A stretch of DNA of 64,000 nucleotides from Polytrichum commune. Its lineage: Eukaryota > Streptophyta > Polytrichopsida > Polytrichales > Polytrichaceae. Both the position numbers and the translations under genes were made by a program. The DNA lies in assembly GCA_950295325.1 (NCBI GenBank), contig OX485804.1, forward strand, positions 19,220,001-19,284,000. Reading direction: 5' to 3'. Shown here one piece after another: positions 1 to 64,000 of the stretch (positions within the stretch are counted from its first letter, which is position 1; the number at the start of each line of letters is the position of its first letter). The notes under the pieces were generated by a model. It worked only from the letters and a program-made list of their open reading frames with translations, did not search any database and was not told the DNA's origin.

Positions 1-1765
1 CGAGTCATCTATTTATGGTGGTTTTTATTTATAAACAATTATTTCTAGTATATTACTACATAAGTTACATTGTTATGAAGCATAAGAGTAATTTTCGAAT
101 TATTTTATTTTGATCAAAAAAATTAATAAGTTAATAAAGACTTATTTTTATATGTTATTCTATATAATATTAATATTTTATATCATTAAGATAAATTTTC
201 TACTTTCTGAAATTTTTGCATTAATTTACAAAAGGTATCAACTCAACATATTCTTTGTTTAAACGCTTTTGTTATATTACTATACATTCCAAAAGTTTTA
301 GATTTCATGGTGACTCTAGTTGCATTGTAAATCTATAATTCCCTAAGAGGTATTGCTAAGCAAATCCTTTGCTAAGGTCCCCTACACCTAGGTATGACCA
401 AGGTTTGGTTCATATTCAAATTTTAATAACACCTTGTTTTAAACAAGGTTAGGTTTATACTGGATTAATAGTACCTTGGTCTCGCTAAGATTTGGTTCAT
501 ATTCGATTAGTTTTATCTTGGTATAACCAAGGTTTGGTTCATAATACTGAATTTGAATCGTCTTTTCATTACACACCTAATTGATTGATAATTCCTTTGT
601 GTTGGGTTGAATCATATGCAACTCTTACAAACCAAGGTGTGATTACATTTTTCATCAAATGCTTAGTTGCAAAATTTCAAAACAAATGGGAATCAATGTA
701 TCGTGATAACCATGCAACGATACTTGACTGGATCCCATGCTATGGTTCCCTATGGTCCGTTTGCATTACAAATTAGGGGACCGTCCATGCGGAATTTATT
801 AACCTTGGTTGATCCAAGCACGTTCATCACATATTCATAAGCTACATTGACTTACATGCTTTATAATATTTCTTACCAATAGAAATGTGTCTTATGATAG
901 TATACTTCAATAAAAATAGGAAAATATCATACCTTAAATTCTTTGTATAGGTTCAACTCAATGTAATATATAATATTTTCTAGGAGGTGGGAAAAAAAGT
1001 CGCCATACTTCTTTTTGGTGCATTAGAGGTTTCGAAAGTAAAAAAAAATACCAAAGTACCAAGATGCACAAGATTTTATATGAATGAATTGATTATTAAT
1101 ACATACATACCAAGCTAAGTCACTTGATTTTCAAACCCGATGCTTTTGGTTCAAATTGGATGCTTATATTACCTTGATCTAACTATGGTTGAATACAACC
1201 CGAATGTCTATAAGACCTTTATCTAACCAAGGTTTCATTCACATTGGATTAATAATATCATAGCCTAACCAAGGTTTGGTTCAATTATGAGAAATGGTTC
1301 CTTGGTCTTGTTGTTTCGAAACAAATGAATCAATTTGTTTAAGATAATATTAAATGTTGGGTGTTATTTTTTATTTTTAAATTTACTAGGTGTGAGGCTC
1401 TGAATGAATTGATAACAATGTGCATATAGGTTCCAAACAAATGAATCCATTATTAATACATGTGTTGGATTTTATTTTTATTTTAAAAGTGAATTGAATT
1501 AATACTTGAGGTGTAAGGTTGTTCAAATTGATTTAATACCTAGGTATTGTATTTTTGAGCCCAACCAATTAACCCAACAAACATAGTTAAAGTACTGCCA
1601 ACCTAAGGTATGAATACTTTATCAATAATAATGCAAGTCACCAATATATGACAAATGCCTTTATCAAACTATGGCATATACTCATAACCTTGGGGGTGGT
1701 TGATATTTTGGAGATTTCTATTGGAGGTTTTAATGATTCTTTATACATGTAGTTACAACCAACAC
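1..1765. other. AT-rich non-coding stretch with a recurring short motif
   Basis: I see no credible gene here. Between about 390 and 1,290 the motif CCAAGGTTTGGTTCA or close variants recurs about five times (near 394, 486, 518, 1,228 and 1,266), usually followed by a TATTC-like tail. That suggests an old, diverged repeat. The last 35 bases before 1,766 resemble 8,497-8,530 in reverse, so they probably belong to the older element that the 1,775-8,828 element interrupted. Confidence 0.4.
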
Positions 1766-1774
1766 TTGCACAAC
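1766..1774. repeat. Target site duplication, left copy (TTGCACAAC)
   Basis: TTGCACAAC lies directly before the GGGGAGTGCTATC terminus and is repeated exactly at 8,829-8,837, directly after the opposite terminus. Nine bases is the usual MULE target duplication length. Confidence 0.8.
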
Positions 1775-2440
1775 GGGGAGTGCTATCTTGTGAGCGGTGA
1801 GCAGTGAGCGGTGAGCGATGAGCAGTAATTTGTGAGCGGTGAAGAAAACAAAATATTTGGTAATAGGACCCCTAGTATCCTATAACCGTGGCCTAAAGAA
1901 ATAAATTTTTAGGGTTCAATAATAAGAAGATTGGGGAGGACAAACAATATGAATGCTAGATTGCAAGTAGTGAGCAATGAAAATACCAATATGTACATGA
2001 CTCGGGGTTGCTAGTATGTGAGCATGCGAGTGTGAACCTGTGAGCCTTCAATTTTTTCCCGGTTATGGTTTGTAAATCTGTTGGGGGCCTATGATTGTGG
2101 AATTACATGTAAGGGTCTATAGTCCAAATGAACAACAAATGAGAATGTTGCTATAACAATTTTGTATAAAAAATGAACTAATATACATTCAACTGTTGAG
2201 ATAATAATAATGTAATTGGAGACAATGTGTAAGCAAACTCATGTTGAAAACAAGTGTAGCATGTTAGAATGTCTCACTATAATACACATGAATGTAAAAT
2301 TTGAATACATCATAACACCATCATGAGGGTGACATTTACGAAGTGCAAAACATAAAGAACAACAAAAGTGAATTGTAGATATAAATCGGGTAGTAGGTTT
2401 AAATTGTTGAAGTTCTTGGAAATCAAATATAAAAAATAAA
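1775..2440 (+). repeat. Long terminal segment, left, inverted copy at 19,530-20,202
   Basis: About 665 bases here match the reverse complement of 19,530-20,202 nearly base for base, for example the blocks ending in CCTATAACCGTGGCC and the ATTTTTTCCCGGTTATGG block. The outermost 100 bases are runs of GTGAGCGGTGAGC-like hexamer-ish repeats. The matching end at 20,202 belongs to the older element, so the two elements share this long subterminal region. Confidence 0.75.
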
Positions 2441-4070
2441 AAATAGTGGGCACATGATCCATACCATCTGGAAGATAGTTGATGGACATATGCATATTAG
2501 CCACAGTAACATCAAAGAGCTTCTCGGTCTCAATAGCCAACTGCCAAATACAAAATAAATATTAGAAAAATTGAATGATTGAAAAAATATTTTTTTTCAA
2601 AAAACATAAACAAAAAATTATCACCTGAGCCCACCAAGTAGCTTTATCAAGTCACTTAGGAAACTCTATATCATTGAATTTTGGTTTCGGAAACTTGAGA
2701 GCCTCACGAAGAGTAATTGAACTGTTCCACCTCTCAAGCCACTTAATCTTCATAGATGTATCCATTGCCAAAGTTGCTAACATCCAAAGTTTTTTTTGAA
2801 TCATCTCAGGATTCTCATCGTGAGTTTCATAATGAGACTTCACCTGCTTTAAGAACATAGGAGAATGTCTAGGATCTGCAATGGAAAGTTGTTTCTTTAG
2901 TTCCAAATGGGAAGTCAATCCTACCCTCTCCACAGCTTTGGAAACAAATTCACCCACTGCACTTGAAGTCCAATGTGTAGAATCAGGGTATTTCTCATAA
3001 AATTTCCTTTGACCAGTAGCAGCAACATCTCCCAACTCTTGCTACACCAAGGAAAAAATATATAAGAGTATGATAAATCACACATAATAAAAATAAGATG
3101 TAATAAAACATATAGTTATAGAATTCAAAATAAAAAGAAAAAAATAATACAAGAAAAAAAAACGTGAAAAACTAATACTTTAGAAAAATAACCTAATATA
3201 GAAATCCATTAAGAACCTCAACAGTAAAAGGGAACCAAGTTCTATATTTGGATTTTTATTTGGCATCAGCGGCAGTAAGATCTTCTTTGGAGACAACTTT
3301 TAAAAAATATGAAAGTGATTGTCCAACAATGCTTTGAATGCGGCAAAGCTTATGAACAAGATTCGTACAAACAAGATTTTTACTTCCTCATGACAAAATA
3401 AAACAACCAATGATAAGCCACGGAAAAGAAATATACAATAAAAAAATAAACTTAAAAGAAAACCAAATGAACCGAACACATAAAAAGAGAAGAATGAAAG
3501 AATTATCACTTCATGTAAAGCTGCCAACATGGTTGCAATATCTCCCTTGACGTCTAAAATAATACTTTCAACAACATAATGTCAAGCATGATCATGTATA
3601 TGACTCGATTAATAATGGACAACCATGTTTGCAAACGGTGGTTTCCATCCCACATCATAAACATTTTGCGAGAGAAAACTTTGAGGTCCTCATCAGTTTG
3701 TAATATTTTTTAAAAGGCATCATTTGTCCATACCCAATTTTCACTTCATGATTCACTGATATTATCCAGAACATCTATCGTTTTCCCCTCATTGTTTTCC
3801 AAGGCCATGTAAAAAATCCCGTTGCCCTCCATATAACCACATGCAACAAAATGTGCACCCAGATTCATAACGTTATTTTTCAAAAAAGACCTAACAACAG
3901 GCAATGCAACCATTTGACATAGTGGAATGTTGAATTTTAATTTTGCCCTTAGTTGATACCTCAACCGTTCAAGACGGGAAGATGTGTTGACAGTTTCTTT
4001 CTTAAAAATGCATGCAATTCCAATTCCAATTGATCTTCATAAAGATGTACAACTTCCATATCTAAATCAC
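2435..4070 (-). pseudogene. ParB-like (DGNHR) gene remnant, N-terminal part of a ParB/methyltransferase-type protein
   Basis: Read on the minus strand from an ATG at 4,070, the exon pieces give MEVVHLYEDQLELELHAF, then RLRYQLRAKLKFNIPLCQ, an ACGYMEGNGIFYMALENN stretch, and KMFMMWDGNHRLQTW with the DGNHR motif at 3,635-3,649. DGxHR is the signature loop of the ParB/sulfiredoxin-like fold. An exon at 2,650-3,045 encodes a charged helical segment, and 2,435-2,535 encodes LAIETEKLFDVTVANMH. In-frame stops (near 3,762 and 3,715) and a frameshift at about 3,975 break it. The older element carries the 5' end, part of this exon and the downstream exons in the opposite orientation (14,084-17,853), which is where the methyltransferase half survives. 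It is transcribed away from the transposase, with the palindrome array between them. The ParB-like assignment rests on the motif and its context only. Confidence 0.55.
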
Positions 4071-4230
4071 AAAAATATCATCCATAAGAAAGATAAAACT
4101 AAATTAAAAGAAATATATACATATGAAAGAAATTACATATGCAAACTTAAATAATATACAAAAATATTTATGAAAGTGAGAGTATACATAATGAAAACCA
4201 CATATAGAATAGAATCTGAAATTTCAATAT

Positions 4231-5698
4231 GGATGGCTGTTAACGGTCACCCTTGTTGGAGGAAAAAAAATGAAGGAAATGAGTGTATACATGAAGAAAG
4301 ATACATATATAGAAAATAATATAAAATTTTAATAAGGGTGGAAATGAATGTATACATGACAAAAAATACATATATAGAAAAGAATATGAAATTTTAATAA
4401 GGGTGAAAATGAGTGGATATATGAAAAAATAAACTTATATACCAATAAATTTGAAATGCAACCAAGGATGGCCGTTAACAACCACACTTTTAGATGGAAC
4501 AGACATAAGAAATATATGTATATATGTGATTTTATTTCAAAGAAATTATGTTGTTAAATGAAGACTGAAACCCAAGAAGGGGTACCCTAAACTAGAAAAT
4601 AGAAATTAGCATCATACAAAGGGTGGCCGTTTGACGACCACTCTAAACTAGAACACAGAAGTTGGCATCATAAAAAGGGTGGCCGTTAACGGCCACACTT
4701 TAAGATGGAACAGACATAAGAAATATATGTATATATGTGATTTTATTTCAAAGAAATTATGTTGTTAAATGAAGACTGAAACCCAAGAAGGGGTACCCTA
4801 AACTAGAAAATAGAAATTAACATCATACAAAGGGTGGCCGTTGACGGCCACCCTAAATTAGAACACAGAAGTTGGCATCATAAAAAGGGTGGCCGTTAAT
4901 GGCCACACTTTTAGATGGAACAGACATAAGAAATATATGTATATATGTGATTTTATTTCAAAGAAATTATGTTGTTAAATGAAGACTGAAACCCAAGAAG
5001 GGGTACCTTAAACTAGAAAATAGAAATTAACATCATACAAAGGGTGGCCGTTGACGGCCACCCTAAACTAGAACACAGAAGTTGGCATCATAAAAAGGGT
5101 GGCCGTTAATGGCCACACTTTTAGATGGAACAGACATAAGAAATATATGTATATATGTGATTTTATTTCAAAGAAATTATGTTGTTAAATGAAGACTGAA
5201 ACCCAAGAAGGGGTACCTTAAACTAGAAAATAGAATTAACATCATACAAAGGGTGGCCGTTGACGGCCACCCTAAACTAGAACACATAAGTTGGCATCAT
5301 AAAAATGGTGGTTGTTAACGGACACACTTTTAGATGAAACATACATAAGAAATATATGTATATATGTGATTTTATTTCAAAGAGATTATGTTGTTAAATG
5401 AAGACTGAAACCCAAGAAGGGGTACCCTAAACTAGAAAATAGAAGTTAGCATCATACAAAGGGTGGCCGTTGACGGCTACCCTAAACTAGAACACAAAAG
5501 TTGGCATCATAAAAAGGGTGGCCATTAACGGCGACACTTTTAGATGGAACAAACATAAGATATATATATATATATATATATGTGATTTTATTTCAAAAAA
5601 AATATGTTGTTAAATGAAGACTGAAACCCAAAAACGGGTACTCTAAACTAGAAAATAGAAGTTAGCATCATACAAAGGGTGGCCGTTAACGGCTACCC
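4231..5698. repeat. Palindrome array (GTGGCCGTTAACGGCCAC type) with six 210-bp tandem units
   Basis: A unit starting at AGATGGAACAGACATAAG repeats at 4,492, 4,703, 4,913, 5,123, 5,332 and 5,542, a period of 209-211 bases. Each unit holds two copies of a near-perfect palindrome with core GGCCGTTAACGGCC, for example 4,679-4,696 (perfect), 4,831-4,854, 5,041-5,064 and 5,251-5,272. About 14 copies are recognisable, some eroded. The array fills the space between the ParB-like gene (minus) and the transposase (plus), so it occupies the divergent promoter region of this element. A (TA)n run lies at about 5,560-5,582. Confidence 0.85.
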
Positions 5699-5962
5699 AT
5701 TTGGAAGAGAAATACACCTTGATTTGAGTCACTTTCCGGAGTTGCTATAACGTTTTCAAATATTCTAATTTATTTCCAAAAAAAATCAAGTGCATAGATT
5801 ATAGCTTTTCCATTCACTTCAATTTTTTTCAAAGTTTTTGGAGATGATATCAATTGTACATAAATCGCCAAAGTCTATTGAAATTAATATGATTAGATTT
5901 CCTGCATAAAATCTTCATTTTTTGAAGATTTTAGAAGAATCTAAGATGTTCTAATTGTTTTT

Positions 5963-7921
5963 TTGGCTCTAAAACATGCAAAACAAAATCATTTTGTTCA
6001 TGCTATATACCATTGGAATCATATTCTCGGCGTGCACAATATAGTATACATTACATACCTCCAAATTTATTTTGATTTTAAAGTTATTTTCTTACGATTT
6101 CGTTCGTACAACCTACCTCCATCTCCGCCTCAGAAGATTGTTCTTCTTTTTCGTATTGTGTGGCGTATTTCTCCATGGTTGCACGTGAGCGTATATGTCT
6201 TTTCCATTGGTCTACGAGCTTGGATAAGATGACCCAAAAATATATCAAACCATCATTGCAGTTTCAACACAAGTAATTATGCAATGATTACAAAGATGCG
6301 AAAACAATGGACGACGCCGAGACTAAGTATCATGTGATTCGTTCTTGGTGGTTGTCATCCGGATCTGCATCGGAAGAAGGCATCCTTGGCCTTTCAGAGT
6401 GATTGGGTTTTTAGCACTTTCGTTACAGACAATGGGGTGGTCATATGTTATTTGTAAGTACATATCAAAATTCAATATTCAATGTCATTTATTTTTCTTC
6501 TATTATTATATATATCTTCTATTTTTATTATCCTCATATTTATGTGTTGTTCATAGGATATGACAATAGAACAACGTGCGGAAATGCCAACATGCAACCT
6601 TGCAGAGACTGTACACAAAAATGGCTCCAACAGTCCGGCAACAAGATGACTTGTTTATATGAAGCTACAGTGGATGACATGATCCGTGCCTTCATGCAAA
6701 TTACAAATTACCGGACATGGTTGAAAGGGGGTCTGATGGTAAAGGTCTTGATTCGGCATTCTTGAAATTCAAAACGGCTGCCAGGTGTGGAGATCCAAAA
6801 ATGTTGGCTGATGCCATGAAGTCTTATCTAGGGGCAGAAGACGTCAACACTAGAGATTGTGCATTGGAAGGGTCAGAGCTCTTTGGTTCCACCAAACGTA
6901 AACTCAACCTATCACTGGGTGTTGATTGTGACTCTCATCGACCCGACAAAGTGAACTATTTCATTCCTCGTCCCAACACCCGAGCAACTCGTCAACGCAT
7001 AGAGGAATCGTTGAATTTTGCAATTCATGTTGTGGCTCATACCACATCTGTGTTAGAGACTGATTGTCTTGCTTCTAAGTGGCACATTACAAGATTGCCA
7101 CCCAACTCAGCCAAACGATGTTGGGTACTGCAGGCCATTACAGGGACTATGTACAATACCAAAGTCGGGATTGGGAAACATGGCACACCTGCTCCAACAT
7201 ACAAAGGGCTCAAGAAGGAATTTTGCTCTCCCAACAATGTGGAGTATGAATTTTAGTTTTGCCTTGACGATATTAAGCATTGTGTGAGTGGCAGTATGAA
7301 GAAATATGTGTTGGATTGACCTATAGTACCCAACATGTGGCCGGTGAAGATAGGTACCAATCTGTCGAGAGAGGAGGTTCTGGCACTTGAAGATGCTGAA
7401 TTTCAACTACAGCAGAGGGAGGCATTGTCCCCTCGTCGTAGGCTTTCAACAATCGCAACTCTTCCCAACCCTCGCTCGCATTTTTGTATGCCACCAAACC
7501 CGGACGTCCACCCTACATTCAGGTTTGGGAAGACAGTGCGTCGTAATCCAACAGCACCGCTGGCGGATCACAAAAACAAATGGGAAAGCACCGGACTCAT
7601 GGAAGATTACTATGTGGTTGGGGTCACTGCCATTCCATATCCAGGCTTTGGAGTGATAATCAACATTGTCTCCAAGCAGGATATCACGTACCATGTCACA
7701 ATTGGCGATATCCCGCATTGCATATGCCCGGATTTCACGAAAATGTCATCTCATGCATCGGGAAAAAAAGGAAAATGGGGTATTGTAAACATCTTTATTA
7801 TGTGTTTAGATTTTTGTGCAAGGTGGATTACGAGAGTGACAAGTTCATTCATGCACCTACATATACATATAATGAGGTCATGCAACTACTTGAACTTGCT
7901 GATATTGTAAAATGTGAGTAG
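5963..7921 (+). pseudogene. MULE-type transposase remnant with C-terminal SWIM zinc finger
   Basis: Frames at 6,345-7,910 can be strung into a transposase-like C-terminal half: a YHVIRSWWLSSG segment, AARCGDPKMLADAMKSYL, RPNTRATRQRIEESLNFAIH, and finally CICPDF with YCKHLYYVFRFLCKVDY, a CxCx(n)CxH SWIM finger as found after MULE catalytic domains. Stops at about 7,253 and 7,318 and several frame changes show it is dead. Compared with the copy at 9,413-12,412 it lacks about 1.77 kb, including the DDE-containing part. The junction falls between TTTTCGTATTGTGTGGC (about 6,165) and CACGTGAGCG (about 6,185). It is the internally deleted partner of the other copy. Confidence 0.7.
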
Positions 7922-8065
7922 TATTGCAAATGTTCGATTAAGCAACATATATTTGAATGTCAATAAATGGCATGTTTTGGTTTGGATTATTATAACAAAA
8001 ATTAGTTATGGATTGAAAGTCTTTCAAATGATTCAGTAACTTCAATTCTATTTAGACTACGATCC

Positions 8066-8420
8066 AACCGTGAGCGGTTTGATTGAATCACACAGATAAA
8101 TAATAACAAGTTTCTAAAAATAAAAAATAATCAACAAGATTCTACGCACATCCGCGTAGTAACCTCTTCTTGGTATCCGCCTATAGATTATTCCTACTTT
8201 ATCATTAGCTCAATTTGGGATAGCACCAGTCAATGTAACCAACCGGATTCAAACCCGGGTTGATCCAGACCTAATACTAGTCTCTTACACAACTCGTATC
8301 TACAGGCGGATGTCTCAAAATCTAGTAGCTACCTACATATTGACTATTTCTAATATATAATTTCCTTGCTTTTGTAGATTGTGGGCCTTAACTGAGCCCG
8401 TGAGCGGTTTGAGTGGTTCA
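8066..8420. repeat. Insert with tRNA-type B-box-like sequence (SINE-like?), mutated copy
   Basis: About 350 bases bounded by CCGTGAGCGGTTTGA-like sequences (8,068 and 8,399) interrupt a duplication of the transposase 3' end (7,856-8,030 versus 8,431-8,610). It contains GGATTCAAACCCGGG, a mutated reverse B-box. The older element has the same insert at 8,925-9,275 in reverse, so the insertion predates the split of the two copies. A SINE is one reading; no A-box or poly-A is clear. Confidence 0.35.
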
Positions 8421-8683
8421 CAATTATGACACCTACATATACGTATAATGAGGTTATGCACTTACTTGAACTTGTTGGTGTTGTGAAATGTGAGTAGTTG
8501 TACAAGTGTGGGTTGTAACTACATGTATAAGGATGTCAATAAATGACATGTATTGGTTTGGATTATTATAATAAAAATCAGCAATGGATTGAAAGTGTTT
8601 AAAATGATCCATGGCAATAGGGTCCTTTCACGTGTGCTTCATTTTAAATACTGGCAATTTACAATTGAAAATATGCAATTAAT

Positions 8684-8828
8684 TTGTTAAAATTATGGTT
8701 ATGTACCCTAAGCCTGTATGTCTTTACTAAATTTGGAGTCATTGCTCATATGTTACTGCTCATTGCTCATGTGTTACTGCTCACCGCTCACCGCTCACTG
8801 CTCATCGCTCATAAGATAGCTTCCCTCC
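8684..8828 (-). repeat. Right terminal inverted repeat of the 1,775-8,828 element
   Basis: Read in reverse from 8,828, the sequence is GGAGGGAAGCTATCTTATG followed by GAGCGATGAGCAGTGAGC-type repeats, the counterpart of the left end at 1,775. It is immediately followed by TTGCACAAC (8,829-8,837), the second copy of the target duplication. Confidence 0.75.
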
Positions 8829-8924
8829 TTGCACAACTACTCACATTCTACAACACCAACAAGTTCAAGTAGGTGCATAACCTCATTATACGTATATGTA
8901 GGTGCCATAATTGTGAGGCATTCA

Positions 8925-9275
8925 AACCGCTCACGGGTTGAGTTAAGGCCCAGAATCTATAAAAGAAAGGAAATTAGATATTAGAAATAGTCAATATGTA
9001 GATAGCTACTAAGTTTTGAGACATCCACCTGTGGATGCGAGTTGTGTAAGAGACTGGTATTAGGTCTGGATCAACCCGGGTTCGAATCCGGTTGGTTACA
9101 TTGACTGGTGCTATCCCAAATTGAGCTAGTGATAAAACAAGAATAATCTATAGGCGGATACCAAGAAGACGTTACTACGCGGATGTGCGTAGAATCTTCT
9201 TAAATATTTTGTATTTTTAGGAACTTGTTATTATTTATCCGTTTGAATCAATCAAACCGCTCACAGTTGGGTCGT
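8925..9275. repeat. Insert with intact tRNA-type B-box (SINE-like?), second copy
   Basis: This is the reverse counterpart of 8,066-8,420. Here the B-box is intact: GGTTCGAATCC at 9,079-9,089. No cloverleaf and no convincing A-box at the right spacing can be drawn, so it is not called a tRNA gene. Confidence 0.35.
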
Positions 9276-9412
9276 AGTCTAAATAGAAATGAAGTTACTG
9301 AATCATTTGAAATACTTTCAGTTCATTGCTAATTTTTATTATAATAATCCAAACCAAAACATGTCACTTATTGACATTCAAATATATATTGATGAATAGA
9401 ACACTTGCAATA

Positions 9413-12412
9413 CTACTCACATTCTACAATACCAACAAGTTCAAATAGTCGCATGACCTCATTATAAGTATATGTAGGTGCATGAATGAACTTGTCACTC
9501 TCGTAATCCACCTTGCACAAAAATCTAAACACATAATAAATATGTTTACAATACACCCATTTTCTTTTATTTTCCAATGCATGAGAGGTCATTTTCGTGA
9601 AATCCGGGCATGTGCAATGCGGGATATCGCCAATTGTGACATGGTAGGTGATATCCTGCTTGGAGACAATGTTGATTATCACTCCAAAGCCTGGATATGG
9701 AATGGCAGTGACCCCAATCATATAGTAACCTTCCATGAGTCTGGCGCTCTCTCATTTGTTTTTGTGATCCATCAACGGTGTTGTTGGATTATGACGCATT
9801 GTCTTCCCAAACCTGAATGTAGGGTGGGCGTCCGGGTTTGGTGGCATACAAAAATGCGAGCGAGAGATGGGGAGAGTTGCGATTGTTGAAAACCTACGAC
9901 GAGGGAACAATGCCTCCCTCTGCTGTAGTTGAAATCCAACATCTTTAAGTGCCAAAACCTCCTCTCTCAATAGATTGGTACTTATCTTCACCGGCCACGT
10001 GTTGGGTACTATAGGCCAATCCAACACATATTTCTTCTTACTGCCACTCACACAACGTTTGATGTCGTCAGGGTAAAACCAAAATTCATACTCCACATTG
10101 TTGGGAGAGCGAAATTCCTTCCTGAGTCCTTTGTATGTTGGAGCAGGTGTGCCATGTTTCCCAGTCCCGACTTTGGCATTGCACATAGTCCCTGTAATGG
10201 CTTGCAGTTCCTAACATCGTTTGGCTAAGTTGGATGGCAATCTTGCAATGTGAGTATGAGCCACAACATGAATTGCAAAATTCAACGATTCCTCTATGCG
10301 TTGACGAGTTTCTTGGGTGTTGGGACGATGAATGGAATAATTCACTTTGTCAGATCGATGAGAGTCATAATCAACACCCGGTGGTAGGTTGAGTTTGCGT
10401 TTGGTGGATCCAAAGAGCTCTGACCCTTCCAATGCACAATCTCTAGTGTTAACGTCTTCTGCCCTTGGATAACATTTCATGGCATCAGCCAACATTTTTG
10501 GATCTCCACACTTGGCAGCCGTTTTGAGTTTAAGGATGCCGAATCAGGACCTTTACCATCAGACCTCCCTTTAAACCATATCTGGTAATTTGCAATTTGC
10601 ATGAAGGCACGGATCATGTCGTCCACTGTAGCTTCAGATAAACAAGTCATCTTGTTGCCGGACTGTTGGGGCCATTTGTTGTGTATAGTCTCTGCAAGGT
10701 TGCATGTTGGCATTTCCGTACGTTCTTCTATTGTCATATCCTATGGACAACACACAAATATGAGGATAAGAAAAATATAAGATATATATAACAATGGAAG
10801 AAAAATGAATGACATTGAATAATGAATTTTGATATGTACTTACAAATAGCATATAACCATCCCATTGTCTATAACGAAAGTGCCAAAAACCCAACCACTC
10901 TAAAAGCCCAAGGATGTTTTTTTTCCGATGTAGCTCCGGATGACAACCACCAAGAACGAATCACATGATATTTAGTCTCGGCGTCATCCATTGTTTTCGC
11001 GTCTTTGTAATCCTTGCATATTTGCTTGTGTTGAAACTGCAAGGATGGTTTGATATACTTTTGGGTCACTTTATCCAAGCTCGCAGATCAATAGAAAAGA
11101 CATGTACGCTCACGTGCAATCATGAATAGACTTGGGTCACCATCCCCGTAAATCGTCCTCACTGCATTTCAATTAGCTTGAGCACTATCAGCCATAAACC
11201 CTTTGAAATTTATATTTGGTATACTATTTTTTGCCATGACATAATTCAAATTCTTCCAAAATAGAATTTGTGCTACACCATCTTCAGATTGTATGTCACA
11301 ACACGCAATGGTTAATACTTTACAGTATCGACTGTCGTACACATGGCAAGTCATTGTCGTCTAGTCTTTCAAACGTTTGACATGGTCAAACATAATTCAT
11401 GAATTCTCCATATTCTCCCAACTTGCATCTTCTTCAAAAGTTCTACACCACTACTTCGAAGGTCTACAAACATCTTTAAAAAAAACATTTTATTTTTTTA
11501 TTGCCCTGGGAACCGACTACCATAGACGAACTTAAAAGCAGAGTGGTCTTTAAGTGTCATAATACTCTCCATAGTTCCCATTCCATTACGCAAAAAAACG
11601 CTTTGATCCAGATACAAAATTATGATAATTTTGGGGACGCAAGAATGCTGAATTTGTCCATGACCACCTCTAAAGATGAACCAACCAAATAATGGTTTTC
11701 GCCAGTATCGGAAGATTTGATAAGGTAATCGGCCAGAAATTGTTTGCTCGCTGTTATAACTATGGCAGAATTCTTTTGCTATGGATGTTTTCAATACTTC
11801 ATTTGCAACGCATTGGTATGCCATGTCCAATGATTTACAGCATGTGTCATTACCCACACGATGATCATGTACACCAAGATGAATGCAAGCCGTGGACATT
11901 GCAACAAATGTGGAGTGAATGTATATTATTCGAGCATGATACAAAGCAATGCACACAGGTATGGAACGATATACCTTACACTCAATAGTGGACCTAGTAG
12001 GGAGAACATTACCCACAACAAATGGGAAAGAAGTTGAACCAGCCCATTCAGTGTTGTTCCGGAAACCCCCATTGCGATGCATGTAATCACAATAGTCATT
12101 AGGAGATTGGATATGACCTGCACAAGTAGACTACTGAAAGGATAATCCAAAATCATTTTGGATATTTGTGGTTTTGGTGGTACACCAAGGGTGTCCGTCG
12201 CACATCTTGTCCATGCCGTTCTGTTTGTTTATCTTGTTCGAAAGCTTCATATAGTTGATTGTATTATTTTTATTTTTATTATATATATATATATATATAT
12301 TTAGTTGGATTATGATGGGTATTAACACATCTATGTTGTTATGTGCTAGCAAGGTGATGTTGGCGATTTTGTTATGAAGAACCAAAATTTGTAGCAAGTC
12401 CATGACCTCCAC
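9413..12412 (-). pseudogene. MULE-type transposase, more complete copy but frameshifted
   Basis: On the minus strand, from about 12,412, the fragments run in this order. First comes a Cys/His-rich N-terminal region (GHPWC, CDYMHRNGGFRNNTEW, ACIHLGVHDH). Next is a catalytic-looking part, ACCDIQSEDGVAQ then NINFKGFMADSAQANWN (11,160-11,300), with Asp residues placed as in MULE DDE domains, followed by ARERTCLFYW. Then come YHVIRSWWLSSG and the RQRIEESLNFAIH region, and a C-terminal SWIM finger (CTCPDF, YCKHIYYVF, about 9,535-9,625). Total length would be near 850 residues, in the MULE range. Frame changes near 11,160, 11,350, 11,500, 10,640 and 10,210 break it. It diverges from the gene starting at 14,084, with palindromes between. 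Confidence 0.7.
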
Positions 12413-12541
12413 GAAGACACCCTATCTATGCTGACACCATGGCTTCCGTTTGGAGTTCATAAATTTAGAAGCCAAATTATGATTAACATCCATGAAATGC
12501 ATATTGTTGAGAGTGGACAATGTAGTACAAAGAGAAGTTGA

Positions 12542-12907
12542 ATGCATTTAAATGCAAAAGAACGTCATTTATCCATGTTAATAGTGGTGACTCCAGTGGA
12601 AGGTTGGAAAAAAAATAGGCAAAAAAATAGCTTTTATTTTTTAAATAAGAAACAATTGTCAAGGGCTAGAATGAATAGACGTGTTCCTCGAATGACAGGA
12701 GTGGACCTATTATGTACAATAAGAAATTTGACGTACGAAGATATTGTGGCATGCGAAATGATAACGGAAAATGTCTTCGAACATCAAGCTCCTACATGTG
12801 AAGTTCAACCATATATCGTCTCTGAATGTAATGAGGACGATGAAGGGGATGAAGATTATGACAAAGGCAACGACGAAGAACAAGCCACACAATACGAAAA
12901 AGAATAA
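12542..12907 (+). CDS. Small acidic-tailed ORF of unknown status inside the older element
   Basis: A 121-codon frame starting at an ATG encodes a basic first half (MNRRVPRM region) and a strongly acidic C-terminus (ECNEDDEGDEDYDKGNDEEQ). It lies upstream of the transposase on the opposite strand, in the part missing from the younger element. I recognise no family. It may be a real small protein, an exon, or chance: the region is AT-rich and no splice or TATA evidence is clear. Confidence 0.25.
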   Translation: MHLNAKERHLSMLIVVTPVEGWKKNRQKNSFYFLNKKQLSRARMNRRVPRMTGVDLLCTIRNLTYEDIVACEMITENVFEHQAPTCEVQPYIVSECNEDDEGDEDYDKGNDEEQATQYEKE

Positions 12908-13345
12908 GAATCTTCTGAGGCGGAGATGGAGGTAGGTTGTACGAACGAAATCGTAAGAAAATAACTTTAAAATCAAAATAAATTTGGAGATATATAATGT
13001 ATACTATATTGTGCACGCCAAGAATACGATTCCAACGGTATATAGCATGAACAAAATGATTTTGTTTTGCATGTTTTAGAGCCAAAAAATAATTAGAGCA
13101 TCTTAGATTCTTCTAAAATCTTCAAAAAATGAAGATTTTATGCAGAAAGTCTAACCATATTAATTTCAATAGACTTTGACGATTTATGTAAAATTGATAT
13201 CATCTCCAAAAAATTTGAAAAAATATTGGAGTAAATAGCAAGGCTATAATCTATGCACTTGATTTTTTGTGGAAATAAATTAGAATATTTGAAAAAGTTA
13301 TAACAACTCCGGAAAGCGACTCAAATCAAGGTGCATTTCTCTTCC

Positions 13346-13912
13346 AAATGGGTAGCCGTTAATGGCCACCATTTCTATGATGCCAACTTTTGTGTTCTAG
13401 TTTAGGCTGGCTGTCAACGGCCACCCTTTGTATGATGCTAACTTCTATGTTCTAGTTTAGGGCAGTCGTTAACGGCCACTCCTTCTTGGGTTTCAGACTT
13501 CATTTAATAATATAATTTCTTTGAAATAAAATCACATATATACATATATTTCTTATGTCCGTCCCATCTAAAAGTGTGGCCGTTAACGGCCACCCTTGGT
13601 TGCATCTCATATTTATTGGTATATGTGTTTTTCCTTTCATGTATACACTCATTTCCGTCATTTTTTGTCTTTTAACAAGGGTAGCCGTTAACGGCCACCC
13701 TTATTGAAATTTCAGATTCTTTTCTATATGTGTTTCCTTCTTCATGTATACATTCATTTCTTTATTTTTATTTTCTTCAACAAGGGTGGCTCTTAACGGC
13801 CACCCTTATTCAAATTTCATATTATTTTCTATATGTGTTTATTTCTTCATGTATACACTCATTTCCTTAATGTTTTATCCTCCAACAAGGATGGCCGTTA
13901 ACGGCCACCCCT
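13346..13912. repeat. Palindrome array, older element (GTGGCCGTTAACGGCCAC type)
   Basis: Seven copies lie at about 13,350, 13,404, 13,461, 13,576-13,593 (perfect), 13,679-13,700, 13,784-13,805 and 13,889-13,910. The last four are spaced 103-105 bases apart, each followed by a similar AT-rich spacer containing CATGTATACA, so this is a tandem array with a unit of about 104 bp. It lies between the transposase (minus) and the methyltransferase-type gene (plus), as in the younger element, but its unit length differs from the 210 bp there. Confidence 0.8.
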
Positions 13913-14083
13913 ATTGAAATTTCAAATTCTTTTGTATATGTGGTTTTTCCTTATGTATATTCTCGCTTTGATAAATGTTTTTGCATATTATTTTAGTTTG
14001 CATATGTGATTTCTTTCATATGTATGTATTTATTTTAATTTGTTTTTATCTTTCATATGGGTGATATTTTTTGTGCTTTAGAT

Positions 14084-15544
14084 ATGGAAGTTGTACGTCT
14101 TTCTGAAGATCAATTGGAGTTGCAATTGCATGCATTTTTCAAGTAAGAAACTATCAACACATCTTCCCGTTTTGAATGAATGAGGTATCAACCAAGGATG
14201 AGAATCCTGAGATGACTAAAAAGAAATTTTGGATGTTAGCAAATTCGGCAATGGATACATCTATGAAGATTAAGTGGCTTGAGAGGTGGAACAGTTCACC
14301 TGGTCTTCGTGAGGCTCTCAAGTTTCCGAAACCAGAATTTAATGATATAGATTTTCCTAAGTGTCTTCATAAAGCTACTTGCTGGGCTCATGTGACAATT
14401 TGTTGTCTATGTTTTTTATTTTATTTTAATAATTTTCAATCATTCAATTTTTCTAATCTTTATTTTGTATATGGCAGTTGGCTATTGAGACCGAGAACCT
14501 CTTTGATGATGTTGTGGCTGATATGCATGTGTCCATCAACTATCTTCCAAATGGTATAGATCCTTTGTCCATTATTTTTTATTATGTGGAGGCAATGCGC
14601 ATATCATTGTAGGATATTGCATTTTTTTCGTGAATTCGGTGTAGACTCGGGGGGTGCACTGTACTAAACATGTACGAGTATACGTGAGTGCACAAGAGGG
14701 GTATTGATTTGGACCTTGCCGTATTACGTATACATATGGTATACATGTTATAATTTATAGTTACGTACATATATGGAAGGCCTTTAAAAAGTATACAATA
14801 ATTGTACTTGTATGGTACTGTTACTATACTACATATCATAAGTTTTCATATTGGATGAAATTATGATTAACTAGGATTAACGATTTTCATTAGCAACCTT
14901 ATAGGGCAGGAATGCTATCTTGTGAGCGGTGAGCGGTGAGCAGTGAGCCGTGAGCAGAAAATTTGAATTTTTATTCTTCAAATTTTTGAATTTTTTTCAA
15001 ATGGCCCAATTTAAATAGTCATCATCTAGACATTAAAGTGGTTAATAAGGGTTTAGGGGGTTTAGAGTTTAGGGTTTTAGGGTTTTAGGGTTTTGGGTTT
15101 TGGGGTTTAGGGGTTTTGGGTTTTGGGTTTTGGGGTTTAGGGTTTAGAGTCCTACTTGGTGTAAGAATTAAGTCAAATATTCTGATTTTTTTTTTAAATT
15201 TCAAATTTTCTGCTCACCACTCGCCGCTCGCCGCTCACAAGATAGCGTCGCTGCCTTATAGGGTAGTATGAACCATGTACAAGGTGTCGAGGTAATATCG
15301 GGGAAAGAGGCAGTATTAGGGTTTTGAAATGATTCGTTCAGCTCAAAGTAACAAGGAGATTGGTTTATGTTGGTATCAAAAAGGGGCTAATAACAAGTGG
15401 ACATATGATCTTACTAATCATTTGAGGGTAGACTTAGAGACAATAATTGCATTGGCTATAATGACATATATTGGTGAATCAAATGTTTATGAGTTACATC
15501 CGGGAGATGAAAAAGTTTTCAACGACTTTGTTGATGATAGCTAG
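14084..15544 (+). pseudogene. 5' part of the ParB/methyltransferase-type gene, ParB segment deleted
   Basis: From the ATG at 14,084 the frame gives MEVVRLSEDQLELQLHAF, the same start as the minus-strand gene at 4,070. At about 14,185 the sequence jumps directly to DENPEMTKKKFWMLAN, skipping the counterpart of about 2,820-3,950, which includes the DGNHR exon. The next exon (14,478-14,595) encodes LAIETENLFDDVVADMH. A small TIR element (14,906-15,253) then interrupts the locus. The frame at 15,329-15,544 (KEIGLCWYQKGANNKWTYD) is probably a further exon, with no family recognised. The deletion and insertion make it a pseudogene, but its downstream exons remain readable. Confidence 0.5.
14906..15253. 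mobile_element. Non-autonomous MULE-family element (MITE), 348 bp, with telomere-like core
   Basis: The ends GCAGGAATGCTATCTTG and, in reverse, CAGCGACGCTATCTTG continue into GTGAGCGGTGAGC and GTGAGCGGCGAGC repeats, matching the termini at 1,775, 8,828 and 20,202. CCTTATAGG flanks both sides (14,897-14,905 and 15,254-15,262), a 9-bp target duplication. The centre (15,050-15,150) is a run of TTTAGGG/TTTTGGG variants resembling plant telomere repeat. It has no coding capacity. Confidence 0.8.
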
Positions 15545-15766
15545 GATATTTTGTTATACATATTATAGGGGTTGATTATTGTTCAAAAGTATATTTGTAT
15601 ACTTATGTTAATGACTATATATGAATGGATGTTTTTTTGTGTATACATATTGTCACTTGTATATTTATTGTTGCAATTGTATGTGTATTACTTCATTTCA
15701 CAAAAAATAACTTGTATATAGGGGGTTTTTAGAGTATGCAGTGAACGCACGTGATTCTAGGTTTTA

Positions 15767-17853
15767 ATGACAGGTGCACCCCCCGAGGGTGTAGATAAGG
15801 AAGTTCACAAAAACCATAACATTGACAAGCAATTTAATTTCAATCCGGCCTGCAAAGGGTGTTTTATAGGTACTTCAAATATGTCATATTTCTTGCTAAA
15901 GCCATTTCCAAATCTCCCACTTTTTTGGCTAATTAATTGGATATCGAAAGTGAAGAATGCATGTTCACAGAGGGGGTCATGAAATCTTGGGATCCTATGT
16001 ATTTTGAAAAATGTAGGTGGTATTTGGATTGTCCTCTTAAATCACCTCTCATTTTTTATATTGCCCTTCGAGATTCTATTCAACCCGCTCTCAATGATGC
16101 AACTAAAATTGCTCCCTCCATAATGGATGAGGATGTAGCCAAGATGCCATAAAAAAAAAGTCTAAGCCTAAATGACCAATCCTCTTAATTCATGATAGCG
16201 ATCACGATGCTCCAATTTAAAGCAGTCTCAACAACCTTCTAGTAACTGAACCGTCTTCTTCAAATCTAGAGGCAATGTTTCATACTTCAAAGCGGCAGAA
16301 AACAACCCATTTTCCTACCTTCGATATGCCTCCCAAGCTTAGAGGTATGATGGATATCTTGCCTCCTTTATCCACAAATCATACATCTTCGGATTTAATC
16401 TTGAATGATTCTTTTGTGAGGGTTATCGAAGATAAGAAGCAAACACGTACATTTCGTGCACCATATGCCGACATTGTGGCTTTATTTCGTACACCAAAGG
16501 TGAGTTCATTTTATTTTACAGTTTTTAATTTATTTCATGTTTTATAAAGTTTCATTCATATTTCATCAAGTTATTTTATTGTTTGTTTTCAATTGTTGTC
16601 TTCATTAATGAATTGTAATATTTATATTTTATCTTTGTAGGTTGGTGAAGATAGACAATTTTTTTTTAATGGCCAATTGCAAAAGAAACATGTTGTGGGC
16701 CTCATTATTGCAGATTACCCAGATGGTCTCGGGTTTTAGGTATCTCGGATTCACCATCTCAAATTTTCCCTTGGAATGCCAACATTCCAATTTTTTCAAC
16801 ATATTGATGGCATTTGCTCTTACCTATCTTCATGATAATGGAGCATTTCTTTTGTTTTAACCTGGCAGTTCTGCGGTGAAGAGAGAAGTGGTAGAATTCT
16901 TCAAGAACTATAAGTTCAAAATCAAGGATGAGTGGACTATCATTAATTGCTTGCACTTGGCAAATCCTATGAATCTGTCCAAAAATGTAAGTAGCAATCA
17001 TGGCATTTCATTTGGATTGGTTCAATTTTGAATTTGTTTTTATGTGGTATATATTTTTAATTTTTAATTTTATTTTGGCTTTCAGACTTTGAAGTTCAAG
17101 GCTTTGTTATTGGTTCGATTATTTTCATTTTCCATTGCGAGGCAACCTCAAGAACTTCTGATCACCATGAATCCTTGAATTCCAGAGGTCGATTTAGCCA
17201 CAGATGACGTTTTCTTCAACTCTATTACTACGGAAACTCAATTATGTAGACAAAGAGATGGCAAGCCATGGAGGGATGCAAAGGAGATGTTTGAAGTTTT
17301 AATGAAGTTATTTGTTCATGGTTTGAGTCATGTAGGCGGTATTGTGGCAGACATGACTGCTTCTACATGTATTGTATTTTACAGTATCCAATTATTAGTT
17401 CATATGTTTTTTAATTCATACTTCAATGTTCGTATTTTCCTAATTAATATTGTGCTTCATCCAGGTTCTCCTATTAGAGCGGCTCATTCATCCAATCGTC
17501 ATATTCTAGCATTAGAAAGTGATGCCGAACTCTTTGATGAGGTACTAAAGCCTCTTCAAACACGTACAACTGATATCTCATGCGATGGTATGGACTTTGA
17601 TAATGATACTCCAATAGAAGACGCCGCACTACTTAACTTATGTGAGTAAGTTTTTTCCTTGTTTTTTTTTCAACAACTTCAGTTACAAATTCTGGATTTT
17701 ATATTCTAATTTGTTGTTACATATTCTAATACATGATTTGTTGTTTGCAGTTGGATGAATCCATCGCCGATACAAACCTCGTCATTTTATCGGCACCGTG
17801 GATTATTGAAAAGCCCCTCCCTTAGTCCTCATAGCCTTATGAGCCCAAAATGA
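15767..17853 (+). pseudogene. DNA amino-methyltransferase domain (beta-class motif order), C-terminal half of the element gene
   Basis: Exons with good splice borders can be joined: a less certain leader 15,767-16,152, then 16,275-16,499 (donor GTGAGT), 16,641-16,986 (donor GTAAGT), 17,086-17,368, 17,465-17,645 (donor GTAAGT) and 17,751-17,853 with stop TGA. The second of the spliced exons holds HVVGLIIADYPDGLG, placed like the catalytic motif IV (DPPY) of N6/N4 methyltransferases, followed by FALTYLHDNGAFLLF and EVVEFFKNYKFKIKDEW. The later exons hold GGIVADMTAST followed by SPIRAAHSSNRHILALESD, placed like the AdoMet-binding motif I (FxGxG then AA..R..I.iE.D). Motif IV before motif I near the C-terminus is the beta-class order of PF01555-type enzymes, also seen in bacterial ParB-methylase fusions. 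Stops (GF*, LLF*, MNP*) and a frame change at about 16,740 show it is inactive here. The tail is Ser/Pro-rich. Confidence 0.55.
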
Positions 17854-17869
17854 GTGCTCATATTTGTTT

Positions 17870-19370
17870 TATGTTTAGAATTTGTTTAGAATTGCATTTG
17901 GAGTGTTATTGAAACAATCAAAAGTATAAAAAGAATGAGGATTGGTGTGGTTTATGTTTTAGGCTTTAAGCCTATTTTGTGTGGTTAAGTAGAAGCTTAG
18001 CAACAATAAGGAGTGTTTTGGTTGAGTGGGTAGTGTTTGAGGAAGCAAGGGTAAGGTCCTTTGATTTAAATGTTTGTGTTAGAACATACTCTTGTTGGTT
18101 TAAAGGGTGAAGGTTAGTGGATAGGATAAGGTCCTACTAAGTAGGGGAATGTGAAGGGGCTTGTGGCCTTGGGTGCCCTCTCCTCCTCCTTCTCTTCTCT
18201 CTCTCTCCTTCTCCTCTCTTCTTTAGGATTTTGAGCTCTTAGAGTTAGAAAACATGTGTGAATTAGGAAGATGTTATTAGGGGATTTAGTGTGATTAGGT
18301 AGGAGTATTAGTAAGAGGGTCTTGTGGAAATTAGTGAGGCAAGTAGGGGATTAATGTGGCTAATTAGGATTCGAATATTTGGCTAGTATAACGAGGCAGC
18401 TGCAAGCAGCTGGACAACCAAGGTAGCTGATATCCGAGGCAGCCAAGCAGCTGGACAGTTTAAGATAGTTGATATCCGAGGCTGCAAGCAGCTGGACAGT
18501 TTAAGGGAGCTGATACCCTAGGCTGCAAGCAGCTGGACAACCAAGGTAGCTGATATCCGAGGCAGCCAAGCAGCTGGACAGTTTAAGGTAGCTGATATCC
18601 GAGGCTGCAAGCAGCTGGACAACCAAGGTAGCTGATATCCGAGGCAGCCAAGCAGCTGGACAGTTTAAGGTAGCTGATATCCGAGGCTGCAAGCAACTGG
18701 ACAATTTAAGGGAGCTGATACCCTAGGCAGCTGCAAGCAGCTGGACAGTTAAGGTAGCTGATATCCGAGGCTGCAAGCAGCTGGACAACCAAAGTAGCTG
18801 ATATCCGAGGCTGCAAGCAGCTGGACAATTTAGGGTAGTTGATATCCGAGGCAGCCAAGCAGCTGGACAGTTTAAGGGAGCTGATACCCTAGGCAGCTGC
18901 AAGCAGCTGGACAGTTAAGGTAGTTGATATCCGAGGCAGCCAAACAGCTGGACAATCCAAGGTAGCTGATATCTGAGGCAGCTGCAAGCAACTGTACATG
19001 GGGAGGCCGTGGTGCCACATTAAACTTGGCAATAGATAGTTAATTAGGTTTACACTTAACATTAGTTAAGTATTTAGTTCGTTGGCAAGCTAGTAGACAA
19101 GAAGTATTGTATGGTAGAATTCGCAGTTGAATTTAGGTGCGAATTATATTAAGGAGTAATAGGGGGTGTTATGATTGTGATAATAGAGAAGAGCTTTTGT
19201 CAACGCTTATAATATTATCATGGAATGGACTGGTGTGCAATGATTGATGGGAATTGTAATGAAGTCTCACGAATTTGGTAAAAATGGAGTATGGAAACAT
19301 GAATGTGATACCCATTCCCTCACCCGGACTAGGACGCTTAAAGGTGGGTGGTTTGGCCTCACAAACCTCC
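17870..19370. repeat. Repeat-rich filler, possibly a solo-LTR-like insertion
   Basis: There is no gene here. The segment ends with CTCACCCGGACTAGGACGC at about 19,312, closely resembling CTCACCCGGACACAGACGC at about 23,718 at the end of another segment (22,280-23,760). Both begin with a CAAAA(G/C)(T)ATAAAAA-like stretch and include a pyrimidine-rich CTCTCTCTC tract (18,180-18,230 and 22,610-22,630). This suggests two diverged copies of one roughly 1.5-kb element; an LTR is a guess. Confidence 0.3.
18394..18995. repeat. Minisatellite, 40-43 bp units
   Basis: About 14 units of the form GGCTGCAAGCAGCTGGACAA... GGTAGCTGATATCCGA alternate two unit types: GGCTGCAAGCAGCTGG with ACAACCAAGG, and GGCAGCCAAGCAGCTGG with ACAGTTTAAGG. 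CAGCTG and GATATC are palindromes within each unit. Some units have GGGAGCTGATACCCTA instead, which suggests higher-order structure. Confidence 0.85.
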
Positions 19371-19529
19371 CTGTGTATGTTGAGGCTTGAGCTGAAGCTT
19401 ATGCTAATGTTTCATTTATTTCATCTTCAATTTCACCTTCACCTCGTAGATATTACGATATTAGAGTATGTGCTTATTTTAAACTCAGTGCATCTGAGTC
19501 TGACGATATTTAAGTTTGTATTCATGATT

Positions 19530-20202
19530 TGATTTTTGATTTTTGATATTTGATTTCCAAGAATTTCAACAATTTAAACCTACTGCCCGATTTATATCTA
19601 CAATCCACTTTTGTTGTTATTTATGTTTTGGACTTCGTAAATGTCACCCTCATGATGGTGTTATGATGTATTCAAATTTTACATTCATGTGTATTATAGT
19701 GAGAAATTCTAACATGCTACACTTGTTTTCAACATGAATTTGCTTACATATTGTCTCCAATTATATTATTATTATCTCAACAGTTGAATGTATATTAGTT
19801 CATTTTTAGTACAAAATTGTTATAGCAACATTCTCATTTGTTGTTCATTTGGACTATAGACCTTTACATGTAATTCTATAGTCATAGGTCCCCAACCGAT
19901 TTACAAACCATAACCGGGAAAAAATTGAAGGCTCACAGGTTCACGCTCGCATGCTCACATACTAGCAACCCCAAGTCGTGTACATATTGGTCTTTTTCAT
20001 TGCTCACTACTTGAAATCTAGCATTCGTATTGTTTGTCCTCCCCAATCTTCTTATTATTGAACCCTAAAAAATAATTTCTTTAGGCCACGGTTATAGGAT
20101 ACTAGGGGTCTTATTACCAAATATTTTGTTTTCTTCCCCGCTCACAAATTACCGCTCATCACTCATCGCTCACTGCTCACCTCTCACGAGATAACACTCC
20201 CC
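19530..20202 (-). repeat. Terminal segment of the older element, inverted copy of 1,775-2,440
   Basis: The reverse complement starts GGGGAGTGTTATCTCGTGAG and follows 1,775-2,440 over its full length with few differences. It marks the right end of the older element. The sequence after it (AAAAATAGA) has no visible partner duplication. Confidence 0.7.
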
Positions 20203-20214
20203 AAAAATAGACTA

Positions 20215-20320
20215 CCTACCACTCACCTAGGTGGCACAGCCAAGGGTGGCACCCAAGGGGTTCGAACCTTACACCTAGTGACACCCACACATGTGCCTTA
20301 ACCACTAAGTCATCACATCA
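20215..20320 (-). repeat. tRNA-derived SINE head
   Basis: On the minus strand, TGACTTAGTGGTTAAGGC (20,295-20,312) matches a pol III A-box, and GGTTCGAACC (20,259-20,268) matches a B-box at tRNA-like spacing. The rest does not fold as a tRNA and there is no CCA end, so a tRNA-derived SINE fragment fits better than a tRNA gene. It lies directly outside the terminal repeat at 20,202. Confidence 0.5.
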
Positions 20321-20329
20321 TACATGACA

Positions 20330-21070
20330 TATGTGGAGTGCTTCAAACCTTTCTAGACTAAGGCCACTATTTTCTCTCTACTACCTAATTGATGTATATA
20401 TTTACAGTAAATAAATAAATAAATATTATAAATATTAATATATAATATTATACATATTAATATATAATATTATACTATTATATATATACATATTAATATA
20501 TACATATATATAATATTAAATATGAACTAATATAATATTTATAATATTTACACACCTTTGAATTCGTAATTATTTCCACACCTATACACTTACAAGTCTA
20601 TAAATTGAATCCATAAATTGCAAACGATTCAAAAGATTATAGAATATTCCAAAATATTCCACATTTACTAAAAATTTGTTGATTTGGTCATTGTACTATT
20701 CATATCAACAAAAAAGTAGGCAGCAAACTGTTGATTTTTACAAAAATTCAAAAATCAGTGAAATTGGTCATTGCAGTGCCCAGATTACCATAAATCTTTT
20801 GATTTTTTGTTGATTTGGTCATGATTTTCTAGTAGTGGTATATTGTTTGTTTTTTTCCCTCCTATATTTCTCTTGCCACCAATGATGCGTTGTTTTGTAT
20901 TTGCACAATTTTTTTCGTTTTGCTTCAAATGGACATAGCATAACATAGCCATCCCTTCTTTTTCTTGCTCATCTCCGAAGGGATCGGAGCATAGCGTTGC
21001 GGCTCCCCATCGCTCCTCTCCCATAAGCGTGGGAGACAACGTGGTTGCCCCCCACCCCTTGATTTTACCC
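20330..21070. other. AT-rich non-coding stretch
   Basis: It holds imperfect AATATTAATATATAATATTA repeats at 20,405-20,540. A long minus-strand frame across 20,785-21,345 is antisense to the phosphatase-like pseudogene and is not considered real. Nothing else is supported. Confidence 0.4.
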
Positions 21071-21079
21071 ACCCCACCT

Positions 21080-21800
21080 TTGTCGCCTAAAACTTGGTTC
21101 CTGGTGTCAAATCTCAACATGAACTTTGTCCCCAATCCGTGCATTGTCCTAAGGTCCCCATGGTGCCTTTCTGCAAGCCCAAAAACACGAACTACAATGG
21201 CCCCCCTACGTACATAAAAAAAAGCTTGTGTACCTCCGGCTGTGGCTTTAGCGTTTCCTACAGATCGTCCAATCGAGATAGTGGTGATCGTGTGGAGCTT
21301 CATGAAATCCGAGAAAACCCAAGCAGTCGGGGAGTTCATCTTCAAGGGCCTTAAACCCCTTGCTTGTTCCTAAGACATGAGTCTTGTAAAAGTTTATAAA
21401 CCCCCGACAACAAGGTCATCAGGAAGCCCAACAACCTTGTCGTGAATCAATATCTTAAGGTCTTGAAGCCGATTATCTAGGACCGGCATCCCTCTATGGT
21501 CGGATGTCCCTACAACGTTCATCCCACCCTTGACAACATGTTGATGATGGACGACAACGCTTCCAAAAACATTTTGAACCCAACATCCAACTTCATAGTT
21601 TGCCCTACATGAACAGTCGGGAAGGTCCAAAACTACTTATTGTTAGACCTCATTGAATACCTTCAAACGATCGTGGGAAATAGACTACCCGTGCCCCAGT
21701 TCCTAAGTTGTAATCCAATAGGTAAGAGATACATGATACTGAGGGATTATTTGTACAGAGAGTTGTATGCTCACGCAAAATATAAGAAGCTAATTTGAGA
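21080..21800 (+). pseudogene. FCP1/HAD-type phosphatase-like pseudogene (paralogue of 39,629-40,402)
   Basis: Pieces in shifting frames align in order with the gene at 39.6 kb: FLVSNLNMNF for FLVLDLNGVL, VHCPKVPMVPF for QHIPKVPTRSF, VVIVWSFMKSEKTQAV for VVVWSSMIMENTEAI, NMLMMDDNASKNILNPTSN for NTLLVDDSPTKSVLNPPGT, and LYAHAKYKKLI followed by TGA for VRLAKINKLI followed by TGA. Many substitutions, frame changes and stops show long decay. The motif I aspartate is lost. Orientation is the same as the intact copy. Confidence 0.7.
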
Positions 21801-21949
21801 CACATGATGTGCCCTTTGTATAAATATGCTTCAATGTATATCGATTTTCACATGCTTCGTCTCCCTTTCCTTGGGTTATGTTTGTTTTTATTTTGGCATC
21901 GTGTTTAGAGCCCTTGCTTGAGGTCATAAGTGACTCAAACTTGAGAGGC

Positions 21950-22085
21950 TTCTTCTATGAGACCGTTTATGATGCCACATCCACCACTGACTACTCCAAG
22001 GAACCTCTTGATGCCGACGTCGTCGACAGCCCCCGACCCAAGCAAAGATGCCAACAATCTCCGTCTCTGTCACCACTTAAGGGCA
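21950..22085 (+). pseudogene. Remnant of the second small gene, first part (paralogue of 40,506-40,946)
   Basis: VYDATSTTDYSKEPLDADVV and SPRPKQRCQQSPSLSPLK parallel VDAASAVDYSRDVGIEDGVV and SPPPKLHLRTRAPSPSPL of the gene at 40.5 kb. It follows the phosphatase-like pseudogene at the same relative position, so the gene pair was duplicated as a unit. Confidence 0.6.
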
Positions 22086-22279
22086 CATAGCACAACTGCA
22101 TCTAGGCGTCCCACTCTTGGCCCGGTGATAGTATTCCACCTCAATGGCGGCTGCGGATGGACGCTCGACATGGAAATTGTGAACCCCTCCTTATTCCTTT
22201 GCAGAACGCTTTGCCCTTCCACGCCAACTTGGACGCAAACGCCCATCTGTGAGCCCAAAAGCATGTGCCCACATGTGTT

Positions 22280-23760
22280 TTAAGCTTGGAAATGATTAAG
22301 GTTTGAGTTTGGATTTATTATTACTTTATCAAAACATAAAAATAGTGAGTATCTCTAGTGTAATTGGAATTAGAGGCGAGGTTAGAGGATTAACATTGTG
22401 GCGTTTGAATGGGGGGGGGGGGAATTGAATTAGAGGTTAGGCAATAGTTTTGATTTAGGCTTGGTAGCCTTAAGGGAGATAGTTGGGTTTGATTGAGGTT
22501 AATTGGGCGCCACGAGTGTTCGTTTAAGGGTAAGGGGGGGGGGGGTTGTCACCCTAGTAAAATCCGGACCAGGGGACCGGTTGGCAGTTGGGAGGCCCTT
22601 GGCCGTCTCACCCTCTCTCTCTCAACTTCTCTCGTCTCGGGGAGGGTTTGGTTGGAAACAGGGGACGAGGAGCGGGGCCATCAGGGGGGCTAAGCCTGTG
22701 GGAATTGATGAGTGAGGATCTGGGTGGTGCTTCCCATTGGCACCTCAGGGAGAAGGCGAGGACATGGAATGAGCATGAAGGCGGCTGGCTAGTTGGAGGC
22801 AACCTCAATGCGAGGCAGGCAGAGAGGTTGAAGGGGAGGAAAAAGGAAGGGCAGCAGCCTCGGTGGCGGGAGCAGGAAGCTCGGAAGAATGCTGGGAATC
22901 GGAACAGAGGGGATGATTGAGCGTTCGCCCAGCCACAGGGTATCTGAATCCACCAGGGCGGATGAATGAGGCAGCGCAGCGAGAGTTGCCTGACCCAACA
23001 TCAAAATGTTGTGTTATTAAGGAGCTGGAAGGCGAGTAATGAGGACGTAATCGGAATTGGGAGATGATGTGCAGGAGAACGACTGGGAGCGAGGTGGAAT
23101 CAGTGGGTGAGAGGAGGAGAATGCGATTAGGTAGCTGGGCTGCAAGTGAAGAGACAACGATGCATGTCTGAGGGGACTGTGGGCAGGGACGGCCAAATCC
23201 CAGCTGGGTTCGGAATCGGTGCAGCTCGAGGCCTCTGGTCATGGCAATCCAGGGGCTGGGACTGTAACGGCTAAGTGTAAGGCGTGGCCCCAGTGGAAAA
23301 ACCGACGGGAGGGCAACCTGTATCCGAGGACCAGCGCAAGGGTGCAAATAGGACTTAGAGTTTAGGACCAGGGGACTAGAGAATTATGGCATCAATAGGA
23401 ATTAAGTGGTAGTTGGATCAGTTAGCCAATGAGGTGACATTAGGACGGTTCAAGGAGAGTTTGGTTGCAATTTTTGGCTTAACATTGGGTAGTTCATATT
23501 ATAGGCTTTAAGGTGTGGATTTGGTGTTGGGAGTTGAAAGGTCGTAGTATCTAGTATTATTCACAAGGGAGAAGAGCATTTCTTAATACTTGTATGTGGA
23601 CTTTGGTGAAAGTAAAGATGTGTGTTTGACATTCATGTGGGGGGGGGGGGGGAAGAAAGAACGGGAAGCCGGATTCCAATGCTACGAACTTCCATTAAAT
23701 ACATGTGGGCTCTGAATTCTCACCCGGACACAGACGCATAAGGGTGGGGGTTTTGGGTTG
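22280..23760. repeat. About 1.5-kb insertion splitting the duplicated gene pair
   Basis: It separates the two halves of the second pseudogene (22,085 and 23,880). It is GC-richer than its surroundings, has G runs of 9-14 bases at about 22,412, 22,537 and 23,639, and no credible protein. Its end (CTCACCCGGACACAGACGC, about 23,718) matches the end of 17,870-19,370. A non-coding retroelement piece such as a solo LTR is possible. Confidence 0.35.
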
Positions 23761-23879
23761 ACACCATCGTGCCAAGGTGACCCCCCACAAACCAACCCCC
23801 CACCCATAGCTAAACCATACATTACAATCCTTCTACCCTAAAAGGAGTGTGTAACATGTTTGGGTTTTTCTCCTCAAAC

Positions 23880-24190
23880 GAACACATGTTTATTGGTATG
23901 ATCAGTTGTAGGTTGCGTCCAACCCTAAATCTCCGCGGTCCAATGTGTCCATCGAGTTGGAGCGTTTCTACGCCATGCCTAGAAATGTTAGATAATCCAC
24001 TTCATCGTATTCAAATTCTTCATCTTATAATTTAGGCGCTCGACGGACTCCAAAATGTGTTATGGTGGGCCCATGTCCTGACCTTGGCTATTGTCGCGGG
24101 GCAGAGATTTTCATGAATGTTGAAGCGATGCTAGCAAAAGAATCGGCGGCAAAACAAAAAGATGTGGTCTCCAAGGCTAGGTAGGCCATC
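23880..24190 (+). pseudogene. Remnant of the second small gene, last part (paralogue of 41,120-41,434)
   Basis: STSSYSNSSSYNLGARRTP and GYCRGAEIFMNVEAMLAKE parallel YSTHHTTSYNSGARPDN and GYSRGPEIFRAMEAAKKKE at the end of the 41.1-kb exon. Frame changes occur. It shows that the region downstream of the phosphatase-like gene is part of the same duplicated unit and was once protein-coding. Confidence 0.6.
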
Positions 24191-24199
24191 GTAGGCGTA

Positions 24200-25560
24200 G
24201 ACATTGCGCATAAGCAAGATGATTGTAGGTCACACTATCCAATGGATGTGTGGCGTTAGTATGCTATTCATTTTACATGCCATACGTTGTATATTTTATT
24301 TGTAATAATATGAGTGTTATATGATTTCCCCTTAAATATGGTCTAATGTTTGGATTGTCCTACCTAAACCATCTAGATATGAGTTCTTAATTGGGTTCTT
24401 GATATGAACACCCACTTTAAAGTATTTGCATCTTAGAACATTCTCCAATATATGTGTGAATTTATCCATAATCTTATATTTGCAAATGTCTTAAAATTCC
24501 AAAAAATCCCAAATTAACAAATATAGTGTTAATTACGTGTTCAATATACCTACCTGCACACTACTTACACCGTCTTCTAAAATATGTAGACTTTTCTTGA
24601 AATGTGTTCTTTCAACATAAATTGCTTGGCTTTGTAGATCAACGTGTTTTCCAAATGTTTATGATTTTTTCCTTCACAAAATTCAAAATTAATATATAAT
24701 GTTGAATCACTTTCACTAACACCTATGCATGGTAACGGAGTTGTATATTTGACTGTGCTTGCGCCTTTGGCTAGTTAGGCCATGTCTCCCCTTTTGTCTT
24801 TGACACAACACAACAACCTAGCCACACATGCCGATGATGTGCCAAATGAGAAAAATATGATGAAAGACAAAGCCTCATCCTATTGAAAAAACATGGTTCC
24901 GGGCACTAGCGTACTAGATGGTCTTATAATCACCATTGATACATTATTTTTCACAAATGCATCCCCAACTTGATCATGCCATTGATGAAGAACATTTTCT
25001 GAAAAATGCTCTAATACCTAAAAAACATGAGCACACAAGGAATGGGAATCACCTAAATTTCTTCTTGCTTCAAGATAGATACTTCTCGCCCTCCAACTTG
25101 TAAGTGCATGATTTGAAAGTCCAAGGCATATTATAATCTTCTCTCATGCTTGGAGGGAACACTATATTCGTTAATCGGAGACTTTTGAAAGTCTCAAAAT
25201 TAAATATGCCCATAGTTTGGGATGCCAATATTGTGGGCATATAGAATATTGGGAACATCAAGAACATGATGATTTATAAATTCGCATGCGTAGAATATTA
25301 TCATTACTAAAAATAGAAAGTCTCAATTACAATGAAAACGTGTAGTCCATGTAAAAAATAACAATGGACTTTTAAAAACAAATTGTTTTTGTCATTTTAG
25401 AGTTTAGGGTGCCCATCCCAAAAGTAAGGGTCTTATAAAGTTGGATGACACATCCCAAACATATGCCACAATGGAATGTGACAAGTCTACTAAGTCTATT
25501 AAAAACCAAGCTTGCTAAGCTCACATGCCTCTCGCCATTAACTCCCACCTAGTATGTTAT
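24200..25560. other. AT-rich stretch with a dispersed repeat
   Basis: No gene seen. About 24,500-24,790 resembles 47,480-47,722 (same strand) and 59,060-59,290 (opposite strand), sharing AATTGCTTGGCTTTGTAGA and the CACAAAATTCAAA block. This is a dispersed AT-rich repeat family. Confidence 0.45.
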
Positions 25561-25562
25561 GT

Positions 25563-28500
25563 TTACCCATCTCCATTTTCCGCTTCATATCCATTGTCCG
25601 AGTCATTTTCCGCAGCTGCAATACGTGCCAAATTGTCCTTGGCAAAATCTATATGTTTTTGGGGGATGGTCATTGATTCTGTTTTGGAACCTTTGCGCGG
25701 CTTCCAAGCACAAAGTATAGTATCCGTGTTTATCCAAACCGGTTTGTACGCTGAGTCCATTGTCCACTTGAAATTGTTTTTGGTGTCCCAACCTAAATAA
25801 GTGCGAAGCACGTTCTGGTCTTTAGTGCTTGGACGGCAATATTCCACCTCAATTTGACGAAAGTTGGGGCTAGTTCGAACAAAATTGGGTGAAGACAATG
25901 CTTTCACCAACCAAATTGGTTTGGGATGCTCCTCATCCCCAACTCGTACGAGCACCATATAACCTTCGTGGCAATCAACCCCAACACGAAACGACGGTGC
26001 CGGTCGATTGCGGGCAGGGCCAACGTAATGTTCATCCATTGCGAACTCTTCACGAACGTCTCCATTGCTAAAAAACATGGTGTCGGACTCGACAACCGTC
26101 AAACGACTTTGTGGCCAAAACCCTTGTGTCAAAGTCGTACGGGTGTCGCCATCAACTGTCACTAGTGCCGAGCGAATGCGATCCCAATATAAAATCAATG
26201 GTTCATGAGTATCTCTAACACGTCTAGTGATGTCCTCCTCACACAACTCCTTCCAATATTTAATGAATCCGGATATGCCTTTGATGATCTCCGGTCCATT
26301 CCTCATGGGGTCGGGTTTACAAGGCTTTGGATCCCCATCCGGGAGCAAACATTTCCCATCATTGTCTTGACGCCATACTAGTATACCATCATCCGGGCCC
26401 CAATTAGGAGATGTGCACAAAAGCTTGAATTGCATGGCCGGGAGACCATCATCCCTTATATAGAATCGGAATTGTTGTCTTTTGGTGTGTCCCACCAAAC
26501 GGTCCCCTCCTTTCAACATGTATGGCTTGATGAAGGCCTTAAAATCTGGTACTTCCTCGATCATGTGCGGAATCACCGGCATATGGTCCAAATCCATATA
26601 CGATTTCATAAGAAGTGGTATGGTTGGAAAATCTTCCTCATGCAACTTCATGCTCCACCATCCGAAGGACGCATCAATGTCGTCATGTGTGTGTCCCACC
26701 ATCAAGAAAGACACAAACACCTCCTTGAAGATACCTTTTGCCACAAGCAAAGACCAAAAACAAAATACGTATCGACATTTGTTGTCCTTTGCGCAATTAT
26801 CAAGTTGAACGTGGAGAGTTGGAGGCAAAGGTTTTGCACAAATAGGCTCTCCGGATGCTTCCGGCAATGACGACATACAAACCTCCTTACCCGCAAGCAC
26901 TGCCTCATAAAGGGGTGTCGTTCCACACCCATCAAACAATGCACGTGAAGACTGTATCGGCGGTTTCTCTAGATCGCGCAAGAGTTTTGCAAATGAACCC
27001 ACCGTGTGGTTAGCATCGCCAGGGTAAAAATCCAAACCATAATGGGCATATTTTACGTCCCCATGGCCGTGGGCAATCATACCTATAAAAAACAAACGAT
27101 GGGTTAATCTCCAAAAAAAATGAAGAGACCACTAAAGTAGAACATTTGGAAAAACCACCCAATAAAATAGGATTTAGGGTGAATATAGGTTTGTTATGCC
27201 ATACAAACTTGTTACAGATACGGGTAACTTGAAAAAACCATTCGTGGCCTTTATTTTGCGAGCATAACAAGGGCATACGGTCTTCGAGTGGTCCATTTTA
27301 TCATGGATAATTGTTAGAACCTCTGTAGGCCTCATTATGGATAGAGCACGGTTCTTGTAGTAATCTTGACGGTGAGCCTCTTGGTTGTTGACATGTTCAA
27401 TATATTTTGCCTGATGCCTGGTATGAGACTCAGTACCTATGGGGTGGGCATCTCGAAGACCTTTGTATTTTTCACACGTCGTGCACCTTGCGAATTTGTC
27501 ACCAGGTCTCTTCAAAATATATTCAGCAAATTGTTGGTTTTTAATGACACTCAACTTGGACAAAGAAATGGGTCCACAACCCACTATGCGACCCACTTCG
27601 TTGATATCCGTTAATATGTTCTTCCATTTTGTGCCCGTGGGCAACACCATTTGAACAACTTTCTCCCCTGTCGACAATGTCCTCGTCTTGTGGGGCATTG
27701 CATCGGCCAATGGCACTATGATCGTGGAGAGTGTGGCGGAGGCTTGGAGTGTAGACTCCCTAGGTTTCTTTGTGCCCGCATTGCCATGAAATCGAGAGTG
27801 ACGACCCAATGATGAATACTTTCTAAACCTATAAAAGTCAGCCTTGGAGACGGCATGAATGGTATACCATGCGGTACAACATACTTCCACATTCTCGAGG
27901 GTCACCACCTTATGGCCATGCACATCAAGGTGCAAATTTCTATGGACCTCGAGTTTCTTTGCTGATCTCATACGAAAATCCGCAAGCCACATCTCCTGAC
28001 GCAAAGACTTAATTTTTTCGCGGGGGAAAAATTGGCAACATTTTTTTGCACAACAGTCCTTGGCGGACACGAGACGGATAGAATCGTCTCCTATTATGCG
28101 ATCCCGTCGACGCTCTTTATCATCAGGAGGCGTGCGGCTAGAATCATATCTACGGAGGCCTTTGCGAGGACGAGTGTTGGAAACCAAGGTTGATTGAATT
28201 TGCTCATGCCGTCGCCTATGATCCCACAAGCTTACTTCTTCATGGAGAACCCGACGAAGGGACCATCGGCGCAATGAAAACCTCCAAGTCACAGGGACCT
28301 CAAGCGGAAGCAAAGAATTCAAGATGCACACCCCAACATCATGGAGACCAAGGGGATTGGCATCAACACATTCACGGGGATCGGAGTTTCTACATATGCC
28401 ATTTGCCACCGGGACACCTAGATCATTAAGTAGAACCACATCAAGGCCCACCCATTTCTCCCTACCATATCCTGCATACAAAGGAATGTCATCGTCGTCC

Positions 28501-28684
28501 ACACCGAAATGTAGAGAACTGTCGTGCACTTGAAAAGAATCATGAGAGGATGTACGCAATGACACACCCTCCACTTTGTGTTGTCAAAACTACCCGCGGA
28601 TGAGGATGAAATTTCACATTCACGAACGGAGGACGACATGTCTGTTGACAACTCCAGAGAACTACCATCCACATGCATCGCCAT
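25563..28684 (-). CDS. DUF7869-type transposase-like protein, about 1,000 residues, one or two introns
   Basis: Two long minus-strand frames (28,574-27,174 and 27,095-25,563) join across an intron of about 100-150 bases near 27,080-27,230. FFKLPVSVT ends the first part and GMIAHGHGDVKYAHYGLD begins the second. The N-terminal part has a Cys-rich motif (CCAKKCCQFFP) and FARCTTCEKY. The C-terminal part has LHVQLDNCAKDNKCRYVFCF and FLMVGHTHDDIDASFG, the conserved core of the DUF7869 family; its Asp residues and RNase-H-like spacing suggest a DDE-type nuclease. The last residues are acidic. A start at the ATG at 28,684 (MAMHVDGSSLELSTDMSS) needs a frame change or intron at about 28,575; the downstream frame has no nearby ATG. 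The exact intron border was not settled. It is probably part of a mobile element. Its 5' flank is the ACGAACG palindrome array. Confidence 0.65.
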
Positions 28685-28794
28685 CCCACCTACAAAAACC
28701 AAAGGCACCAGGAGACCCAAACGTAAACTAAAGAATGATAGCCAACATGGACGACATTCAACGCAGTATGTCAAATCAGTCAAGTTCTAAATAC

Positions 28795-30091
28795 CAACGT
28801 CCGTTCGTATACGACTGCAATAGTGAATGTGCCTATGTGTGGAAGTCAATAACTTAGAAAGCCTTTCAAAGTGCTATCATATTGATCGCTGATGGAATTT
28901 ACGAAAGTGCGTTCGTTAATTACAGACCATCGACTTGCATGAGCAGAACGTGCAAGTTTTTTATACGAACGTACGTTCGTATAGCATAGGATGAATGAGT
29001 TTGGGTATAAAGGTTTATAAACGAGGAGTTTTTTCTGGAAACCAGTACAGAACTCGCATGTTGTATTAACGACCAAAATTTGTAAACCACAACTATCCCG
29101 AATTTCGAAGAGTATATCGGGACAAAACAAATAGCATGTTTACGAACGCACGTTCGTAAAACCACAGAAATCACTATCTGCAGGTGTACACCAGGAAATC
29201 ATAGATGGCGTACTTACGAACGCACGTTCGTAAATGAACAACCATTATATTTATAATTGCACATACATAAAAGCGTAGATGCCACATTTACGAACGCACG
29301 TTTGTAAATGAACCACCATTCGTATTGCAAATGATTGATATATATGTGTCACAACGTTGACTCTGGTATATTTTGGTAGTTACGAACGCACGTTCGTAAA
29401 CCCACAACATTGCGTCCGATCCAACTGTGCTACTGATGGGACCTCATACTTACGAACGCGCGTTCGTAAAACCATAGCAACCCCCATCTGAATGTATAAA
29501 CTAGGAAATCATAGATGACGTACTTACGAACGCACGTTCGTAAATGAACAACCATTATATTTATAATTGCACATACATAAAAACGTAGATGTCACATTTA
29601 CGAACGCACGTTCGTAAATGAACCACCATTCGCATTGTAAATGATTGATATACATGTGTCACAACGTCGACTCTGGTATACTTTGGTAGTTACGAACGCA
29701 CGTTCGTAAACCCACAACATTGCGTCTGATCCAACTGTGCTACTGATGGGACCTCATACTTACGAACGCACGTTCGTAAAACCACAGCAACCCCCATCTG
29801 AATGTATACACTAGGAAATCATAGATGGCGTACTTACGAACGCACGTTCGTAAATGAACAACCATTATATTTATAATTGTACATACATAAAAGTGTAGAT
29901 GCCACATTTACGAACGCACGTTCGTAAATGAACCACCATTCGCATTGCAAATGATTGATATACATATGTTACAACGTCGACTCAGGTATACTTTGGTAGT
30001 TACGAACGCACGTTCGTAAACCCACAACATTCCGTCCGATCCAACTGTGCTAGTGATGGGACCTCATACTTACGAACGCGCGTTCGTAAGT
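28795..30091. repeat. Palindrome array 1 (ACGAACGNNCGTTCGT), with 310-bp tandem units
   Basis: Sixteen copies are present. Two are eroded (28,795 and 28,899); the others are at 28,963, 29,139, 29,214, 29,285, 29,380, 29,450, 29,524, 29,595, 29,690, 29,760, 29,834, 29,905, 30,000 and 30,068. From 29,139 the sequence repeats with a 310-bp period for just over three units, four palindromes per unit. The core arms are TTACGAACG and CGTTCGTAA with a two-base spacer (CA, CG, TA). The array begins about 110 bp upstream of the DUF7869-type gene start. Confidence 0.9.
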
Positions 30092-30420
30092 ATCCGGTAT
30101 TTGCGGCGGTATATGCGGGATATGCTATGTCCTGTACCTGTGAGGAATACGGTTGGCGAACAGGAGGGTGGCTTGAGCGCGCTCCGACGACTCTCTAGAG
30201 CGCACACCTCCCGTCAGCCGCAGAAAAGAGCTCTCCCGTGGGGGGAAAAACTTTAAGTACCTCCCCCCGGTGGTTCAAAATCTCTTGGATGCTCTTTAAA
30301 AAGCGGATTCCCGCCCCCTACCTAGCCCTACCAATATGCCATTCCCGCCATGACCAATTATATAAATAGCATTTTGTATGCAACATGTATTGCATGCACG
30401 CACATTATATTGGAAAAAAA
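30092..30420 (+). promoter_or_regulatory. GC-rich segment followed by a TATA-like box
   Basis: The 250 bases after the array are GC-rich and unlike the surroundings. A frame open through the last palindrome continues to a stop at about 30,254 (RYLRRYMRDMLCPVPVRN), but I recognise no family. TATATAAATAG at about 30,357 is a good TATA box followed by TGCATGCA-like sequence. No gene start can be tied to it, so its role is uncertain. Confidence 0.25.
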
Positions 30421-30599
30421 TGTAAATCGGTCGCACACCTTAGATGTAACCAAGGTCTGAACCACCAAATCTATATATATATATATATATATATACATAT
30501 ATATGTTTCATGATATTTAAATATTATGAATTTTGACATAGAAGATTAAATGATTTGCAACCAAGGTGTGAAGTCCAAGTTAATTAACAATTCGTATCT

Positions 30600-30930
30600 A
30601 ATACAATAATGGTATATTTGGTAATTGGAGTCATTTAGTTGATTTTGAGACTATTTAAGAACGCACTTTAAATTTCAAATATGGACTTGTAATTACAAAC
30701 TAAAACTTTCATACGTATAGTTTCCAAATCGGATACACCTTATATTAGACATAAAGGCATTGAAGGGAACAAAATTATGAAACATAGTTACATGAAAATA
30801 TTTGCACATGAAATGAGAAATAGACCCCAAAGGAAGGGAACATACCGAGAATTAATGGAACTTGAATCAATTCAATGGAAATACCATCCATAACTCTTCT
30901 TAACCTTGATATATAAAAGAAACTAAATAT
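30600..30930 (-). repeat. Inverted partner of 41,480-41,790
   Basis: GATTTTGAGACTATTTAAG and the following 270 bases match the reverse complement of 41,480-41,790 at roughly 70 percent by eye. The two copies bracket the palindrome-bearing gene region 34-41 kb. In the right copy it is the sequence just after the last gene, so it could be a duplicated 3' flank rather than a TIR. Confidence 0.5.
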
Positions 30931-31334
30931 AGAAACTAAATTTATATCACTCAATAAGGTGGGAGTGGGACTCATGGACCCATGAACAGAAAATCATTGA
31001 CGCATGAATTAAGGGCCTAAGACATGCAAGTTATAATAATATTAAGTATGGATTGTGTGAACAAATTGTATAATAACTATTAAGTTATTATTTCATCAAA
31101 ACTCTTAAGTTTCAAGTTTTATTAATCACATAAACCAAATTTTTGTCTCAATTCAATTAATTTAGAATCTCCAAATGACAATCGGCATGATTCTCAATTA
31201 TTACGATTGATATGAATCGAATAAAGCAATTTCCAATCCATCGAACATCGGTAGATCATTTTGACATGCCCATAGATCACAACATGGCCACATACAAGAC
31301 TACCATGTAAGATACAAAGATGCAGGGATGTAGA

Positions 31335-31388
31335 GTTTAGGGTTGGTGATAGTGTTTAGGGTTTAGGGTTTAGGGTTTAGGGTTTAGT
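31335..31388. repeat. Interstitial telomere-like repeat (TTTAGGG)n
   Basis: About six TTTAGGG units, some imperfect, lie in AT-rich DNA. This is the plant-type telomere unit. A shorter CCCTAAA run is at 34,166-34,190. Confidence 0.8.
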
Positions 31389-31389
31389 G

Positions 31390-32970
31390 TATTCGACCAC
31401 GTGGCTGCAATGCACAAGTTCAATCTAAAATGTCCTCAAATGAATGACGATAAACAAAATTCAAGCATGTTTACTAAGTTATTGAAGTTAATGTGATAGA
31501 CGCATCCATTACATATAGGGTTTACAAATCATGAATTTAATGTGAACTCATTACTTATACATTCAAGTCGTTATAAGTGTTACATATTGTAGAATGTTTC
31601 AGTCAATTAATACTTAAGTTGAATTATATATACTATCGTTTATGCTTTTTTTGTATTAAACCTTAGGGTCCTAGTTTTAAAAACAATTAGTGTTAATTCT
31701 ATAAATGTTCATGGTTTAGGGTTTTAGTTGTACAAGTGTTACTTGTACATTTTGTATAGTTGTTCTTTTTTAAACCCCCCCACCGAAGGCTGATTTTTCA
31801 CAAAGGTTTTGCCCGTCCACGTCCAAAAACCTTGAATTGAAAGGCAAAAAAAATTGCAACCCGTCCCAAAACCGGTAATTATTTCTAAACCAACCCGTCC
31901 ATGGAAAGGTTAAAGAAAAAACAACCCGTCCCAAAACAGGGAATTTCTAAACCAACCCGTCCATGAAAAGGTTAAAGAGAAAAACCAATTAATAAAGATA
32001 AACCGAAAGATGTTGGCATGTGATTGGTTGCACTTGGAAACAATAGGATCTTGCTTCAATGCCATCAATACTATGTCTTTTTGCTAATTTCAGCTGCCAC
32101 CACCAGCATTCCCTCCACGACATTGCCCCCCCCCCATTTTTTCCATTTGAGTTTTGAAGCTCTTCCCATCGAGCAGGTATTGAAGCTCTTCCCATTAACA
32201 AATATAAGTTAGTTAGGTATCTCTTACACACATTCTTTCTATATCTTTTGGGCATGAGGGATTATGAGGTTTTGGGTGAAGGATTTGATTTATTTTTTTG
32301 GAACAAGAACTGGTAGGCTTCGCGGTCGAGGAGATTCAACCTACCTTTTTTGTCATGCACTGCAATATGTGAGAGGGGTTTTCCTAAACAAAACCTAATC
32401 AAAATCATCTACGTACTAGTTTGAAGTTAGAAACTTTAGAAGCTTTGATGCGCATTTCATGTGCAAATATTCCAGTTGAAAACATAAATTGGAATGCAGT
32501 GATGCTTGTTTGGAGAAACATGAAGGATAGGAGAATTCATCCACTTCTTTGAAGGGTAAGTAGGTATTTATTTTAATTTTTTTGATCATATTCATATATA
32601 ATGATTCTTATTCAATTGCTAAGTGTACCTTCAATTATAATCTTTGACATTATGTTAAAAAGGTTCTAAATTTTGTGGTTGATGAATTAATGTATGCAGG
32701 TGAATCATGCACTTCAATTTGATATTTTGATTGGGTATTAGTGCTTTGATTGCATTATGCTTATATTCACATGTCATATATGACATAATGATATTTATAC
32801 CATTTATGTTTTTGAGACAAAAATTATAAAAACATTATTTTTAGAACCCATCCAAAATAAATTTGAAATGTCCAAAAACCAGTTCATTTTCTAAGAACCC
32901 GTCCACTGGAAATGATTTTTTTTAATGAACATGTCCCTAGACATGTTAGGGACCTTGTGAAAAACCACCA
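31390..32970. other. AT-rich non-coding stretch with AACCCGTCC repeats
   Basis: No gene seen. AACCCGTCC-type words recur at 31,858, 31,890, 31,923, 31,955 and 32,897, and GAAGCTCTTCCCAT is duplicated at about 32,155 and 32,182. This looks like an eroded repeat. Confidence 0.35.
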
Positions 32971-32974
32971 CTGC

Positions 32975-33175
32975 CCCTACCCCCCTTCATCTACCCATAT
33001 CTACCCATCCCATCCCATCCCCACCCATGTCCCCTCCCCCCATCCCATCCCACCTATCCCCCTCACACCCTCCCATCCCCACCCATCTCCCCTCCCCATC
33101 CCCACCCATCCCCCTCTCCTCATCCCTTCCCATCTCCCATGCTCATCCCTTCCCATCCCATCCATGTTAAGCGCG
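32975..33175. repeat. Pyrimidine-rich CCCATCCC simple repeat
   Basis: Two hundred bases consist almost only of C, T and A in words such as CCCATCCC and CCCCACCCATC. The minus strand is therefore G-rich with many GGG runs, capable of quadruplex formation. It lies just upstream of the GC-rich leader of the 34.6-kb gene. Confidence 0.8.
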
Positions 33176-33740
33176 GTCCAGTGGAGGGATGCCACATGGC
33201 AGCCGCAGGGAAACCCTAGCGGTGCCGGCTACCTCCCCGCGCCCCTCCTCCTCATTCTCATTCCCAGCAGAGAGAGGAGGAGCGAAGTAGAGCGGAGCGA
33301 AGCTCTGGCGAAATTTAGAATGCTTTAGTTTATGTGTTTTTTTCGCATCTTAGGAGTCGCATATTTCTCTTCAGTTTGGAACGAATCTGATTAGAGAGCT
33401 TCAGAGTTGTGCGCATCAGGAGTAGAGAGCTTGTGAGCTTGTGCAGGTTGCAAGCTTTCTTTTTTTTGTTGTTTTTGTGAGCTTCATAGTTGCAAGTTCG
33501 GAGAAGACAGCTTGCTAGGTGACAGCTTGAAGTTTGTAGGCTTCAGAGTTGCAAGCTGTGTTTTAGTGGTTGTTTTTGTGAGCTTGATAGTTGCAAGCTT
33601 GGAAGAAGGAAGCTTGATGGTTGCAAGATTGCAATTTCAGTGCACATGAGTAGTTGCTAGGGTTTAGGTCTCATTCAATTGCATACAAGGAGTGTTCCAA
33701 AATTTTCAGCAAGAAGAAACAAGGTCAAGCACATTGCAAT
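33176..33740 (+). promoter_or_regulatory. Probable promoter and 5' leader of the 34.6-kb gene
   Basis: A GC-rich block (33,176-33,310) gives way to a leader with repeated AGTTGCAAG/GCTTG words (33,420-33,640). AATGTGAGTGAAG at about 33,737 could be a leader-intron donor, paired with acceptor TTTTGCAG at 34,613 directly before the ATG. If so, palindrome array 2 lies in the 5' intron. No TATA box is clear. Confidence 0.35.
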
Positions 33741-34012
33741 GTGAGTGAAGTAATCCTTCTAAACTCGCTTCCCAAACATTCTGAATTTCTGCATTGTTGA
33801 ATTCCATGGGTTTTGTTTGTATTGTCAACTTCTTTAGCATGAGATCTGGCATGTTGTGTATGCTTTATGAATTCTGCACTGATTTGGTTTGAGTATCCTG
33901 GTTCTAATCCAGTGTTGCAGGCACGAACGCAAGCATTCTTCAGAGCTGAAGTGTATACGTATACGTATACATATACATACACGTACATGTACGGACAGAA
34001 CGCTCTCAAGAA

Positions 34013-34580
34013 GTTCACATTTACGAACGAGCGTTCGTAAATGTGAACACAACCTGCAAACCAGAGCTGTTGTGACCCCTCCCAGTCCATATGTTTACGA
34101 ACGCACGTTCGTAAACACGCAACCCATCCTCTTTTCATGTGTTTACGAACGCGCGTTCGTAAACACCCACCCCTAAACCCCTAAACCCCTAAATTTTACG
34201 AACGCACGTTCGTAAACAAGGAATACATAATAGTCTGAGTATTTACGAACGCACGTTCGTAAGCACATAATCCCTGCCCATACCTCATTATACGAACGAG
34301 CGTTCGTAAATGACTGCCTTGTGCCCGTCAAAAGATTTACGAACGTGCGTTCGTAAACACATGTTGAACAAATTGAAGATATAAATCAGTATAAGTCACA
34401 ACAGAACAAAATAATATAAACACATTGGTATTTAAAACACGCAAACATCTAAAGCCAAAAGAACAGCCTCTCAAACAGAACACATTTACGAACGTACGTT
34501 CGTAAATATCTCAACAACTATTGTTCAAAATATTTGAAAATTGTAGAACTCTGTCTGCTAAATACGAACGCTCGCTCGTA
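34013..34580. repeat. Palindrome array 2, nine copies upstream of the ParB/methyltransferase-like gene
   Basis: Copies start at 34,013, 34,093, 34,139, 34,195, 34,243, 34,291, 34,336, 34,484 and (eroded) 34,562. Spacing is irregular and the spacers are unrelated, unlike array 1. At 34,013-34,048 complementarity extends to 17-base arms (GTTCACAT outside the core). At 34,139-34,166 it extends through GTGTTTACG...CGTAAACAC. Spacer dinucleotides include AG, CA, CG, TG and TA. Confidence 0.9.
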
Positions 34581-34613
34581 AATACGATCCTGACTACCTA
34601 TGTTGTTTTGCAG

Positions 34614-37600
34614 ATGGCCATCCCTAACAGAAGCGCGATAGAGATGTTCGGACAGAAGTTGGAGAGTGTCCCAGAGTCAGTGACAGACGACAATAGGAAT
34701 GACAATTATGTCCCACAGGAGGACTTCATGAAAGAGTGGACGGCGCTTCCAGAGATGTTAGAGGATGGAACATTCGTCCTCCGCTTCGTCTACCAGCTCA
34801 ATACCAACGACGATGAACCAGAGCAGTGGGTGCAGATGGCAACATGGGAGATAGATTCCGTGGAGGCACAGGGCAATTACGTAATCCTCAACATGAAGTA
34901 CAACAATGACCACGTCAACGTGTTGCTGGACTACTTGGCATACACCTTCTCCCACAACTACGCGCAGATGCATGTTAAAGAGGAGGGAAAGCGTTTCGAC
35001 CTGCCAAAACTCTTCACAAGATATAGCCTAAGTCAACATTGGACAGCAAGGAAATTGACCGCTTTGTGCTTGAACATCTCCAAGACCAACAATGCTGTGT
35101 TGGAGGCCAACAAGAAGAAGAAGAGTCCCAAGAAACCAACGCAATCCGGTGCAGGCGGATCCAGAAGTGCTCCGCGGCCTGTTCCCACTGCGAGCAGATT
35201 GACCGAAGGTACGAGTAGACATTCCACTCCTTCGAAGAGAACGAGGGACGACATGGAGAAGTCTGGCGTAACTGAGGGCGCAGAGGTCAGTTCCCCGCCA
35301 GTCATGCCGGCTCCTTTGCAGAAAGGAGAGGTACCGGACGGTACGAAGGCCACGCGCATCCTTCGAGATTTTAACAGTTACTCGAAGGACTGCTGGCCAA
35401 TGGGTCAATTTTTCACATTCAACGTCGACTGCTTCAAATGTGAAAAATCTCCAAACAAGTGGGTAGTGAGGTCACGGGAGACCGGGGGTGTGAAGTGGCA
35501 GTTGAATAACCTCTACAACAACGTCAAGTGGGACAGGCAAACAGTTTGTGTGATGCCAAAGGGCTTCACTACCCATCCCACGGAGAGGGATTGGCCACGA
35601 ATCCTTAACGGAGATTTCTGGATCATCGACGGACAGCACAGCTTGGAGGCTGCTAAGATCGTTCTGAATGACGACGCCTTCCAGCACGAGCTGAAGGGCG
35701 ACTTGCGCTATTGGAAGTCGTTTCTGGTGTGGTCAGACGACTGGGAGAAGCTCCGCAAAATATCAACGTATTTGAATAGCGGAAACAAGACGAAAGTTTT
35801 TGAGGCGTCCTGGGCTGCGAATATTGTTGCTGCAAGAGACGTCTGGGTGGCACACGGTAGCCCCCCTAAGGAGAGGGAGAACGCCAAGAAACCTTCTCCA
35901 CAGTGGAATGTAAGTTTACGAACGTGCGTTCGTAAACATCATCTCAATATTTCCTTTCTTGTTTGCATTTTACGAACGTGCGTTCGTAAACATCAGCTCA
36001 ATATTTCCTTTCTTGTTTGCATTTTACGAATGACTGACATCCATTTTAATATGCAGGCGTTCTGCGACGCTATGGTGGACAAATTCTCCTCCATCGACAT
36101 GAAGTCTACTTCAACCAAGTCGGTGCTGGAGTTGAAAGGTGAGCTCAGGCTCATATGCTGTACAACAGACACCTGGGATTTATGGACCCAGTTTTTTGAC
36201 TCCCACACGTCGGGAGATTTAACCAACCCCGACATGGAAGAGAAGTACAATGCCGTTGAGAACTTCGAGTGCCCCCCGCTGCTCAGGGAGTTCTTCAGAC
36301 CCCTCCAAGGGCTGACAGAATCGGAGTTGAAGCGATGCGCCGTGCACGCTCTAATGAAAACAGAGGGAAGGAAACTTCCCTATTCAAAAATATTTTTGAA
36401 GAGACCCAAGCACAAGCCCGGGACGTACTCCATCAAGGAGTGGTGCGAGCATCGAAAGCTGAAGACAGCAGCAATGAGGGAATTGAGCGCACTGGCACCT
36501 CAATACCAAATCTTCGACGTCGATGGCGACGTGAAGTGGAATCACTGGAAGGTGTTCAAGCAAGCCTTTAATATTAGAGGCCCCTCAATGCGAAGTCTGG
36601 TCAGGGAGCACGCCGCATCTTTGAAACTGAAGGGCAACAAACGGACTAAGAAATCCGAGACGGATGCCCAGGAGGTGGGCCTTTATAAAAAAAAATTGGA
36701 GAGGAAGAGGACAGCAACATTCGAAGGAGTGGCGAGGTTTTGCACTGTCACCACCGGCCTGGAGAGGACCACATTCTCTAAGTGGGACGGTAGCTTCACC
36801 AGGGCGGATGTTAGGGAGGACCGACGGGGATGCCCATTTGCCCTGATCGATTTCAGGAGCATCCCGGGTGCGTCGAGCCGCGGGACAAAGGACCTGCCAT
36901 TCTACAACCCATTCATGGCCAAGTTCATGGAGTACAAATCTCCTACCATGAGGGAGCCCCACGTTTGGCTATGGATTGTCGAGCACGAGAGGCTGTCGGA
37001 AATTCTGGAACTGTACGAGAAGACCATCAAGTTCGAGTACAGTATTTACCACAGCACCTATGTTCCCGCCAAGACAAAAGGGATTGTTGTAATCAACGAG
37101 GCCAGGGGAAACAAGCAGGTGGGAGCAGTCAGCCTCGTCTTCCTGACCTTCAACCAACTAAGGGATGGGAGGGTCCCTATCAAGGCTAGCAATGTATTCA
37201 AGAAGATATACAACATCCCGCACCCACCTCCCAAAGATCTATTCCAGGAGACGTTATTTACTGTCATTCCCGCAGTTGAACTCAGGCTGGAATTCTACAT
37301 ATCCATTCTCCAGAGTTTGACAACCCATGGAGAGACGGTGTACAGCGTATACGGGGGCAGCAAGTTTTTGTACGCGGCCATGGTAAGCCCACTCTCATTT
37401 GTTTACGAACGTTCGTTCGTAATGTTCATTGGTCTATTAGTCTTAGTAATACTAGTTATCATACTAAGCTTGACATTTACGAACGCACGTTCGTAAAGAC
37501 CAAGGTCTGCACCTGAAATAATAGGTTAGACATGAAGTCATTGGGATTGCTGACTTTTACGAACGCACGTTCGTATTTGCTGACATGTTCTAGTTTATGC

Positions 37601-37686
37601 TACAGATGCTTGGCTTGGTCGTCAATTCCTATCTGGACGCAACCGACGAAAGGAGTACAAGCGTCACAGGGCAAAGGCGTCAATGA
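34614..37686 (+). CDS. ParB-like (DGQH) plus methyltransferase-like protein, three exons
   Basis: The start is the ATG at 34,614, directly after TTTTGCAG; the longer open frame upstream is intronic. Exons are 34,614-35,909, 36,057-37,382 and 37,606-37,686, with introns GTAAGT..CAG and GTAAGC..CAG, giving about 900 residues. Residues 160-225 are a basic, Ser/Pro-rich linker. Around residue 339, GDFWIIDGQHSLEAAK resembles the DGQHR/ParB-Srx loop, with Ser where Arg is usual, followed by ISTYLNSGNKTKVFEASW. Residues 690-700 (CPFALIDFRSIPG) stand where methyltransferase motif IV would be, without DPPY. Residues 859-875 (GETVYSVYGGSKFLYAAM) stand where motif I would be. The layout parallels the Region 1 element gene. 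Missing catalytic residues suggest a DNA-binding rather than enzymatic role, if the homology holds. Palindromes lie in the 5' region and in both introns. Exon 3 may instead continue into the frame at 37,653-39,047. Confidence 0.6.
35910..36056 (+). other. Intron 1, built from 54-bp repeats carrying palindromes
   Basis: This 147-base intron (GTAAGT..TGCAG) holds two copies of a 54-bp unit. Each starts with the palindrome (35,914 and 35,969) and continues CATCANCTCAATATTTCC. A third partial copy (TTTACGAATG, 36,023) follows. Its length is a multiple of three with no in-frame stop, so a transcript that keeps it stays open with 49 extra residues. Confidence 0.8.
37400..37580. repeat. Three palindromes in intron 2
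   Basis: Copies at 37,403-37,422 (spacer TT), 37,476-37,497 (CA) and 37,558-37,575 (CA) lie inside the intron 37,383-37,605. The spacers between them are unrelated. Confidence 0.85.
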
Positions 37687-39047
37687 TGGACCTGGGTGAC
37701 ATGAGTGGCCCCAGGACAGACTTCAGCTTGCCATCGGAGGGGGGAACGCCGGTAATTGACACGGATGATGACGAGCCCACCCCCTCAGCTAACCTTGAAG
37801 CGATCATCCAGTCGTTGGATGTCACTCCTCTGCTGTTACTGCCGCCATCAAGACTGCCTTTAGACCCCCATGGGACTCCTGGGGGCTACACCGGGTCGTC
37901 TGCTGGGGCAACCCAAGATGTCGCCCCCGCAAGAGTATCTGGACTGGATCCCTTCGGCACACCTGGGGGATGCTCGACGTCGGGGTCTCCCAGGACCTCC
38001 TCGGTGCCAAAGATGGAGACACTCGACCTCCTCGACCAACGGTCGCGTCCATCCTTGGACCTCTTCAGGAACACGAGGAGGAGGATGAAAAAGACGCCCT
38101 ACGTGGAGCTGCCGCCGGGGGCAATTATCGATGTGTCCGACGAGGACGAAGGGGACATGGACATCATGTCCGAGCTGGGGGTGGAGTACGACAGGAACAA
38201 GCGGGTGAAGGAGGAATCCCTCACAGTTGCCGAGCTCAACTCCAAGCTGGAGCAGAAGATGAAGGAGGAAATGGCGGCAGCGCAGGAGGAGAGCGCCAGA
38301 CAAATGGCGAGGCTGGAGAAAGAGCTCAGGGATTCCGCCGCAAAGACAGACGCCATCTTCGAGATACTGAGAAGCATGCAGAGCATGTCTGCTCCGGTGC
38401 AACAGCCCTACCCCTATCCCCCTGTAGGACACCCCTCACAGTCCTCTTCGCCAGGAATGTACCAAGCAGGGCCATCCCACCCCCGAGCGCATCCAACACC
38501 GGCTGGAAGTCCCTTTCCACCTGAACTGGCAACAACGGCAGCGCCTTCGCACGATGTGGTCTCTGCGGCGATAAGAGAGGACGAAGATTTACGAACGCGC
38601 GTTCGTGAATCTTCAGGTGCGGCAGTCCTCACCCCTCCCCCATCAAGGGTAGGACTGCCCTCAACTGCAGACAGGGTAGTTGCTAGGAGGGGCGATGACA
38701 CTGCGGAACACACTGACATGCTCATTGTGGAGGACACGCAGGGGAGCCCCAATGATGCGGCATGTATCGCGTGCATGGATGTGGAGAGCCCTGAGCATTG
38801 TCAGCATCCTTCTGCGCGGATGGAGGATGTCCGCATGGAGACTCTCGACCTGGGCGGGGACGAAGACGAAGCGGATCTCATTGAACAGACCCAGGCGTCC
38901 CAGGCTGGCCATGCACCAGAGGCCATGGAGGCAGAGGCAGCTGCTCCGATGGAGGTTACGAACGCGCGTTCGTTAATCGAAGAGGAGGGAACTACTCGGT
39001 CCAGCGCCGCTGCCCCTCCCCCCGATGACGAGGTAACTCATCTCTGA
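37653..39047 (+). CDS. Ser/Pro-rich protein with coiled coil, probably the C-terminal exon of the 34.6-kb gene
   Basis: The frame is open from the exon start (37,608) to a TGA after VTHL. Its first ATG (37,683) overlaps the stop of the preceding frame. It contains repeated Pro/Gly motifs (DPHGTPGG and DPFGTPGG), a basic stretch (RNTRRRMKKTP), an acidic stretch (DVSDEDEGDMD), a predicted coiled coil of about 55 residues (ELNSKLEQKMKEEMAAAQEE onward) and a Pro-rich region. Acceptors AG at 37,652 or 37,655 would join it in frame to exon 2 (EYKRHRAKASMMDL); the acceptor at 37,605 does not. Two palindromes are translated in frame: LRTRVRE at 38,583-38,614 and VTNARSLI at about 38,952. I recognise no family. 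Confidence 0.5.
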   Translation, partial: EYKRHRAKASMMDLGDMSGPRTDFSLPSEGGTPVIDTDDDEPTPSANLEAIIQSLDVTPLLLLPPSRLPLDPHGTPGGYTGSSAGATQDVAPARVSGLDPFGTPGGCSTSGSPRTSSVPKMETLDLLDQRSRPSLDLFRNTRRRMKKTPYVELPPGAIIDVSDEDEGDMDIMSELGVEYDRNKRVKEESLTVAELNSKLEQKMKEEMAAAQEESARQMARLEKELRDSAAKTDAIFEILRSMQSMSAPVQQPYPYPPVGHPSQSSSPGMYQAGPSHPRAHPTPAGSPFPPELATTAAPSHDVVSAAIREDEDLRTRVRESSGAAVLTPPPSRVGLPSTADRVVARRGDDTAEHTDMLIVEDTQGSPNDAACIACMDVESPEHCQHPSARMEDVRMETLDLGGDEDEADLIEQTQASQAGHAPEAMEAEAAAPMEVTNARSLIEEEGTTRSSAAAPPPDDEVTHL

Positions 39048-39061
39048 GAATACCTCTCATT

Positions 39062-39510
39062 TTACGAACGCGCGTTCGTAACCAACTAACCCCCTCGTTT
39101 GTTATTGGCGCTTCATGTCCGGCGGCATCAGGAGGCCCGCGCGAGCCTTTTCTGCGTGACACCCTAGGCCTGCCAGTTTTGTAGGACACGGAAATTGTGA
39201 TAGATTATCACGTGAGACATTTGTAAATATTCAACGGATTTAATATATGAGCAGTTTATCTCTGCATCGGATTTTCCCAATTTTGTGCATCGTCTATTCA
39301 ATCCCTGTGTTGTGAATGGTCTGGCGTCTCTATAAACTCTTGCATGCCCCTTCCTCAATCACGAACGCTCGTTCGTAAATGTGTGCGACCCAGTGTCCAC
39401 CTCCTTCACGAACGAGCGTTCGTAGATTATGCCTGTAATCTCACGAACGAACGAACGTTCGTAAATGACGCGCACCGCCACCCGCAGCCCTCATTCACAA
39501 ACGCGCGTTC
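39062..39510. repeat. Palindrome copies between the two genes
   Basis: One copy is at 39,062-39,081, just after the stop of the preceding gene. Copies at 39,361-39,376, 39,408-39,423, 39,443-39,462 and an eroded one near 39,492 lie in the leader of the next gene. These have shorter complementarity (ACGAACG arms without flanking TT/AA), and the 39,443 copy carries an extra ACGA repeat. Confidence 0.85.
39325..39345 (+). promoter_or_regulatory. TATA box of the FCP1-like gene
   Basis: TCTCTATAAACTC at about 39,328-39,340 is a plant-like TATA box about 300 bases upstream of the coding part. It would place four palindromes in the transcribed leader. The first ATG downstream (39,344) opens a 60-codon frame made largely of translated palindromes. 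Confidence 0.4.
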
Positions 39511-39628
39511 GGAAGTGTGCCTTTGAGCGCATTCGCATTGCACTCTAAACCCTCGCTCCCTCGTCATTCCCTTAATGCAATTTTAATTTATTTATTGGAC
39601 CATATCATTGAACTAGTTAAATCGTTAA

Positions 39629-40402
39629 TCACAGGACCCCACGAAGTTAAATCGCAACCCGTCGGCGAGTGGGCCTCAGACCTGTCACAAGCCCTTCCTG
39701 GTTCTTGACCTTAACGGGGTGTTGTGTCACACCCAACACATCCCCAAGGTCCCCACCCGTTCCTTCCGCCAACCCGACGAGATGGACTACGACGGCCAGC
39801 TCGACACTCTGATAAACCGCAAGGCCGTCCGCGCCCGTCCAGGCGTGCGGGACTTCCTTCGAGAGGTGCTCGACCTCTTTCACGTGGTCGTCTGGAGCTC
39901 CATGATCATGGAGAACACGGAGGCCATCGTCGACTTCCTCTTTCGTGGCCTCCCGAGACCATGCCTCGTCCTCGGCCAAGATGCGTGCGACGATCTAGTC
40001 GACGAGAAGGGGTTTCCCGTGCCCAAGTTCGGCGGTCGAGGAGGGGGACAACAGTTCCTCAAGGTCCTCCAGTCCAGGTTGTGGCAAGGCATCCCCATTC
40101 TCGAGGGGGTCCCCCACGGACACTGGCCTACGCCGGAGAACACCCTCCTCGTCGACGACAGCCCAACGAAGAGCGTCCTCAATCCCCCGGGCACCGTCGT
40201 CTTCCCCGACACTTGGACCAGCGATAGGAAAGATACCTTTTTGGTCGATAAGCTAGCACCTTATCTTAGAATGCTAGTGCTCCACCCCGGGAGCATCCCC
40301 GATTTTGTTAGGTCCAACCCCATCGGCAACGCCGCGCTTAGTCCCCGCGACAATGTATATAAGAGCATCGTGCGGCTTGCAAAAATCAATAAATTGATTT
40401 GA
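39629..40402 (+). CDS. FCP1/TIM50-like HAD phosphatase-like protein, 5' exon not identified
   Basis: The frame opens directly after TTAATCACAG (39,628), a good splice acceptor, and has no early ATG, so a first exon is missing. KPFLVLDLNGVL is HAD motif I of the FCP1/NLI family with the second Asp replaced by Asn. VVVWSSMIMENTEAI is motif II, and NTLLVDDSPTKSVLNP is the DD-containing motif IV. The domain ends at VRLAKINKLI and a TGA. The DxN change would remove the general acid/base, so activity is doubtful; plant homologues with DLNGLL-type motifs are known to me as a family. It is GC-rich relative to the surroundings. A decayed paralogue is at 21.1 kb and shares the end point. Confidence 0.75.
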   Translation, partial: SQDPTKLNRNPSASGPQTCHKPFLVLDLNGVLCHTQHIPKVPTRSFRQPDEMDYDGQLDTLINRKAVRARPGVRDFLREVLDLFHVVVWSSMIMENTEAIVDFLFRGLPRPCLVLGQDACDDLVDEKGFPVPKFGGRGGGQQFLKVLQSRLWQGIPILEGVPHGHWPTPENTLLVDDSPTKSVLNPPGTVVFPDTWTSDRKDTFLVDKLAPYLRMLVLHPGSIPDFVRSNPIGNAALSPRDNVYKSIVRLAKINKLI

Positions 40403-40505
40403 ATTGCCACCGTGTATTTGTTTGTTTCCATGTGGATCACATTTCTAATTCCTTTTTTGGATGCCTTTTGGTCGTGTTTGTTGTTGTTGTTGTTGTTGTT
40501 CACAG

Positions 40506-41434
40506 TTTGCCCCGCCTTGCGACGCCCCCCTCCTCGATGGCCCTTTCATTCCCCGCTCGGCCCCTCCCTCCCCCTCGCGCGACGCGTCGAACTTCCGAAT
40601 GCCATCCCTCTACCAATTCTCGGCGGTGGACGCGGCGTCGGCCGTGGATTACTCCCGTGACGTCGGGATCGAAGACGGCGTCGTCAATAGTCCTCCCCCC
40701 AAACTCCACTTGCGCACGCGCGCACCCTCGCCCTCTCCCCTCTCCAAAGAGAAACGAACTCTCGTTCGTTTGGCTACGACGTCAAGGGAGGACGGTGTCC
40801 CTCGTCGCGGTCCGAGCCGGCGTCTCCGCATGGAAGCCCCCCCGCATGAAGCCCTCCCCTCCGCCTCCGCTCCTCCCCCTGCCAACTCCTCCCACGTCGC
40901 TCGTCCCCCTTGCATTGATCCCCCCGTCAACGGCCCGAAAGCCAAGGTGCAATTTCTTTTACTCCCCTACCACATTTCCCGCCGTTGGTTTACTTGTCTC
41001 CCATGTTTACATTCCCTTGTGGCCACGATGTTTACGAACATACATCCCAAACTGCCGTCGTTTCCCCCACTCCGTTCAAGCCTTTGATTTAATCCCACTA
41101 AATTTGCTTTCTTTCGCAGGTGGCTACTTGCTCGATGGGTGCCCATCCCTCCTCGACGTCGTCCTTGGATAGGCTGGCACCCAAGGCCACTTCCTCCGAT
41201 TCCGATCGTTGTTTGGCCGTCCGGCGAACCACGAGACAATCTATCTCCCAAACGCAATCGTATTCCACTCACCATACCACTTCGTACAATTCGGGAGCGC
41301 GTCCGGATAATATTATATGGAAGAACGGCACATATTCCGGGTCCGTCAACAATAATGGTTATAGCCGCGGGCCGGAGATTTTTAGGGCCATGGAGGCTGC
41401 CAAAAAAAAAGAGATGGCCGCGACAAAAAAATAG
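40506..41434 (+). CDS. Small Ser/Pro-rich protein, two exons, adjoining the FCP1-like gene
   Basis: Exon 40,506-40,946 starts after TTGTTCACAG and ends at a GTGCAA donor. Exon 41,120-41,434 starts after CTTTCGCAG and ends in TAG. Phase is 0 at both borders. The product is low-complexity with SPPPKLHLRTRAPSPSPL and ends NGYSRGPEIFRAMEAAKKKE. The same two segments follow the phosphatase-like pseudogene (21,950-22,085 and 23,880-24,190), so they are conserved with it. They may be a separate gene, or C-terminal exons of the phosphatase-like gene through a donor such as AAT|GTATAT at 40,352, which would replace the last 17 residues before the TGA. An eroded palindrome is at 40,752-40,771 in coding sequence. 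Confidence 0.5.
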
Positions 41435-41479
41435 TGGGATGGACTCCCTAAACTAAAAATAGGTTCAAGGCTATTAGAT

Positions 41480-41790
41480 ATTATCTATGACTTTAGATTT
41501 TATTTCGTGTTCTCCAAGACATTGATGGTTTTTCCATTATCCTTGTATTTCATTCCAATTGAATTAATTCAATTTCTATTCATCATCCGTATCTTGCCTT
41601 CCATTCATGACCATTTCTCATTTCATACGCCAATATTTTCATGTATGCTTCACATTTTCGTTCAATTCCATGCTTTTATGTCTTATTATTGTTTCCAACC
41701 CTATACATTTCCGAGTTTTAGTTCGTAATTACTAGTTCTTATTTGAAATGTGCGTCCTTAAATAGTCTCAAAATCATCTAAAAGTCTCTA
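41480..41790 (+). repeat. Inverted partner of 30,600-30,930
   Basis: AAATAGTCTCAAAATCATC and the preceding 280 bases match 30,600-30,930 in reverse. It starts about 50 bases after the last coding exon, so it may be a 3' flank that was copied elsewhere. Confidence 0.5.
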
Positions 41791-41799
41791 ATTAACGAA

Positions 41800-43760
41800 T
41801 ATAGTGTTAGGGTCTTGCAAAAAAGAAAAGAAAAATCAACATTGGGCAATCCGACATGAATTTGAGACTGTTGGCCCTTCCATGCTCAAGGGTCTTGCAA
41901 ATCCCAGTATTAGAATGTTATTATGAACGTGGACATACCATAACAATGGAGAAATGACCTTGTCAATGGATTTGGCGTTCAGGGAATCTGGAGCAAGTTT
42001 CGCCAGTTTAAGATTTCAGATGCACACCAATGCTAAGGCAATGATGAGCACTAGTGGTTATCACTAACATACCTTCAACTATAGTGGAGCAACGTAGTAT
42101 TCAAAGATGAAAAGGCAGTAGTTCATGAATTCTTAGAGCAATCTGGTTGAATGCATGATGCCACAAGAAGGCCTGAGGTGTTTGTATACTATTTGAGAAA
42201 TATGTGGTGGTCTATTCCAACAATTACAAATTCATCTTCAGAAAACACTGCAATATTCTTCTATTGTACTGCAAATATAGGAAGGAATAATATTCTAAAA
42301 CAAATAGTTGTGCCATTCGGCGGACTTTGTCTCAAATGTTGGCAGCAATTATTTGGAAATTTAAGTTGATTTGGAAGTTGAGCGTGGAGCATATTACACT
42401 CCTTGCTTAGATGGCGTAGGTGAAAGGATTTGTTTTGTGTTGGTTTGATTTGCAAATTGGTAAGGTGAGGATGATATTCCTATTTTGGCTTTTGAAAATA
42501 GGCAACGTGATGAAAAGGAAACCTGCGAATGCCAAATTATGGAGCACAAATCGTGGCAAGGAATTGCGTATGCAAAAACATGATCTGGGGTTGAGGGTCG
42601 TAGCTCTTGTGGCTTATTATTGTGATGGGGTGGTTCAAGACAGATTTGAGTTCATAAAACTTCGAGAGTCCCACACAAACCTTCAGCCTTCCATCACAGA
42701 GGTTGGATTCTCATCATTGCAAACCCTTGCAAGACACCATGATGACAACATATATGCTAAAATATAGCTATTGGATATCTTTTTCTTTAAAACTTGACTT
42801 ACATTTCAAAGCTTCTTCATAGCCTCTTTCCACTTTTAGTCCACAAACATAAGGTGGATCATCTATTGACAAAGTCAAATGTTCACCAACCTTCTTATTC
42901 ACTAGAATGATAGCTCCTCAATAAGAGTTGCATCGCTAAGACAAAGAACATCATGCCTCTGACACCACTAAAAGTTCTTCTCCAAGGCCATTGTTGGAGA
43001 CAATGATTTTCATTTCAAGTTTTGAAGAGAGCAACATTGGCTATAACGATTGGAGTGAAGAAGCCACATATAAATGATCCAAAGGGAGGCAATCTCATCC
43101 AATTTTAATGATTTTTAGGGATATTTCTAGCTATGTCAACCACAAAAACCATGGAATAATTTGTAGAATACTTTATTTTATTTTTTTAGAATATTGTAAA
43201 TCACCAACACATAGCTGGCTTAAAAATCATTGGTTTGACACTTTAGCTGGGATGAAAACCACTGCCGATTCCCCATCTTCGTCCCTTCACCCTTTGCATA
43301 AAGCGAATTGAAACGGAACTCAAATTCAATGGTAGGGAAAAAGCCTCAATCAGTGTTGACGCCGATTAAGCCATTTGGGAAGTGCTTGTCATCCATCCTC
43401 CCGGCTAAGAATCCTTGTCCTCTAACAACAAATGCAGGCACCGTTGGCCTCAGTCTACCGGTTCCATCCCCAAACCAGCTTGAACATGGGAAGTGGAGTC
43501 CACCTCCACTTCCTTTAGGGTTAAGGCTGAATGCTCAACATTACAAGCCACACAAGTGGACATCATGTTCAACCTGGGAAACAACTTTAGATCCTCAAGG
43601 TGCAATGTTTCAGTCACGGCCCACGGAATTTACCCATACAAAATCCAAAATTAAAATGGTTCATCAGCTCTTAGACTCCACTTCGGAACTACTGCTAATA
43701 AGCTTACAGGTAGAACTGCATGATGTTATCAAACCTGCCTAGATTGCATTGAATGTTCAG
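41800..43760 (+). other. Unrecognised stretch with two weak open frames
   Basis: Frames at 42,420-42,767 and 43,308-43,742 (the latter 144 codons, Pro-rich, KKPQSVLTPIKPFGKCLSS) have more coding-like composition than the flanks. They lack ATG context, splice partners or recognisable motifs. An alternative frame near 42,470 reads DDIPILAFENRQRDEKETCE. They may be decayed exons. I cannot name a family. Confidence 0.25.
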
Positions 43761-46700
43761 GGACCTACCAGGACAGACCTCATTCATGATCCATAAAGGC
43801 ACCTCAGGAATTCACAAACATACATTGGCGAATTTACAGCTAGTCTTAAACAAACACCGGATGTGGCCGATGTAAGTCACCACAAGTACAACAGCTTCTT
43901 ATTACTTGCCAGAAGCAGAACCTTTAGCGTGTCGTGTGCTGATTGGATGTGCTTCTTCTTGGCCTCACAGAGGCTGCCACTTGTATTGAAGTATAAGAAC
44001 TGCGGCCATTTCAACCACTCCCAAATAATGAGGAGGCAATAAAAACTTCTGCTTTACCTGTTAATTAATGGTCCAGCCCCCTTGCAGAGAGACTCAATCC
44101 AAAAGACCTAGGTACTCATCACTCCTGGGCATTGAATCGCACGAAGTGCTCAGGAACCAACCGATCCACTGACAATCCCAACACTAACTTAAGTTAGGTG
44201 CACTCCTCTCGTAAGTTAATTAATCACGGAGCAATTAAATTACTCGATCGGGTTGAAACCTGGCCGCATCGGAATCCGGATGTGCTGAAGTAAGCTAACC
44301 TCATCACTTACAGTGGAGTTAACTTAGTGTGATGTGTTCCCTCTCACCCACTTCTTGAAGCACTTTCGAAAGGACACAACGAAAGGAGTCATGACTCATC
44401 ACCGGGGTTGCTACAAAAGTCAAGAATGATCTACCTGCCATTTCACTGACTCGCAGGGAGTCATCCTTGCATTTTAATGGGACATGTGAGCTGGTTCCTG
44501 ACTGACTACCGAAGTGACTGCAGAAATACCTTAACTCAAAGCCAGACCTCACTGGTGCAGGTAAGTTAGTGGGCGTTATTTGGTTTGTTTTCCATGTTCT
44601 TTTACTTCTACCCATCAGATTGACACAATGAAACCTTGCTGGCTATCAGAAGTGCATGATTGTTGATTCTCTAGTGGAATATAGAGGCCCTTCCGAATGT
44701 GTTATTATGGAGTGTGAAGTAGTTAATAAACTCCAAAGATGTAAGTCCAATCTCTCTAAACGCGTGCCTTTGTGGTGTTTGTTCTTCGATCCTCACCGAA
44801 CCACACATCAATCAAATATAGGTGTCCAAATAAGAAAAGGAACCAAGTAACACCCGCATACCTTATAAGGTATAGGCCCTATCGTGGGCACATCTAACTC
44901 AACTCCGAATGTAATTTGACCATTGGATCAAATTTGGAATTGGCCTAGTTAGTTAGTAGTTGTAAATCACCAAGATTGTTGTTTCCATACTTGGAATTAG
45001 AGTTAAGATACATAAGTAATAAGAGATCACATGGAAGGTTCTCTTTTCTCCTTTTAAGTGGTCACATAAGCCCTCCCAATTATGTTAAAGATGAACTTTA
45101 ATATGGTTAATATATCTCGAGCACATTTTGTGGCCCAGTAATCTGAACCACAAACATTGTCATCTATATATATACCACTCAAACACAGCTGTTCATACCT
45201 TATCAATATTGGTTCAAACTATAGCATCAAATCAATGCCCACATTGTTCACATCGAATGTTGAAGCATTGATGCGGTGACGTTGTAGTTTGACTGCCCAC
45301 ATTGTTCCAGTGCTCACTCCAAGTCAACGAATAACTCATTCATCATTGAGTTACCTCATCAATACACCTAAAAGGCCTGGGCAACTATGCGATATTTCAA
45401 GCAAATGGTTAGAATTGCGACCTTGTGTTTAAAGGTAGGTGTTCTTTCAACGTTTGTGGGTTGATGCATGTGAATGATTGAATTGCTGTTTACCCATTCT
45501 TGATACACCTTCAAAAGCCGCTCTGAATATATGGAAGTAATTTACGGCCTATTAAGCTACTGAGCTGCAACAGTGGAGGACTCCTCTTATTATGGTGCAG
45601 GAGAGTTGTCAGCATTGAAGTCTCATTCATGTGTGGGGAATCAGACCATGTTCTGCAGTGTATCTTTTGCGAGCAAACTCCTGCACTTTGAGGTGCGGCG
45701 ATATGTCAGGATTGGGTGACACTAAAGTATGTGGGTGTTAGTCTGTTTGTTTTTCATGTTCTCCAACTTCTACTGAATAAATTTGAACAATGAAACGTGT
45801 GTTGCATTAGAAAATCTACAATGAAGGATCAATAAATCTATATATCTATACATATATATATAAACGGATTGGAAATCAGACGTTCTTTGTTTTGGTTATG
45901 CTTATGAAAAGTGCAGGTTTGTGGATTCCTTGACTAAACAGGTAGGTTCTCCCAATTGTGTTGCCTATTGTGTGTGAAATAGTCAATAACAATATTTCAT
46001 AACGTACTAGTCCGATCTCTTTTAAACATGTGTCTTAATGGTGTTTGTTCTTTGATCCTCACCCAACTACAGACCAATCAAAAATATTGGATGTTTGATC
46101 AAGAAAAGTAGCATATATACCTAAGGAGAAAACATGTTCCAAACAACAACAAAGGAAGCGACCTGTCCTAAGATGGGTGTTGATTGGGTATGCCTATTTA
46201 GTAAAGCTTTTATTTGGAATCATTTTATTTATTTATAACTGAATAACATGTAAGGACCTGTTGCATTGCCATCACAAGCATCAGAATGTTCATTAACACA
46301 TGGCTATATTATGACGTAGCTGTACGCTAAAAAATGAAACATTCTATTCTGACATGTGACAAAGCTCCAACTTCATAGCATTCTTAACAGTGATCGGGGA
46401 GATTTTTTTGCATAACCGGTTGAGATCCTAGTGTTTGCAAGTCCAACCGGTTACTTGTTGACATCCTCTGGTTGTCCTTTACTAGATTGGGGTATATTCT
46501 ATAAATTCCTCTAAAATGATGGGTAATTTTCCTGCAGTCTTGAACTTCAACTGGTTCACTTGTAACTAACTGCCAGTAATCCCTGATCATAGATTCTTAA
46601 GCACAAAAGATGCAACTCCCATGATCCAAATAATAACTTTCGGATTATTTTGAAAATATTTATTCTAGAATGTTGTGTTTGTTAATCAAATTTGAGATTA

Positions 46701-47470
46701 GGACGTCCATTATATTATAAGTAATAATCTTGGACATGCAAGACTTGCAGACCATGCACCCATGACCCAAGTGTTTGATAGAAAGAATAAGAATGGATGT
46801 TGCATAACACTATTAAGTTGTTATCAGCTGTTCCATTCTAATGATATCATTGATGTTACTTCACCCAAGTTTATTAAGCTGAATTTGTTCTGCTACAAGA
46901 ACAAACATAGTATAATTTCAAATAGAATCGAGCTTATTCTTGACCCCACCTAGTGTACATACTCAATTGGATAATGTTATGTGTATATGACTATACGAAT
47001 GTTATAATGTTCTCTTTGAACAACAAAATTGTTTTAAAAATCATGGTCAGAGCGAGACTCACATTATTATGTTATGTTTGGACTCTTAAGGCTTTATTTC
47101 TATGTGATCCAACTCACACTAATGTGTCAACGACTCGAATAGACACATGAACAAACTCTCAGTTACTTTATTCTTGGGATCTAAGGGTGAGCTCCCATGT
47201 AGGTCGCTTGCCCACCAAATTATGGTCATAATAAGGAAAAATGTAGATGGGATATGATGGGGCGGTGTACATATATGTCAACCAACTATTGACATTTCAA
47301 GAGTTTAATGGGCGCATGGAAGTCTAGTGGACCAAGGTCACGGCCCTCCGGCCTCCACGTTTCAGTAGGCCACCAATATGTGCTTGCTTGCTTGCTTTTG
47401 CTTATCTGCATGAGAACACCTCCAACTCATCATTATGTAGAATCTAATGGGCAAGCAACCTACATAGAAA
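43760..47470. other. Gene-poor stretch with a diverged direct duplication
   Basis: No gene seen. About 44,555-44,850 and 45,720-46,110 are diverged direct copies, sharing TTTTCCATGTTCT/TTTTTCATGTTCT, TGTGTGAAATAGT-like and TTGATCCTCACC-like blocks in the same order. The rest is AT-rich. Confidence 0.35.
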
Positions 47471-47479
47471 CTCACTCTA

Positions 47480-47722
47480 AGTTTTTGACAGTTACTTGTT
47501 CAATATCACTACTTGTACAACCACTTGTAGCATCTTTTAAAATATTTGGACATTTTTTATTTCTTTTGTCAACACAAATTGCTTGGCTTTGTAGAGCAAC
47601 ATGTTTTTAGAAACGATTATGAATTTTTTTCACAAAATTCAAACTTCATATATTTTTTTGAATTACTTTCACTTAAATGTGTGCAAGGATCAAGAGTTGT
47701 CCACTTGACCATGCTTGCACCC
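47480..47722 (+). repeat. Copy of a dispersed AT-rich repeat
   Basis: It shares AATTGCTTGGCTTTGTAGA, the CACAAAATTCAAA block and a terminal GTCCACTTGACCATGCTTGC with copies at 24,500-24,790 and, in reverse, 59,060-59,290. The GGTAAAGTGGACC-type end also occurs at 50,378 and 59,670. Confidence 0.55.
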
Positions 47723-48339
47723 ATGTACATGTCCAAAATTTCAAAAAAAAACATAAGCTAAGGTATTGAGGCCTTAAAGTAACACCTTCCTATTGGCAAC
47801 ACTCCTATTTTTCATCCTTAAGCAAGCAACAAGTGAATGCAACTGTGCCATCGAATAAGTCATTGTTGAAAACGATTAATCAAATGCCGCATGAAGTACA
47901 AAATAACACCACTTTGGCCATTTATAGTTGCGTTGTAAGAAGGATGCAAGAACGGTTTCAGAAGAGCACCAACTTTGGCCAATCACAATGGTTAATTGGA
48001 TATCTCTCCTCCTTACGAGGCGATGTAAAGACGTGATCCACAAATGGGGGACAATGCCTTCATTTGATAGAAGATCCTCAGCCCCTCCCCCCAATAAGAT
48101 TGATTTTGTGGTGATTCTCACCTAACAATTCAACATCAATGCCCCCCCCCCTAGTGTAGAGTAAAAAGCTCATTTCTTAGAACAACTTTGTTAATTTTTG
48201 TAGGTTGCATATGAATTTCTTATTTTTTGAGATTTTTTTTTATAGATTTGCTAATCTATGGAATTTCTTTGATATTTTTCCAAGCTATTTAAATTGCTTG
48301 AAATAGAAAAAGTTTCTTAAAGTGTTGCTATAAGGCCTC

Positions 48340-49560
48340 TCTCGGGGGGGGGGGGGGTGAATTCTTCATACCACGTACAAATTAATGTGAATGTGAGAGG
48401 GGTAGTATTGAAGGCGCTAACGTACATAAAAGTCGTGAGGGAAATGTATTATTTTCTCTAGTATGTACATTTAAAAAGGTTATTAAGAATTCTGATGTAA
48501 CGGTAGATGTACAAAAGGGGGCCCTAAGGTTTAAAGAGAAAGTTGACAATAGATTTGTTAGTTCATCCAATTCACATTTTTATTCAATGTTATGATATGG
48601 TAAAGGTCCTTAATAACTAGCCCCTAGGGTGTGGACTCTTCATTGGAAACCCAAATGACGTGCTTGAGTCATTATGAAACTAAACCCCCTATATACAAGA
48701 AATTTACATAGAACAACAAATGTACATGTACTAACCGTAAGCTACAGTATGGAATCATGTGTTTAGACTACTCTTTTTAATATAATGTGGTAAATGCCTC
48801 CACTACATATTAAAAATATAATTGATGAAATAAATAAGCATTTATTGTAACATATACAATCCACTTTCACTTTCCAATAAGAAAATTATTGAACATTCTT
48901 TCATCTATAGGATGTAACTCAATGATTGCATCACACAAAAAAAAGGCAAGAGCACAATAACTTAGCCACAATCTAGAGAGCAAAACTCAAGGGAGCCAAC
49001 AAGCGTTCCAACTCCATGAACCTCTAGTTTGTAAAAATCTAGAACCCAAATGCAAACCCTATCAAGAGTGGATAGGGTAGTCAATGGGCACCATTACCAT
49101 ATGACAATATTGCATGAAAATGTAAATTTATTACTACACATCTATTATCATTTTTTTCTCTAAACCTTAGGGCCCCCTTTTGTACATCTGCATTTACTCC
49201 AACGTCATTAATAGCCTTTTCAAACGTACACACTAGGGATTGTGCTCTTGTCTTTGTTTGTTTGATGCAATTGTTAAGTTACATGCTCTTAATAAAAGAA
49301 AATGTTCAATGAATTTCTCATTGGAAAGTGAAAGTGGAATTCATATGTGACAATGCTTGTTTGATTCAAAAAAAATATTTTGTATGTGTAATGGAGGCAT
49401 TTATCACAATAAATCTGAAAAAATAATATAAATAAATGAGTCCATTTTCTAGCTTGCCGTTTGAATGTATACATTTGTTATTCTTTGTATTTAGCTTCTC
49501 GTATACATGGTGTTAATATAAGAGTGACCCATGCACTACAGTTAAGCTTCCAATGAGGAG
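48340..49560. repeat. Foldback-like repeat
   Basis: 48,440-48,560 (TAGATGTACAAAAGGGGG) is inverted at 49,155-49,240, and 48,780-48,930 (AAATGCCTCCACTACATA) is inverted at 49,290-49,430, with the unrelated-looking segments between them in opposite order. A third partial copy is at 59,830-60,540. A G12-type run at about 48,345 precedes it. No coding capacity. Confidence 0.55.
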
Positions 49561-49828
49561 TCCATCCCCTAGAAGGCCTCTATACCTATTGCAAGTCATG
49601 CACACCCATCCTTTGAAAAGTCATATTGATCAAAGCAAACCTAGTATTGTAGCACCATAGTTGGTTCATGCAATAATAATTCCCAAATAAAAAACAAAAA
49701 AACCCAGAAATTATGAACCCAAACAAACGAATAAGTGAACAATGATATTAGGGAAAAAAAACTAATTACTGGAGATTTTGGACTCTTTTAAGCTCCAACC
49801 ACGTCAACACGCCATAAGAGGTTGCATC

Positions 49829-49953
49829 CTAATGCGTTAATGGCTCGGCCCCCTGCTCACTCAAAGCGGCAAACTCTCTTTCTTTATCCATCTCCCTCTC
49901 CTCCTTGCTAATAGGGATAGAAGCAAAATCAACCCGTCGTTGTTTTGGTGCCA
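49829..49953 (-). CDS. Very short ORF, MAPKQRRVDFASIPISKEER-type
   Basis: From an ATG at 49,953 the frame encodes 41 charged residues ending in a stop. The composition is protein-like (KEEREMDKEREFAALSEQ) but nothing around it supports a gene. It may be a relic first exon of a mobile-element gene. Confidence 0.15.
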
Positions 49954-50029
49954 TTTCTAACACTCTTCTCACACATGTCAAAGCACAAATACCTACAAAA
50001 GACCTAACACATACACTGTGCAAAGACAA

Positions 50030-50900
50030 ACAAGAGCCACACTAAGTAAGGTTAAGGTGGATACTTAGGTTTAAGGCCAAGAAGCCGCCATGAATGAATG
50101 AAAAAAACAACAACTTACTTCTAGTACTGTTGGACCTTACCAAAAAAACGAATGAAATATTTTTAAATCATAGGAGTGACAAAATTTCATAAATTATATT
50201 TTTAGTTGACGAACCTTATTTTTCAATAAATAAATAAATTTTTGTTTTGAGGTGCACGAACCAGCTATGGTGCTACGGTACATATGATCAGGAATACCAT
50301 GAACACAGAATTGGTGGATTTGAAGCCATTGTAAGAGGATGCCCACCAAATTGAGTAGACATTATTTGCTACCAGGGTGCAAGCATAGTAAAGCGGACCA
50401 AAAAAATGTTGTAGTATACAAAAAGAAGTTTTTTTATTGTCCAATGCCTAAAACTAGTAGAAAAATGTTTTTTATATGGATTTTTTTCATGGTGCCCAAT
50501 GTTGTTGTGTTAAGTAGCCAAATATAGAACATCAAGATAAGAACTTCAAAATTCATTATTAAAAGTAATGGTCGAGACAAATTCGCAAATTTTGGTTTTG
50601 GACATAAATTTCATGACCTTGAATATTTTGAACTTGGAATTTTCTTTCATATTCCTTGGATTTATTGAAAATTTGAAATTGTTAAGATAAACATAAGAAT
50701 AATCAATTTTTTTGCAAATTTATCATATTTAAAAAATAATTAGAATCATATCCAACATACTTGGACTCTACAACATTAAAAGTAAAAATAGCCCAACCCA
50801 AACTAACCCCCCTAAGAAAAATTAATAAAATACTCCAAGGCATGGCATCAAGCCCCACAATACAACCACCCAACACATCCATTACCAATAGAATTATACA
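50030..50900. other. AT-rich stretch without a gene
   Basis: It holds one end of the dispersed GGTGCAAGCATAGTAAAGCGGACC-type repeat at about 50,378. Otherwise nothing is recognisable. Confidence 0.35.
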
Positions 50901-50919
50901 AAATCCATTCCCTTAAATT

Positions 50920-52330
50920 CAAACCCCAACAGTGCATATACACCAACGGATCATTCATACCCCCCCCCCAATGAGCATGGTATAGGTAACACAACGGATC
51001 CAGTGTATACTCCCCCACCAACAACCTTAGGATTGCGGAAAGGCTCCTAGGCCTACAAAACATCCTCAAAGCCGAACTAAACACCATACTAATAGCAATC
51101 CAGAATATACAACACCACACGCAAGATATCCATATCCTTACAAATAGCCTCAACAGTATATACCTAATAAATAACCACATACGACACCCATCATTCCAAT
51201 ACAACCACCCGGACAAACTACTTATAGCCGCTATAGTTAACCTCATAACATGGTCTGTGCACAATATCACAATACAGAAAGTTAGAGCACACATAGGCAT
51301 AACATGCAATGAAATAGCAAATCAATTAGCAAATGAAGGAGCCCTCTTAAACAAACATACCAATACCCCAAGAATACATACGGCCCATACTCTCCCATAT
51401 TGGCTCAACGGGGTCCTAACAAGTACACACACAGATGCCATACGAAACCTACAAACATACATCAACAAAGAACATGGGAACCAAGAACTAAGAATAGCAC
51501 AATCCAAAATTACACACATAGACAAATGGACGTCTAACGACCAAATAAACCACAAACTCTCCAACCAATTTTGGAAAAACCCCGGGACCACATACGCTCA
51601 AATCATACAAACACTCAAAATTTTGATACGCCCAATACATGGGTAACCATCCTAAACATATATTTTGGCCTAACCTATACCCAAATCTGAATTGTACGCT
51701 ATGCTCCAACAATACCATAGATACATGGCCACACTTACTATCTACATGCTCAAACCCACACATAAAGGGACTGCGAATAGCACTCCATAATAAACCAGTA
51801 CACCAAATCGTACATGCGCTTCAATCAAATAAACACACAAGATATTACACACTCATGAATGCATGTCACCAGAACTGTAGACTACAAGACAACACAGTCC
51901 CACAATGGTTACTACAATGCACCTACCCCGCTACACCATGCGCATGCCTAGCTAGGCTACGACCTGACATACTATGCGTACTAGGCGCCCCCACAGATAG
52001 CCAACCCCCCCATAAGGCACAACCCATCACATACCATACAATTCATTGAATTCACCTATTGCCATGATATATTCTCAGAAAAAACCCCGTAACGAAAAAA
52101 ACTGCCAAATACAACGCATTCATACACAAACTTAAAAGAGATGGCTGGCAAATCAACCTCTTCATCACCATTACAACAGGAGTTAGAGGAGCTATTCATG
52201 AACAACCAATTAAAGAATTAGAAAAATTAAAAATACCCAAAATTGAAGTAAAAACACTTATGAAAAACTTACACCTAATTGCCATCAAATACCTCACATT
52301 TTTCATACTAAACAAAAGAAAGTTAGACAA
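50920..52330 (+). pseudogene. Non-LTR retrotransposon 3' part: RNase H and C-terminal domains
   Basis: Frames string together as CIYTNGSF, KAELNTILIAI, ILTNSLNSIY and VRAHIGITCNEIANQLA, the four RNase H blocks with Asp-to-Asn changes at two catalytic positions. Then comes a Cys/His motif (CTLCSNNTIDTWPHLLSTC) as in LINE tails. The end reads RPDILCVLG, IEFTYCHD, and GWQINLFITITTGVRGAIHE, which looks like the PD-(D/E)xK-like tail of some LINE proteins. Frame breaks at about 51,036, 51,645 and 52,045. No reverse transcriptase lies upstream, so it is 5' truncated. The sense strand is strikingly A/C-rich and G-poor. Confidence 0.7.
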
Positions 52331-52339
52331 CAAACAACC

Positions 52340-55300
52340 CCCAGTAGACCCCCCCCCCCCCCAACATACTCCCATATACCCCAATGGACAGTAGGAGCTA
52401 TACTCCCCTCGGATTATTATTAAAAAAAGAGCCCACCTCCCGAGAGGGAGGAAATACTCTTATGGTGATGCTTGGTCAAACATGAACACGGTAGAGAGGA
52501 ATGGGCTCCCATTCACGTCGGAGTACAAGTAAAACTCCAACGTTACTTTTATTTATTCATTGTATCATATGCTTGCATTTGTCTTATGTGGCTAGCTAGT
52601 TTGGAGTTTCAATTGGTAGATTTCATTCACACATAAATTGGCTAGATTTTAATGATAGTTGTATCTTGAGTAATCACGGTATTCAAGGCATAGTTGTACA
52701 ACCTTGAAGCATATGTCCACTTCCATTTATGGAACCTCATGCCAACGTTTGGAGAGAGAGAAAAATCCGGGACCAATTTTGATTGAAGAAGTAGCCTTAC
52801 TTGCAACCACTTTGGGACCACTTCCATGTACCCATAGGCATAGAGCCAAACACAAAAAACACGACGTTGTTTGAATATGACAAAGTATTCTCTTACACAT
52901 TGTTTGACACCCAACTAGGCACATGTGACACACATGACACACATAAATGCCATTCTAAGCACATGTGAACCTCAACCCCTCCCCCCCCCCCCTGAACACA
53001 CACACACACACACACACATACATACATTGCACAATCACTGTACGAATCATTAGAATTTATATTTTAATTGGAGATCCGAAGTGGCATGTGAATTGCGTTT
53101 GCGAATTTCTTGCCTATCTTCACTCTAATATGTTGATAGAAGGGTTTTGTTTGATTCATCTCAATTGCGATCATGATGGAATGACTCCTAGTCTAATCCA
53201 ACAACCCTCAAGGGTCCCTGACGCTAGGTTGAAACTACTTGCTTATATATATAAAACTTTGTAACATAGATCTAAAAAATGTTTATAATTTTACCAATTT
53301 ATCTTCATGGTCAGGCAAATATGATATATATTCTAGACAAAAAGATGGTAACTAGATTTGGTGATCTCTTTCTTGTCTAAAACATGTTGTTTCTAACTAG
53401 AATGATGCAAAACTCAATTTTAGAAACCACCAAGGATTTGATGATAGTTGAAATGTTCAAGAACAAATACAAAATATGATGTCAATGGTTTCATAGCTCT
53501 AATACAAAATATTTATAAAAATATTATATCAAATATTAAATATTATAAAGAGATTTTGCATTTCATTTCTAAATGTGCACGGAATGACTTCCTCGAGCAA
53601 CAACCATAATTGTTTGTGGAGTTCAAAGTGCCCACAACAAGTGGCTCATCATGTAATAATGGCTCAATGTGTATATGCCCAAAAAAAGGCAATTGTCTTT
53701 GGAATGTGTCTATTTGAGAATATCCATTCACTGCCAAACTTCAAAAAAATTTAAAAAAGAGAGTTGAAAGTCAAGTTTGCACATTAAGTTGACAGTCAAA
53801 TCTCGGTGGTACGCATTTAAAAAGAGGAATTCCACTATTTATGGATTTTTTGTGCAATTCTAGACGAAAGTCGGATTTCCACAAATACAATTTAAGACAT
53901 AAAATGTTGAATTTAATATATAATATTCCATATGACAAGAAGGTGCATTCATGATCGGGGTACTACTTTTGGGACAAAGGAACCAAGGAATATGTTGCAT
54001 TGGATCTCGAAGTTTTATTATTATTATTTAATATTTAATAAATAAATAATAATAGATAAGTAGATAGGTCATAGGACTTATCAAGAAATATATTATTTAT
54101 TGTTAAATAATAACCAATAATAGATAAATCCTTTATGAAATGAGTAGATAGGTCATAGGTCTTGTTTGGGCCACATCAATAACAATTTTATTATTGAACT
54201 GTACATCGGAGGTGAATTATTTCTTATTTTCCATCCTAGTACCTTGGTGTAATTATCATGTGTCCATACTTATATTTTATTATGTCCAATTCTATTTCTA
54301 AACATTCCTTTTTCATGTAGCCATGTTGTTGTGTAATGTGGCCCATGTTTGGTGTCATATGTAAAGCTATACAATTGGTATGCAATACATATTTAATTTT
54401 ACTGGTACACAATTAAATGACAAGTGTGAGGAAGAAAATTGGAATCAGTTTAACTAATTTTTGTAGTTCTTTTCATTCTTTAATCCTAAGGTCAACATTC
54501 ATGACAACAATCATAAATAAAAGTTAAGAAATCAAAATGATATCTTAGATAACCCTAATCCTTGTAAATTAACTGCCGTTGTATTAAATTATAGAATATT
54601 AAATATAGGTATGATCCAAAATATGCTCCACAATACAAATCTAAGCACACCAACTATGTAAAGTTATCTTCTTTAGTGCGTTTTATGTTAGACACTCATT
54701 CTTGGCATCCCAATCGTGAATGGCCCCAAGACAAGAATAGTACATTGGATATATTGATTCCTCACAAATTAGGACCATTTACAAATTGGAAACCGATACT
54801 TGTCCATTCACCCATGTGCAATACTGTAATGTTGTTTTTATAATTTAAACCTCAAATCCCCTATGTTACACCCTCAAACTTCAACCCTACACAATACAAA
54901 ACAAACTTCCATCAAAAACACAATTCTAAATATATTTCAAAAGATACAATATAGGGTCCAACGCCATTATTGGATCCTAGATGATATGCTGGACTATGAA
55001 ATGTTAGAATGACATGAGTCCCCAGAGCAGCAACTCAAATTTATAGAATTAGTGAAAGAATACATTATATGCACAATAATATATATGCATGGTTGGTAAT
55101 GCACATTTGCATAAATTCAAAGCCAAGCCGCTTTTGTTGAAGTATAGTCCGTATGTGCTACTAATCAATATCAAGATAGGAACCCAAAATTTGTGGAATT
55201 AGGCTTTGCAATCCTCATTAAGGTCTACAACAACACATGTAGACATCATGTTTGCCATCGCAACATTCATAAATGTTTTGGAGAAATTGCGTTGTAAGTG

Positions 55301-58300
55301 GCCCTAATTTTACATAAGATGACATCATGTGATAAATAGGACAATTCTATAATGGATGACCTTGGGAAGACTTGCTTCTTTTGTCCATTGCTTCGTCCAA
55401 CATTCTCTAATAATGGCCCTTTTGCCATTTTTTACCCACACAAAAGAATTCCATGATTATACTTTAAATTTATCGTAATTGATCCCTTCAGTTAAGCCAA
55501 CACAACTTAACACTCATCCCACCCATACTAAAAGGTAATGTTAATCACCTAGGCAACACAAAACGAAGTCATTGAGTAGAATGTCTATGTAAGGATTGAA
55601 TAGGGCCTTTGGTTTTTCTTTAGCTATACCCCAATAAGGATAAACCTCTAGTTCATCCTCAAGAGTAACCTCAACCACATTAACATGTATTTGATTGTCC
55701 AAACAATTAAATGTGTGATCCATCTTTGAATTAGAGAGTAGCTAAAGTTCATCCTATATTTTTTTGTAAATGACTAGTAGAGGAGGTCCGATGATCTCCT
55801 TATGAATGTGCTCCCAATATGTGACATACCCAAACACCCTTGAGTAAACTTCTCATTCCGAGTCATACCATGTTCTCAATACTCAATATATTTGGCACTT
55901 TTATTGATAATGCAATTTTATTTTCTTTAATACTTCTGGTAGTCCTCATTGTCTCATTTTCTACATTGATTTTGAGTTGATTAATTTCCACACTACCCCA
56001 TAATGGTTTCATTGGGATAGATTAGGGATCGCCTACTGGAAGAAGACACTTATCATTGTAATACATGTTCTCCACATTCTAAAGGCTCTCCCAAAAGGAA
56101 GCCACGAATATGTTGTTGATTGTTTTTTATTCTTATTTATTTTATAAATATCATGAAGACAATGAGCAACTTGAGCAAATATAAACTTTCATTGGCTTCT
56201 ACCCAATACAATAGCAAAAATGTTGCATGAAATTTACATCTAAACATTGAACTTAATTGATGGTCATTAATAAGCGCATGCACCTTGTATTGCATGATTA
56301 GCCATCCGCAATTTAGACCATTATTTTCAATATAAAACTTGAATAGATGCATCTCATGAAGTTTCAATAGTTTATTGTTGCCATGCTAATGATGGAAATT
56401 CTCTAATAACAATCCCCTTCTCATGTTAATAATTCAAAGAATGAACTACTTGACGTATTTTTTAATGACACACCTATCTTATCTTATGTTAAAAGGTTAA
56501 TGAAGATGGGGATGTCTGTAAGATTTTCATCAAATATATTGGAATCAAACCAACTTTGCAACTTGTCATGTGTCACACAAAGGCCAACATTGGTTGGAAT
56601 AATGGAAGATATTGGCCATGAAGTCTTGAAAAGCTTGTTAAAGCCAGTGTTGGAATATGTGTTGCTTGTAAATGGAGTAGGTGGAACCAATGTCACGGAC
56701 ATAACAGTGGTGTGCAATAACTATTTTTTTTTAACATCTTATTTATCAGTTGACATTATATATGTTTAAAGATATTATGCACAGTGTGATGAAGATTTTT
56801 GTATGTTATATTAATAATAAATAATAGAATTTCTAAATTTTCTGTAAAGATGTGTTGCCTGGTGCTTGAATTCATACATATCAATTAGAAAATAAAAGAT
56901 GTTTAAAAGTGTATTGTTTTGTCAATGTGTTTCATGCCCAAACAAAACCCAATGCAAAGCATACAAAACTTGTATGAATTTATAAGACAAAATATACATA
57001 ATAATTATGAACATATGTTGGAGAAGACACAAGCGGAGGAACCTAGTTCAATCTAGTTTCAATCCAGTTCAATCTAGCACATAGGATTATATAAATAAAC
57101 AACTTTGAATGGTGTTGATATCATAAGGAATGAGCAAACTCCTACATAAACAGGAGACGTACCACCTGATACAATGAATTATCCAACTCCTTTGGTTGCT
57201 CTAAATAAAATTATGACATCTGCACGGGAAAAATGAATTAAAGCATTTTAAGAGATGTTTAAGGGATCTTATTAAGAAAAAAATGAAGACCGAAAATGAA
57301 TGTGAAAAAACAATTAGATGTATGATAACAAAGACTATTAAACTTGGTATGAAGGTTTTCAAATGAAAACATAATATCAGTGTTTAGCAGAAGGAATCAC
57401 AAGATGATCTTTATCCTATTAAATTAAAAATGCCTATAAGTAGACTCTCTCCCACAAACCTTAAATATAGAGATGACTAATAATATAAATACTATAGGTT
57501 AATCTTCATAGAAAACCTAGTCTAATAGTATTTAGAATTATATTACATTTTTTTATAAATGATATAATAGCATAGTAAAGTAGACATCAACTAATATAAT
57601 TTTTATCATACATCATCCATACTAGATTTTTGAAAAAAAAAATTGTCCATATTTTAGTGTTATTTTTTATATTATTAAATATATAATATAAAGTTCATAG
57701 TGATGCTAAGAATGATTAGTCGTCAATTCCCGTGTATCAGGCATTCACCAATATTCAACAATTATGTTGATAAAGTATTTGTATCATTCATTATTTAGAA
57801 AAAACAATTACAACTTACCAATAATGAAATTGGTTTGAATTTGAGAATAAAAAAATTCATGAAGAGTAATGTTTTTCAAACCCTGTACTCATGACAATAT
57901 CTAAAGTTGATGAAATGAATACGGATGGATAAGAACATTTACATCATACTACACATACATTAATGACTGAGATTGGAAGAAAAAATGTGATCCAAGATGA
58001 ATTTATGATGAACAATCCATCTTCAAGTATTAGACCTTGCCCTATAAATATGAAGGTGATCAAACATTCTAGTGTTCTAATTTTTAGTAATTAGGGCATC
58101 ACATTTATATATGATTTAAATGTGTGCATATGGTCAAACATTGGCAAGCAGATAAATTTCAACTATGATTTAGGGATGCACTTTAAGAATTCTTCTTTTG
58201 TTTTTTACAAAATGCGCTGCTTTTTGATTTCTTGCAGGAAAAATAATTAGAAACCTACATTGATTTACTCCAAGAATATGTGCCAGAGTTTTCATATGGA

Positions 58301-59050
58301 ATGTTTTAGATTTTAATTAAATTGGTGTAATAGGTATTTGTATAGAGACCTTGATAATTGTGAATACCCTTAATGAATGAAATGCTTGACTTTGTTGGTT
58401 GGTCCAATATACAAATACAAGAATTTGGTTTCATGAAAGATAATACCATGCTTCTTGATGATTCACCACACCAAAAACATCTTGAACAACCCCTATAGTG
58501 TTGTCCATCCAATTATTTTTACCGTTGATAATGAAGATTGTGATTTTCACGTAGAGGAGTTGATACTTTTTTTACAAGGATTGAGGACTTTAGTTTACAT
58601 GTTCATAGATATTATTAAATGAAGGTTGATTCTAGAAGACCACATTGCTTCAATGGCTCCTTTAAATACAACCAATTCGTTAAAATTAATCCTTGAGACA
58701 AAATTGGCTATTGGATTATTCAATCATTGTAATAGTGGTGCTCTACATAGTTGATCAAAGTTGTATGCTTTTTGTTTACGTCAATCCATCGTCGTTAAGA
58801 CTGGACCCTGATTATGTATCCTACATTCCTTGGCCATTTACATGCGAGTTATCACATCCAATACAAAGCAACTTCATTCCAATTGTTGCCACTCGTTTTT
58901 CAACCATTCATATATTATTTACATAAATTTGAATTCGTTCCCGAATACATGAGGATCGCTAAAAAAAAACAAGGCAAATGCATTGTGAACTTGCACATTA
59001 TATCAAATACCACCGCCAAGATTGGGCTAGACTTTTTTGGTGAGGTGTTC
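52340..59050. other. Gene-poor AT-rich stretch
   Basis: It contains a C14 run at about 52,350, a C12 run at 52,980 and a (CA)n microsatellite at about 52,998-53,022. Frames such as 56,500-56,769 (89 codons, EVLKSLLKPVLEYVLLVNG) are short and unsupported. I see no gene. Confidence 0.35.
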
Positions 59051-59059
59051 AAGTATTAG

Positions 59060-59700
59060 AGGCAAATGCAAACACGGTAAAGTGGACAATTCTTGTTTCT
59101 TGCACAGGTTCAAATAAACATGATTCAAAACAACATACTGACTTTAAATTTTGTAAAAAAAATATCATAATTTTTTTTAAAAACATATTGATCTACAAAA
59201 GCAAGAAATTTATGTGGAAAAAAATTCAAAAAAATCTACATATTTTAGAAGATGGTGCAAATGGGTGTGCAAGTGCTAATATTAAACAAGTGGTTCTCAA
59301 AATTTTGGTAATAATGTGATAATTCTACATTGAATTGATAAGTTTTTACAAAACATATATTTAATGATGGCCTCAAGTGCGTAATGAATTCAAGAATTAT
59401 GGGAAAAAAAAAACCTCAAAAAAAAAACCTCAAAGAAGAAATAGTTGAGGTCATGAATTTTACACCCAAAACCAAATCTAGCAATTTGCTTTTGGAGAAA
59501 TATTTCTTAATGATAATTTTTGAAGATATCATTTTGGTATTTTTGTATTTGAGTACTTGACATAACAATAGATGTCACCCTGAATGTTTTCAATTTAATC
59601 AACATTTTGCTACTACTTTTAAGCATTTGACCATAAAAACTATGGGTTTAAAGATACTGGAGTTTTTTTGGGGTCCACTTTACCATGCTTGCATCCAATC
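59060..59700 (-). repeat. Reverse copy of the dispersed AT-rich repeat
   Basis: 59,060-59,290 matches 47,480-47,722 in reverse. A second end of the same family (GGTCCACTTTACCATGCTTG) is at about 59,674. Confidence 0.5.
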
Positions 59701-59829
59701 ATGCTAACAATCTCGTCAGCATTGAAGATTATGAACATGTTTTGGGGAGGTACCAAAGTATTGGAGGTTGGCTAACAAATTCCTCAACATTGCATATAAT
59801 GAACATGACTTGGTGAGGGAACAAAGCCA

Positions 59830-60540
59830 AGGGTTGGACTCTTCACACTATATACAAAGTAACGTGAGTGTAAGAAGGGGTATTGTTTGAGGCATTAGCG
59901 TATATAATATACATGAGGGCGAGGTGTAATTTCTTTCTAGTGTGTACATTTAAAAATACTATAATTTTTTTAAAGTAAGGTAGATGTGCAAAAGTAAGCC
60001 TTGAATTTTACAGCAAAAATTAACAATACATGTGTAGGTTTTATCCAATTCACATTTTCATTCATGGCTATCGTATGGTAATAATCCTTGATGACTACCC
60101 TATCTCTTGGTAGGGTTTGCAATGGGGTTCTAGGTATTTATAAATTGGAGGTTATTTGAGCGTTCATGAGCTCCCTTGAGTTTTGTTTTATGGATTAAGA
60201 CCAACGTATTCTGTTTTTTTTTGTCTTTGTTTGTTTGATGCAATCGTTGAATTACATAATGTGGATGAAAAAAATGTTCAATGACATTTTAATTATAAAT
60301 TGAAAGTAGATTTTAAATGCAATAAAGGCCTACTTTATTGATGAATTCTATTTTGTATATGTGGTGGAGGCATTTATCACATTAAATCGACAAGCTTAGT
60401 ATAAATACATGAGTCCATTTTCTAGCCTACCGTAAGTCCATATACATTTTTTTTTGTCTATAAATTTTTCGTATATCATATTGCCCCATGTAGGTCATTT
60501 AGGTTTCCAAATGAAGAAGTCCAGCCCCCGTATATCGAAG
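59830..60540. repeat. Partial copy of the 48,340-49,560 repeat
   Basis: It shares GTGTACATTTAAAAA, GGTAGATGTGCAAAAG, CCAATTCACATTTTCATTC and GTTTGTTTGATGCAAT blocks with 48,340-49,560, but in a single colinear order. It therefore looks closer to the unrearranged form of the repeat. Confidence 0.5.
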
Positions 60541-60610
60541 TATTGGAGACCGGCCAATAATCTCCCAAACATTGAATAACATGATGGAGCTATCAAGATG
60601 CATACATAAT

Positions 60611-61556
60611 TACCGTAGTTTAATAGCAGGTTCGGCACAAAATAATTCTAAAAATAGATGCCTAAAATATTGGAATATTATTGGCATTTTTTGCCGAATA
60701 TAAAATTATTATTTTTCAAAATTGCCTAAAAGTAAGAAATTTTTACTTCTCACTAGAGTTTTACTTACAATGGAAGCATATGTGAATTTTGAAGGAGAGA
60801 AGGTGCTCCTTTTGTAATCAAGCTCACGTACATTAGTCCACAAAGAATATGGGTGAAGTAGTAGCAAGACTCTAGGCGAGGCTTTTCAAATGTGTTGTAC
60901 ACAAATTTTTGGAGTCCAATTGAGCATAGAAGATGAAGTTTTATAGAATTTTGTCGAACTAACAAAAGTTGAGAAATCAATCCTTCTTCCACCTCCAACA
61001 AGTTTTGTGTCAAAATAAGTCTTTATGCAAAAGATATGGACAAAACATTGCAGCCGTGTAAAGATCAAAAAATTAAAATGCGTTCATAACAGTTTTTTGG
61101 AGCTCATTTGTGCATAGAAGATCAACTTTTTTGGAATTTTGTTGGTCTAAGAAAAGTTTAGAAATCAAGTAATCTTTCACCTCCAACAAATTTTATGTCA
61201 TTTGAAGACTCTATGCAAAAGTTATGCGTGTTATAAAAATGACGTCTAACTAGGTGCTTCACCTCAAAGTTTACATATCCCATATGCATTGTTGAACACA
61301 ACTCCACTCTACTTGCATAAAGCACAGAGCATTCTCAACTCTTCACTCACATCTTACTTGTCATTCAATGCAAGAGAGATGTACAAGATATAAGTTGAAA
61401 TAGAAAATTAAAAATGAATGTAAGCTGAATTTTTAAAAATTAAAAGAGAAAATTGCCGAAAATATGAATATACTATTTTAAGGTGCCGAACCTACTTTAA
61501 GAACTTTAATTAAATATTAGGCAGCAAGTTGCCTAACCTGTTAGTAAACTACGGTA
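60611..61556. mobile_element. Probable TIR element, 0.95 kb, non-autonomous
   Basis: TACCGTAGTTTAATAGCAGG (60,611) has an inverted partner at the right end (CTGTTAGTAAACTACGGTA, ending 61,556). Subterminal GGTTCGGCA and TTGCCGAA words are on both sides. TA may be the target duplication. No protein is encoded. It contains the tandem duplication at 60,890-61,260. Confidence 0.5.
60890..61260. repeat. Tandem duplication of about 190 bp
   Basis: TTTTGGAGTCCAATTGAGCATAG (first 20 bases TTTTGGAGTCCAATTGAGCA) near 60,906 and TTTTTTGGAGCTCATTTGTG near 61,094 begin two diverged copies. They share GAAATCAA, CCTCCAACAA and CTTTATGCAAAAG-like blocks. Confidence 0.6.
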
Positions 61557-61559
61557 GTA

Positions 61560-62750
61560 TTGGGAGATAAATCTCAACTTCTAGGTAGTTTGCAGCAGTA
61601 CTTAGACTATCTATACACAAATGCACCTTTGGTCACAACCTATAATCTAAGAAATTTGAATAATACAATAGAAATTTCTTCTTTTCAATTCACCGAGTTT
61701 GTCGCAAAATGGTTGATATGAATTCTAAACTCTCTTTTTTGTCTTCAATTAGTTAGATATTAGTTTTCAAAAATTACCCCTAGTTTGAGAAACTGATCTT
61801 GAAGTTGAGTCCAAAAGTAAGGTCTAGTATAGGATGTTTCGGACCCCAAGTTTCTTGGACTTGGACCTTAATGTAAACAAAGGAATGTGGCCTTGCACGT
61901 GAGGCTTGGTTGTAAGATTACATTAAATTGAATATTCAAGTTTATCAATGTTTATATGAATGGAAATGTTGATGGTTTGTTGATAAATACTGGAAGATTA
62001 TTTATCTTGGAGCTTCCACTAAGCTTCATTGAACTTTACCAAACCTTATTCATTAAGTTATGACATGCATTACCTTAGCCCTATTACCACCCAAAAATAG
62101 TCTCCACAATACCTCTGTCCCATGATATGGGATAGAATTAACAAACCTTAAGTTACAAAGTTTCAACTCTTTGCACATGCAATTCATTGTAAGTTACACA
62201 AGTTTCAACCCTGCCCACATGCAATTCACCATAAGTTACACATTTTTGTGACAATTCATCCACGGCAAAGTGTTCCTTATGGGCGGAGCTCTTAAACCCT
62301 AACCCTAAACCTGAACCTGAACCCACGTACCTTCATGTGATCAGAGGATTCAAATTTCAATACCTGATTGGACGTGCCAATGCATCAGCTTTCTGTTGTA
62401 ACTCGTTGTGTACTATCCAATAACGACGGTCCCAGATCAGCTTCACTTGAAGATTTGGAACGATCTGAGTAGGATTCGAGGAGAGATGAGATAGTAAAAA
62501 TGAAGCGGCGTTTAATGGGCAGTGAATGATAGCCGTATCTGCTTACACATCTCATCAAGACCGGATGCTTGAAAGCCTGCAGCACCACTGATTATGTAGG
62601 CACACTGATTGCAACCACCTTAAAAACACACAGCGTGACAAGCCGGGGTCACCGCACAAATGGGCGTAATCAATAAAGACGAAGGCAGCAGGCGGGCCGG
62701 AGTCAGGTACTGTCGCGGTGTAAGTAATTAAGGTTGGATTGTACAGACTT
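61560..62750. other. AT-rich stretch without a gene
   Basis: There is a short CCCTAAA-like run at about 62,290-62,320. Nothing else is recognisable. Confidence 0.35.
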
Positions 62751-62965
62751 TTATTGCATGGAAGAATCCAAGTCGGTGTCACATGTATAAGTATATCCTG
62801 ATGCAAGGACTAACATCACATGAGTTAATTTGGCCAACGCCTGGTCGTCGTTCGCCGGCCACGGATGTGCATTCATTACCGCACGCAGAGCTAATTTTAT
62901 TGATTCAAGGGCACTATCATCTATTTTATCTCTTACCTTCCAATAAGGGTTTACCTCCTTCATGG
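62751..62965 (-). CDS. Short unrecognised ORF downstream of the P450 gene
   Basis: From an ATG at about 62,965 the frame encodes about 71 residues (MKEVNPYWKVRDKIDDSALE onward). The open frame extends upstream without a better ATG. Composition is protein-like but no family is recognised. It may be an exon of a decayed gene. Confidence 0.2.
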
Positions 62966-63316
62966 ATTCGAGTTTATAAGAAACCCTAACTGGAAGTTTG
63001 GTTTCTCGATCGCGGCATCCATCGAAATGGGTTTCACCTCGGTGATTGAGTGGGGAAGAACGCCGACGTGATCCCTTCAACTTGGTATTTTTACACTTGA
63101 AGGAATCGAACCCCAAGGTGTTACTGAAACCTAAACTCTAAACCCTAGCTCTGATCATTCTGCCAAACCCTAGTATATTCGTAGCTGCTGCTGCTGATGC
63201 CGCTGGTGATAATGTTGATGATGCGGATGTCAACCAGGAAAAAATGAATCGTATGTTGTTGAGAAAAGTGGATCCCTATGTCTACGCCAAGAATGTGGAT
63301 GTGTGCATGGTTATTC

Positions 63317-64000
63317 CTATTTAGTGCTAAGATCGCGATGTTGGACGGTAACGCGCGGATGGAGGGTAACTCGCAGGCCGTGCTTCATAATGAGCGTGAG
63401 TGAAAGCTTGTATTCGACTTTGTGGCCGGGGACGAGCTTCACATGGTAATTTCGGAGGATGGCACTCGCAACGGACTTCATTTGCAAGTAAGCGAGCTCT
63501 TTGCCCAGGCACAGCCTTGGCCCTGCGTTGAAGACGGTGTACTTGAAAGGGGACTCCGGCGCGAAGACACCATTGCGTAGCCACCTCTCCGGCCTGTATT
63601 GTAAGCAATCCTTGCCCCAAATGGACTCCATGCGACCCATGGAGTAGATGGAGTACATGAGGCGGGTGCCTTTTCTGACGAATGTGCCATCCGGGAGGAC
63701 ATCATTGGCTGTCACATCTTTGTTGTCAATGGGAACAGAGGGGTAGAGACGCATCGACTCCGAAAGGGCCGCATGCAAGTAGTTCAGCTGCTTGAGCTCC
63801 TCGAAGTTGAAGGCTGATGAGTCATCCTCTTTCACCCTAGACTGAAGAGTGGTTCGAATTTCTTGCAAAATCTTTTCCTCCACTGCGGGGTGCTGCGTGA
63901 TGAGCCAGAAGAACCATGACAAGGCCACTGCCGTTGTGTCCCGCCCAGCCAGGACGAAATTGGTGGTCACATCCCGCAGGAATTTGTCTGTGTATGCGTT
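63317..64000 (-). CDS. Cytochrome P450, CYP86-type fatty-acid hydroxylase, 3' part
   Basis: The frame runs off the window edge (NAYTDKFLRDVTTNFVLAGR at the edge), so only the last 228 or so residues are present. AGRDTTA is the oxygen-binding I-helix motif, ESMRLYP contains ExxR, RPERWL is the PERF-type motif, and FNAGPRLCLGKELA is the haem-binding loop with its Cys. SIYSMGRMESIWGKDC is typical of CYP86-clan enzymes that omega-hydroxylate fatty acids for cutin and suberin, on the ER membrane. The stop is at 63,317. Its GC-rich codons contrast with the flanks. There are no frame breaks, so it looks functional. CYP86 versus a sister family cannot be settled from this part. Confidence 0.9.
   Translation of the reverse strand, partial: NAYTDKFLRDVTTNFVLAGRDTTAVALSWFFWLITQHPAVEEKILQEIRTTLQSRVKEDDSSAFNFEELKQLNYLHAALSESMRLYPSVPIDNKDVTANDVLPDGTFVRKGTRLMYSIYSMGRMESIWGKDCLQYRPERWLRNGVFAPESPFKYTVFNAGPRLCLGKELAYLQMKSVASAILRNYHVKLVPGHKVEYKLSLTLIMKHGLRVTLHPRVTVQHRDLSTK

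Follow-up and report, generated by a model that had tools for sequence, protein, structure and literature searches.

The window (the whole analysed stretch of 64,000 nucleotides from Polytrichum commune) contained two loci, Region 1 and Region 2 (Table 1). Region 2 was a complete DNA transposon carrying a DUF7869 gene (minus strand), a three-exon DGQH gene (plus strand), and a phosphatase-like gene (plus strand); the first two had been predicted on these strands, and both were borne out, the former by its PF25273 match and the latter by its motif and exon structure. The terminal inverted repeat (TIR) AACACTATATTCGTTAAT had 438 exact genome copies (226 + 212), compared to 0 for the backward control, and the 4-bp target-site duplication (TSD) was exact in three of four copies of the family. 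An inverted copy of the element's own right end was found inside the element, representing a nested related element or a rearrangement.

The DUF7869 main ORF occupied at least 84 genome places at ≥93% identity (window counted in), and at least 150 places were scored by a genome scan with the DUF7869 (PF25273) profile; the upstream ORF had no Pfam match above the cut-off. The DGQH introns 1 and 2 spanned 35910–36056 and 37383–37605, and the first codons and the remainder of exon 3 were in different frames in the window copy. Three close copies had the phosphatase-like gene at 97–98%, L032 at 80%, and L019 at 65% over 69 aa.

Region 1 was composed of two half-elements, inverted and decayed, with fragments of genes for DGNHR-family proteins and SWIM-type transposases and arrays of the palindrome GGCCGTTAACGGCC [18 sites (up to 2 mismatches), 0.06 expected]. 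A DGNHR/methylase gene had been placed on its plus strand: pieces of later exons did lie there (14200–17367), but the sole DGNHR motif found was on the minus strand (3649). MULEs are recognised by a TSD of about 9–11 bp plus a MULE transposase. The Region-1-type element L013 displayed a 10-bp TSD TGTGGAAGGC, while none was seen in the second copy checked (one of two positive); the transposase of this type had a SWIM-like motif recognised by eye, and no Pfam transposase match was found in Region-1-type proteins.

Table 1. Features of Regions 1 and 2 (positions in the window)
Feature	Position	Strand	Remark
Region 2
Complete DNA transposon, 16.65 kb	25158..41808		Left boundary at an identical base in 4 further copies
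TSD AGGG, left copy	25154..25157		Identical to 41809–41812
TSD AGGG, right copy	41809..41812
18-bp TIR AACACTATATTCGTTAAT, left	25158..25175	+
TIR, right	41791..41808	-
DUF7869 gene, main ORF, transposase candidate	25563..27095	-	Pfam PF25273, E=1.9e-39
Upstream ORF of DUF7869 gene	27174..28574	-	Open frame
Palindrome array 1, upstream of DUF7869 gene	28791..30089		310-bp tandem unit
Inverted right-end copy within the element	30613..30882
Palindrome array 2, upstream of DGQH gene	34021..34581
DGQH gene exon 1	34614..35909	+	DGQH motif at 35628; open frame, splice sites
Two palindromes, DGQH intron 1	35916..35989
DGQH gene exon 2	36057..37382	+	37% identical counterpart in the L048/L049 family
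Three palindromes, DGQH intron 2	37403..37576
DGQH gene exon 3	about 37606..39047	+	Acidic low-complexity tail
Two palindromes within exon 3 coding sequence	38589..38975		Both also in L032 and L033
Five palindromes 3' of DGQH gene	39062..39514
NIF/CTD-phosphatase-like gene	39719..40402	+	Pfam PF03031, E=9.3e-12
Region 1
Decayed DGNHR exon	3507..4000	-
GGCCGTTAACGGCC palindrome array, left half-element	4235..5694
Palindrome array, right half-element	13354..13906

Element-specific palindromes

The palindrome of Region 2, TTACGAACGNNCGTTCGTAA, was present at 37 sites (up to 3 mismatches) across 28791–39514, compared to 0.01 expected and with none of 100 shuffles reaching this count. An ACGAACG array had been predicted; the palindromes were confirmed, but the DUF7869 and DGQH genes each had a main array alongside, and extra sites lay in both DGQH introns, exon 3, and the 3' region. 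Outside the outermost palindromes, the element's margins measured 3.6 kb on the left and 2.3 kb on the right. Exact copies numbered 3,737 in the genome, compared to none for the backward control. Five clusters accounted for 96 of the first 100 places listed, and all three clusters opened held elements of the window's family (L019, L032, and L034). The exact palindrome also occurred once in each of four viral contigs.

The palindrome sites are selectively conserved in the Region 2 family. Across six copies of the DGQH gene, all 21 counted sites (which are not 21 independent events, since the copies are mutually related) fell in introns 1 and 2, accounting for 9.7% of the length, and no palindrome site was found in the 13.6 kb of exons 1 and 2. 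In the intron alignments (five and four copies), 69 of 72 columns were invariant in sites, compared to 26 of 146 elsewhere. All four copies chosen by protein match (window, L018, L020, and L033) had sites, albeit few in L020; L019, L032, and L034 had them too but were chosen because of them. In the stretch of L019 that was retrieved, the left TIR was retained along with 33 palindromes of the strict pattern, and no coding match to either DGQH or DUF7869 turned up. CpG transitions made up 16 of 38 site mismatches in L020 and 22 of 40 in L019, so these sites do not remain unmethylated for ever; CpG decay as a sign of site methylation gave a mixed result and was dropped as support.

Two other DUF7869 families carried different palindromes. 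(i) The family of L048 and L049 shared the exon plan of the window's DGQH gene and encoded a DGQH protein 34–37% identical to it (exon 1: 34%, E=1e-63; exon 2: 37%, E=4e-83); it carried 0 copies of the window's palindrome and 23 of a different one, GGGTCGNNCGACCC, distributed upstream of the DUF7869-side gene (8), upstream of the DGQH gene (10), and in introns 1 (3) and 2 (2). (ii) The family of L047 had a third palindrome, ACGGGTGNNCACCCGT, beside its DUF7869 gene.

Among 19 Region-1-type loci, a palindromic array was found in 12 (one degenerate), with six palindrome variants, and none was found in the remaining 7; the preset survey, in which most homologues might have lacked an array, thus gave the opposite result. 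Taken singly, the arrays of L025, L027, and L029 did not exceed shuffled units (28–124 of 300 shuffles equalled them), and the outcome for some other arrays of this type depended on the unit and gap allowed. MULE-like subfamilies and palindromes gave a near-strict table with one palindrome per subfamily. A longer L021 palindrome, derived from the consensus of a tandem repeat, had 0 exact genome copies and was rejected; because single L021 copies vary, only GGTGCGGGCACC (2 exact copies) is claimed for this locus. The pace of palindrome change was uneven: the palindrome was unchanged between copies of the window's family at 66–77% exon 1 identity, while Region-1-type exons 88–89% identical (L013 versus L021, L024, and L030) already carried different palindromes.

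The predicted common plan (transposase-type gene, locus-specific palindromes, and DGxH gene) recurred in elements with different ends: 4-bp TSD plus TIR AACACTATATTCGTTAAT in the Region 2 type and 10-bp TSD (one of two copies) in the Region-1 type. The palindromes differed between loci as anticipated, varying with the DGxH protein in DUF7869 elements and in MULE-like subfamilies alike, as self-recognition predicts. This suggests that each element family makes a protein recognising only its own kind, and the purpose of such recognition would probably be escape from silencing. The transposase-type gene diverged alongside the DGxH gene (DUF7869 genes of families with different palindromes: 72% identity over 79 aa), and thus covariation alone cannot tell which protein reads the palindrome.

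Relationships of the DGxH proteins

Profile comparisons gave no backing to the part of the original prediction that made the DGNHR and DGQH proteins homologous: the best E value was 0.42 and lay away from the DGxH motif in the first comparison, and matches at the DGxH motif only were obtained with a deeper Region-1 profile (E=0.15) and after addition of the 34–37% relative (E=0.17). The real score was reached by 3 of 150 column-shuffled decoys for the ParB-like part and 55 of 150 for the methylase-like part, and by 2 of 200 and 161 of 200, respectively, with that relative added. AF2 models were of low confidence (mean pLDDT 45.1 for the Region-1 DGNHR exon and 40.7 for the Region 2 protein), and the low-confidence exon model gave a best Foldseek E value of 2. 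Neither DGxH protein family matched the ParB profile PF02195, for which a genome scan yielded 4 matches on contigs C10, C12, and C23 and none elsewhere.

Sequence did not bear out the label methylase-like for the Region 2 protein, which had no match to the N6_N4 methylase profile (PF01555). Two Region-1 relatives, L035 and L036, passed the cut-off of the DNA N6_N4 methylase profile (E=1.1e-7 and 1.5e-8, respectively). The matches of L013 itself were weak, with E values of 0.17 (Pfam) and 0.0022 (PHROGs), and the Region-1 profile aligned with two ParB-methylase proteins at E=1.3e-4 (HH-suite probability 53%) and 8e-4 (25%). What we take to be the catalytic-type motif IV was degenerate in form: DIPYG or DIPDG in L035/L036, EYPDG in L013, and DFRxIPG in Region 2. 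Searches of phages and viral contigs gave (i) no relatives of the Region 2 protein, (ii) weak methylase-motif matches to the Region-1 C-terminal exon (E of 3 or more among the matches listed), and (iii) one chance-level match to the DGNHR exon.

Candidate readers of the palindromes and comparison with known systems

We lean towards a VANC-like reading, in which each element's DGxH protein would bind its own palindromes and protect or activate the element. The DGxH protein is the most likely binder, and the effect, which we infer, may be either anti-silencing or activation. The DGQH gene would encode a predicted sequence-specific DNA-binding protein, whose targets would be the palindromes across its own element, i.e., upstream of the transposase-type and DGQH genes, in introns, in exon 3, and on the 3' side; binding would keep all copies of the family, gene-less ones included, open to expression and transposition despite host silencing. 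Drift in protein specificity would alter the palindrome across the whole element, so that each family would address itself alone.

Repressor operators are often palindromic, and the arrays sit directly upstream of both genes, as would suit operators for self-repression by the DGxH protein (copy-number control) or for a host factor driving the promoters; this is unlikely, because the intron, exon 3, and 3' sites exceed a promoter's needs and a host factor has no need for family-specific palindromes. The palindromes might instead be bound by the DUF7869 (or MULE-like) transposase as it assembles a transposition complex, given that each of the three families examined had an array next to its DUF7869 gene and that this gene, too, differs between families of different palindrome; the absence of palindromes near the element ends and their recurrence in both DGQH introns make this quite unlikely.

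Self-modification, in which a ParB/methyltransferase-like protein would put 4mC or 6mA on its own palindromes to mark self, is doubtful: Region 2 has no methylase match, and the presumed motif IV is degenerate in the sequences examined. It would fit the methylase matches of L035 and L036 and the ParB-N6N4-methylase fusions reported in phages (PMC12704722). That the palindromes work as RNA hairpins or cruciforms rather than protein sites is very improbable, since pairing alone permits compensated drift, yet 115 changes were one-sided, the letters were conserved, and many sites lay outside genes, although complementarity persisted in 13 of 13 cases with both mirrored positions changed (copies within one array being related).

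The preferred reading, binding by the DGxH protein, can be extended in a less probable form: unrelated plant transposon superfamilies may have acquired related DGxH proteins from phage-type ParB-methyltransferase fusions, and these might load on element-specific palindromes near promoters and in introns, spread across the element like ParB clamps, and exclude or erase silencing, the palindrome serving as a private address rewritten element-wide when specificity shifts. Natural protein/site pairs differ between families, making self-recognition directly testable by swaps, and such family-specific pairs could supply orthogonal DNA binders for plants.

Sola elements are eukaryotic DNA transposons with a 4-bp TSD. 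Like these and DUF7869 proteins, the Region 2 element had TIRs, a 4-bp TSD, and a conserved transposase-type gene; unlike Sola-type transposons, it measured 16.65 kb and contained two extra genes and palindrome arrays.

ParB-type proteins have a nucleotide-binding motif at the position corresponding to DGxH, and bacterial and phage ParB/parS systems share with the moss elements this placement and palindromic sites. The phage ParB-N6N4-methylase fusions (PMC12704722), like the Region-1 relatives, have a methylase-type C-terminal part, and VirB, an anti-silencing ParB relative, provides a precedent for such a function among ParB relatives (PMC10653881). Unlike ParB, the moss DGxH families did not match PF02195 and are eukaryotic transposon genes with introns, and the moss elements have many element-specific arrays while ParB/parS has few centromere sites. 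No described system of the same kind was found in the literature, as judged mostly from search results.

VANDALs are MULEs, whereas Region 2 is a DUF7869 element with a 4-bp TSD. VANC of Arabidopsis VANDALs, a plant transposon case of sequence-specific anti-silencing for which hypomethylation has been reported (PMC5735166; PMC10398659), acts via tandemly repeated short motifs that lie in the non-coding parts of its own elements, the motif reported for VANC21 being YAGTATTAY (PMC5735166). Both systems have an element-encoded protein and short motifs that are multiplied as tandem repeats within introns and between genes of that element, with targets diverging between related elements; the two exon 3 sites (window, L032, and L033) are the exception to VANC-type non-coding targets. 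Unlike VANC, the moss elements have palindromic sites of 12 to 22 bp and a protein with a DGxH motif. A VANC-like plan appears in DUF7869 as well as MULE-like elements, with long, well-defined palindromes.

Region 2 transposon and its palindromic sites

The window corresponds to C2:19220001-19284000 of a 407.8-Mb genome. Region 2 (window 25158-41808) was a complete transposon: its left end lay at the same base, 25158, in the four other copies aligned to the window, its right end ...ATTAACGAATATAGTGTT was the reverse complement of the left end AACACTATATTCGTTAAT, and its TIR had 438 exact copies in the genome versus 0 for the backward control. The 4-bp TSD was exact in three of the four copies with both flanks read (AGGG in the window, ATGT at C7:1.83 Mb, and ATGA at C1:49.68 Mb), while three of four letters agreed in the fourth (CACA/CACG at C7:25.86 Mb). 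The predicted gene pair was recovered, namely a minus-strand gene matching DUF7869 (E=1.9e-39; at least 84 genome places at 93% identity or more, the window counted in) and a plus-strand DGQH gene, but the single array predicted between them was not: sites of palindrome TTACGAACGNNCGTTCGTAA flanked both genes, occupied both DGQH introns, and extended 3' of the DGQH gene. The latter had three coding exons with splice sites read from the sequence, a plan backed by five other copies and one distant family, all with homologues of exons 1 and 2; exon 3 of the window copy was in one frame over its first codons and in another thereafter. The element also had a third, phosphatase-like gene (see the table), to which three close copies were 97-98% identical, the diverged locus L032 80%, and the gene-poor locus L019 65% over 69 residues. 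Window 30613-30882, between both arrays, held an inverted duplicate of the element's right end, perhaps a nested relative.

There were 37 window sites of TTACGAACGNNCGTTCGTAA (≤3 mismatches; 28791-39514) versus 0.01 expected, and 3,737 exact copies genome-wide versus 0 for the backward control. By the author's count, 96 of the first 100 places listed fell in five clusters, each about 10 kb or less; the three clusters inspected (L019, L032, and L034) were all elements of the window's family. Two sites lay in DGQH exon 3, where both L032 and L033 had sites too. From exon 1 to intron 2, 21 of 21 sites were intronic although introns made up 9.7% of that length, the sites coming from six related copies and not being 21 independent events (all six copies contributed exon 1 and intron 1, five contributed exon 2, one of these partially, and four contributed intron 2). 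Site retention was clearer in the intron alignments (5 and 4 copies), in which 69 of 72 site columns were invariant; among the remaining gap-free columns, splice sites excluded, 26 of 146 were. These alignments indicate that the sites are kept by selection or another letter-specific process while the remaining intron drifts.

L018 and L020 were chosen by DGQH protein match and L033 by DUF7869 match, while L019, L032, and L034 were selected for holding palindromes, which leaves the window, L018, L020, and L033 as the only unbiased cases of site presence. L020 was decayed, with few clean sites (2 strict). L019 began with the TIR, was collinear with the window element over several stretches, and carried 33 strict-pattern sites (34 by the looser pattern); within the 8.9 kb examined (its right end lay outside that stretch), neither DGQH exons 1-2 nor the DUF7869 ORF had a match. 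Sites thus persist where the protein would need to be supplied by another copy.

Palindromes of other families

The predicted plan of transposase-type gene, array, and DGxH gene (DGxH denoting DGQH and DGNHR proteins collectively) proved real and broader than first proposed, extending to further DUF7869 and Region-1-type families. Two of the further families revealed by a DUF7869 profile search were inspected: (i) L048+L049 (C1:3.96-3.97 Mb), with the window's exon plan and a DGQH homologue carrying motif FWLIDGQHSVEA (34% identity to the window's in exon 1, E=1e-63, and 37% in exon 2, E=4e-83), had 0 copies of the window's palindrome and 23 of GGGTCGNNCGACCC (8 adjoining the DUF7869-side gene and 10 upstream of the DGQH gene, whose introns 1 and 2 held 3 and 2 more), bearing out the expectation that palindromes differ with the protein; and (ii) L047 (C3:7.20 Mb) had five copies of ACGGGTGNNCACCCGT adjoining the DUF7869 gene, with no DGQH partner seen in the stretch examined.

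Region 1, predicted as a MULE locus, was not intact in the window, being two decayed, mutually inverted half-elements. Its relatives were numerous (150 places scored of 913 candidates) and shared three exons: the one with IPLCRM...DGNHR, a middle one, and a C-terminal one. Region-1-type elements are likely, though not proven, MULEs: visual inspection showed a SWIM-like motif, which the window retains, but there was no Pfam transposase match. The L013 element had a 10-bp TSD, and none was seen for the second copy checked. Contig C53:14458-26164 matched both window Region 1 pieces at equal score and is maybe an unplaced duplicate.

The array survey covered 19 Region-1-type loci including the window, chosen for diversity and not randomly, over 4.4 kb upstream of the first recognised exon (3.1-3.4 kb for L035 and L036); L014 (without first exon) and L015 (half N) were excluded. 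Rather than most homologues lacking an array, 12 of the 19 had one with a recognisable palindrome (L016 in degenerate copies only), while no palindromic array was found in the surveyed upstream stretches of L012, L017, L026, L028, L031, L035, and L036. Compared to shuffled units, the palindrome of the window and L011 was in excess with the long unit (0/200 shuffles) but not with short units; those of L013, L021, L022, L023, L024, and L030 were in excess at gaps ≤4 (0-4/300 shuffles), L024 and L030 no longer standing out at gaps ≤2; and those of L025, L027, and L029 did not stand out singly. The exact cores gave a near-diagonal table against the loci. L013 had eight further sites (≤2 mismatches) in the intron between its middle and C-terminal exons. 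Palindrome change was uneven: Region-1-type exons differing by only 11-12% already had different palindromes, and the window's DUF7869 family had one palindrome throughout, across 66-77% identity.

Two other arrays were encountered: a 42-bp tandem repeat with palindrome ACCTTGGTATAACCAAGGT at window 386-543, which could be another element's site array, and, at L021:1-881, an unrelated second array with palindrome TGTTTCGGGCCCGAAACA upstream of a Region-1-type gene.

Location of the third Region 2 gene and of palindrome cores among Region-1-type loci
Feature	Location	Remark
NIF/CTD-phosphatase-like third gene	window 39719-40402	NLI-interacting-factor phosphatase match, E=9.3e-12
GGCCGTTAACGGCC	window and L011 only	
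TGCCGTTAACGGCA	L013, L022, L023	
TGCCGGCAACGGCA or its complement	L030 and L024	
TGCCGTTGACGGCA	L025, L029	once in L013
GGTGCGGGCACC	L021	
GCCGGCACCGGC	L027	

Identity of the DGxH proteins

The original prediction took both DGxH proteins to be ParB- and methylase-like and, by motif and order only, homologous to each other. The methylase part stood for two Region-1 protein relatives, L035 and L036, which exceeded the DNA N6_N4 methylase cut-off (E=1.1e-7 and 1.5e-8), and was not supported for the Region 2 protein, which matched neither the ParB nor the N6_N4 methylase profile. Region-1-type proteins had no PF02195 (ParB) match, and the ParB assignment of the Region-1 protein would derive solely from the DGxH motif and order; the L035-centred Region-1 profile aligned with a ParB-methylase protein of contig C12 (E=1.3e-4, probability 53%). 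ParB-N6N4-methylase fusions have been reported in phages (PMC12704722).

Profiles of the Region 1 and Region 2 proteins gave E=0.42 off the motif in one run and E=0.15 and 0.17 at the DGxH motif only in two others; the motif-domain score was reached by 2/200 decoys and the methylase-like-domain score by 161/200, and structure models were too poor for use. Common ancestry of DGNHR and DGQH proteins is unproven, and the two may be related or one plan may have arisen twice.

L035 (C1:9.66 Mb) and L036 (C4:44.11 Mb) formed a separate family of DGNH-methylase genes bearing a DIPYG/DIPDG motif. Contigs C10, C12, and C23 carried ParB genes (ParB-methylase proteins on C10 and C12) and were apparently bacterial contamination or symbionts. 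Chlorophyll a/b-binding genes gave 34 genome matches at E≤1e-10, marking the source as a photosynthetic eukaryote, and C5:1751760-1846160 contained fourteen stop-free matches with identical profile scores within 95 kb.

Probable self-recognition and its precedents

Self-recognition by the palindrome-bearing elements was well supported. Binding of the palindromes by the transposase instead of the DGxH protein is disfavored by the window sites lying far from the ends (the first 3.6 kb from the left and the last 2.29 kb from the right) and also inside DGQH introns. A host factor as binder fits poorly with every family inspected having its own palindrome. Under the DGxH reading, the protein would bind the palindromes of its own element, and this binding would keep the element open; anti-silencing by the DGxH protein is plausible. 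The proposal follows from a VANC-like layout and the precedent of VirB, a ParB relative that can act as an anti-silencer (PMC10653881). VANC, itself element-encoded, is described as recognising and binding short motifs within its own elements, where tandem repeats in introns and in intergenic DNA carry them, and as inducing methylation loss, with targets diverging between related elements (PMC5735166, PMC10398659). VANC was the closest precedent, and the palindrome layout of the moss elements was the same in kind as that of VANC targets.
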